A DNA stretch of 64,000 nucleotides from positions 2,053,501 through 2,117,500 of the forward strand of contig NC_091970.1 in assembly GCF_036711975.1 (NCBI RefSeq), written 5' to 3'. Under the pieces are notes generated by a model that searched no databases, was not told where the DNA came from, and worked only from the letters and a program-made list of their open reading frames with translations. Below are positions 1-64,000 of this stretch, piece by piece (the first letter of the stretch is position 1; the number at the start of each line of letters is the position of its first letter). The stretch is from Onthophagus taurus (taxonomy: Eukaryota > Arthropoda > Insecta > Coleoptera > Scarabaeidae). The position numbers and the translations under genes are program-made.

Positions 1-1601
1 AAGTTTCAATTCACGACACATTCCAAGGTTACGTCGTTGTGATGAAAGGAGCTCCTGAAAGGATCTTATCACGCTGCTCAACGATTGTGATTCAAGGCCA
101 AAACGTCGATATTGGACCATATCGAGCTCGCGTCGATAAAGCGATGTTGGACATCGGATATATGGGGGAAAGAGTTCTTGCATTTGCAGATTACGAACTT
201 CCCCTCCAACAATATCCAAGAAGCTACAAATTCGACACTCAAAAACAAAATTTTCCTTTGGAAGGATTAAGATTTTGCGGGTTAATGTCGCTAATTGATC
301 CCCCAAAACTCGGGGTTCACGAGGCCGTTTTAAAATGCAGAACAGCAGGTGTTAAAGTGGTTATGTTAACCGGGGATCACCCGGTTACCGCAACAGCCAT
401 TGCAAAAAAAGTCGGAATTATCGGCCCTGATAGCGTAACAGTTTATGACATAGCGATGCAGCGTGGTATTCCCCTAACTGCATTAAAACCGGAAGATCGA
501 GAACGTTGCAACGCAATCGTTGTTGCCGGACCGGAATTAAGAGAAATGGAGGATTATCAAATCGATGAGATTATTCAAACATACAAAGAGATCGTTTTCG
601 CGAGGACGAGTCCTCAACAAAAACTTCAAATAGTTGAGGCGTTTCAAAGAAATAATTTTATAGTTGCAGTGACCGGAGATGGAGTAAACGATTCTCCAGC
701 TTTAAAAAAAGCTAATATTGGAATCTCGATGGGAATATCCGGGTCGGAAGTATCGAAAGAAGCGGCTGATATGATTTTGTTAGACGATAATTTCGCAACG
801 ATTGTCACGGGGATTGAAGAGGGGCGATTAATTTTTGATAACCTCAAAAAGACGATTGGATATCTTTTAACTTCGAATATACCGGAAATATCGCCGTTTC
901 TTATGTACGTTTTTATCAGTATTCCTCAAGCGTTGAGTGTAATGGCAATTATGGTTATTGACGTTGGAACTGATTTATGGCCAGCAATTAGTTTAGCTTA
1001 TGAAAAACCGGAAGCGGATATAATGAGGCATGCTCCAAGAGATCCAAATAAAGATACTTTGGTTAATTTGAAATTAATTTTATTCACTTACGTTCAAATC
1101 GGTGTTGTTCAAGCTTGCGCGAGTTTTTCGTGTTATTTTTATATAATGGAAAGTTATGGATTTTGTTTGGATCGTCTTCTTGGGATTCGCGTCGAATGGG
1201 AGGATAAATACAACAATGCCGTTACGGATTGTTACGGACAAGAGTGGACTTATTTCGAACGAAGAGTTTTAGAACGAAAAGGATATTCCGCGTACTTTAT
1301 GTCTTTCGTTTTAACCCAAGTTGCGGATGTTATAATTTGCAAAACACGAAGATTATCAATTTTTCGGCAAGGAATGAGTAATTGGGTTCTAAATTTGGGT
1401 TGTATTTTCGAAATGGGATTAGCTGCTTTTGTCGTTTTTTGCCCCTATGTTAATCACGCGTTAAGATTCGAACCGATCGTTTTGGATTGTTTATTACCGG
1501 TAATTCCGTACTGCCTCTTTATTATTATTTACGACGAAATACGGAGGTTAATTATTAGAAGGAGACCCGGTGGTTGGATTGAAAGAGAGACTTATTTCTA
1601 A
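1..1601 (+). CDS. Na+/K+-ATPase alpha-subunit-like P-type ATPase, C-terminal half (5' end outside window)
   Basis: The reading frame is open from base 3 to the TAA at 1599-1601, giving 532 residues, about half of the usual ~1000-residue alpha subunit. The protein pumps Na+ out and K+ in across the plasma membrane. Visible landmarks in order are the nucleotide-domain motif KGAPERIL, the TGDHPVTA motif, ARTSPQQK, the hinge motif TGDGVNDSPALKKA, and then the M5-M10 membrane region. The ion-site segments SNIPEISPFL (M5) and VIDVGTDLWPAISLAYE (M6) keep the expected carboxylates. The phosphorylated-Asp motif DKTGT must lie upstream of the window. The end RRRPGGWIERETYF matches the canonical RRRPGGW..KETYY, but the last Tyr is Phe. 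Many substitutions elsewhere suggest a divergent paralogue, like the extra alpha genes known in flies, rather than the main housekeeping subunit. No intron is seen here. Assignment to the family is very secure; paralogue identity is inference. Confidence 0.95.
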   Translation, partial: VSIHDTFQGYVVVMKGAPERILSRCSTIVIQGQNVDIGPYRARVDKAMLDIGYMGERVLAFADYELPLQQYPRSYKFDTQKQNFPLEGLRFCGLMSLIDPPKLGVHEAVLKCRTAGVKVVMLTGDHPVTATAIAKKVGIIGPDSVTVYDIAMQRGIPLTALKPEDRERCNAIVVAGPELREMEDYQIDEIIQTYKEIVFARTSPQQKLQIVEAFQRNNFIVAVTGDGVNDSPALKKANIGISMGISGSEVSKEAADMILLDDNFATIVTGIEEGRLIFDNLKKTIGYLLTSNIPEISPFLMYVFISIPQALSVMAIMVIDVGTDLWPAISLAYEKPEADIMRHAPRDPNKDTLVNLKLILFTYVQIGVVQACASFSCYFYIMESYGFCLDRLLGIRVEWEDKYNNAVTDCYGQEWTYFERRVLERKGYSAYFMSFVLTQVADVIICKTRRLSIFRQGMSNWVLNLGCIFEMGLAAFVVFCPYVNHALRFEPIVLDCLLPVIPYCLFIIIYDEIRRLIIRRRPGGWIERETYF

Positions 1602-1629
1602 TTTTTTAATCTGTAGGATTTTTTGCATG

Positions 1630-1635
1630 AATAAA
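1630..1635 (+). promoter_or_regulatory. Polyadenylation signal of the ATPase gene
   Basis: AATAAA lies 29 bp after the stop codon, in the short 3' flank before repeat DNA starts at about 1641. The same signal is retained in the inverted remnant at 4497-4556, which supports it being part of the old transcript end. Confidence 0.5.
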
Positions 1636-1640
1636 AAATG

Positions 1641-3928
1641 ACATATTTGTAATCTTCATTAAAAATCCTTTAAAATGAGTACAAACACGACATATTTATC
1701 TTCAATATTAATGAAGTTATGCTCAACTTCCGGTTACGAATGTCAATTTTGACATATTTGTAATCGTCGTGAAAAATCCTTTAAAATGAGTACAAACACG
1801 ACATATTTATCTTCAATATTAATGAAGTTATGGTCAACTTCCGGTTTGAAATGTCAATGTCATTTTGACATTCTTAATTTTTATAAAATATCTTAATATT
1901 TGTCACAAAAACAAAAATATAATAAAAAAAATAAAAAAGTAAGGTTGGTATTAATATTTAAAAATTCATTGTTGTTAACTTCCGGTTTAATGTTTTTTAT
2001 TTTAACTTTTTTGTTTTTTGAGATAAATGCATCATGTTTGGACTCATTTTAAAGCTCTTTTAATAAAGATGACAAATATGTCAAAATTGACGTTGACGTT
2101 TCAAACCGGAAGTGATTGTATTTCCATTAATATTAAAGCTAAATATGTCGAGTTTGGACTCATTTCAAAGGATTTTTAATGAAGATGACAAATATTTCAA
2201 AATTAATAATATAATATAATGTTATAAGTTTACAGGTTAAAATTTAGAAACGCTCTTTTTTTTAAAAGAAATATTAAGAAACTTGGGAAAAATTCAAGAA
2301 TCATTATGTAGCTTAAAAAACGACGACTTTTTTGAATCAATGTGAAATTACCCAAAAAACACGTTAAAAATAAAAAGACAGAGCGGAAAAGTGACTAACA
2401 CTAGATTAACATCAGTTATAAAACTTCTATTAAATGATAACTTAATCAGATTTAAAATGTCAACCTCAATTTTGACATATTTGTAATCTTGATTAAAAAT
2501 CCTTTAAAATGAGTACAAACACGACATATTTATCTTCAATATTAACGAAGTTATGATCAACTTCCGGTTAAGAATGTCAACGTCAATTTAGACATATTTG
2601 TAATCGTCGTGAAAAATCCTTTAAAATGAGTCCAAACATGATACGTTTAACTCCAATATTAACTGAGATATAAGCAACTTCCGGTTTGAAATGTCAATGT
2701 CATTTTGACATATTCATAATTTTTATAAAATATCTTAATATTTGTCACAAAAACAAATATATAAAAAAAAAAATAGAAAATTAAGGTTGGTATTAAATTT
2801 AAAAATTAAATTGCTATCTTCATTGTTGCTAACTTCAGGTTTAATGTTTTTTATTCTAACTTTTTTGTTTTTTGAGATAAGTGCGTCATGTTTGGACTCA
2901 TTTTAAAGGTCTTTTAATGAAGATGACAAATATGTCAAAATTGACGTTGACGTTTCAAACCGGAAGTGATTGTATTTCCATTAATATTAAAGTTAAATAT
3001 GTCGAGTTTGGACTCATTTTAAAGGACTTTTAATGAAGATGACAAATATGTCAAAATTAAACTTTAAAAAGTTGTAAAATTAAATTAAGGACGAACTGTT
3101 ATAAGTTTACAGGTTAAAATTTAGAAACGCTCTTTTTTTTAAAAGAAATATTAAGAATCTTGGGAAAAATTCAAGAATCATTATGTAGCTTAAAAATGGA
3201 CGATATTTTTTAATCAATCTGAAATTACCCAAAAAACACGTTAAAAATAAAAAGACAGAGCGGAAAAGTGACTAACACTATATTAACTTCAGTTATAAAA
3301 CTTCTATTACATGATATCTTAATCAGATTTGAAACGTCAACCTCAATTTTGACATATTTGTAATCTTCATTAAAAATCCTTTAAAATGAGTACAAACACG
3401 ACATATTTATCTTCAATATTAACGAAGTTATGATCAACTTCCGGTTAAGAATGTCAACGTCAATTTTGACATATTTGTAATCGTCGTGAAAAATCCTTTA
3501 AAATGAGTCCAAACATGATCCGTTTAACTCCAATATTAACTGAGATATAAGCAACTTCCGGTTTGAAATGTCAATGTCATTTTGACATATTCTTCATTTT
3601 TATAAAATATCTTAATATTTGTCACAAAAACAAAAATATAATAAAAAAAACATAAAAAATTAATTTTGGTATTAATATTTAAAAATTAAATTGCTATCTT
3701 AATTGTTGCTAACTTCCGGTTTAATGTTTTTTATTCTAACTTTTTTGTTTTTTGAGATAAATGCATCATGTTTGGACTCATATTAAAGCTCTTTTAATGA
3801 AGATGACAAATATGTCAAAATTGACGTTGACGTTTCAAACCGGAAGTGATTGTATTTCCATTAATATTAAAGTTAAATATGTCGAGTTTGGACTCATTTT
3901 AAAGGATTTTTGATGAAGATGACAAATT
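1641..3928. repeat. Family A foldback repeat, about 2.6 tandem units of ~877 bp
   Basis: The outer part of each unit reads GACATATTTGTAATCTTCAT then CCTTTAAAATGAGT. The far end carries the reverse complement, ACTCATTTTAAAGGATTTTT followed by GAAGATGACAAATATGTC, so a unit is a long imperfect inverted repeat. CTTCCGGTT and AACCGGAAGT boxes are also mirrored. Internal landmarks recur about 877 bp apart, for example the AGGTTAAAATTTAGAAACGC block near 2235 and 3112. No coding potential is visible. Other copies lie at 18161-18400, 45500-46870, 49610-53110 and 58740-58930. It resembles a non-autonomous foldback or MITE-like element that has also become tandem; the superfamily is not established. 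Confidence 0.8.
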
Positions 3929-4496
3929 CTGGTCTTATTACAGAAACTCAATCAGCTCATCTAATTTAGCAGAGCGGTTGCATTCAAATAAATATCTTCA
4001 AATTAATCGATTTTATGTAATTAGTTTTCGCACAATTTCGAAATGTTATTTGTGGTCTGAGAATCGTGAGAATATGACATGTCCTCGATTTTTGGTTAAA
4101 AAGTGGTTATTACACCATAAGCCTTAAGGATGTAATCGTTAGTTAAAGATATATTTATGGTTATTAAACATTATTTAGATTAATAACTAAGTAGTAATTT
4201 TAGCCAGGAAGTTTCGACCTCGATATTAATAAATTAAAATATTCAAAAAGTTGTTATTGAAGAATTGTTGATTTAAATTATAGTTAAAATGGTTTAAATA
4301 ACATCAATTTTAATTAGGTTTAAGTATAAACAGGTGCAAATTGGAGTAAATTCAGGAAAGGATGTGTTAAATTCGCTTATAAAGAGGTATAAATTGCTTG
4401 GACATTAGTTGGCGTCTCCGGTATAAGAAATGTGGGGCATTTTGCGCCATTATTTTGCCCCCCAGGGAGTCGACGCAAAACCGGTTCAGTTTCAAA
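3929..4496. other. Unique spacer, no gene seen
   Basis: This is AT-rich single-copy sequence between family A and the inverted ATPase remnant. Two TATAAA-like words occur near 4380-4395 and a small C-rich patch near 4460. I see no supported coding region. Confidence 0.4.
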
Positions 4497-4556
4497 CATT
4501 TTTTATTCATGCAAAAATCTTACAGATTAAAAAATTTAAAATAAGTTTCTCTTTCG
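4497..4556 (-). pseudogene. Inverted remnant of the ATPase gene 3' end
   Basis: Read on the minus strand, this 60 bp segment matches 1581-1640, with about 55 of 60 positions identical and one 1-bp gap. It covers the last codons (ERETYF), the 3' flank and the AATAAA signal. The stop codon TAA has become AAA, so it is decayed. No other part of the ATPase gene is visible beside it, because the satellite array begins within a few bases. It is best explained as the end of a once convergent, tail-to-tail duplicate, or as an inverted fragment. Confidence 0.8.
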
Positions 4557-4557
4557 C

Positions 4558-7451
4558 TAAGATAATATAATTATCATATAGTTTTTATATCACATCATAA
4601 ACTAGAATCTTCAAGCTTTAATTTAACATATACATCATATCATTACCATTAAAAATAGAGATGATATGATTTTTAGAAAATATGATTTTACTGGCAAATT
4701 TGACAGTGTTTTCTTTAATACCTTTTTTCAGGAAATTTTGTTAATATTATCATATAGTTTTTATATCACATCATAAACTAGAATCTTCAAGCTTTAATTT
4801 AACATATACATCATATCATTACCATTAAAAATAGAGATGATATGATTTTTAAAAAATATGATGTCATTTTATACTTGCAAATTTGACAGTGTTTTCTTTA
4901 ATACCTTTCTTCAAGAAATTTTATTAATATTATCATACAGTTTTTATATCATATCATAAACTAGGATCTCCAAGCTTCAATTTAACATATACATCATATC
5001 ATCATCATTAAAAATAGAGATGATATGATTTTTAGAAAATATGATGTCATTTTATACTTGCAAATTTGACAGTGTTTTCTTTAATACCTTTATTCAGGAA
5101 ATTTTATTAATATAATCATACAGTTTTTATATCATATCATAAACTAGGATCTCCAAGCTTTAATTTAACATATACATCATATCATCACCATTAAAAATAG
5201 AGATGATATGATTTTTAGAAAATATGATGTCATTTTATACTTGCAAATTTGACAGTGTTTTCTTTAATATCTTTTTTCGGGAAATTTTATTAATATAATC
5301 ATACAGTTTTTATATCATATCATAAACTAGGATCTCCAAGCTTTCATTTAACATATACATCATATCATTACCATTAAAAATAGAGATGATATGATTTTTA
5401 GAAAATATGATGTCATTTTATACTTGCAAATTTGACAGTGTTTTCTTTAATACCTTTTTTCAGGAAATTTTATTAATATAATCATACAGTTTTTATATCA
5501 TATCATAAACTAGGATCTCCAAGCTTTAATTTAACATATACATCATATCATTACCATTAAAAATAGAGATGATACGATTTTTTTAAAATATGATGTCATT
5601 TTATACTTGCAAATTTGACAGTGTTTTCTTTAATACCTTTTTTCAGGAAGTTTTATTAATATAATCATACAGTTTTTATATCATATCATAAACTAGGATC
5701 TCCAAGCTTTAATTTAACATATACATCATATCATCACCATTAAAAATAGAGATGATATGATTTTTAGAAAATATGATGTCATTTTATACTTGCAAATTTG
5801 ACAGTGTTTTCTTTAATATCTTTTTTCGGGAAATTTTATTAATATAATCATACAGTTTTTATATCATATCATAAACTAGCATCTCCAAGCTTTAATTTAA
5901 CATATACATCATATCATCACCATTAAAAATAGAGATGATATGATTTTTGGAAAATATGATGTCATTTTATACTTACAAATTTGACAGTGTTTTCTTTAAT
6001 ACCTTTTTTCAGGAAATTTTATTATTATAATCATACAGTTTTTATATCATATCATAAACTAGGATCTCCAAGCTTTAATTTAACATATACATCATATCAT
6101 CACCATTAAAAATAGAGATGATATGATTTTTAGAAAATATGATGTCATTTTATACTTGCAAATTTGACAGTGTTTTCTTTAATATCTTTTTTCGGGAAAT
6201 TTTATTAATATAATCATACAGTTTTTATATCATATCATAAACTAGCATCTCCAAGCTTTAATTTAACATATACATCATATCATCACCATTAAAAATAGAG
6301 ATGATATGATTTTTGGAAAATATGATGTCATTTTATACTTACAAATTTGACAGTGTTTTCTTTAATACCTTTTTTCAGGAAATTTTATTAATATAATCAT
6401 ACAGTTTTTATATCATATCATAAACTAGGATCTCCAAGCTTTAATTTAACATATACATCATATCATCACCATTAAAAATAGAGATGATATGATTTTTAGA
6501 AAATATGATGTCATTTTATACTTGCAAATTTGACAGTGTTTTCTTTAATATCTTTTTTCAGGAAATTTTATTAATATAATCATACAGTTTTTATATCATA
6601 TCATAAACTAGGATCTCCAAGCTTTAATTTAACATATACATCATATCACCACCATTAAAAATAGAGATGATATGATTTTTAGAAAATATGATGTCATTTT
6701 ATACTTGCAAATTTGACAGTGTTTTCTTTAATATCTTTTTTCAGGAAATTTTATTAATATTATCATACAGTTTTTATATCATATCATAAACTAGGATCTC
6801 CAAACTTCAATTTAACATATACATCATATCATTACTATTAAAAATAGAGATGATACAATTTTTAGAAAATATGATGTTATTTTATACTTGCAAATTTGAC
6901 AGTGTTTTCTTTAACACCTTTTTTCAGGAAATTTTATTAATATTATCATATAGGTTTTATACCATGTCATAAACTAGAATCTCCAAGCCTCAATTTAACA
7001 TATACATCATATCATTACCATTAAAAATAGAGTTGATATGATTTTTTGAAAATATGATGTCATTTTATACTTGCAAATTTGACAGTGTTTTCTTTAATAC
7101 CTTTTTTCAGGAAATTTTATTAATATTATCATATAGTTTTTATATCATATCATAAACTAGAATCTTCAAGCTTTAATTTAACATATACATCATATCATTA
7201 CCATTAAAAATAGAGATGATATAATTTTTAGAAAATATGATGTCATTTTATACTTGCAAATTTGACAGTGTTTTCTTTAATACCTTTTTTCAAGAAATTT
7301 TATTAATATTATCATACAGTTTTTATATCATATCATAAACTAGGATCTCCAAGCTTCAATTTAACATATACATCATATCATCACCATTAAAAATAGAGAT
7401 GATATGATTTTTAGAAAATATGATGTCATTTTATACTTGCAAATTTGACAA
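4558..7451. repeat. 183 bp satellite array, orientation 1 (~16 monomers)
   Basis: The monomer boundaries recur every 183 bp; the word CAGTTTTTATATCATATCAT begins at 5121, 5304, 5487 and 5670. Each monomer carries a dyad, ATCATATCAT...ATGATATGAT, around the word CATTAAAAATAGAGATGATA, so single strands could fold. A two-monomer (366 bp) period is visible: the variant CTAGCATCTCCAAG appears near 5876 and again near 6242. Outer monomers differ more than central ones, as expected for a satellite homogenised by unequal exchange. Confidence 0.9.
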
Positions 7452-9539
7452 AGTGATGTATAACGCGGTCCAATTAATTTAAAATCTAATCAAAGTAATA
7501 ATTTGAAATTATCGCTGATCAATTAATACAAACCTCATGAGATTGAAATTAGTTGTAAACTAAATTTGCTTTGAGCCGCGCTATCGATTATTTGAAAATG
7601 AATTGTCGTGTACGTTAATCGGATTTGGTTGGAATAACGCGGGAATAGCGTTTTTGGATGGAAATGGGATAAAGGGAGGAGTGGTGGTGATCCGGCGTTC
7701 GTTGTCGGTCGGTTCGTATTAAGCCCCCAATTAAAAACGTCTGGGAACCGAGGCAAGTCTTGTGAAAAATGCATTCCGGCGTTCCGCCAGCCCCACACAC
7801 ACAGAAAGAGAGGAAGTGCAGCACAAACGGCTATCGATCGCCCCAGAGGTGCTGCGTTTTTTTCTTCTTCCTACTTCAGCAGTCTGCAGCAAAACGGTCT
7901 CGACAAAAGTGCCCGTTTCAATTTACACAAATTAGAAACGTTACTAAATCGCCTTTTTAATGGTTAATTATCAAAATCCTTATAAGGTGGTCAAATACAG
8001 TTAATTAATAAACCTCAATGAGGTCGTATGCATTTTTTTTAAAAGGAAGTTAAAAAAAGACCATTAACTCTTCGCGAGAAATGTCGTGACGGAACATTCC
8101 GTTTATTGAAGGTAATCACTCGTAGAAGCTAATTGATTCGTTCTTCGAGATGATGTTGGCTTAATGACTCGGGTAATTGAGTCACCACGTGGATTGGTCA
8201 CGTGTCAAAATTTACACCTCTTAAATCTTCTTCATTCTTCGCCTAGTTTCTTTATTTCCAATTGTTGTCAGTTTAAAAAATAGAAATTCCTTTTGCCAAT
8301 GAAAAATGAAAAACAGTTATATGACCCACTCTGTGTGATATGATGGGAAGATGTAGGTAACCAAAATAATAATGATTTTTTGAGTTAACAAAGAAAGCCT
8401 ATTCTTGTAATATCCTCTTGTATTATACCTATACAAGATAGTCTCGTCGTGACCTAAAACCCGTCTTTGTCTACATCTTCGTCTTCGTTTTCTTTCTTTC
8501 TTCGGATGGACACAAAGAGGAGTGAGTGAGGTTAACTTCACCGATATGACCGGTGAGGTTATAAAACGGCCGCGAGCCATTCGCGCGATGGAGAAGTCAT
8601 AAAGTTCGGTTTACCAGTAACCATTTTAATCGTTTTGTTCTTATACTTTTACACATATACGCAGTATATGAGGATTGTGTGCGGCTCGCACTACAAAGAT
8701 TGAGTTGAAAAGTTTTCTTTGAATTAGACAAAAAGAATATTTGAAAAGAACCGTACACAAGTTATTTCCCGATAACGGTACGCGGACGGCTCTCTCGGTA
8801 GGGACTTTTAGAAGAGTAGAGACGGTTACGTAAAAGGCCACACGAGCAAATTGCATCTCTATCAAATATGGGCTCGTCGTTTGACCTAACGGGACGAAGA
8901 AGACGTGCTGGATTATTTCATGTGGTTCGCTCCTATCTTCCTAGAACGATGCCCTCAAGCTAAAATTCTATATAAGAATTTGCTTCGTTAATTTATCTTT
9001 ATAAAAAAGACTCAAATCGTCAAATCCGTTGACGACGACGATGCTGGTAGTGACCATGACGTCTACTCCATAACGTAATCCTACATTTGACTACAAAACA
9101 GACCTCTCTACAATATTGCTGCAAGCAGTAGACAAGAGTGCCTATGATCCTAAGGGATTAGGGAAGATTTTTCTGGCAAGATTTGAACATAAATCCATTA
9201 CAGTCTTATCCATTTTGTGAATATTCCAGAACATAAAATTAATGATTTAGCTTGATATGATCAACACAATACTGCTCAACATCGAATAATTGTCTAAAAA
9301 AAATTATTTTTATCTATTTGATGCAATTTCTTGAACATAATGCATGATTTAGATATGATTATGCTGAGGTTGCGATTTCATATTGGTTTTTCTTCTTTTG
9401 GTGATTATCTTGTTTATTACCTTATCCCTCGTTTCACCTATCTAGTATGCTGCAATCATTAGTGGATCAAATACCCGCATTAAATTGCCCCTCAGCTCGG
9501 ACATAACCATTTTGTAAGCAGAAGTTCTTGTTATTAATA
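7452..9539. other. Unique island between two opposed satellite arrays; possible regulatory DNA
   Basis: This 2.1 kb is single copy and less AT-rich than its surroundings, especially 7640-7860 and 8430-8960. No reading frame resembles a known protein. It contains a pyrimidine tract ending in TACTTCAG (about 7863-7880) that looks like a splice acceptor, an HSE-like palindrome CGGAACATTCCG (8090-8101), an E-box/AP-1 cluster (8178-8204), and TATAAAA at 8560-8566 before a GC-rich stretch. It may be a promoter or enhancer with untranslated exons of a gene whose coding part is not recognisable here. That is inference. Confidence 0.3.
8178..8204. promoter_or_regulatory. Cluster of AP-1-like site and two CACGTG E-boxes
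   Basis: TGAGTCA (8178-8184, the AP-1 core) is followed by CACGTG at 8186-8191 and again at 8199-8204. An ATTGG (inverted CCAAT) sits between them. Two perfect palindromic E-boxes 13 bp apart next to an AP-1 core is dense for AT-rich DNA. Binding is inferred from consensus only. Confidence 0.35.
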
Positions 9540-12500
9540 ATAACATAACATTAATAAAATTTCCTGAAAAAAGGTATTAAAGAAAACATTGTCAAATTTG
9601 CAAATATAAAATGAAGTCATATTTTAAAAAAATCATATCATCTCTATTTTGAATGGTAATGATATGATGTATATGTTAAATTAAAGCTTGAAGATTTTTG
9701 TTTGTGATATGATATAAAAACTGTATGATAATATTAATAAAAATTCCTGAAAAAAGTTATTAAAGAAAACACTGTCAAATTTGCAAATATAAAAGACGTA
9801 AAATTTTCAAAAAAACATATCATCTCTATTTTTAATAGTAATGATATGATGTATATGTTAAATTATAGCTTGGAGATTCTAGTTTATGATATGATATAAA
9901 AAATGTATGATAATATTAATAAAATTTCCTGAAAAAAGGTATTAAAGAAAACACTGTCAAATTTGCAAATATAAAATGACATGGTATTTTCAAAAAATCA
10001 TATCATCTCTATTTTTGGTGGTAATGATATGATGTATGTGTTAAATTGAAGCTTGGAGATTCTAGTTTATGATATGACATAAAAACCAGATGATAATATT
10101 AATAAAATTCCCTGAGAAAAGGTATTAAAGAAAACATTGTCAAATTTGCAAATATAAAATGACGTAAGATTTTCAAAAAATCATATCATCTCTATTTTTA
10201 ATGGTAAAGATATGATGTATATGTTAAATGGAAGCTTGAAGATTCTAGTTCATGATATGATATAAAAATTGTATGATAATATTAATAAAATTTCCAAAAA
10301 AAAGGTATTAAAGAAAACTGTCAAATTTGCTAATATCAAATGACATAATATTTTCTAAAAATCATATCATCTCTATTTTTAATGGTAATGATATGATGTA
10401 TATGTTAAATGGAAGCTTGGGGATTCTAGTTTATGATATGATATAAAAACTATATGATAAGATTAATAAAATTTCCTGAAAAACGTTATTAAAGAAAACA
10501 TTGTCAAATTTGCAAATATAAAATGACGTAAGATTTTCAAAAAATCATATCATCTTTATTTTTAATGGTAATGATATCATGTATATGTTAAATTAAACCT
10601 TGAAGATTCTAGTTTATGATATGATATAAAAACTATATGATAATATTAATAAAATTTCCTGAAAAAAGTTATTAAAGAAAACACTGTCAAATTTGCAAAT
10701 ATAAAATGACATGATATTTTCAAAAAATCGTATCATCTCTATTTTTAATGGTAATGATATGATGTATATGTTAAATTGAGGATTGGAGATTCTAGTTTAT
10801 GATATGGTATAAAAACTATATGATAATATTAATAAAATTTCCTGAAAAAAGGTGTTAAAGAAAACACTGTCAAATTTACAAATATAAAATAACGTACGAT
10901 TTTCAAAAAATCATATCATCTCTATTTTTAATGGTAATAATATCATGTATATGTTAAATTGAAGCTTAGAGATCCAGGTTTATGATATGATATAAAAACT
11001 GTATGATAATATTAATAAAATTTCCTGAAAAAAGGTATTAAAGAAAACTGTCAAATTTGCAAATATAAAATGACATGATATTTTCAAAAAATCATATCAT
11101 CTCTATTTTTAATGGTAATGATATGATGTATATGTTAAATTAAAGCTTGAAGATTTTTGTTTGTGATATGATATAAAAACTGTATGATAATATTAATAAA
11201 AATTCCTGAAAAAAGTTATTAAAGAAAACACTGTCAAATTTGCAAATATAAAAGACGTAAAATTTTCAAAAAAACATATCATCTCTATTTTTAATAGTAA
11301 TGATATGATGTATATGTTAAATTATAGCTTGGAGATTCTAGTTTATGATATGATATAAAAAATGTATGATAATATTAATAAAATTTCCTGAAAAAAGGTA
11401 TTAAAGAAAACACTGTCAAATTTGCAAATATAAAATGACATGGTATTTTCAAAAAATCATATCATCTCTATTTTTAATGGTAATGATATGATGTATATGT
11501 TAAATTGAGGCTTGGAGATTCTAGTTTATGATATGGTATAAAAACTATATGATAATATTAATAAAATTTCCTGAAAAAAGGTATTAAAGGAAACACTGTC
11601 AAATTTACAAATATAAAATGACGTACGATTTTCAAAAAATCATATCTCTATTTTTAATGGTAATAATATCATGTATATGTTAAATTGAAGCTTAGAGATC
11701 CAGGTTTATGATATGATATAAAAACTGTATGATAATATTAATAAAATTTCCTGAAAAAAGGTATTAAAGAAAACTGTCAAATTTGCAAATATAAAATGAC
11801 ATGATATTTTCAAAAAATCATATCATCTCTATTTTTAATGCTAATGATATGATGTATATGTTAAATGGAAGCTTAGGGATTCTAATTTATGATATGATAT
11901 AAAAACTATATGATAATATTAATAAAATTTCCTGAAAAAAGGTATTAAAAAAAACACTGTCAAATTTACAAATATAAAATGACGTACGATTTTCAAAAAA
12001 TCATATCATCTCTATTTTTAATGGTAATGATATCATGTATATGTTAAATTAAAGCTTGGAGATTCTAGTTCATGATATGATTTAAAAACTATATGATAAT
12101 ATTAATAAAATTTCCTGAAAAAAGTTATTAAAGAAAACTGTCAAATTTGCAAATATAAAATGACATGATATTTTCAAAAAATCATATCATCTCTATTTTT
12201 AAAGGTAATGATATGATGTATATGTTAAGTTAAAGCTTGAAGATTCTAGTTTATGATATGATATAAAAACCATATGATAATATTAATAAAATTTCCTGAA
12301 AAAAAGGTATTAAAGAAAACATTGTCAAATTTGCAAATATAAAATGACATGATATTTTCAAAAAATCATATCATCTCTATTTTTAAAGGTAATGATATGA
12401 TGTATATGTTAAGTTAAAGCTTGAAGATTCTAGTTTATGATATGATATAAAAACCATATGATAATATTAATAAAATTTCCTGAAAAAAAGGTATTAAAGA

Positions 12501-15500
12501 AAACATTGTCAAATTTGCAAATATAAAATGACGTAAGATTTTCAAAAAATCATATCATCTTTATTTTTAATGGTAATGATATCATGTATATGTTAACTTA
12601 AAGCTTGGAGATCCTAGTTTATGATATAATATAAAAACTATATGATAATATTAATAAAATTTCCTGAAAAAAGTTATTAAAGAAAACACTGTCAAATTTG
12701 CAAATATAAAATGACATGATATTTTCAAAAAATTATATCATCTCTATTTTTAATGCTAATGATATGATGTATATGTTAAATGGAAGCTTGGAGATCCTAG
12801 TTTATGATATGATATAAAAACTGTATGATAATATTAATAAAATTTCCTGAAAAAAGGTATTAAAGAAAACTGTCAAATTTGCAAATATAAAATGACATGA
12901 TATTTTCAAAAAATCATATCATCTCTATTTTTAATGGTAATTATATCATGTATATGTTAAATTAAAGCTTGAAGATTCTAGTTTATGATATGATATAAAA
13001 ACCATATGATAATATTAATAAAATTTCCTGAAAGAAGGTATTAAAGAAAACACTGTCAAATTTACAAATATAAAATATCGTCAGATTTTCAAAAAATCAT
13101 ATCATCTCTATTTTTACTGGTAATGATATGATGTATATGTTAAATTAAAGCTTGAAGATTCTAGTTTATGATATGATATAAAAACTATATAATAATATTA
13201 ATAAAATTTCCTGAAAAAAAGGTATTAAAAGAAACACTGTCAAATTTGCAAATATAAAATGACGTACGATTTTTAAAAAATCATATCATCTCTATTTTTA
13301 ATGGTAATAATATCATGTACATGTTAAATTGAAGCTTAGAGATTCTAGTTTATGATATGATATAAAAACTGTATGATAATATTAATAAAATTTCCTGAAA
13401 AAAGGTAATAAAAGAAACACTGCCAAATTTACAAATATAAAATGACGTAAGATTTTAAAAAAATCATATCAACTCTATTTTTAATAGTAATGATATGATA
13501 TATATGTTAAATTAAAGCTTGAAGATTCTAGTTTATGATATGATATAAAAACCATATGATAATATTAATAAAATTTCCTGAAAGAAGGTATTAAAGAAAA
13601 CACTGTCAAATTTACAAATATAAAATATCGTCAGATTTTCAAAAAATCATATCATCTCTATTTTTACTGGTAATGATATGATGTATATGTTAAATTAAAG
13701 CTTGAAGATTCTAGTTTATGATATGATATAAAAACTATATGATAATATTAATAAAATTTCCTGAAAAAAGGTATTAAAGAAAACTGTCAAATTTGCAAAT
13801 ATAAAATGACATGATATTTTCAAAAAATCATATCATCTCTATTTTTACTGGTAATGATATGATGTATATGTTAAATTAAAGCTTGAAGATTCTAGTTTAT
13901 GATATGATATAAAAACCATATGATAATATTAATAAAATTTCCTGAAAAAAGGTATTAAAGAAAACATTGTCAAATTTGCAAATATAAAATGACGTAAGAT
14001 TTTCAAAAAATCATATCATCTCTATTTTTAATGGTAAAGATATGATGTATATGTTAAATGAAAGCTTGGAGATTCTAGTTTATGATATGATATAAAAATT
14101 GTATGATAATATTAATAAAATTTCCTAAAAAAAGGTATTAAAGAAAACTGTCAAATTTGCAAATATCAAATGACATAATATTTTCTAAAAATCATATCAT
14201 CTCTATTTTTAATAGTAATGATATGATGTATATGTTAAATTAAAGCTTGAAGATTCTAGTTTATGATATGATATAAAAACTATATGATAATATTAATAAA
14301 ATTTCCTGAAAAAAGTTATTAAAGAAAACACTGTCAAATTTACAAATATAAAATGACGTACGATTTTCAAAAAATCATATTATCTCTATTTTTAATGGTA
14401 ATGATATCATGTATATGTTAAATTAAAGCTTGGAGATTCTAGTTTATGATATGATATAAAAACTGTATGATAATATTAATAAAATTTCCTGAAAAAAGGT
14501 ATTAAAGAAAACTGTCAAATTTGCAAATATAAAATGACATGATATTTTCAAAAAATCATATCATCTCTAGTTTTAATGGTAATAATATCATGTATATGTT
14601 AAATTGAAGCTTGAAGATCCTACTTTATGATGTGATATAAAAACTGCTTGGTAATATTAATAAAATTTCCTGAAAAAAGGTATTAAAAGAAACACTGTCA
14701 AATTTGCAAATATAAAATGACGTAAGATTTTTAAAAAATCATATCAACTCTATTTTTAATAGTAATGATATGATATATATGTTAAATTAAAGCTTGAAGA
14801 TTCTAGTTTATGATATGATATAAAAACCATATGATAATATTAATAAAATTTCCTGAAAAAAGGTATTAAAGAAAACACTGTTAAATTTGCAAGTATAAAA
14901 TGACACCATATTTTCAAAAAAACATATCATCTCTATTTTTAATGGTAATGATATGATGTATATATTAAATTAAAGCTTTTAAATTCTAGTTTATGACATG
15001 ATATAAAAACTATATGATAATATTAATAAAATTTCCTGAAAAAAGGTATTAAAGAAAACACTGTCAAATTTGCAAATATAAAATGACACCATATTTTCAA
15101 AAAAACATATCATCTCTATTTTTAATGGTAATGATATGATGTATATGTTAAATGGAAGCTTGGAGATTCTAGTTTATGATGTGATATAAAAACTATATGA
15201 TAATATTAATAAAATTTCCTGAAAAAAGTTATTAAAAAAAACTGTCAAATTTGCAAATGTAAAATGACGTAAAATTTTCAAAAAATCATATGACCTCTAT
15301 TTTTGGTTGTAATGATATGATGTATATGTTAAATTGAAGCTTGGAGATCCTAATTTATGATATTATATAAAAACTATATGATGATATTAATAAAATTTCC
15401 TGAAAAAAGTTATTAAAAAAAACTGTCAAATTTGCAAATATAAAATGACGTAAAATTTTCAAAAAATCATATCATCTCTATTTTTGGTTGTAATGATATG

Positions 15501-15797
15501 ATGTATATGTTAAATTGAAGCTTGGAGATCCTAATTTATGATATGATATAAAAACTATACGATGATATTAATAAAATTTCCTGAAAAAAGGTATTAAAGA
15601 AAACATTATCAAATTTGCAAATATAAAATGACGTCATATTTAAAGAAAATCATATCATCTCTATTTTTAATGGTATTGATATGATGTATATGTTAAATGG
15701 AAGCTTGGAGATTCTAGTTTATGATATGATATAAAAACTATATGATAATATTAATAAAATTTCCTGAAAAAGAGTATTAAAGAAAACACCGTCAAAT
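9540..15797. repeat. 183 bp satellite array, orientation 2 (~34 monomers), inverted relative to 4558-7451
   Basis: The array is the reverse complement of the 4558-7451 satellite: AAAATTTCCTGAAAAAAGGT, TGTCAAATTTGCAAATATAA, ATCATATCATCTCTATTTTT and ATGATATGATGTATATG recur about every 182 bp. Marker variants show larger blocks: AAGATTTTTGTTTGTGATAT occurs near 9690 and again about 1459 bp later (eight monomers). GAAGCTTAGAGATCCAGGTT recurs near 10960 and 11690. So segments of several monomers have been duplicated. Monomers here are more varied than in the first array. No coding potential. Confidence 0.9.
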
Positions 15798-15829
15798 TAT
15801 TGTTTATCACGAACCCCAATATTCAAATT

Positions 15830-16150
15830 TTGAGCTTTGTTAATCGAACATTCCAAGTTATTTTATAGCTTTTCATTTTCTTCTTTATCTCTATCTTAAC
15901 TTCGTCATTCCACCAAACAGTTCGTTTCTGTCTCATATTTATTACTTGTATTATTTATGTCTAACCTTGCTTGGTGCTTCAGCTTTACTTGTTTTGTGTG
16001 CTTCAAGAGAATTTTATATTCAAAGTAGAAGATTACCTATTTAGGTTGTTTTCTCCAAATTCTTAAAATCTTTTCCCATCCTTGCGTTAAAATCACCAAG
16101 TACACAACCAAGAACTCTTTTGGTGCCGGATTTGGTGTTGTCTAAGAATT
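15830..16150 (-). mobile_element. Decayed non-LTR retrotransposon fragment (endonuclease and linker)
   Basis: On the minus strand, 16139-16044 encodes a segment ending VLGDFNARMGKD. GDFNA is the conserved core of the apurinic-type endonuclease domain of non-LTR retrotransposons. Further on, 15933-15830 reads MRQKRTVWWNDEVKIEIKKK, which matches the [KR]xxWWNDEV linker that follows the endonuclease in RTE/CR1-like elements. Stop codons and a gap of a few dozen codons between the two pieces show that it is dead. The reverse transcriptase is missing. The clade is uncertain. Confidence 0.7.
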
Positions 16151-16256
16151 TTGACATTCTTTTGCAACTCGAAATATTTTTCTGCACCACTTTCAAATTG
16201 AATATGGTAAGTTTATATTTATATACATACGAATATTTACTCGTGCATAGCAGCAA

Positions 16257-17605
16257 TGCACTAATTAACTAATTAAATAAGACGCGACGCGACGTCGTCG
16301 AAAGCGCCACTCATTCAGGTTGTTCACCTGAAGCGGCGGCGTGGTCACATCGTAGCTTGAAGGGAACCACACGGTGTGGAATTGGCGAAGGGGGTCCCCC
16401 TCCCGCTGGTTTATCTGGACCACGAAGAGGAAAGCCCCCGACCATATATGACTAAGCGGGAAACTGGTGGACGACGACGGGGTCTAAATATAGAACGTGG
16501 TGGAGTCGTTCTCGTGACGAGAAACAGTTTGGGACACCAAGATTATTTTAAATGGTAATCGATTCTAAGCTTTTAGCACAAATGAAATTTATTCCATCAC
16601 GATTGTTAAAGAAATAAACAAAGTTAATGATATAATAGAAGATATCCGATTCATCGTTTTTTATTGAGACTTCAAGTTGAGACCACAGGTGTTCTTTTTT
16701 AGATATTTTTCATCTAAAGCTATTATAGCTTTGGAGTAGACTCGTGGAGTTTTTCAAGGCCGATTGAATGCATCGTCTTAAGTTACATAAAAAAAACTTA
16801 TCCCAAGCTATAATCATCTGGAATTAGTTCCACAAAAATAGTTGAGTCGCGCACGCGTTCAAAAAGCAAAAAATAACTCCGAGCAAGAATCTAAAGAAGT
16901 TTTACGAACGATGATGGTGAAATCGAGGACTTTTTTTGAAACATGAGTATTTAGATATTTATTTTTTTTTTTGAACGACGGCTTCCTGTTGGGAATGAAT
17001 GGAATCGTTGAATTGCTTAGTGTATATGAACAACATCTCGTCGTTTGAGTTTGATAGAGATCTCAAAGCCGCTGGACACACTTGAATTATTCAAGAGTAG
17101 TGTTTTGCAGATGTCGTACGCGGTGATTGATACTTCTCTAAAACCCACATAGAAGAGTTAAAAAGATACAAAAAAAAGGGGGAGAGAAACCAAACGCCTT
17201 GGGATCAATTTATTTTCTTTCTTTATTATTTCATTTTTAATATTATTATTATTATTTTTAGTCCCATCATTTTAATTAAAGCTCAAATCGCGTTCATCCG
17301 TTTAATTAATCAAATTGACTTATAATCAATTAGATAACCAAGTCAAAATGTTAGTTGAAAAGAAAAATTACACGTCTTCCTCACTAATTGGATTAAATTT
17401 AGATTAATAAGCCGAAATTATTGATAATTAATTAATCAAACTTACATATTCATTTTTGAGGTGGTTCCACTTCGAATAATTAATTAACAAAGTTTTTATC
17501 ACCCAAATAAGTCTTAATTAGTACACCTCACTCACAAAAAAAATTAATTTTTAAACTTGATAATAAAAAATTGAAATAAACTAACAAGGTATTTTTCTTT
17601 TCTAG
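16257..17605. other. Unique non-coding stretch
   Basis: It holds a GC-richer patch at 16280-16550 that contains the inverted repeat CAGGT...ACCTG at about 16316-16330 and a possible splice donor ATG|GTAATC near 16554. A 60-codon open frame there resembles no known family. The rest (16560-17605) is AT-rich without a supported gene. Confidence 0.35.
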
Positions 17606-17999
17606 AATTTTGTCCAGAACCGAACGAGCTGACGTGACGGTTGGAGTACGAATGAGCATGGAATGGAACGTTAACGTTAGGGACGGTGTTCTGTGGGTCT
17701 CGAGACCGCGAAACGTGGAGGAGAGTTCTTGCGCTCACGCACGTACACGTTTGGGGGCCGACTTCTTGGTTACCGCCACCACCGAGTCTCTTTGCAGAAG
17801 AGGAGAAGAGAAAAACGAACGGGTGGAAAAAAGAAACGGATCCGTATGTACATATACAACGAAGAAACATCGTATCGGATAGAGAAGGAGGAGGTGAAGA
17901 AGAGATGGAAGGAGAACGAGGTTCGAAAGAATTTGACCTCTTCTGGCTGAAGATCGGGAAAAGCATCCACCTACGCCAAAGAAATGTGCGAAGAAATGG
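17606..17999 (+). other. Candidate (probably untranslated) exon on the plus strand
   Basis: A 394 bp GC-rich block stands out sharply from AT-rich flanks. It is preceded by the pyrimidine-rich acceptor TTTTTCTTTTCTAG and ends at GAAATG|GTAAGA, a good donor. Open frames exist on both strands, but they are purine-rich and low complexity and resemble no protein I recognise, so a 5' UTR exon or long non-coding RNA exon is more likely than coding sequence. If an exon, its ATG at the very 3' edge could be a start codon interrupted by the intron. No partner exon was identified. Confidence 0.35.
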
Positions 18000-18160
18000 T
18001 AAGAATTTGATACAGAATTTTTTTAATATTGTTATTATTAGTAATAATATATTTCTGGTATTAGTATTTACAGAAATCAGAAAGATTGTGCTAAAATTTC
18101 TTTCAAAGACTTGTTAGATACTTAGGTGATAATGACAATAGTGAAAAAAACATTATAATA

Positions 18161-18400
18161 TTATAATATTCGTAATCTTCATAAAAAATCCTTTAAAATG
18201 AGTCCAAACTCGACATATTTAACATTAATATTAATGGAAATACAATCACTTCCGGTTTGAAACGTCAATTTTGACATATTTGTCATCTTCATTAAAAACC
18301 CTTTAAAATGAGTCCAAACATGACGCACTTATCTCAAAAAACAAAAAAGTTAGAATATTAATACCAACCTTAATTTTTTATTTTTTTATATATTTTTTTA
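18161..18400. repeat. Family A repeat fragment
   Basis: The segment contains two copies of the CCTTTAAAATGAGTCCAAA box, ATTTCCGG-type and GTTTGAAACGTCAATTTTGAC boxes, and the internal TTAATACCAACCTTAATTT segment seen in full family A units. It directly abuts the 282 bp satellite. Confidence 0.75.
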
Positions 18401-21400
18401 ATATTTTTTGATTAAATTCGCTTAGGAAATTAAATTTGCTTTAATTTGATACCAAACACGATATATTTCCGGTAAAAATCAAAAATGTTAGGTTAAAAAT
18501 CAACAAAGACGCCGCCATTTTGTTTTTTGCCTTAATTCCTATATTTTCCTAAATAAGTCGTGTTTGGTATCAAAATTCATGAAATTTTCTATACTTTCAC
18601 GCTAGAGGGCTTTTAGATCGCTTTTCTCGAATTTATTTATTAATCAATTTCACAAAAAAATGTTCTAAATTAAGCAAAATCAATATTTTTTGATTAAATT
18701 CGCTTAGGAAATTAAATTTGCTTTAATTTGATACCAAACACGATATATTTCCGGTAAAAATCAAAAATGTTAGGTTAAAAATCAACAAAGATGCCGCCAT
18801 TTTGTTTTTTGCCTTAATTCCTAATTTTCCTAAATAGGGCGTGTTTGGTATCAAAATTCATGAAATTTTGACACTTTCACGCTAGAGGGCTTTTAGATCG
18901 CTTTTCTCGAATTTATTTATTAATCAATTTCACAAAAAAATGTTTTAAATTAAATAAAATCAATATTTTTTGATTAAATTCGCTTAGGAAATTAAATTTG
19001 CTTTAATTTGACACCAAACACGATATATTTCCGGTAAAAATCAAAAATGTTAGGTTAAAAATCAACAAAGAAGCCGCCATTTTGATTTTTGCCTTAATTC
19101 CTATATTTTCCTAAATAGGGCATGTTTGGTATCAAAATTCATGAAATTTTCTATACTTTCACGCTAGAGGGCTTTTAGATCGCTTTTCTCGAATTTATTT
19201 ATTAATCAATTTCACAAAAAAATGTTCTAAATTAAATAAAATCAATATTTTTTGATTAAATTCGCTTAGGAAATTAAATTTGCTTTAATTTGATACCAAA
19301 CACGATATATTTCCGGTAAAAATCAAAAATGTTAGGTTAAAAATCAACAAAGATGCCGCCATTTTGTTTTTTGCCTTAATTCCTATATTTTCCTAAATAA
19401 GTCGTGTTTGGTATCAAAATTCATGAAATTTTGACACTTTCACGCTGAAGGGCTTTTAGATCGCTTTTCGCGAATTTATTTATTAATCAATTTCACAAAA
19501 AAATGTTCTAAATTAAGTAAAATCAATATTTTTTGATTAAATTCGCTTAGGAAATTAAATTTGCTTTAATTTGATACCAAACACGATATATTTCCGATAA
19601 TAATCAAAAATGTTAGGTTAAAAATCAACAAAGATGCCGCCATTTTGTTTTTTGCCTTAATTCCTAATTTTCCTAAATAGGGCGTGTTTGGTATCAAAAT
19701 TCATGAAATTTTGACACTTTCACGCTAGAGGGCTTTTAGATCGCTTTTCTCGAATTTATTTATTAATCAATTTCACAAAAAAATGTTTTAAATTAAATAA
19801 AATCAATATTTTTTGATTAAATTCGCTTAGGAAATTAAACTTGCTTTAATTTGACACCAAACACGATATATTTCCGGTAAAAATCAAAAATGTTAGGTTA
19901 AAAATCAACAAAGACGCCGCCATTTTGTTTTTGCCTTAATTCCTACATTTTTATAAATAGGGCGTGTTTGGTATCAAAATTCATGAAATTTTCTATACTT
20001 TCACGCTATAGGGCTTTTAGATCGCTTTTCTCGAATTTATTTATTAATCAATTTCACAAAAAAATGTTCTAAATTAAGCAAAATCAATATTTTTTGATTA
20101 AATTCGCTTAGGAAATTAAATTTGCTCTAATTTGACACCAAACACGATATATTTCCGGTAAAAATCAAAAATGTTAGGTTAAAAATCAACAAAGATGCCG
20201 CCATTTTGTTTTTTGCCTTAATTCCTATATTTTCCTAAATAAGTCGTGTTTGGTATCAAAATTCATGAAATTTTGACACTTTCACGCTAAAGGGCTTTTA
20301 GATCGCTTTTCTCGAATTTATTTATTAATCAATTTCACAAAAAAATGTTTTAAATTAAGCAAAATCAATATTCTTTGATTAAATTCGCTTAGGAAATTAA
20401 ATTTGCTTTAATTTGATACCAAACACGATATATTTCCGGTAAAAACCAAAAATGTTAGGTTAAAAATCAACAAAGAAGCCGCCATTTTGTTTTTTGCCTT
20501 AATTCCTATATTTTCCTAAATAAGTCGTGTTTGGTATCAAAATTCATGAAATTTTCTATACTTTCACGCTAGAGGGCTTTTAGATCGCTTTTCTCGAATT
20601 TATTTATTAATGAATTTCACCAAAAAATGTTCTAAATTAAATAAAATCAATATTTTTTGATTAAATTCGCTTAGGAAATTAAATTTGCTTTAATTTGACA
20701 CCAAACACGATATATTTCCGGTAAAAATCAAAAATGTTAGGTTAAAAATCAACAAAGATGCCGCCATTTTGTTTTTTGCCTTAATTCCTATATTTTCCTA
20801 AATAAGTCGTGTTTGGTATCAAAATTCATGAAATTTTCTATACTTTCACGCTAGAGGGCTTTTAGATCGCTTTTCTCGAATTTATTTATTAATCAATTTC
20901 ACAAAAAAATGTTCTAAATTAAGTAAAATCAATATTTTTTGATTAAATTCGCTTAGGAAATTAAATTTGCTTTAATTTAATACCAAACACGATATATTTC
21001 CGGTAAAAATCAAAAATGTTAGGTTAAAAATCAACAAAGATGCCGCCATTTTGTTTTTGCCTTAATTCCTATATTTTCCTAAATAGGGCGTGTTTGGTAT
21101 CAAAATTCATGAAATTTTCTATACTTTCACGCTAGAGGGCTTTTAGATCGCTTTTCACGAATTTATTTATTAATCAATTTCACAAAAAAATGTTCTAAAT
21201 TAAGTAAAATCAATATTTTTTGATTAAATTCGCTTAGGAAATTAAATTTGCTTTAATTTGACACCAAACACGATATATTTCCGGTAAAAATAAAAAATGT
21301 TAGGTTAAAAATCAACAAAGATGCCGCCATTTTGTTTTTTGCCTTAATTCCTATATTTTCCTAAATAAGTCGTGTTTGGTATCAAAATTCATGAAATTTT

Positions 21401-22243
21401 CTATACTTTCACGCTAGAGGGCTTTTAGATTGCTTTTCTCGAATTTATTTATTAATCAATTTCACAAAAAAATGTTCTAAATTAACTAAAATCAATATTT
21501 TTTGATTAAATTCGCTTAGGAAATTAAATTTACTTTAATTTGATACCAAACACGATATATTTCCGGTAAAAATCAAAAATGTTAGGTTAAAAATCAATAA
21601 AAACGCCGCCATTTTGTTTTTTGCCTTTAATTCCTATATTTTCCTAAATAAGTCGTGTTTGGTATCAAAATTCATGAAATTTTCTATACTTTCACGCTAG
21701 AGGGCTTTTAGATCGCTTTTCTCGAATTTATTTATTAATCAATTTCACAAAAAAATATTCTAAGTTAAGTAAAATTAATATTTTTTGATTAAATTCGCTT
21801 AGGAAATTAAATTTGCTTTAATTTGATACCAAACACGATATATTTCTGGTAAAAATCAAAAATGTTAGGTTAAAAATCAATAAAAACGCCGCCATTTTGT
21901 TTTTTGCCTTAATTCCTATATTTTCCTAAATAAGTCGTGTTTGGTATCAAAATTCATGAAATTTTCTATACTTTCACGCTAGAGGGCTTTTAGATCGCTT
22001 TTCTCGAATTTATTTATTAATCAATTTCACAAAAAAATGTTCTAAATTAAGTAAAATCAATATTTTTTGATTAAATTCGCTTAGGAAATTAAATTTGCTT
22101 TAATTTGACACCAAACACGATATATTTCCGGTAAAAATCAAAAATGTTAGGTTAAAAATCAACAAAGATGCCGCCATTTTGTTTTTGCCTTAATTCCTAT
22201 ATTTTCCTAAATAGGGCGTGTTTGGTATCAAAATTCATGAAAT
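18401..22243. repeat. 282 bp satellite array (~13.6 monomers)
   Basis: The word TTCGCTTAGGAAATTAAA begins near 18418, 18699, 18979 and 19261, giving a period of 280-282 bp. Each monomer contains an inverted repeat, TTTGATACCAAACACGA and TCGTGTTTGGTATCAAA, about 140 bp apart, with GCCGCCATTTTG between. Monomers are very similar and differ by a few substitutions (AAGTCGTG or AGGGCGTG) and small indels. The last monomer is cut at about 22243. No coding potential was seen. Confidence 0.9.
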
Positions 22244-22420
22244 TTTCTTTTAGAAATAAAACGGCTGTTGCTGACTTTTTGGACACTGTGGAGTGTCATT
22301 TAAAAAATTGGCCATGACCTTCATACTACCTTCAAAATAAAGTCAAGGTCAAAAATGTTATCGTCATATGATTTCCGTCATATGACCACCCTGTATAGTC
22401 GTGTTTTGTAAGTGGTAAAT
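22244..22420. mobile_element. Possible transposable-element end
   Basis: A short unique segment ends in ACCACCCTGTATAG. The CCCTGTATA/TACAGGG end sequence recurs elsewhere in the window (45467, 47033, 63960). The internal AAGGTCA repeats are unusual for the region. There is no coding part. Confidence 0.3.
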
Positions 22421-23330
22421 TGTTGAATTGTCATTTTTAACTTCAAATTAATGTTTGAACTAAAACGTTAAATTCAAAATTTCATTTCGAACCTCAAACA
22501 TCAAATTCTAAGATATTTAAAATGTCAAAAACAAGATTTCTAAGCGATTAATTCATAATTTAAAGCCGTATATTTCAAATTTTAGAATGTGCCCTAAAGG
22601 GATACATTCAAAATGTTGAAATGTCATTTTTAACGTCAAACCCATCGTTTTAAAAAATTAATATTTTATTTAAAACGTTGAAATCAACGTTTGATATAAA
22701 CCTTTAAATTCCAAGATATCATTAAAACGTCGAACGCAACATTTCGAAATGACGGTTGAAGCGTTTAATTCGTAATTTCGAATTGACATAAAGCGGTATA
22801 TTCGAAATTTTAGAACGTGGCCTAAACGGACACATTCAAATTGTTAAATTGTCATTTTTAATTTCAAATTAATGTTTCAACTAAAACGTTAAATTCAAAA
22901 TGTCATTTCGAATCTCAAACGTCACATTTCAAGGTATTTAAAATGTCAAAAACAAGGTTTCCAAGCGATTAATTCACAATTTCAAAATTACGTAAATTTT
23001 AGAATGTGTCCTAAAGAGATACATTCAAAATGTTGAAATGTCATTTTTAACTTTAAATCAATGTTTTAGCTAAAACGTTAAATTCAAAATGTTATTTCGA
23101 ACCTCAAACGTCAAATTCCAAGGTATTTAAAATGTCGAAAACAAGATTTTAAAGCGATTAATTCATAATTTCAAATTGATGTAAAGCAATTTTAGAACGT
23201 TTCCTAAAGCGACAAGTTCACAATGTTGAAACGTCAGTTGTAATTTCAAAATGTCATTTAAAACGTCGCAAGTAATATTTAACAGTATATAAATTACATC
23301 TTTTATATTTAACAACATAATTTTCTTATG
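22421..23330. repeat. Diverged 204 bp satellite monomers
   Basis: About four diverged copies of the monomer found at 26515-28785. Shared words include AACTAAAACGTTAAATTCAA, CATTTCGAACCTCAAAC and TAAAGGGATACATTCAAA. Copies here differ more than those inside the CFAP57 intron. Confidence 0.8.
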
Positions 23331-23774
23331 TTTTAGACCCCCTAAAATAATTATCCAGATTTAACAGATTACACCGACTGAATAAATAAATAAATAAGCA
23401 CAGAGAGTACTGGGTAATTCGTGACGCATCGCTTTGGGTCGATTCCATTGAGTATAGGAATACTTATAATAGACGAAACGAAATTCAATAAAGGGACATA
23501 AATAACTGACGACCGCAGCCAACACATGTTGAGTTACCCACCCTTCCAAAAACTTTTACTCCGTGAATAGAAAAATAGAGAGGATCAAAAAGAAAGAGAG
23601 ATCAATACCTACCCCACCAACAAAAAGGAACAAATCTTTAGAGTGTCGATGGCAGATACTACAACAACTTGTATTGAGGGTGAGAGTGTGCAGATTATCG
23701 TTCTTCGGGGTAATCTTTTCCCCCATTTTCGGACGATGATTAAGTTTTTAGGGGAAAAAAAGAATTTATTTAAT
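23331..23774. other. 3' flank of CFAP57
   Basis: AT-rich non-coding sequence downstream of the CFAP57 stop codon. TTTATT at 23765-23770 gives AATAAA on the minus strand, only a few bases after the stop. A second minus-strand signal was not clearly seen. No other gene is supported. Confidence 0.4.
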
Positions 23775-26700
23775 TTAGTTCATTTCAATAACATCCGTAG
23801 TTTTAGACTCTTTAATCTCCAAAGGTTCCTCGCGAATTTCCTCTTCTTGGCACCGATCGGCCAAAGAAATTTCATGCAACAACCGATTATTCTCCTCCTC
23901 CAACGCTTTAATACACCTCTCATTATCAACAATAATCTTTTTGTATTCATTATGAATCTCGTGCCGAGTCGCAACCGCATCATTCAAAGTCTTTTCAGTT
24001 TCCCGCACGCTCACGCATTTCTTATGCAACCCCAAAACGGCCTCCATTTTTTGATTCTTCCGATACTCCAATTTCAAATCTTTCCTTAACGCGTTCGTTT
24101 CGACGATTAACGCCGAATTTTCTTCGACCAATTTTAATTTGTCCATAATCGAAGAGGATGTTTTATTGATTTGGGTTTGTAACGATTTGATGGTTTTTTC
24201 TAAAAAGTCGCGTTGACGTAGAAATTCGTTTTTGGCATCGCGATCTTCCGCCAACATAATTTCGAAGTCTTTATCGGTGTTGTAGGTGTGATACATTTCT
24301 TTGACTGCTTTTTGTAGTTTTGGAACGTCTTGGATTAAACCGCTCGCGTGGTGGATGTCGTTTCGAATTTTTTTTAAGGCTGCTTTCGCGCAACGATTTT
24401 TGGTTATTTCGCGTTTGATTTCGAGGTCGGCTGCTTTTAATTTTTCGCGTAATTCGCGTAATTGGACGTCTAAGGAGAGGATGATTTTTTGTAAGTTTTC
24501 TAATTCGTTGACCATTTCGGTGATTTGTTCCATTTGTTCGCGGATGCGGCGTTCTCTCGGTTCGATTTGCGATTTTAATTCGTTTATTTTGAAGTCTAAA
24601 ATGAATTTGAATTTTTCTAGTTCTTGGTTGCGGCGTTTTAATTCGAAGATTCGTTTCTCTTTGTCTTGTATCGTTGAATCGCGCTCGGCGATTTCTTTTT
24701 TTAAATCGAGCATATCTTTTTCTAAGTTTAATATGATTTGTTTTAATTTTAATTGTTCGTTTTGTTGGGTGTGTACCGCGTGTTTTAAATCATCGATTTC
24801 TTTTGATGCCGCTGTTAATTTCTTTTTAACAGTTTGTGCTTCACCTTTTAGCCGAATATTCGCGTCTTGTTCCGCGGTTAATTGTGTTTCATAGTTTATT
24901 TTAAGATCGTAAATTTCTCGATCTGCATCATCTTCGATTTGTTGCTTAATTATTTCGTGTTCTTTCGATCGTTGTCTTCCCTCTTCTTGCAACTCCTCCA
25001 ATTGGACTTCTTTCTCATTCAATTTCTCAACGAACGAATTTGTTATATTCGCCTCAGATTCCTTTTTGCTTACAATTAATTCCTCGATTTCAAGCAAAAA
25101 TCTCACTCTCATCTGTTCCATTTTTTGTTCCAACTTGAGATATTTCTCGTATTCGTTAATAAGTTTTTCGTTATAACTATTTTCTAATTTTTGAATGTAT
25201 TCTTCGTGATTGTGTTTCATTTTCATGATTTCTTCGTTAATCGTGTTGATTTCCGTGAAATGGTCTCCCTCTAAAGCTTCAATTTTCTCTTTTAATTCTT
25301 CGATGGCGTTGCAGTAGCCTTCGTGGACGTTTTTGATGGCTGCGTTATGTAACGTTTCGATTTGGCGCATTTGATACGCGTGTTCCGTTTCTAATTCGTG
25401 CATTCTTAATTGTAAGTCGCGAATAAAGTTGAGTTTTTCTTCTAAATCGACTTTTGGAATTAGAATTTCGGTTGAAGGTGAGAATTCTTTGTCGAGTTTA
25501 ATTGCTTTTCCTTCGATGTTTAATAAACGCCAAATACAAATGATTCCCTCCCTTGAAGCTGTTATTATAAAACGATCATCGTAAGTTATTTCCATCTAAA
25601 AAGAAATAAAAAATAGTTTATACATCAAATATTTAATTCTAAAAATTAATAACCTAGCAGAATGAAAGAAGATTATGTTGAGGGACCATGCAAAAAATTG
25701 ATCTATCAACATCGTTCTGAATATTTGTGATCAACATCTATCTCATTTTTTGCATGGTCTCTCAACATAATCTTTGATACTCTTTAACACTGTTCCTAAA
25801 CATCTCCCACATCATCCATCAACATTTTCAACATCCCTAACATCATTCAATCGTCTTATTATCATCTTTCCCATCGTTCCTAGCCTTCCACGACGTATTT
25901 TCAATATCTTTCTAGCTATCTAACAGCATAGGCCTTGATATCCTCCAACATCGCCCTTGATGCCCCATTTCCAGTTCTCATACATTAATGACACTTCTTT
26001 TATTAAATATTGGTTACTCAAATAGGGTCAATAAATCCAAAACGAATGTAAGTCAAATTATGTCACTCAGCAACATACATAATGGACACCTGTAGATATT
26101 CTTCAATATCGACTATAATATCTCTTTACATATTTTTTGACAAATTTTGATTTACCTTTCAACACCACCTTACGCTCTTCATCGTGTATATCGATAAACA
26201 TTATAATCGGTCTTCATCAACATCGTCTATGACATTTCTCACAACTTTTAGTAGTCTCTCTATATTATACATCTTTAATGTTATCATTATTTTCTACCTC
26301 AATATTCTCATCTACATTATTTATGGCATAAATCAGGTATTCCTCAAGTTCCTTCATGATCCTCATCGGTGATATCTCTCAACACCCTTCATGATTGAGG
26401 ACTTCATGCTCCTCAACAACAGAAATGTGATAAATTCATCTACTTGCTCTACACTTTCTGTTTAATCACCAGTATTTTTATCGTTTTCAATCTTCTATGA
26501 CATCCTTACATTACGCTTAAATTCAAAATGTCATTTCGAACCTCAAACATGAAATTCCAAGATATTTAAAATGTCAAAAACAAGATTTCTAAGCGATTAA
26601 TTCATAATTTCAAATTGACGTAAAGCGGTGTATTCGAAATTTTAGAACGTTTCCTAAAGGGATACATTCAAATTGTGGAATTGTCATTTTTAACTTTAAA

Positions 26701-29700
26701 TTAATGTTTCAACTAAAACGTTAAATTCAAAATGTCATTTCGAACCTCAAACATCAAATTCCAAGATATTTAAAATGTCTAAAACAAGATTTCTAAGCGA
26801 TTAATTCATAATTTCAAATTGACGTAAAGCGGTGTATTCGAAATTTTAGAACGTTTCCTAAAGGGATACATTCAAATTGTTGAATTGTCATTTTTAACTT
26901 TAAATTAATGTTTCAACTGAAACGTTAAATTCAAAATGTCATTTCGAATCTCAAACATCAAATTCCAAGATATTTAAAATGTCAAAAACAAGATTTCTAA
27001 GCGATTAATTCATAATTTCAAATTGACGTAAAGCGGTGTATTCGAAATTTTAGAACGTTTCCTAAAGGGATACATTCAAATTGTTGAATTGTCATTTTTA
27101 ACTTTAAATTAATGTTTCAACTAAAACGTTAAATTCAAAATGTCATTTCGAACCTCAAACATCAACTTCCAAGATATTTAAAATGTCAAAAACAAGATTT
27201 CTAACCGATTAATTCATAATTTCAAATTGACGTAAAGCGGTGTATTCGAAATTTTAGAACGTTTCCTAAAGGGATACATTCAAATTGTTGAATTGTCATT
27301 TTTAACTTTAAATTAATGTTTCAACTAAAACGTTAAATTCAAAATGTCATTTCGAACCTCAAACATCAACTTCCAAGATATTTAAAATGTCAAAAACAAG
27401 ATTTCTAACCGATTAATTCATAATTTCAAATTGACGTAAAGCCGCATATTTCAAATTTTAGAACGTGACCTAAAGGGATACATTCAAAATGTTGAAATGT
27501 CATTTTTAACTTCAAACCCATCGTTTTAAAAAATTAATATTTTATTTAAAACGTTGAAATCAATGTTTTATCTAAAACTTTAAATTTCAAAATATCATTT
27601 AAAACGTCGAACGCAACATTTCGAAATGACGGTTGAAACGTTTAATTCGTAATTTCGAATTGACATAAAGCGGTATATTCGAAATTTTAGAACGTTTCCT
27701 AAAGGGACACATTCAAAATGTTGACTTGTCATTTTTAACATCAAATTAATGTTTCAACTAAAACGTTAAATTCAAAATGTCATTTCGAACCTCAAACATC
27801 AACTTCCAAGATATTTAAAATGTCAAAAACAAGATTTCTAACCGATTAATTCATAATTTCAAATTGACGTAAAGCCGCATATTTCAAATTTTAGAACGTG
27901 ACCTAAAGGGATACATTCAAAATGTTGAAATGTCATTTTTAACTTCAAACCCATCGTTTTAAAAAATTAATATTTTATTTAAAACGTTGAAATCAATGTT
28001 TTATGTAAAACTTTAAATTCCAAAATATCATTTAAAACGTCGAACGCAACATTTCGAAATGACGGTTGAAACGTTTAATTCGTAATTTCGAATTGACATA
28101 AAGCGGTATATTCGAAATTTTAGAACGTTTCCTAAAGCGATACATTCAAATTGTTGAATTGTCATTTTTAACTTTAAATTAATGTTTCAACTAAAACGTT
28201 AAATTCAAAATGTCATTTCGAACCTCAAACATCAAATTCCAGGATATTTAAAATGTCAAAAACAAGATTTCTAAGCGATTAATTCATAATTTAAAGCCGT
28301 ATATTTCAAATTTTAGAATGTGCCCTAAAGGGATACATTCAAAATGTTGAAATGTCATTTTTAACTTCAAACCCATCGTTTTAAAAAATTAATATTTTAT
28401 TTAAAACGTTGAAATCAATGTTTTATCTAAACCTTTAAATTCCAAAATATCATTTAAAACGTCGAACGCAACATTTCGAAATGACGGTTGAAACGTTTAA
28501 TTCGTAATTTCGAATTGACATAAAGCGGTATATTCGAAATTTTAGAACGTTTCCTAAAGGGATACATTCAAATTGTGGAATTGTCATTTTTAACATCAAA
28601 TTAATGTTTCAACTAAAACGTTAAATTCAAAATGTCATTTCGAACCTCAAACATCAACTTCCAAGATATTTAAAATGTCAAAAACAAGATTTCTAAGCGA
28701 TTAATTCATAATTTCAAATTGACGTAAAGCCGCATCTTTCAAATTATAGAATGTGCTCTAAAGGGATACATTCAAAATGTTGAGGACTTCATGTTCCTCA
28801 ACAACAGAAATGTGATAAATTCATCTACTTGCTCTACACAACTTTCTGTATAATCAGCTGTATTTTTATCGTTTTCAATATCATCATCTTCTTTATCAGT
28901 TATTAATATTATCCTTGATATATCCTTGAAATTATGAAAATTTTATGAATTTCGTCGTTTTGAAAGTACTTCATGGTAACACTTGGATATCGGAGCACGT
29001 TACAAAAAAACTTTTAAAACAAAAGTTGTAGCAAATTTTATACTTAGCAATATTGCTTTCTTGTACTTTTGCTCTCAGATGAATAAATATTGAGAAAAGT
29101 ACGAAAATATAAAAATTTTATGAATTTGTTGTTTTTTCAAGTTATTAAAGGTAACGTTTAGGAATCGGAGCATGTTATAAAGAAACTTTTAGAACAAAAG
29201 TTGTAGCAAATTTTATTGTTAACAATATTGCTCTCTTGCACTTTTTCTCTTAGATACGTCAATATCGAGATAGATACGAAAATATGAAAATTTGATGAAT
29301 TTCTTGCTCTTTCAAATGATTAAAGGTAACATTCGGGAATCGAAGCATGTTATAAAAAAACTTTTATAACAAAAGTTGTAGCAAATTGTATTGGTAACAA
29401 TATTGCTCTCTTGCACTTTTTCTCTTAGATACGTCAATATCGAGATAGATACGAAAATATGAAAATTTGATGAATTTGTTACTTTTTCAAATGATTATAG
29501 GTAACATTTGGTAATCGGAGCATGTTACAAAAAAACTTTTAGAACAAAAGTTGTAGCAAATTGTATTGGTAACAATATTGCTCTCTTGCACTTTTTCTCT
29601 TAGATACGTCAATATCGAGATAGATACGAAAATATGAAAATTTGATGAATTTGTTACTTTTTCAAATGATTAAAGGTAACATTTGGGAATCGGAGCATGT

Positions 29701-32700
29701 TACAAAAAAATTTTTATAACAAAAGTTGTAGCAAATTTTATTGTTAACATTATTGCTTTCTTGCACTTTTGCTCTTAGATGCGTCAATATCGAGAAAAGT
29801 ACAAAAATATGAAATTTTGATGAATTTGCTTTTTTATGCTATTAAAGGTAACATTCGAGAATCAAAGCATATTATAAAAAAACTTTTAGTACAAAAGTTG
29901 TAGCAAATTTTATTGTTAACAATATTGCTCTCTTGCACTTTTGCTCTTAGATGCGTCAATATCGAGAAAAGCACAAAAATATGAAATTTTGATGAATTTG
30001 CTTTTTTATGCTATTAAAGGTAACATTTGGGAATCGGAGCATGCTATAAAAAAACTTTTAGAACAAAAGTTGTAGCAAATTGTATTGGTAACAATATTGC
30101 TCTCTTGCACTTTTTCTCTTAGATACGTCAATATCGAGATAGATACGAAAATATGAACATTTGATGAATTTTTTGCTCTTTCAAATGATTAAAGGTAACA
30201 TTTGGGAATCGAAGCATGTTATAAAAAAACTTTTATAACAAAAGTTGTAGCAAATTGTATTGGTAACAATATTGCTCTCTTGCACTTTTTCTCTTAGATA
30301 CGTCAATATCGAGATAGATACGAAAATATGAAAATTTGATGAATTTGTTACTTTTTCAAATGATTAAAGGTAACATTTGGGAATCGGAGCATGTTACAAA
30401 AAAACTTTTAGAACAAAAGTTGTAGCAAATTGTATTGGTAACAATATTGCTCTCTTGCACTTTTTCTCTTAGATACGTCAATATCGAGATAGATACGAAA
30501 ATATGAAAATTTGATGAATTTGTTACTTTTTCAAATGATTAAAGGTAACATTTGGGAATCGAAGCATGTTATAAAGAAACTTTTAGAACAAAAGTTGTAG
30601 TAAATTTTATTGTTAACAATATTGCTCTGTTGCAGTTTTGCTCTTAAATGCGTCAATATCGAGAAAAGTACAAGAATATGAAAATTTGACGAATTTGCTT
30701 TTTTATGCTATTAAAGGTAATACTCGGGAATCGAAGCATGTTATAAAGAAACTTTTAGAACAAAAGTTGTAGCAAATTTTATTGTTAACAATATTGCTCT
30801 CTTGCAGTTTTGCTCTTAAATGCGTCAATATCGAGAAAAGTACAAGAATATGAAAATTTGACGAATTTGCTTTTTTATGCTATTAAAGGTAACATTTGGG
30901 AATCGAAGCATGTTATAAAGAAACTTTTAGAACAAAAGTTGTAGTAAATTTTATTGTTAACAATATTAATATCTTGCACTTTTGCTCTTAGATGCGTCAA
31001 TATCGAGAAAAACACAAAAATATGAAATTTTGATGAATTTGCTTTTTTATGCTATTAAGGGTAATACTCGGGAATCGAAGCATGTTATAAAGAAATTTTT
31101 AGAACAAAAGTTGTAGCAAATTTTATTGTTAACAATATTGCTCTCTTGTAGTTTTGCTCTTAGATGCGTCAATATCGAGAAAAGTACAAAAATATGAAAA
31201 TTTAACATCATTTTTGATATTCATTTTTAGTGATATCCTTCAATATAATCCTTTGATATCTTTCAGCATCATTTTTGATATCTTTTAACATCATCTTTGT
31301 ATTATCGTCTTTTAACACCATCAGTTGATCAAACTGTTTTATTCTCTTTCAATATCTTTCATCATCTTCCCTAATCTTTATGGTATATATATTAACAAAA
31401 ACTTACTCATCATATAAAAAGTGTGTATATAAGTAAAAAAAAACTTACATGACTTATTGCAGTTGGATGTACGACAAACTCAATACATTCAGCTGTATCC
31501 ATAATCGGAATTTTGACCGAATAAACGACTCCATTAATTCCAGCCACGAACAACATTAAATTCGAATTGGAAAGTACCACTTTGGTCAAAGCCGTCTGCG
31601 TTACAGAAACATCCCTTTGAATATTACAGTTCATAATCTCCCTAATTCTGCCGTCTGAGCCAACCGCAAAAACCGATTTTCCATCGCCCGTGGTATTGGC
31701 ATCCGCAAATTGACACGATTTCACGATCGTCTCGCTGATTCTCCGCGTCGTCGAGATTTGCCATTCGTAAACTGCCCCTTCGGCCCCGCACGAACACAAT
31801 TTATAATCGTCGTGAACCCAAGAGAACCCCGTAACCCTTCCGTTATGACCTTTCAAATTAAACATATGCTCGAACGAAACCGACGAGTACACTTGAATTA
31901 TATTTCCGTTGGCAGCCGCAAAAATATGACCCAAATTACTAAAAGATACTAATTTGCAATTCCTTACGGAGAATTCTCGGGTCATTTCGAGATCGTCTAA
32001 AAGGATTGTTAAGAATCGGAGTTTGTCGGAGAATCCGACCACGGCGTATAACCCCGTTGGGTGCAAAGCTAAACCGTGGATTTCTTCTAAATAAGTTTTA
32101 ACTAATTCTAAAGTTTCCGATTCAAAGTTCCAAATGCGTATGGTTCGGTCCCAAGTTCCCGAAGTCATAAAAATCGGCTTCCATTTACACACCGCAATCG
32201 AACCAATTCCACCATGATGCAAATTCATCCCTTGTTCTTGAAACATAATTTCAGGTTGCGCAACTATATCGGGCCCCCATAACCTCACCGTATACATTTG
32301 ATTCTCTTTACACGTCGCTAATAACCTATCTTCAGATAAATTCACCCCCAAATGATTAATGTGGTTTAAAGCACCATCAACGGTTGGGTCATCGTCTTCG
32401 CGAACGACGTTTCGATCGGGTACTTTAAAAACGTTTCGTCTTCTGTAACGATGCGGGGTTTCTTTTTCGTATAAATAAACCATTCCGACCCCGCAAGCGT
32501 AAGCAAACCCTTTCGAGAAGACGAACATCGATTTTACTTGGTTATCTTCGCCTGCTATGGCCATCAAAGAGTTATCTAACAAGTTTGTTAAATCGCCCGC
32601 TTCGGCGTCATCCTCGAATTTGTAGTTGAATAAAGGGGTGTCGTACGCGATGTGTATCGCTTTGAGCTCGCCACTTTCGATGGTCATTATGCGCCCGTCC

Positions 32701-35700
32701 GAAGTTCCCGCGAGAAAACGGTCTTGAGATAACCAAGATCCGGATGTGAAGTTAACACCTTCGGCTTTTGCGAAACCGAATTGGCGCCAAACGTTTTCGA
32801 ACGATGCGAGCATTCTGTACGTTTGGTTTCCGAGTAAGATGAGGAGGTTTGGGTCGTTTGGGTTGCAACAAATCTGGAATAAAATTGTTTTTCAGTTTAA
32901 TAAAAATATAAACTATCAAAGCCCAGTACCCGACATCATCATTACAAGTATGCAACCAATATCACAGTACTGGTATTGCAATACGCGATTAGTAATATTG
33001 GTTGCATACTTGCAATGATGACGTCGTGTATGTTAATTAATTAACACACTGTACTTTTTTTTAATAAAGAAAAGTTTTCTGTAATACAACAACAATATAC
33101 AACAATCTAGCGCTGAATAACAATTAAAACTAGAACTAGCATCATTGATTTATACATCGTATGGACAACTAGGGGAATACCCAGCGCAGCGTTGCCAACC
33201 TATGCCCACCAAATGTCGGTTTTATTAGAAAAATCGCTTCAGAATAATATATCCTTCAATCATATAATGCTCTGATGTGGAAGATATGGGACCCTTACAA
33301 AGGTACCTTGTTGAATGTTTAATTAAAATGATTGTTTTTCGGGGTCAAATCTATTGGCAAGTTGTTGGGAATCGAAGCATGTTATAAAAAAACTTTTAGA
33401 ACAAAAGTTGTAGCAAATTTTATTATTATCAATATTGCTCTCTTGCACTTTTTCTCTTAAATGCGCCAATACCGAGAAAAGTACAAAAATATGAAATTTT
33501 GATGAAATTGCTTTTTTATGTTATTAAAGGTAACATTTGGGAATCGAAGTATGTTACAAAAAAACTTTTATAACAGAAGTTGTAGCAAATTTTATTGTTA
33601 ACAATATTGCTCTCTTGCACTTTTTCTCTTAAATACGTCAATATCGAGATAGATACGAAAATATGAAAATTTGATGAATTTGTTGCTTTTTCAAATGATT
33701 AAAGGTAACATTTGGGAATCGGAGCATGTTACAAAAAAACTTTTAGAACAAAAGTTGTAGCAAATTTTATTGTTAACATTATTGCTTTCTTGCACTTTTG
33801 CTCTTAGATGCGTCAATATCGAGAAAAGCACAAAAATATGAGAATTTGATGAATTTGTTGCTTTTTCAAATGATTAAAGGTAACATTTGGGAATCGGAGC
33901 ACGCTATAAAAAAACTTTTATAACAAAAGTTGTAGCAAATTTTATTGTTAACAATATTGCTCTCTTGCACTTTTTCTCTTAGATACGTCAATATCGAGAA
34001 AAGCACAAAAATATGAGAATTTGATGAATTTGTTGCTTTTTCAAATGATTAAAGGTAGCATTTGGGAATTGGAGCATGCTATAAAAAAACTTTTATAACA
34101 AAAGTTGTAGCAAATTTTATTGTTAACAATATTGCTCTCTTGCACTTTTTCTCTTAGATACGTCAATATCGAGATAGATACGAAAATATGAAAATTTGAT
34201 GAATTTGTTGCTTTTTCAAATGATTAAAGGTAACATTTGGGAATCGGAGCATGCTATAAAAAAACTTTTATAACAAAAGTTGTAGCAAATTTTATTGTTA
34301 ACAATATTGCTCTCTTGCACTTTTGCTCTTAGATACGTCAATATCGAGATAGATACGAAAATATGAAAATTTGATGAATTTGTTGCTCTTTCAAATGATT
34401 AAAGGTAACATTCAAGAATCGAAGCATGCTATAAAAAAACTTTTAAACAAAAGTTGTAGCAAATTTTATTGTTAACATTATTGCTCTCTTGCACTTTTTC
34501 TCTTAGATACGTCAATATCGAGATAGATACGAAAATATGAAAATTTAATGAATTTGTTGCTCTTTCAAATGATTAAAGGTAACATTCGGGAATCGAAGCA
34601 TGTTATAAAGAAACTTTTAGAACAAAAGTTGTAGCAAATTTTATTGTTAACAATATTGCTCTCTTGCACTTTTTCTCTTAGATACGTCAATATCGAGAAA
34701 AGTACAAAAATATGAAAATTTGATGAATTTGTTGCTTTTTCAAATGATTAAAGGTAACATTCGGGAATCGAAGCATGTTATAAAAAAACTTTTATAACAA
34801 AAGTTGTAGCAAATTTTATTGTTAACAATATTGCTCTCTTGCACTTTTGCTCTTAGATACGTCAATATCGAGATAGATACGAAAATATGAAAATTTGACG
34901 AATTTGTTGCTCTTTCAAATGATTAAAGGTAACATTCAAGAATCGAAGCATGCTATAAAAAAACTTTTAAACAAAAGTTGTAGCAAATTTTATTGTTAAC
35001 ATTATTGCTCTCTTGCACTTTTTCTCTTAGATACGTCAATATCGAGATAGATACGAAAATATGAAAATTTGATGAATTTGTTGCTTTTTCAAATGATTAA
35101 AGGTAACATTCGGGAATCGAAGCATGTTATAAAAAAACTTTTATAACAAAAGTTGTAGCAAATTTTATTGTTAAGATTATTGCTCTCTTGCACTTTTTCT
35201 CTTAGATACGTCAGTATCGAGATAGATACGAAAATATGAAAATTTAATGAATTTGTTGCTCTTTCAAATGATTAAAGGTAACATTCGGGAATCGAAGCAT
35301 GTTATAAAGAAACGTTTAGAACAAAAGTTGTAGCAAATTTTATTGTTAACAATATTGCTCTCTTGCACTTTTGCTCATAGATGCGTCAATATCGAGAAAA
35401 GCACAAAAATATGAAATTTTGATGAATTTGCTTTTTTATGCTATTAAAGGTAATATTCGAGAATCGAAGCATGTTATAAAAAAACTTTTAGAACAAAAGT
35501 TGTAGCAAATTTTATTGTTAACAATATTGCTCTCTTGCACTTTTTCTCTTAGATGCGTCAATATCGAGAAAAGTACAAAAATATGAAATTTTGATGAATT
35601 TGCTATTTTATGTTATTAAAGGTAATATTCGGGAATCGAAGCATGTTATAAAAAAACTTTTATAACAAAAGTTGTAGCAAATTTTATTGTTAACATTATT

Positions 35701-36827
35701 GCTCTCTTGCACTTTTGCTCTTAGATGCGTCAATATCGAGAAAAGTACAAAAATATGAAATTTTGATGAATTTGCTTTTTTATGTTATTAAAGGTAACAT
35801 TCGGGAATCGAAGCATGTTATAAAGAAAGTTTTAAAACAAAAGTTGTAGCAAATTTTATTGTTAATAATATTGCTCTCTTGTACTTTTGCTCTTAGATGC
35901 ATTAATTTCGAGATAAATACGAAAATATCAAGATTTGATCAAATTATTAAAGGTAAGACTCGGGAATCGGAGCACATTATAAAAAACTTATGATGCATAC
36001 TGTATATACCAACGATCTGGCAACGTTGCTCGAGCGACATTGCCACATTGTCGGTAATGCAGTAATAATGTAATAAGTAGAGTATTCCCATAATATAATA
36101 ATAATATTTCAATTCTATCCTTTATTAAAATTTTGAAAATCCGTAAATTAATAAATAAATCGATAGGGTATAAATCGGTAGGGTTGGCAACGCTGAATAA
36201 TAGTTCTAGTTTTAATTTTATCAAAATATATAACAATTTATCACCGATTAACATTTAATAAGTATTAATTTACCTGGACGATATCTCCGACGTTATTTAA
36301 ATTATTAGCGCGACAACTGCTTTCAACTCGGCCTTTTTCAGCTTTATAAACGTACATTTGCCAATCGGGTTCGCCGGTCACAACGATTAGATTTCGGTTA
36401 TCTTGGGTAAAAGACATGCAAGCGAATTCTCGCGTCGTACATTCGCGATCCATTGGAATCAAGATTTGTTTCTTTTTCTTGCAGGTGTTCGTCTCAAATA
36501 ACGTAGCATAGGGCCTATCTCCGCTTTCAGCAACCGCCAATAATTTTCTAACGCAAAATTTTTTATTATTAATCGTTTCATCAAGATTGCGAGGATTATT
36601 TATTACCTATTTGGAGTTATCGCAATAGAAGTAACATATTGGCCCCGATCGGTGAGTTTAATAAATTTTTGTCGGTGTTGATTAAAATTGTGCATAACCA
36701 GCATGCTTCCGCATGGATAAGCGATGTCTTCATCGTTAATAAAATGAGCGTTACCTTTTACTGCAGTGTTTATACCTAAAATGAGTCGGGGTTGAAGGGC
36801 TGGAAGCGCAGCGGTTAAAGCTGCCAT
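23775..36827 (-). CDS. CFAP57: Cilia- and flagella-associated protein 57 (WDR65), complete
   Basis: Four coding exons join in phase: 36827-36607, 36547-36274, 32873-31449 and 25595-23775, giving 1246 residues, close to the ~1250 of vertebrate CFAP57. The protein is part of the inner-dynein-arm/regulatory region of motile axonemes. Residues ~1-660 form WD40 repeats (for example TSGTWDRTIRIWNFESETLE, GAEGAVYEWQIS). Residues ~690-1210 are a long coiled coil containing IQDKEKRIFELKRRNQELEK and the segment KSQIEPRERRIREQ, hallmarks of this family. Splice sites are AG|GTAATA, CAG|GTAAAT and CAT|GTAAGT. Introns 2 (3.4 kb) and 3 (5.9 kb) are filled with satellites, whereas intron 1 is 59 bp. It is transcribed divergently from ANKRD40, 630 bp away, with an RFX X-box before the start. 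Identity and exon structure are secure. Confidence 0.96.
25669..25774. other. Hairpin-forming inverted repeat in CFAP57 intron 3
   Basis: The arm AAGATTATGTTGAGGGACCA...TGCAAAAAAT (25669-25700) is repeated in inverted form at 25743-25774 with only one or two mismatches and a loop of ~42 bp. It lies 75 bp from the exon 4 splice acceptor. It could be a small MITE remnant or fold in the intron RNA. Confidence 0.6.
25780..26394. other. Intron sequence, low complexity
   Basis: AT-rich intron 3 sequence with scattered degenerate repeats of CAACATC/TCATC type. Similar text recurs at 28880-28950 and 31205-31380. No gene or clear element is seen. Confidence 0.4.
26395..26491. repeat. Left copy of ~100 bp direct repeat flanking the intronic 204 bp array
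   Basis: TTGAGGACTTCATG then CCTCAACAACAGAAATGTGA and a following segment to ATCGTTTTCAAT are found again at 28780-28879, with a few substitutions and small indels. The two copies bracket the satellite array. Confidence 0.8.
26515..28785. repeat. 204 bp satellite array in CFAP57 intron 3 (~11 monomers)
   Basis: GAACGTTTCCTAAAGGGATA begins near 26645, 26849 and 27053, a 204 bp period. Words AAATTCAAAATGTCATTTCG and AAGCGATTAATTCATAATTT recur throughout. Two monomer subtypes alternate in the second half (the type with CATCGTTTTAAAAAATTAAT and the type with ATTAATGTTTCAACTAAAAC), so a higher-order period is present from about 27430 onward. Related diverged copies lie at 22421-23330, outside the gene. 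Confidence 0.88.
28780..28879. repeat. Right copy of ~100 bp direct repeat flanking the 204 bp array
   Basis: Matches 26395-26491 in the same orientation, starting immediately at the end of the last satellite monomer. Confidence 0.8.
28960..31205. repeat. 175 bp satellite array in CFAP57 intron 3 (~13 monomers)
   Basis: AAAAGTTGTAGCAAATT recurs with a 175 bp period (29021, 29196, 29371). Other fixed words are CAATATTGCTCTCTTGCACT, GTCAATATCGAG and AAAGGTAACATTTGGGAATC. The same satellite, in the same orientation, fills intron 2 on the other side of exon 3. Confidence 0.9.
32928..33029. other. Hairpin-forming inverted repeat in CFAP57 intron 2
   Basis: Arms of 35 bp (32928-32962 and 32995-33029; core ACAAGTATGCAACCAATAT and its complement) differ at about three positions and are separated by a 32 bp loop. 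It is a candidate MITE remnant or RNA hairpin. The word TATGCAACCAA also occurs in the ANKRD40 upstream repeat. Confidence 0.65.
33355..35985. repeat. 175 bp satellite array in CFAP57 intron 2 (~15 monomers)
   Basis: Same monomer and orientation as 28960-31205 (AAAAGTTGTAGCAAATTTTA, TTGCTCTCTTGCACTTTTT, CGAGATAGATACGAAAATAT). Subtypes with GAGATAGATACGAAA and GAGAAAAGTACAAAA alternate in blocks in both arrays, which suggests exchange between them or a common origin. Confidence 0.9.
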
Positions 36828-36880
36828 CCCTTCGATAATTTAACAATAATTGTGTCATTTTAACCGATTACAAATCAATT

Positions 36881-36894
36881 GTTGCTAAGGAGAC
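36881..36894. promoter_or_regulatory. RFX X-box upstream of CFAP57
   Basis: GTTGCTAAGGAGAC fits the X-box consensus RYYNYY-N(1-3)-RRNRAC exactly in both orientations (minus strand GTCTCCTTAGCAAC). It lies 54 bp upstream of the CFAP57 ATG. RFX factors are known to switch on ciliary genes through such promoter-proximal sites, which fits the product. Binding itself is inferred. Confidence 0.65.
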
Positions 36895-36936
36895 ATAAAT
36901 AAACAAGTTTAATCAATATTTTTAATCGTTTCAAAA

Positions 36937-37457
36937 TTAAGTTATGCAACCAACATGACACGTGGGAAACTTATGCAACCTAATTAACATCTTTTTATTT
37001 TTTATTTATAATATTGATATGGTCACTTTTTAACAAAATTTAATACAAAAATGTCTTACAGCGCCGAAATATTAATTATTTCAATAAAATATTAATTATT
37101 TACTAAAATATTTTAATAAAATAAATTATTTCAAAAAAATTGAATTATGCAACCAACATAACACGCACGAAACTTATGCAACCCAATTAACACGTCGTTA
37201 TTTTTTATTTACAATATTGATGTGGTTACTTTTTAACAAAATTTAATACAAAAATGTCTTACAGCGCCGAAATATTAATTATTTCAATAAAATATTAATT
37301 ATTTAATGAAATATTTTAATAAAATAAATTATTTCAAAAAAAATTGAATTATGCAACCAACATAACACGTACGAAACTTATGCAACCCAATTAACACGTC
37401 TTTATTTTTTATTTACAATATTGATGTGGTTACTTTTTAACAAAATTTAATACAAAA
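36937..37457 (+). repeat. Triplicated ANKRD40 promoter and first codons
   Basis: A ~203 bp unit is present two full times plus a third that runs into the real gene. Each contains TTATGCAACCAACAT, a second TTATGCAACC, ATTGATGTGGTTACTTTTTA (or a close variant) and then ATGTCTTACAGCGCCGA. The ATG copies are at 37051, 37254 and 37458. Only the last continues into ANKRD40; the first two enter a 14-codon frame that ends at TAA. The first unit also contains a CACGTG E-box (36959-36964) that is mutated in the other two. Confidence 0.9.
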
Positions 37458-38269
37458 ATGTCTTACAGCGCCGAGGAAAAACTACGAGAAGCCTCGGCTC
37501 TTGGTGATATCGAAGGTATTCAAAACTTATTGGCTCAAAACGTTGATGTTAACGCAAAGAACTCAATAAACGGTTGGTATGTATTAAAAAGAGATGTTTT
37601 TGTAATAAAACCTTAAATAAAACATTAATTACTTTTAGGACTGCTTTACATTGGGCCACCAAACGCAACCATGAAACTGTAGTAAGAATCTTATTAAGTA
37701 ATGGAGCTGATAGTAAATTAGAAAACCAAAAAGGTGAACGACCATCGAATTTATCCAAAAACCCCTCGATTTTAAACCTTTTAGAACCTCCAACTGCATC
37801 AGACTCGAATGATTCTGGTGAAGATAACTTAAAATTCACCCCTAATTACATTAAAAATGCCCCATTAAATGGTCAAGTTGATTTGGGGACTAAATTAAGG
37901 CAAAGACACCCCGATTTCTCAACAATGCCAACAACAGCTTTACCTGCAGCTCAATCTGATGATGATTTAGTTCTAAAAATACGCGTTTTTGGTTCAAGTG
38001 ACCCTGATTTTATTGAGATTGAAGTGCCACGGTGGAAATTAACCTACAATGGGTTACAAAAGATTTGTTGTGAGGAATTGGAGATTTGTGAAAGTCAAGT
38101 TGAACGAATTCGTAAGTTACCCAATGTGAGGTTGAGAAAGGACGCTGATGTGAAGAGGTTGATGGATTTTCAGTGCTTAGAAATTGTTTTAAAGCCACCC
38201 TTAAATGAGAAGTTGAGTAATAGTTATCAGAGTATCTCCACGCATAAGGATCAAACTATTCTTTATTGA
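37458..38269 (+). CDS. ANKRD40: Ankyrin repeat domain-containing protein 40
   Basis: Two exons, 37458-37576 and 37639-38269, join through GT-AG sites (TTG|GTATGT, TTTTAG|GACTGC) and give 249 residues, shorter than the vertebrate protein (~370), mainly in the middle. The N-terminus has two ankyrin repeats (ALGDIEGIQNLLAQNVDVNA; NGWTALHWATKRNHETVVRI), matching the NGW...LHWA.KRNH signature of ANKRD40. A variable linker follows. The conserved C-terminal domain has DFIEIEVPRWKLTY, CCEELEI and QVERIRKLPNVRLRKDADV. The cellular role is poorly known. The start chosen is the third of three duplicated ATGs, because only it leads into the frame. The duplicated upstream ATGs would act as short uORFs if transcribed. 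The 62 bp intron is typical of insects. Confidence 0.93.
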
Positions 38270-38657
38270 ATGGGGGAAAAGAAATGATAAAAAAGATTCC
38301 CACCACCTATTTTTTTAGATTTTCATCAATTATTAGTGATTTAATTTGTTAATGCACGCAAATTAAGAGAAAAACGTTTTTAGTTTTAATTAATTAAAGC
38401 ATTTAAGTATATAACTTGTAAAAAAAAATGTTCCTAGTTGCCTATTTTGTATATTTTTCATTAAAAACGAAAATCAAGTCTATTAAAAGCAATTAATTGG
38501 TTTAATCTAAAAAAAATTTTTTTTAATAAAAATCATTAAGCGCCATCTGCTTCTCGGTTAAGAAACTAATAATAAATCGAAAACTAATTTCTAAGGTTTG
38601 AAACTCGGCTAAAATATTATTAATTGAGTTGATAGACAAGAGATTATAATAAATTTA
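38270..38657. other. 3' flank of ANKRD40
   Basis: AT-rich sequence with an AATAAA near 38525 on the plus strand that could end the ANKRD40 transcript. Nothing coding is seen before the MITE that begins at 38658. Confidence 0.4.
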
Positions 38658-38872
38658 AAGTCCCTAGATTTACAAAGTACCGCGGTTCATGAAGCCTGTT
38701 TTCGAGCCAAAAAAAGTTTGACAGCTTGTCACTACATCTCACCACTTATTTACAAAAATATTGCCGTCTTGTTGCCTTTGGAGTTGCAAAAATGGCAGTA
38801 AGAAGGACTTTCGACTCTTCAGAGTACCACGAGAAAAAAGGTTAAATTTCCCGCTTGTAAATCTAGGGACTT
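38658..38872. mobile_element. MITE with AAGTCCCTAGATTTACAA terminal inverted repeats, copy 1
   Basis: The left end AAGTCCCTAGATTTACAA and right end TTGTAAATCTAGGGACTT are perfect complements. A TA dinucleotide flanks both ends, as in Tc1/mariner-type insertions. The body (215 bp) contains TCGACTCTTCAGAGTACCAC and GAAGCCTGTTTTCGAGCC. It lies between convergent ANKRD40 and RSL1D1. It has no coding capacity. Related copies are at 55395-55611 and 55621-55896. Confidence 0.82.
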
Positions 38873-39069
38873 TAAATAAATTAATTTAAATGCGCCATCT
38901 ATTATTGATTAACGCAACTAGGCGGAATTAGTTGAGTTTCAAACCAAAGAAAAATTATTTGACTAATTTTTAGGTTTAACATCTAAAATTAAAATAAAAC
39001 ATGATTTAAAAAAGTAATTTGTTTTCCCAAAAATACTTAATTCCATATAATTAACTACAAATTAATTAA

Positions 39070-40292
39070 TTAATTATTTCTTTTCCTCTTTTTAGCTGAT
39101 AACTGCTCCACCAAAACCCTTCCAGATGGATAAACAGTAACTTTTGAATTATTCTTAGTTGATAATTCATCCGAATACACATTACAAGATTTCGCTCTTT
39201 TTCCTCTTATTTTTGGCACTTGAATTTCATCAGGATTTTCTGCCAAAAAAAATTTATTAATAATAAAACGTTTATTAACTTATTAAACTTACTCAAAGAA
39301 ATATAAAGTGGAACAGCCATACTCAAATCCGTTTTTAAATTAACAACCTTAATATTTTCCCACCCCCCAGGAAATTCCTTCGCCAAGGCTTCACAAGCCG
39401 TTAAAATATTCTCAAAAATCTCCATAACTTTCATATGACAATGTCCAATTTGAACCGAATAAGAATTTCCATGCCCTTGAATATTTATACTCGTCCTTAA
39501 CATCGCATATTTCATTTTTTGGGCCATCCCATGTTCCATTCGAATGGGAATTGGTAACCGACGTTTCTTATAAAAGATTTTCCCCAAATGTTTCGAAACA
39601 TATTTAGATATCTTTCCATCAACAAAAAACACATCGTACGTCGCCAACAATTTTCGTTTCATTTCAAATTCGTTGTATTCCGTTTTGAGTTCGTGTAAAG
39701 GTAAGATTTTATTGATTTTCGTTTCAACACCTTTCTCAATAAACAACTTCTCATAATATTCAGCAACTTTTTCATGCTCTTTCTTAATAATTCCATCAAC
39801 ATCGCTTACAATAAAACACACAGTTGAGTCCTCATCATGCAACATGTGCTTCAAAGGAAGCCGAACCGTTCTTGCTGGACAAATTGGGACTTTAAATGAT
39901 GATAATAATAAGAAAATCGGAGTGTCTAAATCTAATAATTGATTTTCATTCTTTTTTTGTTCCAAAATTTTAAATAAAGCGTGTATTCCGGAGATTATTG
40001 ATGGTTTATCAAAGTTTAATTGGTTTAATACTTTATTTATGTCTAATTCTTGCGAAATTGGTGATAATTCGGTGGTCTTAACCTCACTTTCTTCATTGTC
40101 ACTTGACATAACCTCACTTTTTAATTTTTTTAATTTCTTCTCCAATTTTAATTTTTTTTCGAATTTCTTCACTTTATTACCTTCATCTTGCGATCCACCC
40201 GGTTTATTCAAACGAACATATTTTCCAGGTTCATTTTCTTCCTGAATTTTTCGCTTTATTTTCAAGCGTTTTTTCTCCGTATTTCGTTCCAT
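39070..40292 (-). CDS. RSL1D1: Ribosomal L1 domain-containing protein 1 (nucleolar)
   Basis: Two exons, 40292-39293 and 39239-39070, spliced at TTTGA|GTAAGT and TTTGGCAG|AAAAT, encode 389 residues. The family carries a ribosomal L1-like fold and acts in the nucleolus in ribosome biogenesis. The N-terminal ~80 residues are strongly basic (KKFEKKLKLEKKLKKLKSEV). The L1-like domain spans ~90-340, with FIVSDVDGIIKKEHEKVAEY, KRKLLATYDVFFVDGKI, KIFYKKRRLPIPI and the IQIGH-type motif VQIGHCHMKVMEIFENI. The tail ends in AKKRKRNN. The start is taken at the ATG at 40292; the frame is open for two more codons upstream but lacks another ATG. It is divergent from TSEN54 with 212 bp between start codons. 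Its 5' end and promoter have been copied to 58283-59205. Confidence 0.92.
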
Positions 40293-40504
40293 TTTCACTA
40301 AATTAACGCACTTACCAATACTTTAACGAACAACTAATCTAATCTATTTAATTCTTTTTTCCTTTTTAAACTAAATTAATTGCACGTGTTGTTTTAAAAA
40401 AGCCAAACAACGATAAGAAAAGTGAGGTTATGTGTCAGAAAATGGATACGTTCATTAATGCGTGATTCATAACCTCACTTTATTTTAATTATTTATTTAT
40501 TAAA
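40293..40504. promoter_or_regulatory. Shared divergent promoter of RSL1D1 and TSEN54
   Basis: A 212 bp interval serves both start codons. It contains a CACGTG E-box (40383-40388) and a perfect 14 bp inverted repeat, AAAGTGAGGTTATG (about 40428-40441) and CATAACCTCACTTT (about 40469-40482), that could form a hairpin around TGTCAGAAAATGGATACG. The AAGTGAGGTTA word is common near genes in this window. The ATG within the loop opens only a short frame. Confidence 0.6.
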
Positions 40505-41500
40505 ATGGATCAAAATATAAACGATTAGTAAGAAAACTAAGCAAAAAAGGAATTTTGTAAATGAAAAGTTTATTTTTAGCGCAAAATCGTTAATTGAAGC
40601 ACATCAAAAACCGATTGTGAGATTAAATATTGGAGGGGTAAAAAGGTTTTTACCTCAAAATGATAATAATGAGCCAATAAATAATAATTTGGAGGTTTTA
40701 AAAAGAACGTTAAGCTTCCCTAGAGTCGATAGAAGGTATTTGACACGACCTAATTTCTTCATTTGACATTTTTTTTGTAGAAATCTGAGATCGCAAGGAT
40801 TATATCTGCCACAAGAACGCCTCATTTTAATCAAAAAATTGCACAATATACAAAACGTGGGGTTTCGAAACAAATCTGGGATGTATTTCAACTTGGAAGA
40901 AGCTTTGTACTTTTTAGAAACTGTAAATTAATAACTACTAATTAGTTATATTAATTTTTTTAAATTTATTTTTTAGAATCGATTAGAAGTTTTTTGGAAC
41001 AACACTCCGATTAGTATCCAACAAGCTTATTATTTATTCATAGATGATTTATTAACATTAGATAAATACAAAGTTTACAAAAAATTTATGACTCACAGCT
41101 TTCAAGTGGCACGATTTAAAGAACATGAAGAACCCCCTTTAAAAAAACCTAAATTAATCGATCAAAATGAAGAAAAAAACGAAAAAATGATAGAAATTTT
41201 TAGACAATTAAAAGAAAAAGCTCCAAAACAAGTTGAAAATGTCAATGTTCAACAAATCCCAGTTTATTCTTGTATTAATCCGAGACAAACTGATTTAGAC
41301 AACAAATATAACGTGCATATAGTGTAAGGAGTAAGTTTTATCTCTTCGTGATTAAGATTTCTTATCCTTTTAGTAACCAAGAAATGGACCCCAAAATAGG
41401 TTTTTACGCGGAAAATGTCCCAAATTTATTTGCAATAACAACAAACGACGATATTCCTTTATATAGAATAAGTAAAGTGTCTTTACCATGTTTATTTTAA
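40505..41500 (+). CDS. TSEN54: tRNA-splicing endonuclease subunit Sen54
   Basis: Five short exons (40505-40527, 40580-40735, 40781-40922, 40977-41323, 41374-41500) join in phase to give 264 residues, about half the vertebrate length. The shortening is in the central linker. Sen54 is a structural subunit of the heterotetrameric endonuclease that cuts introns from pre-tRNAs in the nucleus. Family landmarks are LSFPRVDRR, YFNLEEALYFLETNRLEVFW, PISIQQAYYLFI and the C-terminal fold ending FYAENVPNLFAITTNDDIPL. The first exon encodes only seven codons plus two bases and is the least certain part. Exon 4 must end at AGT|GTAAGG; a stronger-looking GTAAGT 9 bp later lies after an in-frame TAA. The terminal exon has a second full copy downstream (41921-42047). 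Confidence 0.85.
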
Positions 41501-41802
41501 TAAAATAAAGATTAATTTTAATTATTTAAAAACAAATCTGAAGTTGGCTCATTAAAACATAACCTCACTAAAAAAAAAACATGATTTTGATTTAAAAAAT
41601 GTTATTTAAATAACATTATTAATAATTAAGCGACGATGTTCCTTTATATAGAGTAAATAAAGTGTTTTTACCATGTTTGTTTTAATAAAACTAAAAATAA
41701 ATTTAATTATTTAAAAACAAACTTGAAGTTGGCTCATTAAAACATAACCTCAAAAATAACTCTAATCTCACTAAAAAGAAAAACACGATTTTGATTTAAA
41801 AA

Positions 41803-41877
41803 ATGTTATTTTTATCGTTTTTGCGATAAATCGTGCTTCATATACTAAAAAGGTTTAAGCGCAAAGATTTGCATTGG
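41803..41877 (+). pseudogene. Broken copy of NSUN4 exon 1
   Basis: Matches 42543-42617, including the ATG and the CATTGG|GTAAAT donor, but codon 9 is TAA. It cannot encode the targeting peptide. Confidence 0.8.
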
Positions 41878-41920
41878 GTAAATATTAACTAATTATTTAT
41901 TTATTTATTAATCCTTTTAG

Positions 41921-42047
41921 TAACCAAGAGATCGACCCCAAAATAAGTTTTTACACGGAAAATGTCCCAAATTTATTTGCAATAACAATAAACGACGATA
42001 TTCCTTTATATAGAATAAGTAAAGTGTTTTTACCATGTTTATTTTAA
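41921..42047 (+). pseudogene. TSEN54: Second, intact copy of the TSEN54 terminal exon
   Basis: 127 bp, the same length as exon 5, with the same CCTTTTAG acceptor, reading phase and stop. Compared with exon 5 it has five amino-acid changes (Met to Ile, Gly to Ser, Ala to Thr, Thr to Ile, Ser to Phe) but I see only one clear silent change, so it is probably not under strong protein constraint. It could serve as an alternative last exon if splicing skips exon 5, but the simplest reading is a duplicated, decaying exon. Transcript data would decide. Confidence 0.7.
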
Positions 42048-42323
42048 TAAAATAAAAATTAATTTCAATTATTTAAAAACAAACTTGAAGTTAGATATTA
42101 AAGCATAACCTCACTAACGAAAAACATGATTTTGATTTAAAAAATGTTATTTAAATAACATTATTAATAATTAAGCGACGATATTCCTTTATATAGAGTA
42201 AATAAAGTGTTTTTACCATGTTTATTTTAATAAAATAAAAATTAATTATTTAAAAACAAACTTGAAGTTGGCTCATTAAAACATAACCTCACTAAAAAGA
42301 AAAACGCGATTTTGATTTAAAAA

Positions 42324-42393
42324 ATGTAATTTTTTTCGTTTTCGCGAAAAATCTCGTTTCATATACTCAAAAGGATTAAACGCAAAGATTCGC
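42324..42393 (+). pseudogene. Second broken copy of NSUN4 exon 1
   Basis: Matches 42543-42617 from its ATG, but the second codon is TAA. The 3' end joins directly to a TSEN54 exon fragment, so the splice donor is lost. Confidence 0.75.
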
Positions 42394-42542
42394 ATCCTTT
42401 ATATAGAATAAGTAAAGTGTCTTTACATGTTTATTTTAATAAATTTAATTATTTAGAAACAAACTTGAAGTTGGCTCCTTAAAAGATAACCTCAAAAATA
42501 AATCTAACCTCACTAAAAAAAACACGATTTTGATTAAAAAAA

Positions 42543-44236
42543 ATGTTATTTTTATCGTTTTCGCGACAAATCCCGCTTCATATCCTTAAAAGGTTTAAAC
42601 ATAAAGATTCGCATTGGGTAAATATTAATTTAAAACATAAAAAAATTAATAAATATAACCTAAAATTTTTTTTCTTTTTAGTCGGTGGCTCGTAAAAAGA
42701 AATCGCACACCCAAAGAGCCCTCGAACATTTCAACGAATTTTACGAACCGATTTATAAAACAGATTGGGGAGGTATTCGGCAAGGATTACTTACCCGGCA
42801 AAAATATGTGGCTTTAATAAACAATTTTTCTGACTCTGAAAGGATTTGTAATGAATTAGAACGAACCGGCGCAATGAATTTGCGGAGATTATTTCATTTA
42901 GAAAAGGAATATTTAAGTATTAATAACAAGAAGTTAAACCAAAGTATTAAAACTTTAAAAAATACTAATAATGAGAGTATTAATGAAGATCAAATTGAAA
43001 AAATCGATTCAAATCGAATTATAGATGGTGTTAATTCAAATTTGAGCTTAACCGAATTTGTTCCTGCCACAAAAATCAAAGGGATGGAAGATTTTATAAC
43101 AGAATCAGAACATTATAATTCTTATAACCCCCAAGATTCTTCTATTGTAGAAATTGAAAAACAATACGATTTTAATTTCCCAAATACCTTAAATGTTTAT
43201 ATATACGACACGATGGATAAACAAACATTTAAATCACCCCGAAAAGGCTCAACAGGCGTTTTAGATTATTATTTATTAGATGGAGGTTCTTTACTCCCAA
43301 TTTTAGCCCTAGATATCCAACCAAACGAAAAAATCCTCGATATGTGCTCCTCCCCCGGTGGAAAAAGCTTAATAATCCTTCAAACTCTTTACCCAAAAAC
43401 CCTAATTTGCAACGACATCTCAAAATCAAGAATTGACCGAATTTTTAAAGTCATGAAAGAGTATTTGTACGATTTAAACGAAAATTGGTTCGAAACCGGG
43501 CGATTAAAAATCCAAAATATGGATGGGAGGGATATTAATGACGAATTTGATAGGGTTTTAGTGGATGTTCCATGTACGACCGATCGGCATTCGGTTAATC
43601 AAGAAGATAATAACATTTTTAAACCCGATCGGATTAAAGAACGATTAAAGTTACCTGAATTGCAGTCCGATTTACTTGTGAATGCGTTAAAAATGGTTCG
43701 AGTTAATGGAACGGTGGTTTATTCGACTTGTACGTTAAGTCCCATTCAAAACGACGGGGTTGTTCATATGGCGTTAAAAAGGATTTGTGAAGAAACCGAT
43801 TTAGGGTTTAAAATAATGTAAGTGAAATTATTTTGAGGTTATGTACGTTTTAATTGACGTTTAAATTTTTTTTGATTTATTTTGATTTGAGAAATAAACT
43901 TATTAGTTTATTATAAATAATTTTGATCGTTTATACGATATTAACATTATTGTTTATAAAAAATGAATTAATTATTTAAAAAAAAATTAAATTAAATTAA
44001 TTTTTTTGACGTTGGTAGTAATGAATTAAAAATTGAAATGTCATTGTCAAAATGAAAAAGTGAGGTTAAAATTATTTGAAATAATTTTTTTTAGTGATAT
44101 GAGACCTGCTTTAATGCAGGTACTTACCTCTTATAAAATGTTTGGATCCTCCTGGAAGTATGGTCACTTGGTTGTTCCAAATCTAAGTCGAAATTTTGGG
44201 CCTACTTATTTTTGTAAATTGGAGAGAACGCGGTAG
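42543..44236 (+). CDS. NSUN4: 5-methylcytosine rRNA methyltransferase NSUN4 (mitochondrial)
   Basis: Three exons, 42543-42617, 42682-43817 and 44095-44236, join in phase to give 450 residues. NSUN4 methylates the mitochondrial small-subunit rRNA and, with MTERF4, helps assemble the mitoribosome. Exon 1 encodes a 25-residue peptide rich in Arg/Lys and hydrophobics (MLFLSFSRQIPLHILKRFKH), as expected for a mitochondrial presequence. The Rossmann methyltransferase core has the SAM-binding ILDMCSSPGGKS, the motif IV VLVDVPCTTDRHSVNQE and motif VI YSTCTLSPIQND. The two cysteines in PCT and STC are the expected catalytic and release residues. The last exon ends VVPNLSRNFGPTYFCKLER, matching the family C-terminus. 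Residues ~100-165 are an insect-type Asn-rich insertion. Exon 2 has no internal start; the upstream exon was chosen because phase and targeting character fit. Confidence 0.92.
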
Positions 44237-45037
44237 TCTGGAAAAAATCAAAAAGGAAAAACGTTTCGATGATCGAGGATTGATTAAAAAGAAAATATTA
44301 AAAAAGTTTTTAAAGGATAACTTTAGATCTTTAAGGATTAACATAAGGATTAAATTTTTCCTATCATACAAAGACTTTTTTATTCAAATAGGCTGAAATT
44401 ATCTATACATAGTAAATTAATTCATTATATTCTTCTATAATAATATATTTATATATAATTCACAGATTTCATTTCAGTTTAATCTCGTTAATTCTTTTAC
44501 CATTATATTTATTTATATTTATATATCCACAAGTGAGCAAAATACGCGTTCGCTTACGGTATCCTTAAAAAAATATACACAACTTTCTGCACCGTTTCTT
44601 ACTAAATTAAAAACAACTAAATTAATTCTACGCGCGCTTACATAGCGAAATAAAGAAACGAAACAGTGAGAAATAGAGAGAAAGATTTGCTACGAAAAAT
44701 GTACATGAAGAATCAAAAAGAAGAAATGAGAGAGCTAAAGAAATCTACTTTAACGACCAAACAGTTGATTATACAACATTAATTTACCACATAAGATATT
44801 TTGTTTTCGTTAAAGCCCCTATTTTAGCGAGACTCAAAACAAATAACTAAAAACCTTTTATTTCGTTCGTTCAAATTCATTATTTAGTAGTTTTTTTGTT
44901 AAATTCTTTTGGTTCACTTTCGTTTTAGATGCGAAGAAGAAAAGAAAACATGCAATTTTTTATCTTGTTGAAGCAAAATCTTTTACCTATAACGACAGCA
45001 ATTAAAGGACTTTTTATTTGGCGGCTTTTTAATCATC
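44237..45037. other. Convergent 3' flanks of NSUN4 and UBR3
   Basis: AT-rich sequence between the NSUN4 stop and the UBR3 stop. It probably holds both 3' UTRs. TTTATT words near 44508 give AATAAA on the minus strand for UBR3; ATTAAA near 44349 could serve NSUN4. No further gene is supported. Confidence 0.45.
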
Positions 45038-48000
45038 TTACAGCGCGTTACGATGCCACACCCACGTCTTCTTCGTATGATCGAATCGATGCGCCAACCA
45101 TTGTTGCTCCAATAATCTATAACGGTCTCTACTTAAATATAACGGCTTTCCACGTCTATAAAAAAAGATAAATAAATTATTTTATTAAAATATTACTGAA
45201 TACAGTAAATATAACTAAGATAAAACGGATATTAAATATAATGGACAACATATTTTTAAGTCAATTGTTGAACTGTCATTTTTTTGACATTTAAAGCTAT
45301 CAACAGCGTTGGTTTCGATAGCAACGAAACAAAAAACAATACAAACAAGCAAATATCGCCAAAAAATACGCCACGATTAATAAAGAAACTTGTATTTGAA
45401 ACATTTTTCTTTAAAACTACAAATGGCGAAGTTATTGGCTATATTCCAGACATTTGACACACCCTGTATATTATCGATTATACAGGGGGTGTTTCTGTAA
45501 GTGGTGGCATAAATTTAATCACTGAAACTAGAGACAAAATGATGACGATTCGTGTTTTTATTAGTTACTAATTTACAAAATTAAAGTTTAAAAAGTTGTA
45601 AAATGAAATTAACGAAGAAGTGTTACAAATTTATAGGTTAAAATTTAAGAACGCTCTTTTTTAACTTTTTTGTGGCTTAAAAATCGATAATTTTTTTTTA
45701 ATCAATGTGAAATGACCCAAAAAACACGTTAAAAATAAAAAGAAAGTGCGGAAAAGTGACTAACACTAGATTAACTTCAATTATAAAACTTCTATTCATG
45801 ATAACTAACTTCAGGTTTAAAATGCCAACCTCAATTTTGACATATTTGTAATCTTCATTAAAAATTCTTTAAAATGAGTCCAAACATGTTATATTTAATT
45901 CCAATATTAATCGAGATATGAGCAACTTCCGCTTTGAAATGTCAACGTCATTTTGACATATTGATAATTTTTATAAAATGTCTTAATATTTGTCACAAAA
46001 ACAAAAATGTAATTAAAAAAATCAAAAATTAAGGTTGGTATTAATATTTAAAAATTAAATAGCTATCTTCATTGTTGCTAACTTCGGGTTTAAAGTTTTT
46101 CATTCTAACTTTTTTTTGTTTTTTGAGATAAGTGGATCATATTTGGACTAATTTTAAATGGTTTTTAATAAACAATACATCATGAAAGAACACCATGAAG
46201 TTGTCCATTTGTCTATTATATGATAACTAACTTCAGGTTGAAAATGCCAACCTCAGTTTTGACATATTTGTAATCTTCATTAAAAATCCTTTAAAATTAG
46301 TACAAACACGATATATTTATCTTCAATATTAGTGAAGTTATGGTCAACTTCCGGTTAAAAATGTCAACGTCAATGTTGACATATTTGTAATCGTCGTGAA
46401 AAATCCTTTAAAATGAGTCCAAACATGATACGTTTAATTCGAATATTACTCGAGATATAAGCAACTTCCGGTTTGAAATGTCAACGTCATTTTGACGTAT
46501 TGATAATTTCTATAAAATGTCTTAATATTTGTCACAAAAACAAAAAAGTAATAAAAAAAATAAAAAATTAAGGTTGGTATTAATATTTAAGAATTAAATA
46601 GCTATCTTCATTGTTGCTAACTTCGGGTTTAAAGTTTTTATTCTAACTTTTTTGTTTTTTGAGATAAGTGCATCATGTTTGGACTCATTTTAAAGGTTTT
46701 TTAATGGAGATGACAAATATGTCAAAATTGACGTTGACGTTTCAAACCGGAAGTGATTGCATTTCCATTAATATTAAAGTTAAATATGTCGAGTTTGGAC
46801 TCATTTTAAAGGATTTTTTATGAAATTGACAAATATGTCAAAATTAAAAGTTGAAAGTTCGAACTTTAAAGGTTATTTTGTGAAAATTGCGAATATAATA
46901 AAAATAAAGGTGACATTGACAACTGAAAGTTGAATGAAAAAACCCGAATAGAGAAAGAAAAAAAATATTTTCTACAAAAGTTGTTTAACCCACCACTTTC
47001 TATTACGTAAAATTATTTTCACTTATACAGGGTGTTCCATTTAGCCATTTGCCTGAGTGTGATTTCGATCTGCGAAGGCGCTTTAATTAGAACTAAGGCC
47101 GTTCTTTGTTGTTGTTTACTGTAATTTTTTTGACATTTAAAGCTATTTCGGCGCCTACTTTGATTGTAATTAGCTGATTTAATACTTTCAAAAAACGCAG
47201 TTTTTCTCATTTTTGGTCTTATTTCTTTAAAACCATAAATATTAGTTTCAACATCCTAAATTTTGTTTTAAGCACTGTTGATAGATAATATAAATCCTAC
47301 TGCCTCAGCAGCATAGCTTCCTCAGCTCCTTTCCCCATATTAATCCATCATATCGAGGTTTTACTGTATATAATTAATTATAGTACTTACTTTAAATCCC
47401 GATCTTCTTCTTCAAAATCATCCAAATACAACGACCCCCATAAACAAGCTCTTTGTCCTCTAATAACGATAATATACGTCGATGTAACAACCAAAAAAAT
47501 TCCAGTTCCAGCTCCGCATTCCAACGAGTGCGCCACAGCCTCACAAACGTTTTGTTGTTTGCAACAATTTTGTTTCAAACAAACGATCGTTCCGCATAAT
47601 AAACATACGCTTGTCTCGCTTGGTACCGAATGGCATTGAGTGCACGGCCTCTCATGGTAATAAGTAAAAATTTTCTCGTACTCCCTAGGTAAATCTAAAA
47701 GCCTCGGCGCGTGCCAACTAATATGTTGATCAATTAGAAATGAGCGAGCTGCAATTTGACTTTTTGCGATAAAAGCTGCGTATTGTGAGCACCAAATTTT
47801 TGGGGTTTTTCGATGGATTGGCTCCGGGGCGCCCGAGGACCAATTTAAAGCGACCGCCGCGTTAAAACAACCCCAATCCATACCCTCCGTCACCAGTTCT
47901 AAGTAATAAACCAAACGGACGTATTCGGATTGAGGGGCGCGGATGTCGGGAAGCGGTTGGTTGTAGATGTGATGACGTAAAAGTGTGGCTACTCGTAAAA

Positions 48001-51000
48001 ACGGCAAACATAATTTTTGTATTTGTTGTTCGAGGGCAATAACGTTCACTTGGGGTTCTTGAGACGCCGCTCCATCATCAGTAATCGTATACAAATCAGT
48101 TTCACCAAGAACCTCATTAATAAGGAGCAAAGCTGCCCCTAATGAGTCAATATGCGACGTTGAAGCTCCTTCGCACGCTTTTAATCGTTCTGGACCGGTT
48201 AAACCACATGATATTTGACATACAGCTTGATAATAAAGTAGATTATATACAACTTTTACTATTGTAGTAAAATAAACTAAAATATAAAAATATTGATTAA
48301 AAAAATTCAATGATAACAATATTAATATTACCTTGATCGACGTGGAGTGGTAACAACAGAACAAACTGTAAAAGTAAAGCGATGGGATCGCGTAATAACA
48401 AAGGAACTTCTCGGTCCACGGCCGCTAAAGCATTCGTGGGTGTCGCAGGGTAACCGGATAATTGTTGCAGATTCATCCATGCTGGCCACAAGGCTAAAAC
48501 TCGTGCGTGTAAAGCTAATACGTGTAGTAACGGTACTGAAATTAAGAAAAAAGTATTAAAAATGTTTAAGTCAAAATAAAAAGTGAGGTTAAATTTGAAA
48601 TAAATTCATTTTATTTTTTTGACGTTGGTAGAAAATTTAATTCTAAGTGTCAAAGTCAAAAAAAAAAGTGAGGTTAAGTTTAATTATTTGAAATAAATTA
48701 ATTTTATTCTTTTTTCGTACTTATAATTGGAGTTAAAGTTGATTTTTAACTATAAATCGCGTTTGCGACCAATTTAATTCAAAAAATAATCGGGAACGAG
48801 CACAATTTTGTTGTAAATTAGCGCATTTCAAAAAAGAACTAGTTAAGGTTATGTTAGATGTTTAAATTAGACGTATTGATACAAGATTATCAAAATTAAT
48901 GAAATGAGTGAAAATAATAATGAATCAATGTCTATCTATTAATTAATTCAAATTTTAATAATTTTACTTAAAATCGCATTTAATTTATTTTTTTGACGTT
49001 GGTAGTTTGGAATCGAAAATTTAATTTTAAAGTGTCATTGTCAAAATAAAAAAGTGAGGTTAAATTCGATTATTGGAAATAAATTAATTTTATTCTTTTT
49101 TCGTACTTATAATTGGAGTAAAGACTGATTTTACATTATTTTATTACACTACATGTGCGAAAACAAAAATAAGTGACACGCCAGTTTCATTTTTAAAGTG
49201 TACTACAACTATATACACAAATTAGGACCTCAACCGAAACGAAAATAGATATATTCTAGGTTAAATGTGGATAATTAAACGTTATCTTTGAATCTGTTAA
49301 CGTAATTGGGATTTAATTATGAATGCAATGTAACATAACCTAAATTTGACATTAAAAAATGTTGTGTTTTGTGAACACTCCTCTATGTTGTCGTGGTTAT
49401 ATGTTTTTAGACTCATCATTGGCGCCAGTAATTTCATAAGTGTGCAGACTTTTCTGATCCATGCATGTATGATTTCAACTTGCATGCCAGTTGATGTTTA
49501 CACATGCCATTTAATTTTACTGGCGCGCCAGTTTGTATTGACGCCACTAAATCCATGCATGTCTAATCTCACTATAACTTCAGTTATAAAATTTCTATTA
49601 CATGATAACTAACATTCGGTTTAAAATATCAACCTCAATTTTGACATAATTGTAATCTTCATTAAAAATCCTTTAAAATGAGTACAAACACGACATATTT
49701 ATCTTCAATATTAATGAAATTATGGTCAACTTCCGGTTAAGAATGTCAATTTTGTCATATTTGTAATCGTCGTGAAAAATCCTTTAAAATGAGTACAAAC
49801 ATGATACGTTTAATTCCAATATTACTCGAGATATAAGCAACTTCCGGTTTGAAATGTCAATGTCATTTTGACATATTCTTAATTTTTATAAAATGTCTTA
49901 ATATTTATCACAAAAACAAAAATATAATAAAAAAAAAATAAAAAATTAAGGTTGGTATTATAAACTGCTATCTTCATTGTTGCTAACTTCGGGTTTAATG
50001 TTTTTTTATTCTAACTTTTTTATTTTTTGAGATAAGTGCGTCATCTTTGGACTCATTTTAAAGGGTTTTTAATGAAGATGACAAATAGGTCAAAATTGAC
50101 GTTGACGTTTCAAACCGGAAGTGATTGTATTTCCATTAATATCAAAGATAAATATGTGAAGTTTGGAGTCATTTTAAAGGATTTTTTATGAAGTTGACAA
50201 ATATGTCAAAATTAAAAGTTAAAAGTTCGAACTTTTTAGTTTTTTGAGATAAATGCGTCAAGTTTGAACACATTTTAAAGGTTTTTTTAATAAAGAATAT
50301 ATCATGAAGTTGTCCATTTGTTTATTATATGATAACTAACTTTAGGTTTAAAATGTCAACCTCAATTTTGACATATTTTTAATCTTCATTAAAAATTCTT
50401 TAAAATGAGTACAAACACGACATATTTATCTTCAATATTAATAAAATTATGGTCAACTTCCGGTTAAGAATGTCAATTTTGACATATTTGTAATCGTCGT
50501 GAAAAATCCTTTAAAATGAGTACAAACATGATACGTTTAATTCCAATATTACTCGAGATATAAGCAACTTCCGGTTTGAAATGTCAATGTCATTTTGACA
50601 TATTCTTAATTTTTATAAAATGTCTTAATATTTATCACAAAACCAAAAATATAATAAAAAAAAATAAAAAATTAAGGTTGGTATTATAAACTGCTATCTT
50701 CATTGTTGCTAACTTCGGGTTTAATGTTTTTTTATTCTAACTTTTTTATTTTTTGAGATAAGTGCGTCATCTTTGGACTCATTTTAAAGGGTTTTTAATG
50801 AAGATGACAAATAGGTCAAAATTGACGTTGACGTTTCAAACCGGAAGTGATTGTATTTCCATTAATATCAAAGATAAATATGTGAAGTTTGGAGTCATTT
50901 TAAAGGATTTTTTATGAAGTTGACAAATATGTCAAAATTAAAAGTTAAAAGTTCGAACTTTTTAGTTTTTTGAGATAAATGCGTCAAGTTTGAACACATT

Positions 51001-54000
51001 TTAAAGGTTTTTTTAATAAAGAATATATCATGAAGTTGTCCATTTGTTTATTATATGATAACTAACTTTAGGTTTAAAATGTCAACCTCAATTTTGACAT
51101 ATTTTTAATCTTCATTAAAAATTCTTTAAAATGAGTACAAACACGACATATTTATCTTCAATATTAATAAAATTATGGTCAACTTCCGGTTAAGAATGTC
51201 AATTTTGACATATTTGTAATCGTCGTGAAATATCCTTTAAAATGAGTACAAACATGATACGTTTAATTCCAATATTACTCGAGATATAAGCAACTTCCGG
51301 TTTGAAATGTCAATGTCATTTTGACATATTCTTAAGTTTTATAAAATGTCTTAATATTTATCACAAAAACAAAAATATAATAAAAAAAAAATAAAAAATT
51401 AAGGTTGGTATTATAAACTGCTATCTTCATTGTTGCTAACTTCGGGTTTAATGTTTTTTTATTCTAACTTTTTTATTTTTTGAGATAAGTGCGTCATCTT
51501 TGGACTCATTTTAAAGGGTTTTTAATGAAGATGACAAATAGGTCAAAATTGACGTTGACGTTTCAAACCGGAAGTGATTGTATTTCCATTAATATCAAAG
51601 ATAAATATGTGAAGTTTGGAGTCATTTTAAAGGATTTTTTATGAAGTTGACAAATATGTCAAAATTAAAAGTTAAAAGTTCGACCTTTTTAGTTTTTTGA
51701 GATAAATGCGTCAAGTTTGGACACATTTTAAAGGTTTTTTTAATAAAGAATATATCATGAAGTTGTCCATTTGTCTATTATATGATAACTAACTTTAGGT
51801 TTAAAATGTCAACCTCAATTTTGACATATTTTTAATCTTCATTAAAAATTCTTTAAAATGAGTACAAACACGACATATTTATCTTCAATATTAATGAAAT
51901 TATGGTCAACTTCCGGTTAAGAATGTCAATTTTGTCATATTTGTAATCGTCGTGAAAAATCCTTTAAAATGAGTACAAACATGATACGTTTAATTCCAAT
52001 ATTACTCGAGATATAAGCAACTTCCGGTTTGAAATGTCAATGTCATTTTGACATATTCTTAATTTTTATAAAATGTCTTAATATTTATCACAAAAACAAA
52101 AATATAATAAAAAAAAAATACAAAATTAAGGTTGGTATTATAAACTGCTATCTTCATTGTTGCTAACTTCGGGTTTAATGTTTTTTTATTCTAACTTTTT
52201 TATTTTTTGAGATAAGTGCGTCATCTTTGGACTCATTTTAAAGGGTTTTTAATGAAGATGACAAATAGGTCAAAATTGACGTTGACGTTTCAAACCGGAA
52301 GTGATTGTATTTCCATTAATATCAAAGATAAATATGTGAAGTTTGGAGTCATTTTAAAGGATTTTTTATGAAGTTGACAAATATGTCAAAATTAAAAGTT
52401 AAAAGTTCGACCTTTTTAGTTTTTTGAGATAAATGCGTCAAGTTTGGACACATTTTAAAGGTTTTTTTAATAAAGAATATATCATGAAGTTGTCCATTTG
52501 TCTATTATATGATAACTAACTTTAGGTTTAAAATGTCAACCTCAATTTTGACATATTTTTAATCTTCATTAAAAATTCTTTAAAATGAGTACAAACACGA
52601 CATATTTATCTTCAATATTAATGAAATTATGGTCAACTTCCGGTTAAGAATGTCAATTTTGTCATATTTGTAATCGTCGTGAAAAATCCTTTAAAATGAG
52701 TACAAACATGATACGTTTAATTCCAATATTACTCGAGATATAAGCAACTTCCGGTTTGAAATGTCAATGTCATTTTGACATATTCTTAATTTTTATAAAA
52801 TGTCTTAATATTTATCACAAAAACAAAAATATAATAAAAAAAAAATAAAAAATTAAGGTTGGTATTATAAACTGCTATCTTCATTGTTGCTAACTTCGGG
52901 TTTAATGTTTTTTTATTCTAACTTTTTTATTTTTTGAGATAAGTGCGTCATCTTTGGACTCATTTTAAAGGGTTTTTAATGAAGATGACAAATAGGTCAA
53001 AATTGACGTTGACGTTTCAAACCGGAAGTGACTGTATCTCCATTAATATCAAAGTTAAATATGCCGAGTTTGGACTCATTTTAAAGGTTATTTTGTGAAG
53101 ATTACGAATATAATAAAATTAAAGTTGACTCTAGATTCTACTTCTAAAGGTCTATTCTTAGAGAGTTGCGTCTCGCTATGGAAACTATGTTTTGCGAAAC
53201 GTTTTGCGTCGCGTTTCCACTAAAAACGATAAAATGTCGCTTAGTCAAGTGATGTATAATTAATTCAAATTTTAATAATTTCACACAAAATCGTATTTAA
53301 TTTTTTTTTTTGAAGTTGGTAGTTTTTTTAATTTAATTTTAAAGTGTCATTGTCAAAATAAAAAGTGAGGTTAAGTTTAATTATTTAAAATAAATTAATT
53401 TTACTCTTTTTTTGTACTTATAATGACTAAAATATACTTACTTATGCAATCTCGTTTAGGTAACAAAGGATTCAAAGGTTCACCAGTAGTAACCAAAGTT
53501 CCCGATCGTTGAGTCAACGCAATTTCGAGGTTAGTGCGCGCTATCGACGTCACAAATAAAAACAAACTTTGATTGCTACACTGCGGATTTTGTATTTTAA
53601 ACATCGGCTTGGTTTGCGCATTATTCGTCATGTCCTCCATCGCTCGACTCATCGCCTCGCTCAAATTCGATTTGTTCGGCTTTTGGTGCGTTTCCCCTAA
53701 AACGCTGCTCAACTCGTTAATGACTTGTTCCATGCTCGTGGGGCGCGATCGCACCATTTGGGTGCAATCCCCCAATTGTGGGGATAAGGGAAGTACCGAA
53801 TTCGCTAATTGGCGGCATAACGGGCAGTGATATTCACCTCTAAAATAAAATTTTAGTTATTATAAATTGTTTTTTAAGTTAATAAATTAATTTACTTTTC
53901 GGGGGATAAATTTTGTTGTCTTTGTTGCGATCGGAGCGAGTGTAAATAAGATTTTAAACAGTCTAAATGTAAGTGATGTCCGCAAGTTTGGACGTGAACT

Positions 54001-57000
54001 CCACCTTCCCATCCAACGTTAATTGATAATAACCAAGATTGCTACAAAAAAAAATTTATTGATATAAAATGTTTTTTTTTAAGGTGATTTTTAATTACTG
54101 GGTCAAAATGTTGTCCTAATTGTTCCACCCTCCTATCAAATTCGGTTATAAGCGTATCATCTCGTCTTAATCCATCTTTTTCTTCTTCGCAAGTTGGTAA
54201 AACGGCCCTTTCGGGGTAACACTGCCTCCTTCTATGTCCAATAATACTAGTAGCTTGCACCAAAACGACTAATCCCATCGGTTTATCCTCTGTACTAGGC
54301 GTGCTTTGATTACAAATCACGCAATCATATTCTTGGACGTTTAAGCCACCTTCAGGTTGCCAATCCATTTCTGTCGCGCTCGCTTCTTCCTCCATTTGTT
54401 TCTCCATAAATTGTTTCTGTTTCGAGGCAAACTCCGCCATCAATTTTTGTTGGCGCTCTTTCGCCCGCCTTCTTCGTTCCTCGCGAACGCTATCCTCTTT
54501 CGTTTCTTGCGGATTCTCCTCACATTCCTCCAATTTCGGCCATAACCTTTCCTTCGTCTCTTGAATAAACCGTTTGCAATCATCGTCCAAATTCCAAATT
54601 CGTTTAAGTAACTTCGCAACGTAAAAGGGGCCATCACCGTACATATTTTCGTCGCCCGCCAACGTTTCATCGGTGACATCTTCGGGATGAAAGCTGTCCA
54701 ACGATCCGGAAAGTTGCGAGTGAAGTTTTAAAAGGAGGGAGATTATGCTTTCGTCGACGCGAACTGTTGGGGGGTTTACGGTGGCGTTTTCAACGTTTTG
54801 TCGTCGTCTGTATGGATACGATTTGCGGTGACTAGAAGATGTGGACGGAATTAATTCTTTGCTGGTCGATGAACGGTGGGGCCAATTTTGTGAGGTTCTC
54901 CCCACTTCGTTTCCGGCCAAAACGGCTGGTCTTACACTTCTCGTTATTGCTGATACGAACGAAGGTACCGAATGAGAAGCTAAAAAGTGAATTATTAATT
55001 AATTAACGAATAACGAGGGATAGAAACTGTGGGAAATATCAGATAGATAGAATTATGAGCAGAAATTAAAAAACGAGGTGTTAAAAATGGTGTTCTGGAA
55101 TGTAGCGGGGATTACGAATAAGGGAGGAAAGTTCTGGGAATATTTGAAGGGATTTGAGGTGAATTGTCAAAGAAATTAAATTTACAGTTTCCTGTAAATA
55201 ATAACTAAAAATTAAAAAAAACATATTTCTGATATTTGAAACAAATACATTTGTTGAACTATTTAATTTATATTTGTTTTACACAAAAGTTGGAATAGAT
55301 TGCATTATTTCACATTTTTTTATTAATATTTAATATTATTATTAAATGACTTAGTGAATTATTGATAGATGGCGCTCATATATATTTATTAATAAAGTCC
55401 CTAGTGTCAAGCGGGAAATTTAAAACTATGTCGTTCTGTTGATAACATTACGTCAAATTTACTTTCTTTTTTTCCCGTGGTACTCTGAAGAGTCGAAAGT
55501 GCAAAATATTTTTGTAAATAAGTGATGAGATGCAGTGACAAGCTGTCAAACCGCCATTTTAGCTCGAAAACAGGCTTCATGAACCGCGGTACTTTGTAAA
55601 TCTAGGGACTTTATTTTTTAAAGTCCCTAGATTTACAAAGTACCGCACGGTTTATGGAATTTATGAAGATTTGACAGCTTGTCACCACTTATTTACAAAA
55701 ATAATGCCGTCTAGTTGCCTTTGGAGTTGCAAAAATAGCAGTAAGAAGGGTTTTCGACTCTTCAGAGTACCACGAGAAAAAAAATAAAGGAAATTTTGCG
55801 TAATTTTATCAACAGAACGACATAGCTTTAAATTTCCCGCTTGATTTTCGAGTCAAAATGGCGGCAAACCGGGCTAGTTTTATAATCTAGGGACTTTATT
55901 TAAATAAACAAAGCAACATTTGTTTGTATTAAAAAATTTTCTGAAGTGTCAAATAAAAAATCCCGTTTTTTAAGATGGATTACGAAAAGTTTAACTTGTT
56001 AGAATGTTACATATTAGAAAATAAAATTTCTTTTTGTACCGTAATTTACAGGAAACTGTAAATTTAATTTCTTTAAAAATAATAAAGCCAACACTAAGTG
56101 TTAAGCTGTAGGGTTGTTAATCGAAAGTTGGAATGAATTTTAAATGAATCTTTGTCATAAATATTTTTGACGTTTAAATGTCAGTGGTTTCTTACCATTA
56201 TTATTGTTTTATTTAAAATTTTTAAACTAAATTAAATTTTGAAGCAACAAAAATTAATTTGAAAATCAATAATAATAGTAAGAAGAATACTTTGAAAGTT
56301 TGTTGCAGTCATTCAGATCCATCCTGTATACAGCGTGTCCCAGGATAGATGTTACAAGAGGTATAATGACTTAAAATGAATCAAAAACTATTTTTAGTTT
56401 AGGTAAAGTAGTTGTTCTTGATACAGAAAAATTTTATTAAGAAAAAAAAATGAAAATATACTTAAAATTCTCTCCACACCAAGCAGAGCTTAATTATACC
56501 TGTTGTAACATCTATCCTGGAACAAACTGTATATTAGAATGTATTAAAGGGAAAATTGTAAATATTAAAAAACAATTTTAGTTAATTAGTTATTTTTTAC
56601 CGGTGGAAGGGGCTCCAACGACGCTTCGTTCCCCCGGGACTGCAACTTGCATATTTTCCGCAGCGCCGGATGTTGAAGTTGAAGGTGGGGGTAAAGCTAA
56701 TACTTGACTTTGAGTTGAACTCCCCGGTGTAGAAGCGACGTCTTCTAAGTTACTACTCGGTGGCATAAGCACCATTAAGTTACTACTACTTGGGGTGTGG
56801 CTCCATTCAGCTTCCTCCAACATTAAAACGTTTCCATGGGGTTCCGCCATGACTTCGTCGCTCATTTCAGCGTCGGGTTCGGAACCCCCATCCCATTCTA
56901 AATCACCTAAAATCGCTTAATTAATAAAAAAAAATCTTTTTTTTTAAACGTACTATCAGAACTGTAATTTAACGGGGTTACTTCCGGTTCGGGGGTTAAA

Positions 57001-58101
57001 ATAACCCTCTCAATCACGGTTCTTAAATTTTCGGATAACGAATCGGAAACGAACCAATTCGCAACGTCCATATCGTTCATTTGGCGTTGAGGTTGAAGCC
57101 CGCTCGTACACATTTTCGACGACTACAAATAAAAAATTAATCAAAACTAAAAAATTTTTTAAAAATTAAATTCTACATTATCCTCCGGATCGCCCTCCTT
57201 TATGGCTTGTTCTAAAAGAAAAATTAACAATGCCAAAACGTGCTCGGATATATGCGTTTTAATGGCTTTGTATAAAACGACTAAAACAACCGCGTGGAAT
57301 ACTCTTGATCGTAAAATTTTTCTTGGGTCAATATAAGCCTCGCTGCATGGATTTGGGGTCCTAAACGGCGGCCAAGGATTCGTACCAGATCTAATTTTAT
57401 TTTTTTGTTTAGCACTAAAACAAATTAATTAATCAAAATTAATTAATAAAAAAATAATCTTAATCATACTAAGCAGTGTATCGATCCATTGACGTTTGAA
57501 ATTCTCTCCTATGCACAGCTCTTAATAAAACATGAATCGGATCGAAATGTTTATCCCAAACGCTTGATTTCGGCGAATATTGCCCTTGTTGCATCGTTCC
57601 ACATAACTCTAAAGCCGGGGGTTTGTAATTCGCAACTTCAGCTAATAACGATTCGAAATCTCGGCTTTGTGATGTTCCGCACCGTTCTGGCATCATCTCC
57701 ATTAATTGTGAGTGGGTTTTATCACCCATACAAAGCAAAGTAACCATTTCTAAACGATTTAAAGCCGTCTCTGATAAGCCTAAATTCGTTCGGACGCTAA
57801 CTAAAGTTGCTAAAAATGTTAAAAAACTTTCTAACATCGGCGTGTCTTGTTCGCCGTCGAAAAATGAATTTTGGGGTGCTTGGTAAGGGGCTAAACTCAT
57901 CCATTCTTTAATGTGGAACTTTTCGATTAAGATTTTTAAAAAGGTGTCGGCTGGTATTCGGGTTGAACAAATTTGTAATAGGTATAAATCGGCGTCGACC
58001 ATTGAGTTGCAAAAGTTGCATTGGATGTAAGTCATCGATTGACCTTTGATTTGAAGGCCGTTTCGAACCCATAATCCGTTTACTATTTCATAGAATGCTA
58101 C
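45038..58101 (-). CDS. UBR3: E3 ubiquitin-protein ligase UBR3, C-terminal ten exons (5' end outside window)
   Basis: Exons 58101-57470, 57414-57177, 57122-56954, 56906-56601, 54979-54099, 54041-53896, 53839-53442, 48535-48332, 48276-47391 and 45155-45038 join in phase to encode 1325 residues up to a TAA. UBR3 is about 1900 residues in vertebrates, so the N-terminus with the UBR box lies beyond 58101 and probably outside the window. Landmarks are [17 protein letters not shown], the split RING (CVIC at ~667, CGHHLHLDC at ~765, CPLCRQ at ~796), [25 protein letters not shown], and the C-terminal Cys/His domain ([23 protein letters not shown]) ending in RGKPLYL and [15 protein letters not shown]. 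The RING metal ligands I can see are conserved. Residues 448-665 include an acidic, Glu/Lys-rich spacer. Several introns are enlarged by repeats; others are ~50 bp. The donor after 57177 (AAT|GTAGAA) is the weakest junction. Confidence 0.93.
45457..45495. other. Palindrome with CCCTGTATA ends
   Basis: ACACCCTGTATA is followed after 7 bp by TATACAGGGGGTGT, almost a perfect inverted repeat. It sits at the edge of the family A copies in the last UBR3 intron and looks like two element ends joined head to head. Confidence 0.5.
45500..46870. repeat. Family A repeat units in the last UBR3 intron
   Basis: Contains the CTTTAAAATGAGTCCAAACA, CAACTTCCGGTTTGAAATGT, GGTTGGTATTAATATTTAA and CAAACCGGAAGTGATTGCAT blocks in family A order. 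The first unit is incomplete (its right half is cut near 46165) and the second is nearly full length, ending near 46845. The intron is 2.2 kb. Confidence 0.8.
48597..49110. repeat. Short interspersed repeat with GACGTTGGTAG and AGTGAGGTTA
   Basis: Three copies of a ~100 bp piece: TTTTTTTGACGTTGGTAG, then AAGTGTCA(T/A)(T/A)GTCAAAA and AAAAAGTGAGGTTAA followed by ATTATTTGAAATAAATT. Further copies are at about 43997-44090 (just before NSUN4 exon 3) and 53300-53400 (just after a UBR3 exon). It is non-coding, and its relation to known elements is unknown. Confidence 0.65.
49111..49609. other. UBR3 intron, unique sequence
   Basis: AT-rich, with several GCCAGT words and the 14 bp palindrome ACTGGCGCGCCAGT at 49519-49532. 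Open frames on both strands here look accidental. Confidence 0.35.
49610..53110. repeat. Family A tandem array, near-identical 727 bp units (~4.8 copies)
   Basis: The word ACATATTTTTAATCTTCATT begins at 50371, 51097, 51824 and 52551, a 726-727 bp period. Neighbouring copies differ by only a handful of bases per unit, for example GAACTTTTTAG or GACCTTTTTAG, and TTGACATATTTG or TTGTCATATTTG. The 5' unit and the last unit are more diverged at the outer edges. This array makes up most of the 4.9 kb intron between UBR3 exons 53442 and 48535. The low divergence points to recent expansion. Confidence 0.88.
55395..55611. mobile_element. AAGTCCCTAG MITE, copy 2 (inverted relative to copy 1)
   Basis: Starts AAGTCCCTAGTGTCAAGCGG and ends TTGTAAATCTAGGGACTT, with TA on both sides. 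The body reads in the opposite direction to 38658-38872: it begins with the GCGGGAAATTT part and ends with GAACCGCGGTACTTTG. Confidence 0.78.
55621..55896. mobile_element. AAGTCCCTAG MITE, copy 3 (same direction as copy 1)
   Basis: Starts AAGTCCCTAGATTTACAAAG, only 9 bp after the end of copy 2, and ends TAATCTAGGGACTT, with TA flanks. It carries extra 3' sequence relative to copy 1 (ATCAACAGAACGACATAGCT and CAAAATGGCGGCAAACC), making it 276 bp. Copies 2 and 3 together form a large inverted pair. Confidence 0.78.
56329..56531. mobile_element. 203 bp MITE with TACAG...CCAGGATAGATGTTAC ends
   Basis: The left end TACAGCGTGTCCCAGGATAG and the reverse complement of the right end, TACAGTTTGTTCCAGGATAG, match over ~43 bp with about five differences, continuing ATGTTACAA and AGGTATAAT. 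TA dinucleotides flank both ends. It is non-coding and sits near the splice donor at 56601 in a UBR3 intron. Tc1/mariner-like by its target site. Confidence 0.75.
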
Positions 58102-58282
58102 CTGTAATTAAAGAAAATCAATTTTTAGAAACAATTTAATTTGTTAATCATTTTATAATCTTCAGCGGATCCCAAAGTATGAATATTAAGTTTATTTCTA
58201 TATTTCAATTTTATAGATAATAAAATAAGTGTGAAGTTAGCAAATGTCAATTTGTTCTGTCAAAATATAAAATTTTACCTTT

Positions 58283-58650
58283 CATAACCTCACTTTCTAA
58301 TTTTTTTATCGGTTTTAATTTTTTTTCGAATTATTTTACTTTCATCTTGTAATCCACTTGATTTATTTAAACAAACACATTGTCAGGCTAATTTTCTTCC
58401 TACATTTTTCTTTTAAAATCCAAACCCTTTCTTTCTGTATTTAAGTCCCGTTTCGTTGAATTTTTCACAAATATTACTACACTCACCACTATTTTAATTG
58501 TAATCTAATCCATTTATTCTTTTTTTCCGTTTTAAAATAAATTAATTGCACGTATTGTTTTAAAAAAGACAAACAACAATAAGAAAAGTGATTTGATGTG
58601 TCAGAAAACGGGTACGTTCATTAATGCAATGATACATAACCTCAAATTAA
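58283..58650 (-). pseudogene. Copy of the RSL1D1 5' end and its promoter
   Basis: Aligns along its length with 40107-40484, i.e. RSL1D1 codons ~1-65, the 5' flank and the shared promoter. Matching words include TTGTTTTAAAAAAG, ATGTGTCAGAAAA and ACGTTCATTAATGC. The start codon is lost (ATGGAA became ATTCAA) and a stop follows, so it is dead. The promoter E-box CACGTG has become CACGTA. It lies upstream of the last visible UBR3 exon, probably within a UBR3 intron. Confidence 0.8.
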
Positions 58651-58739
58651 TTTTATTAAATAAAATAATATTTTGTTAATTCTTATATTGTTTTTTGCTC
58701 TCTACAACAAGTGTAGAGTTGGAAAAAAACATTTTCAGT

Positions 58740-58930
58740 ATTGGAGATAAATATGTCGTGTTTGTACTCATTTTAAAGGATTTTTAATGAAGATTACAAA
58801 TATGTCAAAATTGAGGTTGACATTTAAAACCTGAAGTTAGTTATCATATAATAGAAGTTTTATAACTGAAGTTAATCTAATATTAGTCACTTTTCAGTAT
58901 TTTCTTTTTATTTTTAACGTGTTTTTTGGG
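58740..58930. repeat. Family A fragment between the two RSL1D1 copies
   Basis: Reads the right arm of family A: TTTGTACTCATTTTAAAGGA, GAAGATTACAAATATGTC, then GAAGTTTTATAACTGAAGTT and GTGTTTTTTGGGTCATTTCG. Confidence 0.75.
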
Positions 58931-58997
58931 TCATTTCGCGGTCTAATTATAAAATAAGTGTGAAGTTAGCAAATTTCAAAATTTGTTCTGTCAACTT

Positions 58998-59205
58998 TGT
59001 AATTTTTTTTCGAATTATTTTACTTTCATCTTGTAATCCACTTGGTTTATTTAAACAAACACATTTTCAGGTTTATTTTCTTCCTAAATTTTTCTTTTAA
59101 AATCGAAACCCTTTTTTTCTATATTTAAAGTCCGTGACGAAAGTGAAGTGATGTGTCAGAAAACGGGTACGTTCATTAATGCGTGACACATAACCTCAAA
59201 TTAAT
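58998..59205 (-). pseudogene. Second, shorter copy of the RSL1D1 5' end and promoter
   Basis: Matches 58283-58650 (ATCTTGTAATCCACTTG, TAAACAAACACATTTTCAGG, GTGTCAGAAAACGGGTACGT) but lacks a central ~130 bp that includes most of the 5' flank. Both copies follow the same leader (AAAATAAGTGTGAAGTTAGC at 58225 and 58950), so a ~730 bp block was tandemly duplicated after insertion. Confidence 0.78.
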
Positions 59206-60021
59206 CTTATTAATTTTTTTTTTGATATTGTGTTTTTTATTTCTCTTTTATAGTTTCAGCAGTAAAAAAAGCTTTCTAAGCTCCATTTTCAAACAACGAA
59301 AATTTTACTACTTTATATTGATTTTAAAACATGAGATAACAAAATTCCCTGTTAATTTCACCAAAGCGTTGCAATAATTAATGTAAAGTATTTGCACGAA
59401 CAAAGAAAAATCTGTTGATAGTTGAACGTTGTGATTAATCATCGAGATAAAACAGGATGTACATTATTAATTATAATTTGTATTAATCAAGATAAGTGAC
59501 AATTTAAACGTCAAAACATAACCAACAAAAAATGACTTTTTTGCTGTTGTAGCAAAACTTAGATTTTGTGTGTTTAGATTAAGAAAAGTTAACAGGTTAT
59601 CGTAATCGCTGCTTTTTTTCTGATTGAGACAACCAAAACGGAACAAACTTTTATGATAATTAAAGGTTTGAATAACAAGTTCTTTAAACGGCTGTTTAAT
59701 TTGATTCAGACAAATATAGATACCAACAGACTTCAATAACAGCACAAAGTTCGCTGCACCTTCCTTTGTTTATATACAAACTATAAACATCACGCTCTAT
59801 AATTAAATTAAAAAAGGACTTATCTTATTGGATTTTCCAATGCAACACAGTACAGTATACAGTATAATTCATAATAATAAGTTTAAGATTGAAATACTTT
59901 TTGCCGTCATTGTATACATGACAAGATAAAGTGGGGGTAACCATAGCAACAAGAGAGTGGAGGCCAACACGAGCTCAGTAAGCAAAAACCGCGCCGAAAA
60001 CCGAGCCCGTTTTTACACGTT
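59206..60021. other. Upstream region of the secreted-protein gene
   Basis: AT-rich. A minus-strand open frame at 59467-59745 resembles nothing known. Near the gene, TCAGT within GAGCTCAGTAAGC (about 59969-59981) fits the arthropod initiator, and GTATACAGTATAATTC lies further upstream. A TATA box at -30 is not evident. Confidence 0.35.
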
Positions 60022-60054
60022 ATGGCCAAAATTAAAAAATCAATAAAAAGATGA
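60022..60054 (+). promoter_or_regulatory. Upstream ORF whose stop overlaps the next start codon
   Basis: ATG at 60022 opens a 10-codon frame (MAKIKKSIKR) ending in TGA at 60052-60054. The main ATG at 60051 overlaps this stop as ATGA. Such an arrangement can permit reinitiation or limit translation of the main frame. It is visible directly; the effect is inferred. Confidence 0.55.
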
Positions 60055-60600
60055 AGTTTTCTGCAATAATTTTCGTGACATTTACATTAATTTCGGGCGA
60101 AACAACTCCAATCGGGAGTTTAACAAGCATCGCCGGAGGAATAAAAATGTTAACGTCCGGAATAAAAGATATCGTGGAATTTGTAGGTGACCACATCGTT
60201 GAGGGCGGCCCCATGCCGTTCGGACTCAAAAACAAACACAACGAAGTAATGGAACGAATCCAAGAGGTTATCGAAAAAATAGATGACGTTAAAGAGGCTA
60301 CGCTAGCCGGTCAAATGGCGATGATCGCAAAAATTTTGAATCAAGTCCGAAAAGTGGTCCAAATCGAGGTTCGATCGAACGATTTATTTCAAAGTATTCA
60401 CAAAATCGAATCGCAATACAAATTGATGTCGTTGTATATTAGCCGACGTGACGATATCCAACAGTCAACGTTCGAGGACTTTGCCAATAACGCAATATCC
60501 CATCGATCGAATTCAATAAGATCTTTGCTTCATCATATTCATCATTTTATAGTTACGGATAAGAACTCGCATAACTTAATTGACTCAATAGCTGACAAGG
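60051..60600 (+). CDS. First exon of an unrecognised secreted protein (3' exons outside or not found)
   Basis: 183 complete codons plus one base are followed by AAG|GTAAGT at 60600/60601, a strong splice donor, so the stop at 60606-60608 is probably intronic. The N-terminus MKFSAIIFVTFTLISG is a clear signal peptide with likely cleavage before ETTP. The rest is mostly helical in character: a small, Gly/Ser-containing stretch (SLTSIAGGIKMLTSGI), an amphipathic segment (HNEVMERIQEVIEKIDDVKE), and a later region with SIRSLLHHIHHFIV. There is no cysteine in this exon. The codon use and GC content are higher than in the flanks, supporting real coding. I do not recognise the family. No convincing continuing exon was found in the remaining 3.4 kb. 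It would be nested in a UBR3 intron if UBR3 continues beyond the window. Confidence 0.7.
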
Positions 60601-60606
60601 TAAGTT

Positions 60607-62860
60607 AAGTTATTATAAAAATAAAATTTTGTAAACGAAAGAAAAGAAAGGAATGAGTCACTTCGCAAGCGTGACTAACACAAGAAGTAATTTTGAAAGT
60701 TCCCGCGCATGAACCAACACCGATGACACGTTCCCCCACTATCGAAACGCCATAACAAGTGAAAACGGATAACAACAGAACAGTTGAGTGAACCGAGTGA
60801 ACACAGCCTTATAGATCAAAACAGTTGTACCAAAATAAATCAGCTGATTAAAAATAAAAAAGTATCTATAATAAATAAAATCTAATAGTGAGTTTAACGT
60901 TGTTATGTTGGTGGTTAATTAGTATATATAAATAATATAAAAGGTGATTTCACTTAATTAGAGCACTACATCGAGATTAGTAACTCTTGTTTATTAAGAA
61001 TTTAACCTTGACAAATCGGATCGCAACGGATGTTGAGAGAAAAGGTCTGTAAAGAAGAACACGTCGACGAAAAATATCCAATTCATAAATTAAAATTTAC
61101 TGTTTACTAAGAGTAACGGTTTCTGTTGTTAAAAACTTTATCGGTCCGTTATTTTATTATCATTCGTTTATTTAAATAGTGGGATGTGCGCGGAACGTTG
61201 CAGTTGCCGCGTGACGTCATAAAAGCAAATTGTCTAATATCCGGCACAAAATTGATTAGAAAAGGGTGACTCCTCTGCTATTTTTTGATTACGAAAGAAT
61301 TTTGTAATAAAATGAGTTCATTCTTTTAATTTTGAGTTATGAAATTCATTTAATAACATAAATTCCATTTTTAATAATTTAAAAAAATTTGGATACGTTC
61401 AGATAACCAAGTATGACAAGCTGTCAATATTATTTGTCAATTTTATATAAAGGTGTTTATAAATAATTTAACCTCTTTCGTAATCTAAAAACGATAAGAG
61501 TAGATACGAAAGTTTTAGTGAAAATATTTTGTGTTATCAAACAAACTTGTTCATAAATTGCAATCGTTTCAAAATAATAAATATAATAACAATATAATAA
61601 CTACATATATTCGTTTTGTAGACATGCATGATTCATGGTAAAATTGTGAAAATAACACATAATTTTCTTAATGCTAAACTACATAATGACGCATTTTTGC
61701 ATTTTATAATAACAAAATCTCGCTACAACCTAATCACAACAAAAATTTAGTTTTTTTATTCTCTTATTCTATATGGCTGCTTAATCTTATTAATAAGTAC
61801 TCTTTTTCCACTCGAAATAATATTGATTTTAAATTCTATTTTTAAATAAATCGTTGCAGTTTTATAATAACTATGTTTCAACAAGCGTTTTTGTTATAAA
61901 ATTCCTATAATAACTTCGTTTTGCATTCTAACTTTGTATAGCATCATTCATCAAAAATAAAGCAGCATAACCTAGGTAACCATTTTTGGTTATACAAAAT
62001 AGTTATACAATAGTCAACTTCATTCACTAGATCAAGAAATATAAATGTAGCGTCTCGGTTGCTAATGACCTTGGCACATTCTCATTCGCCCATCAAAAAT
62101 AAAGCTTCATTTCCTTACTTAGACTCTAGATTTCTAGATTTAGGGCGCGTTTTATATTTGGTGGTCTCGATTGTAGCGTCTTGACCATAAGCCAATATTA
62201 TTTCTTCAAATCGTCAATTCCCATTACAAATTACAGCTTTTGTATATAACATCCTGCCGGTTGTGTTAAAATTAATAAGTTTTTGAGAAAAATTGTCCTT
62301 GAAACTAGTTGCGCCAAATTTATTTGAATTTTACATAAACACTTTCATTAACTTGCAATGAACCTACAATTAAAAGTGGCTGAATTGTATTACAAGGCTG
62401 CAATTAATTAGTTTTGATGAGAAATGCGAAATTTACCAAGGTTATTTGTCGCCGAGGTGCTTAAATTGAATGTTTTTTCAAAATTAAATTTTGTCTCTGA
62501 GGATCTTATGGAGAAGAAGATGAATTATAAGATATAAAGCTCGTATTGCATAACTAGGCTATACAGCGTGTCCCGTATCTTCCGTATCAGAGAATTATAC
62601 GGTTTCTCAAGTGTACTCGCCAATAGATTCGACGCGGAAAGAGAAATAAGCTATTGGTCGCTTTTAATGGGAAAACTTTGAAAGTCCCCAAAGTCGTTTG
62701 TAGCCTAAATGCTATAATTGACTGTTAAAGAAAAAAGTGTAAGATAAAAAACTTGAATTGCAAGGCGGCGGCTTTTTTCAATCACTTGTTATCATCATTT
62801 TAGTAAATAATTAGTAATTGTTACATAAGGAGACTGTTAAAGAATAAACCATAAGCTACA
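60607..62860. other. Probable intron of the secreted-protein gene; no gene seen
   Basis: AT-rich sequence. A piece with TATACAGCGTGTCCCGTATC near 62570 matches the ends of the MITE at 56329 and is probably an element remnant. GCATAACCTAGGTAACCA near 61966 is a small palindrome-like patch. No coding exon is supported. Confidence 0.4.
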
Positions 62861-62869
62861 AAGTTATCA

Positions 62870-63680
62870 CTGCAATGCCTCGGGCGTATTCTGCTTCGGC
62901 TCATTCACGCAAATACATACATTCTCTGCATATGTGAGGCTTAAGATTGCTACTAGCATATTTAGAGACACTCTACATATTTATAATAAAACCTGAGGTC
63001 GCTTGCGGCCGAGGCTCAATGATTAAAATGATATTAACCCAAAACTAATCGTCCCATTGCTGCGCCTCGGCTTTAATTACTATAACTTGTGATGTTATTC
63101 GATTAAGCCGAGGTCGCTCGCGGGCGAGGCTTTATAACAAATATCATATCAACCCCCAAATCTAATCATCACATTCCTGCGCCTCGACTTTAATTGCAGT
63201 GAGATGATTTTCGTAAGAAATGTATGATTTTATCCGACTAAGCCGAGGTCGTTTGCGGCTGAGATTGATTAATATTGTATAAACCTCAAACTGCATAGAA
63301 AATATATGAGGTTTTTCTATTATGCTGAGGTTGCTTGCGGCCGAGGCTCTACAATTAATATAACCTAAAAATGAACAACGTATTGTGAGGCCTTGGCTTT
63401 AATTACAACACAAAATATATAATTAAATCAAGGTTGGTTGCGGCCTCAGCTTTAATTACAGTAAAATATGTATGATTTCATCCGATTAAGCCGAATTCGC
63501 GTGCAGTTTAGATGCTACAATTAATATCCCAAAACTGTTTGTCACACAAGACCTCGGCTTAATCGGATTGATATCATAAAATAATAGTAAATGATCTGAG
63601 GCTGCTTGCAGCTGAGACACATCAATATGGTATCAATTAATAACGCCTCGGTTTTTCTTAATCATTTGATAAAAGTTCAA
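62870..63680. repeat. Dispersed GC-rich box repeat
   Basis: Boxes resembling GAGGTCGCTTGCGGCCGAGG occur near 62997, 63114, 63245, 63330, 63430, 63487 and 63597, about every 60-130 bp. Between them lie GCGCCTCGGCTTTAATTAC-type boxes in the opposite sense (GCCGAGG against CCTCGGC). The spacing and sequence are degenerate. The GC-rich boxes stand out in AT-rich DNA and could pair with each other. Confidence 0.6.
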
Positions 63681-63957
63681 TTTTCTGATCTTGGCATAGA
63701 AACAATTATTGCATAACTAGGTTATGAAGCTTTATTTATGATGAGCAAGTTAAAATCGCCAACTTTTGATTTTTAACGCTTGTTAAAAAAATGATTTTTG
63801 AGCTATATGGATAAACTTGGGGATGTGTTCCTCGTGACAAATAGGTGAAAAAATTGCAGTAAAAGTTTTTTAGTTTGCTAGATAGTAAGTAAATTTCACG
63901 GAAATCTAGAGAACTAAAAAAGTTTTAGAGTAGCTTTCAAGAATAAGTTGAAAATCA

Positions 63958-64000
63958 CCCTGTAGTAACAGCTGTTATACAGGATGTCTCATAAAAAACG
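63958..64000. mobile_element. Possible transposable-element ends at the window edge
   Basis: CACCCTGTAGTAACAGCTGTTATACAGGATGTC (written here as CACCCTGTAG, TAACAGCTGT, TATACAGGATGTC) joins two CCCTGTA/TACAGG-type ends head to head. The element to the right continues out of the window. Confidence 0.3.

Follow-up and report, generated by a model that had tools for sequence, protein, structure and literature searches.

Tandem duplication across the boundary of two genes is an established and rather unremarkable type of mutation. In the portions of the Drosophila reports drawn on here (PMC5460883, PMC4503668), boundary-spanning duplications have their breakpoints in two genes, leave the parent genes in place, and place a 5' segment of one gene next to a 3' segment of its neighbour. 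Not all of these junctions stay silent, since expression was raised in 24 of 76 tandem-duplication chimeras of Drosophila yakuba in the excerpt of PMC5460883 used here. The account of partial and chimeric duplicates by Katju (2012; PMC3449122) includes, in the extract considered, single duplications that partly cover two adjacent genes, and in the part of PMC6380325 concerned with small segmental duplications of Drosophila most duplications are below 500 bp and many segmental ones below 1 kb.

The boundary between TSEN54 and NSUN4 in Onthophagus taurus shares these traits, including the size. It departs from the Drosophila chimeras, as those portions present them (PMC5460883, PMC4503668), in its short 547-bp unit, in its five nested modules and in a chimera that codes for eight residues at most, and from the cases in the Katju extract (PMC3449122) in that the duplication takes in no more than a terminal exon from TSEN54 and a first exon from NSUN4. 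Whereas the duplications in the quoted part of PMC6380325 segregate in populations and most tandem ones are without divergence, the boundary repeat described here is diverged by about 5%. The portion of a satellite-DNA paper that we used (PMC5844308) held nothing specific to the boundary repeat. A literature search for TSEN54 together with NSUN4 gave nothing related, judged by title and the start of the abstract, and among the matches listed for wider searches were general studies of duplication and of fusion transcripts.

Gene content of the locus

The assembly comprises 33 contigs and 291 Mb. The locus lies within the window, by which we mean the whole stretch of 64,000 nucleotides that was analysed (G+C 29%). 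TSEN54 (40505-41500) and NSUN4 (from 42543) are arranged head-to-tail on the plus strand, with the following exons.

40505-40527, 40580-40735, 40781-40922 and 40977-41323, plus strand: exons 1-4 of TSEN54, the gene body (joined frame, Pfam, PDB)
41374-41500, plus strand: TSEN54 terminal exon in module M1, adjoining the gene body after the intron 41324-41373 (50 nt), stop TAA at 41498-41500
42543-42617, plus strand: true NSUN4 exon 1 in module M5 (MLFLSFSRQIPLHILKRFKHKDSHW), donor at 42618, in frame with exon 2 at 42682
42682-43817, plus strand: NSUN4 exon 2 (frame, Pfam, NSUN4 chains)
from 44095, plus strand: NSUN4 exon 3

The five exons of TSEN54, separated by introns of 52, 45, 54, and 50 nt, join into a reading frame for a 264-aa protein that carries the Sen54 N-terminal family domain tRNA_int_end_N2 (PF12928, E 1.1e-9). 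All four sequences that it matched in the PDB are named tRNA-splicing endonuclease subunit Sen54 (best E 2.1e-9), and these chains we take to be human. The C-terminal exon (igfyaenvpnlfaittnddiplyriskvslp) aligns weakly with the C-terminus of the Sen54 chain, a match that is non-significant alone. When the assembly was searched with the TSEN54 protein, nine candidates were scored and four matches found, all at this locus. The NSUN4 protein matches Methyltr_RsmB-F in Pfam (E 9.9e-26) and NSUN4 chains in the PDB (best E 4.1e-71). The names that the first-pass annotation had given to both genes hold because of these Pfam and PDB matches.

The first in-frame methionine of NSUN4 exon 2 is residue 65 of that exon, and exon 1 therefore matters to the protein. 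One NSUN4 chain is matched in two stretches, the weaker of which begins at residue 16. NSUN4 is a mitochondrial protein, and its true N-terminus here is basic and hydrophobic, which may reflect the presequence expected of such a protein.

Five partial modules at the gene boundary

Between 41364 and 42640 the boundary occurs five times in partial modules, whose parts, as delimited by alignment, are as follows.

41364-41628, plus strand: M1, whole TSEN54 terminal exon and truncated NSUN4 start
41599-41613, plus strand: truncated NSUN4 start copy of M1, ATG TTA TTT AAA TAA, without donor
41629-41910, plus strand: M2, TSEN54 exon end and NSUN4 exon 1 copy
41629-41685, plus strand: last part only of the TSEN54 exon in M2, without acceptor
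41803-41877, plus strand: NSUN4 exon 1 copy of M2, stop after 8 codons, splice donor kept
41878-41920, plus strand: hybrid potential intron of 43 nt, GTAAAT...CTTTTAG (sequence and alignments)
41911-42175, plus strand: M3, whole TSEN54 terminal exon and truncated NSUN4 start
41921-42047, plus strand: spare TSEN54 terminal exon of M3, frame and stop intact, AATAAA at 42046 overlapping the stop
42144-42158, plus strand: truncated NSUN4 start copy of M3, ATG TTA TTT AAA TAA
42176-42394, plus strand: M4, TSEN54 exon end and NSUN4 exon 1 copy
42176-42230, plus strand: last part only of the TSEN54 exon in M4, without acceptor
42324-42394, plus strand: NSUN4 exon 1 copy of M4, ATG directly followed by TAA, donor lost
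42395-42640, plus strand: M5, TSEN54 remnant and true NSUN4 exon 1
42395-42439, plus strand: TSEN54 exon-end remnant of M5, with a 1-nt deletion

The stretch 41357-41874 aligns with 41903-42395 at 89% identity across 519 columns, gaps counted (reported E of 0.0), and 41364-41545 with 41911-42092 at 95%. The two halves of the repeat lie 547 and 545 bp apart, so M3-M4 is a copy of M1-M2. In the shared core M1 and M3 differ at 10 of 172 positions and M2 and M4 at 8 of 169; divergence in the remaining eight module pairs is 9.6-17.6%. These are head-to-tail copies, in direct orientation and at one locus, of a segment that carries the 3' end of TSEN54 and the 5' end of NSUN4, as gene models and family searches indicate. 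The direct repeat is far beyond chance, and the tandem duplication proposed from a first inspection stands, with five modules in place of the three proposed.

Two haplotypes or misjoined reads set in tandem by the assembler would also give neighbouring copies. Such an artefact is extremely improbable, as the five modules with their separate truncations are unlike two alleles, and so are the divergence of 4.8-5.7% with indels between the units and that of 9.6-17.6% between the other core module pairs; a single contig of 14.9 Mb, moreover, contains all the copies.

An origin of the unit from a mobile element or a dispersed repeat was also considered and, as far as could be seen, rejected. Searching the 291-Mb assembly at the DNA level, with very common words skipped, returned the locus itself and one other match of about 80 bases at 77% identity. 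Only short matches of 19-60 bases were found in 20 fetched loci of 10 kb, and the rest of the window held three short ones, at 43947-43986 and 37312-37348, the latter inside a tandem array at 36933-37474.

The window is rich in other tandem arrays, with shortest units of 111-727 bp. The larger ones are these, and smaller ones also occur.

4573-7450: tandem array, unit 183 bp
9545-15798: tandem array, unit 183 bp
18400-22248: tandem array, unit 282 bp
26517-28783: tandem array, unit 204/433 bp
28928-31203: tandem array, unit 175 bp
33367-35939: tandem array, unit 175 bp
49594-53123: tandem array, unit 727 bp

None of the window's arrays matched the boundary repeat save for the short stretch at 37312-37348. 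Kinship with the 183-bp arrays, suggested by similar spacings of 183 and 185 bp, was rejected with no match at E 1e-3. Tandem arrays with units of at least 50 bp make up 10% of the bases in the 20 other 10-kb loci, a figure that is biased because these loci were chosen for a 12-mer, CATAACCTCACT, and are no random sample. The boundary was probably caught by tandem duplication, a process common in this region. At 58283-59222 there are three partial copies, 75-83% identical, of pieces of 40107-40501, a stretch made up of the start of a minus-strand ORF (39207-40322) and sequence common with the TSEN54 start. Two of the three are mutually alike and 684 bp apart; this is a second case of copied gene-start DNA.

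Inner starts of NSUN4 and a potential hybrid intron

Each of the four inner NSUN4 starts reaches a stop within 8 codons, which leaves the outermost as the sole open one. Counting the ATG, the open codons number 4 at 41599, 8 at 41803, 4 at 42144, and 1 at 42324, as against 25 up to the donor for the start at 42543. Among the inner copies the splice donor is kept only at 41803. The first-pass annotation had placed the true first exon of NSUN4 inside the repeat, which is confirmed by the frame that joins exon 2, and had described two preceding copies with early stops; the copies are indeed dead, and there are four of them (41599, 41803, 42144, 42324).

At the junction of M2 and M3, the first bases of NSUN4 intron 1, with the donor, meet the end of the last TSEN54 intron, with the acceptor, to form GTAAATATTAACTAATTATTTATTTATTTATTAATCCTTTTAG. 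The NSUN4 5' part is here joined to the TSEN54 3' part with splice signals present, and the resulting potential intron of 43 nt is slightly shorter than any intron of TSEN54 (45-54 nt). Judging from these signals, a transcript started before M2 could splice from 41878 to 41921 into the spare TSEN54 exon. The longest ATG-started frame in such a chimera (the NSUN4-like exon 1 at 41803 and the spare exon) is eight residues long. One may imagine the boundary as a small switch, with two C-terminal forms of TSEN54 from its two intact terminal exons and a short chimeric RNA, made by the inner hybrid unit, that affects a parent gene, and we hold this to be highly unlikely.

The spare terminal exon of TSEN54

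The acceptors at 41374 and 41921 had been correctly identified, and the extra terminal exon is intact as claimed, with acceptor, frame, and stop kept and AATAAA as well. The last 10 nt of its acceptor are identical to those of the first exon (ATCCTTTTAG). One reading is that this exon serves as an alternative terminal exon, reached by skipping of the first exon or by poly(A) read-through, and gives a slightly different C-terminus. Its intact signals and the lack of indels in 126 nt speak for this, but we consider such use very unlikely in view of what follows. The first exon has its own AATAAA at 41499, which overlaps its stop and lies upstream of the spare exon, and its intron of 50 nt is like the neighbouring ones (45-54 nt), whereas splicing from 41324 to the spare exon would span 597 nt.

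The two exons differ in six codons, one synonymously (E=E) and five nonsynonymously (M to I, G to S, A to T, T to I, and S to F), which are few sites. The divergence of 6/126 is that of the noncoding part of the unit (16/283; Fisher P 0.82). Indels number 0 in the 126 nt of the spare exon and 4 in the 283-nt flank, which leans weakly towards constraint (Poisson P 0.17). By comparison with the solved Sen54 chain, the change of G to S moves towards the residue of that chain, which would favour a used exon, but the change of S to F falls at the T of its TLP; both lie in a low-scoring stretch that is non-significant alone. Neither the codon changes nor the comparison with the noncoding flank of this single exon pair gave any sign of purifying selection.

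In 20,000 simulated exons given six random changes, all placed on one copy and with 60% transitions assumed, 74% stayed open with the AG kept, and the open ones had on average 4.2 nonsynonymous changes. The intact spare exon thus needs no selection to account for it, and intactness is the usual outcome of neutral drift at this age. The further proposals of two TSEN54 C-termini, of transcripts with several starts or ends, and of chimeric RNAs describe things that may be possible, and the analysis of the repeat lends them no support.

Upstream sequence of NSUN4 and a frequent 12-mer

Extra copies of the boundary bring with them extra copies of the sequence upstream of NSUN4, and a multiplied promoter could alter NSUN4 output. 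Every one of the five modules has AACCTCA upstream of its start copy, and all but M2 also have AACCTCAC there. The window holds 19 sites of AACCTCAC (e.g., 40422, 40471, 41561, and 42506) against 0.57 expected by shuffling, 4 of them within the boundary repeat. The 12-mer CATAACCTCACT, which may be functional, has 547 matches in the assembly, some of them copies in tandem arrays, against 22 for the reversed control. The exact 12-mer, however, occurs in M1, M3, and M4 and is absent from M5, which carries the true start. Transcription beginning in M4, where the donor is lost, would read through into M5 and only lengthen the 5' leader.

A role of CATAACCTCACT as a mark of gene starts found no support, for in a crude test on 26 sites (leaving out those with at least three 12-mers on one strand within 1.5 kb) long ATG-started ORFs following it were not clearly above random positions. 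ORFs of at least 40 aa followed 4 of the 26 sites against 24% of controls, those of at least 60 aa 3 of 26 against 12%, and those of at least 100 aa 2 of 26 against 5%; in the opposite direction, ORFs of at least 40 aa were found at 10 of 26 sites. In the excerpt of PMC5460883 drawn on above, whole-gene duplications of Drosophila yakuba, which are not promoter-only copies, had raised expression in 5 of 66 cases. Altogether, we regard an effect of multiplied promoters on NSUN4 as unlikely.

Sequences flanking the 26 sites are for the most part dissimilar, save for a frequent TT after the 12-mer and for pairs within locus L011, within L015, and between L021 and L025, so CATAACCTCACT does not represent a single repeat family. 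It has the look of a short motif that is functional or under constraint. Its use in animal promoters was not evident among the literature matches listed, which says little. In three of the other loci (L012, 4450-6330; L016, 4696-5735; L011, 3862-6456) tandem or clustered repeats include several copies with CATAACCTCACT, at spacings near 170 and 330-385 bp.

A probable history of duplication and drift

We conclude that a compact gene boundary has very probably been duplicated locally in tandem, the outermost copies serving the two genes and the inner copies drifting. The stretch from the TSEN54 terminal exon to the NSUN4 first exon would first have been partly duplicated into M1-M2-M5. That a unit of about 547 bp was duplicated, probably afterwards, to add M3-M4 is shown by the offsets of 545-547 bp and the divergence of about 5% over most of the unit. 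The breakpoints of the unit lie just upstream of the last TSEN54 acceptor and just inside NSUN4 intron 1.

A single clean 547-bp event is too simple, since NSUN4 exon 1 shows 10 differences in 64 positions between M2 and M4, and the rest of the unit 22 in 409 (Fisher P 0.006). In that exon they differ from M5 at 10/64 and 9/64, respectively. Either the left part was later homogenised by gene conversion or the right part is of other source, which would make the unit a mosaic. Site patterns such as M1 and M5 against M2, M3, and M4 (2 sites) also conflict with a simple tree.

The arrangement would be tolerated because the outermost copies are still joined to both gene bodies, the first TSEN54 exon to that of TSEN54 and the last NSUN4 exon to that of NSUN4. 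The inner copies would have been free to decay, the NSUN4 starts gaining stops and one donor being lost, and the spare TSEN54 exon would have drifted while still unbroken. If the spare exon were now and then reached by skipping, or transcription began in an inner copy, this would amount to transcriptional noise. Functional consequences are possible, and nothing tested favours them over drift.

Biological meaning

The locus is a compact example of how a boundary-spanning tandem duplication can be tolerated, with each gene retaining its outermost copy. The inner copies are either raw material, in the form of a spare exon and a ready-made hybrid intron, or in decay. Use of the spare exon, if it occurred, would give a core subunit of tRNA splicing a young alternative terminal exon. 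As found, the boundary looks like the ordinary outcome of a region rich in tandem duplication.
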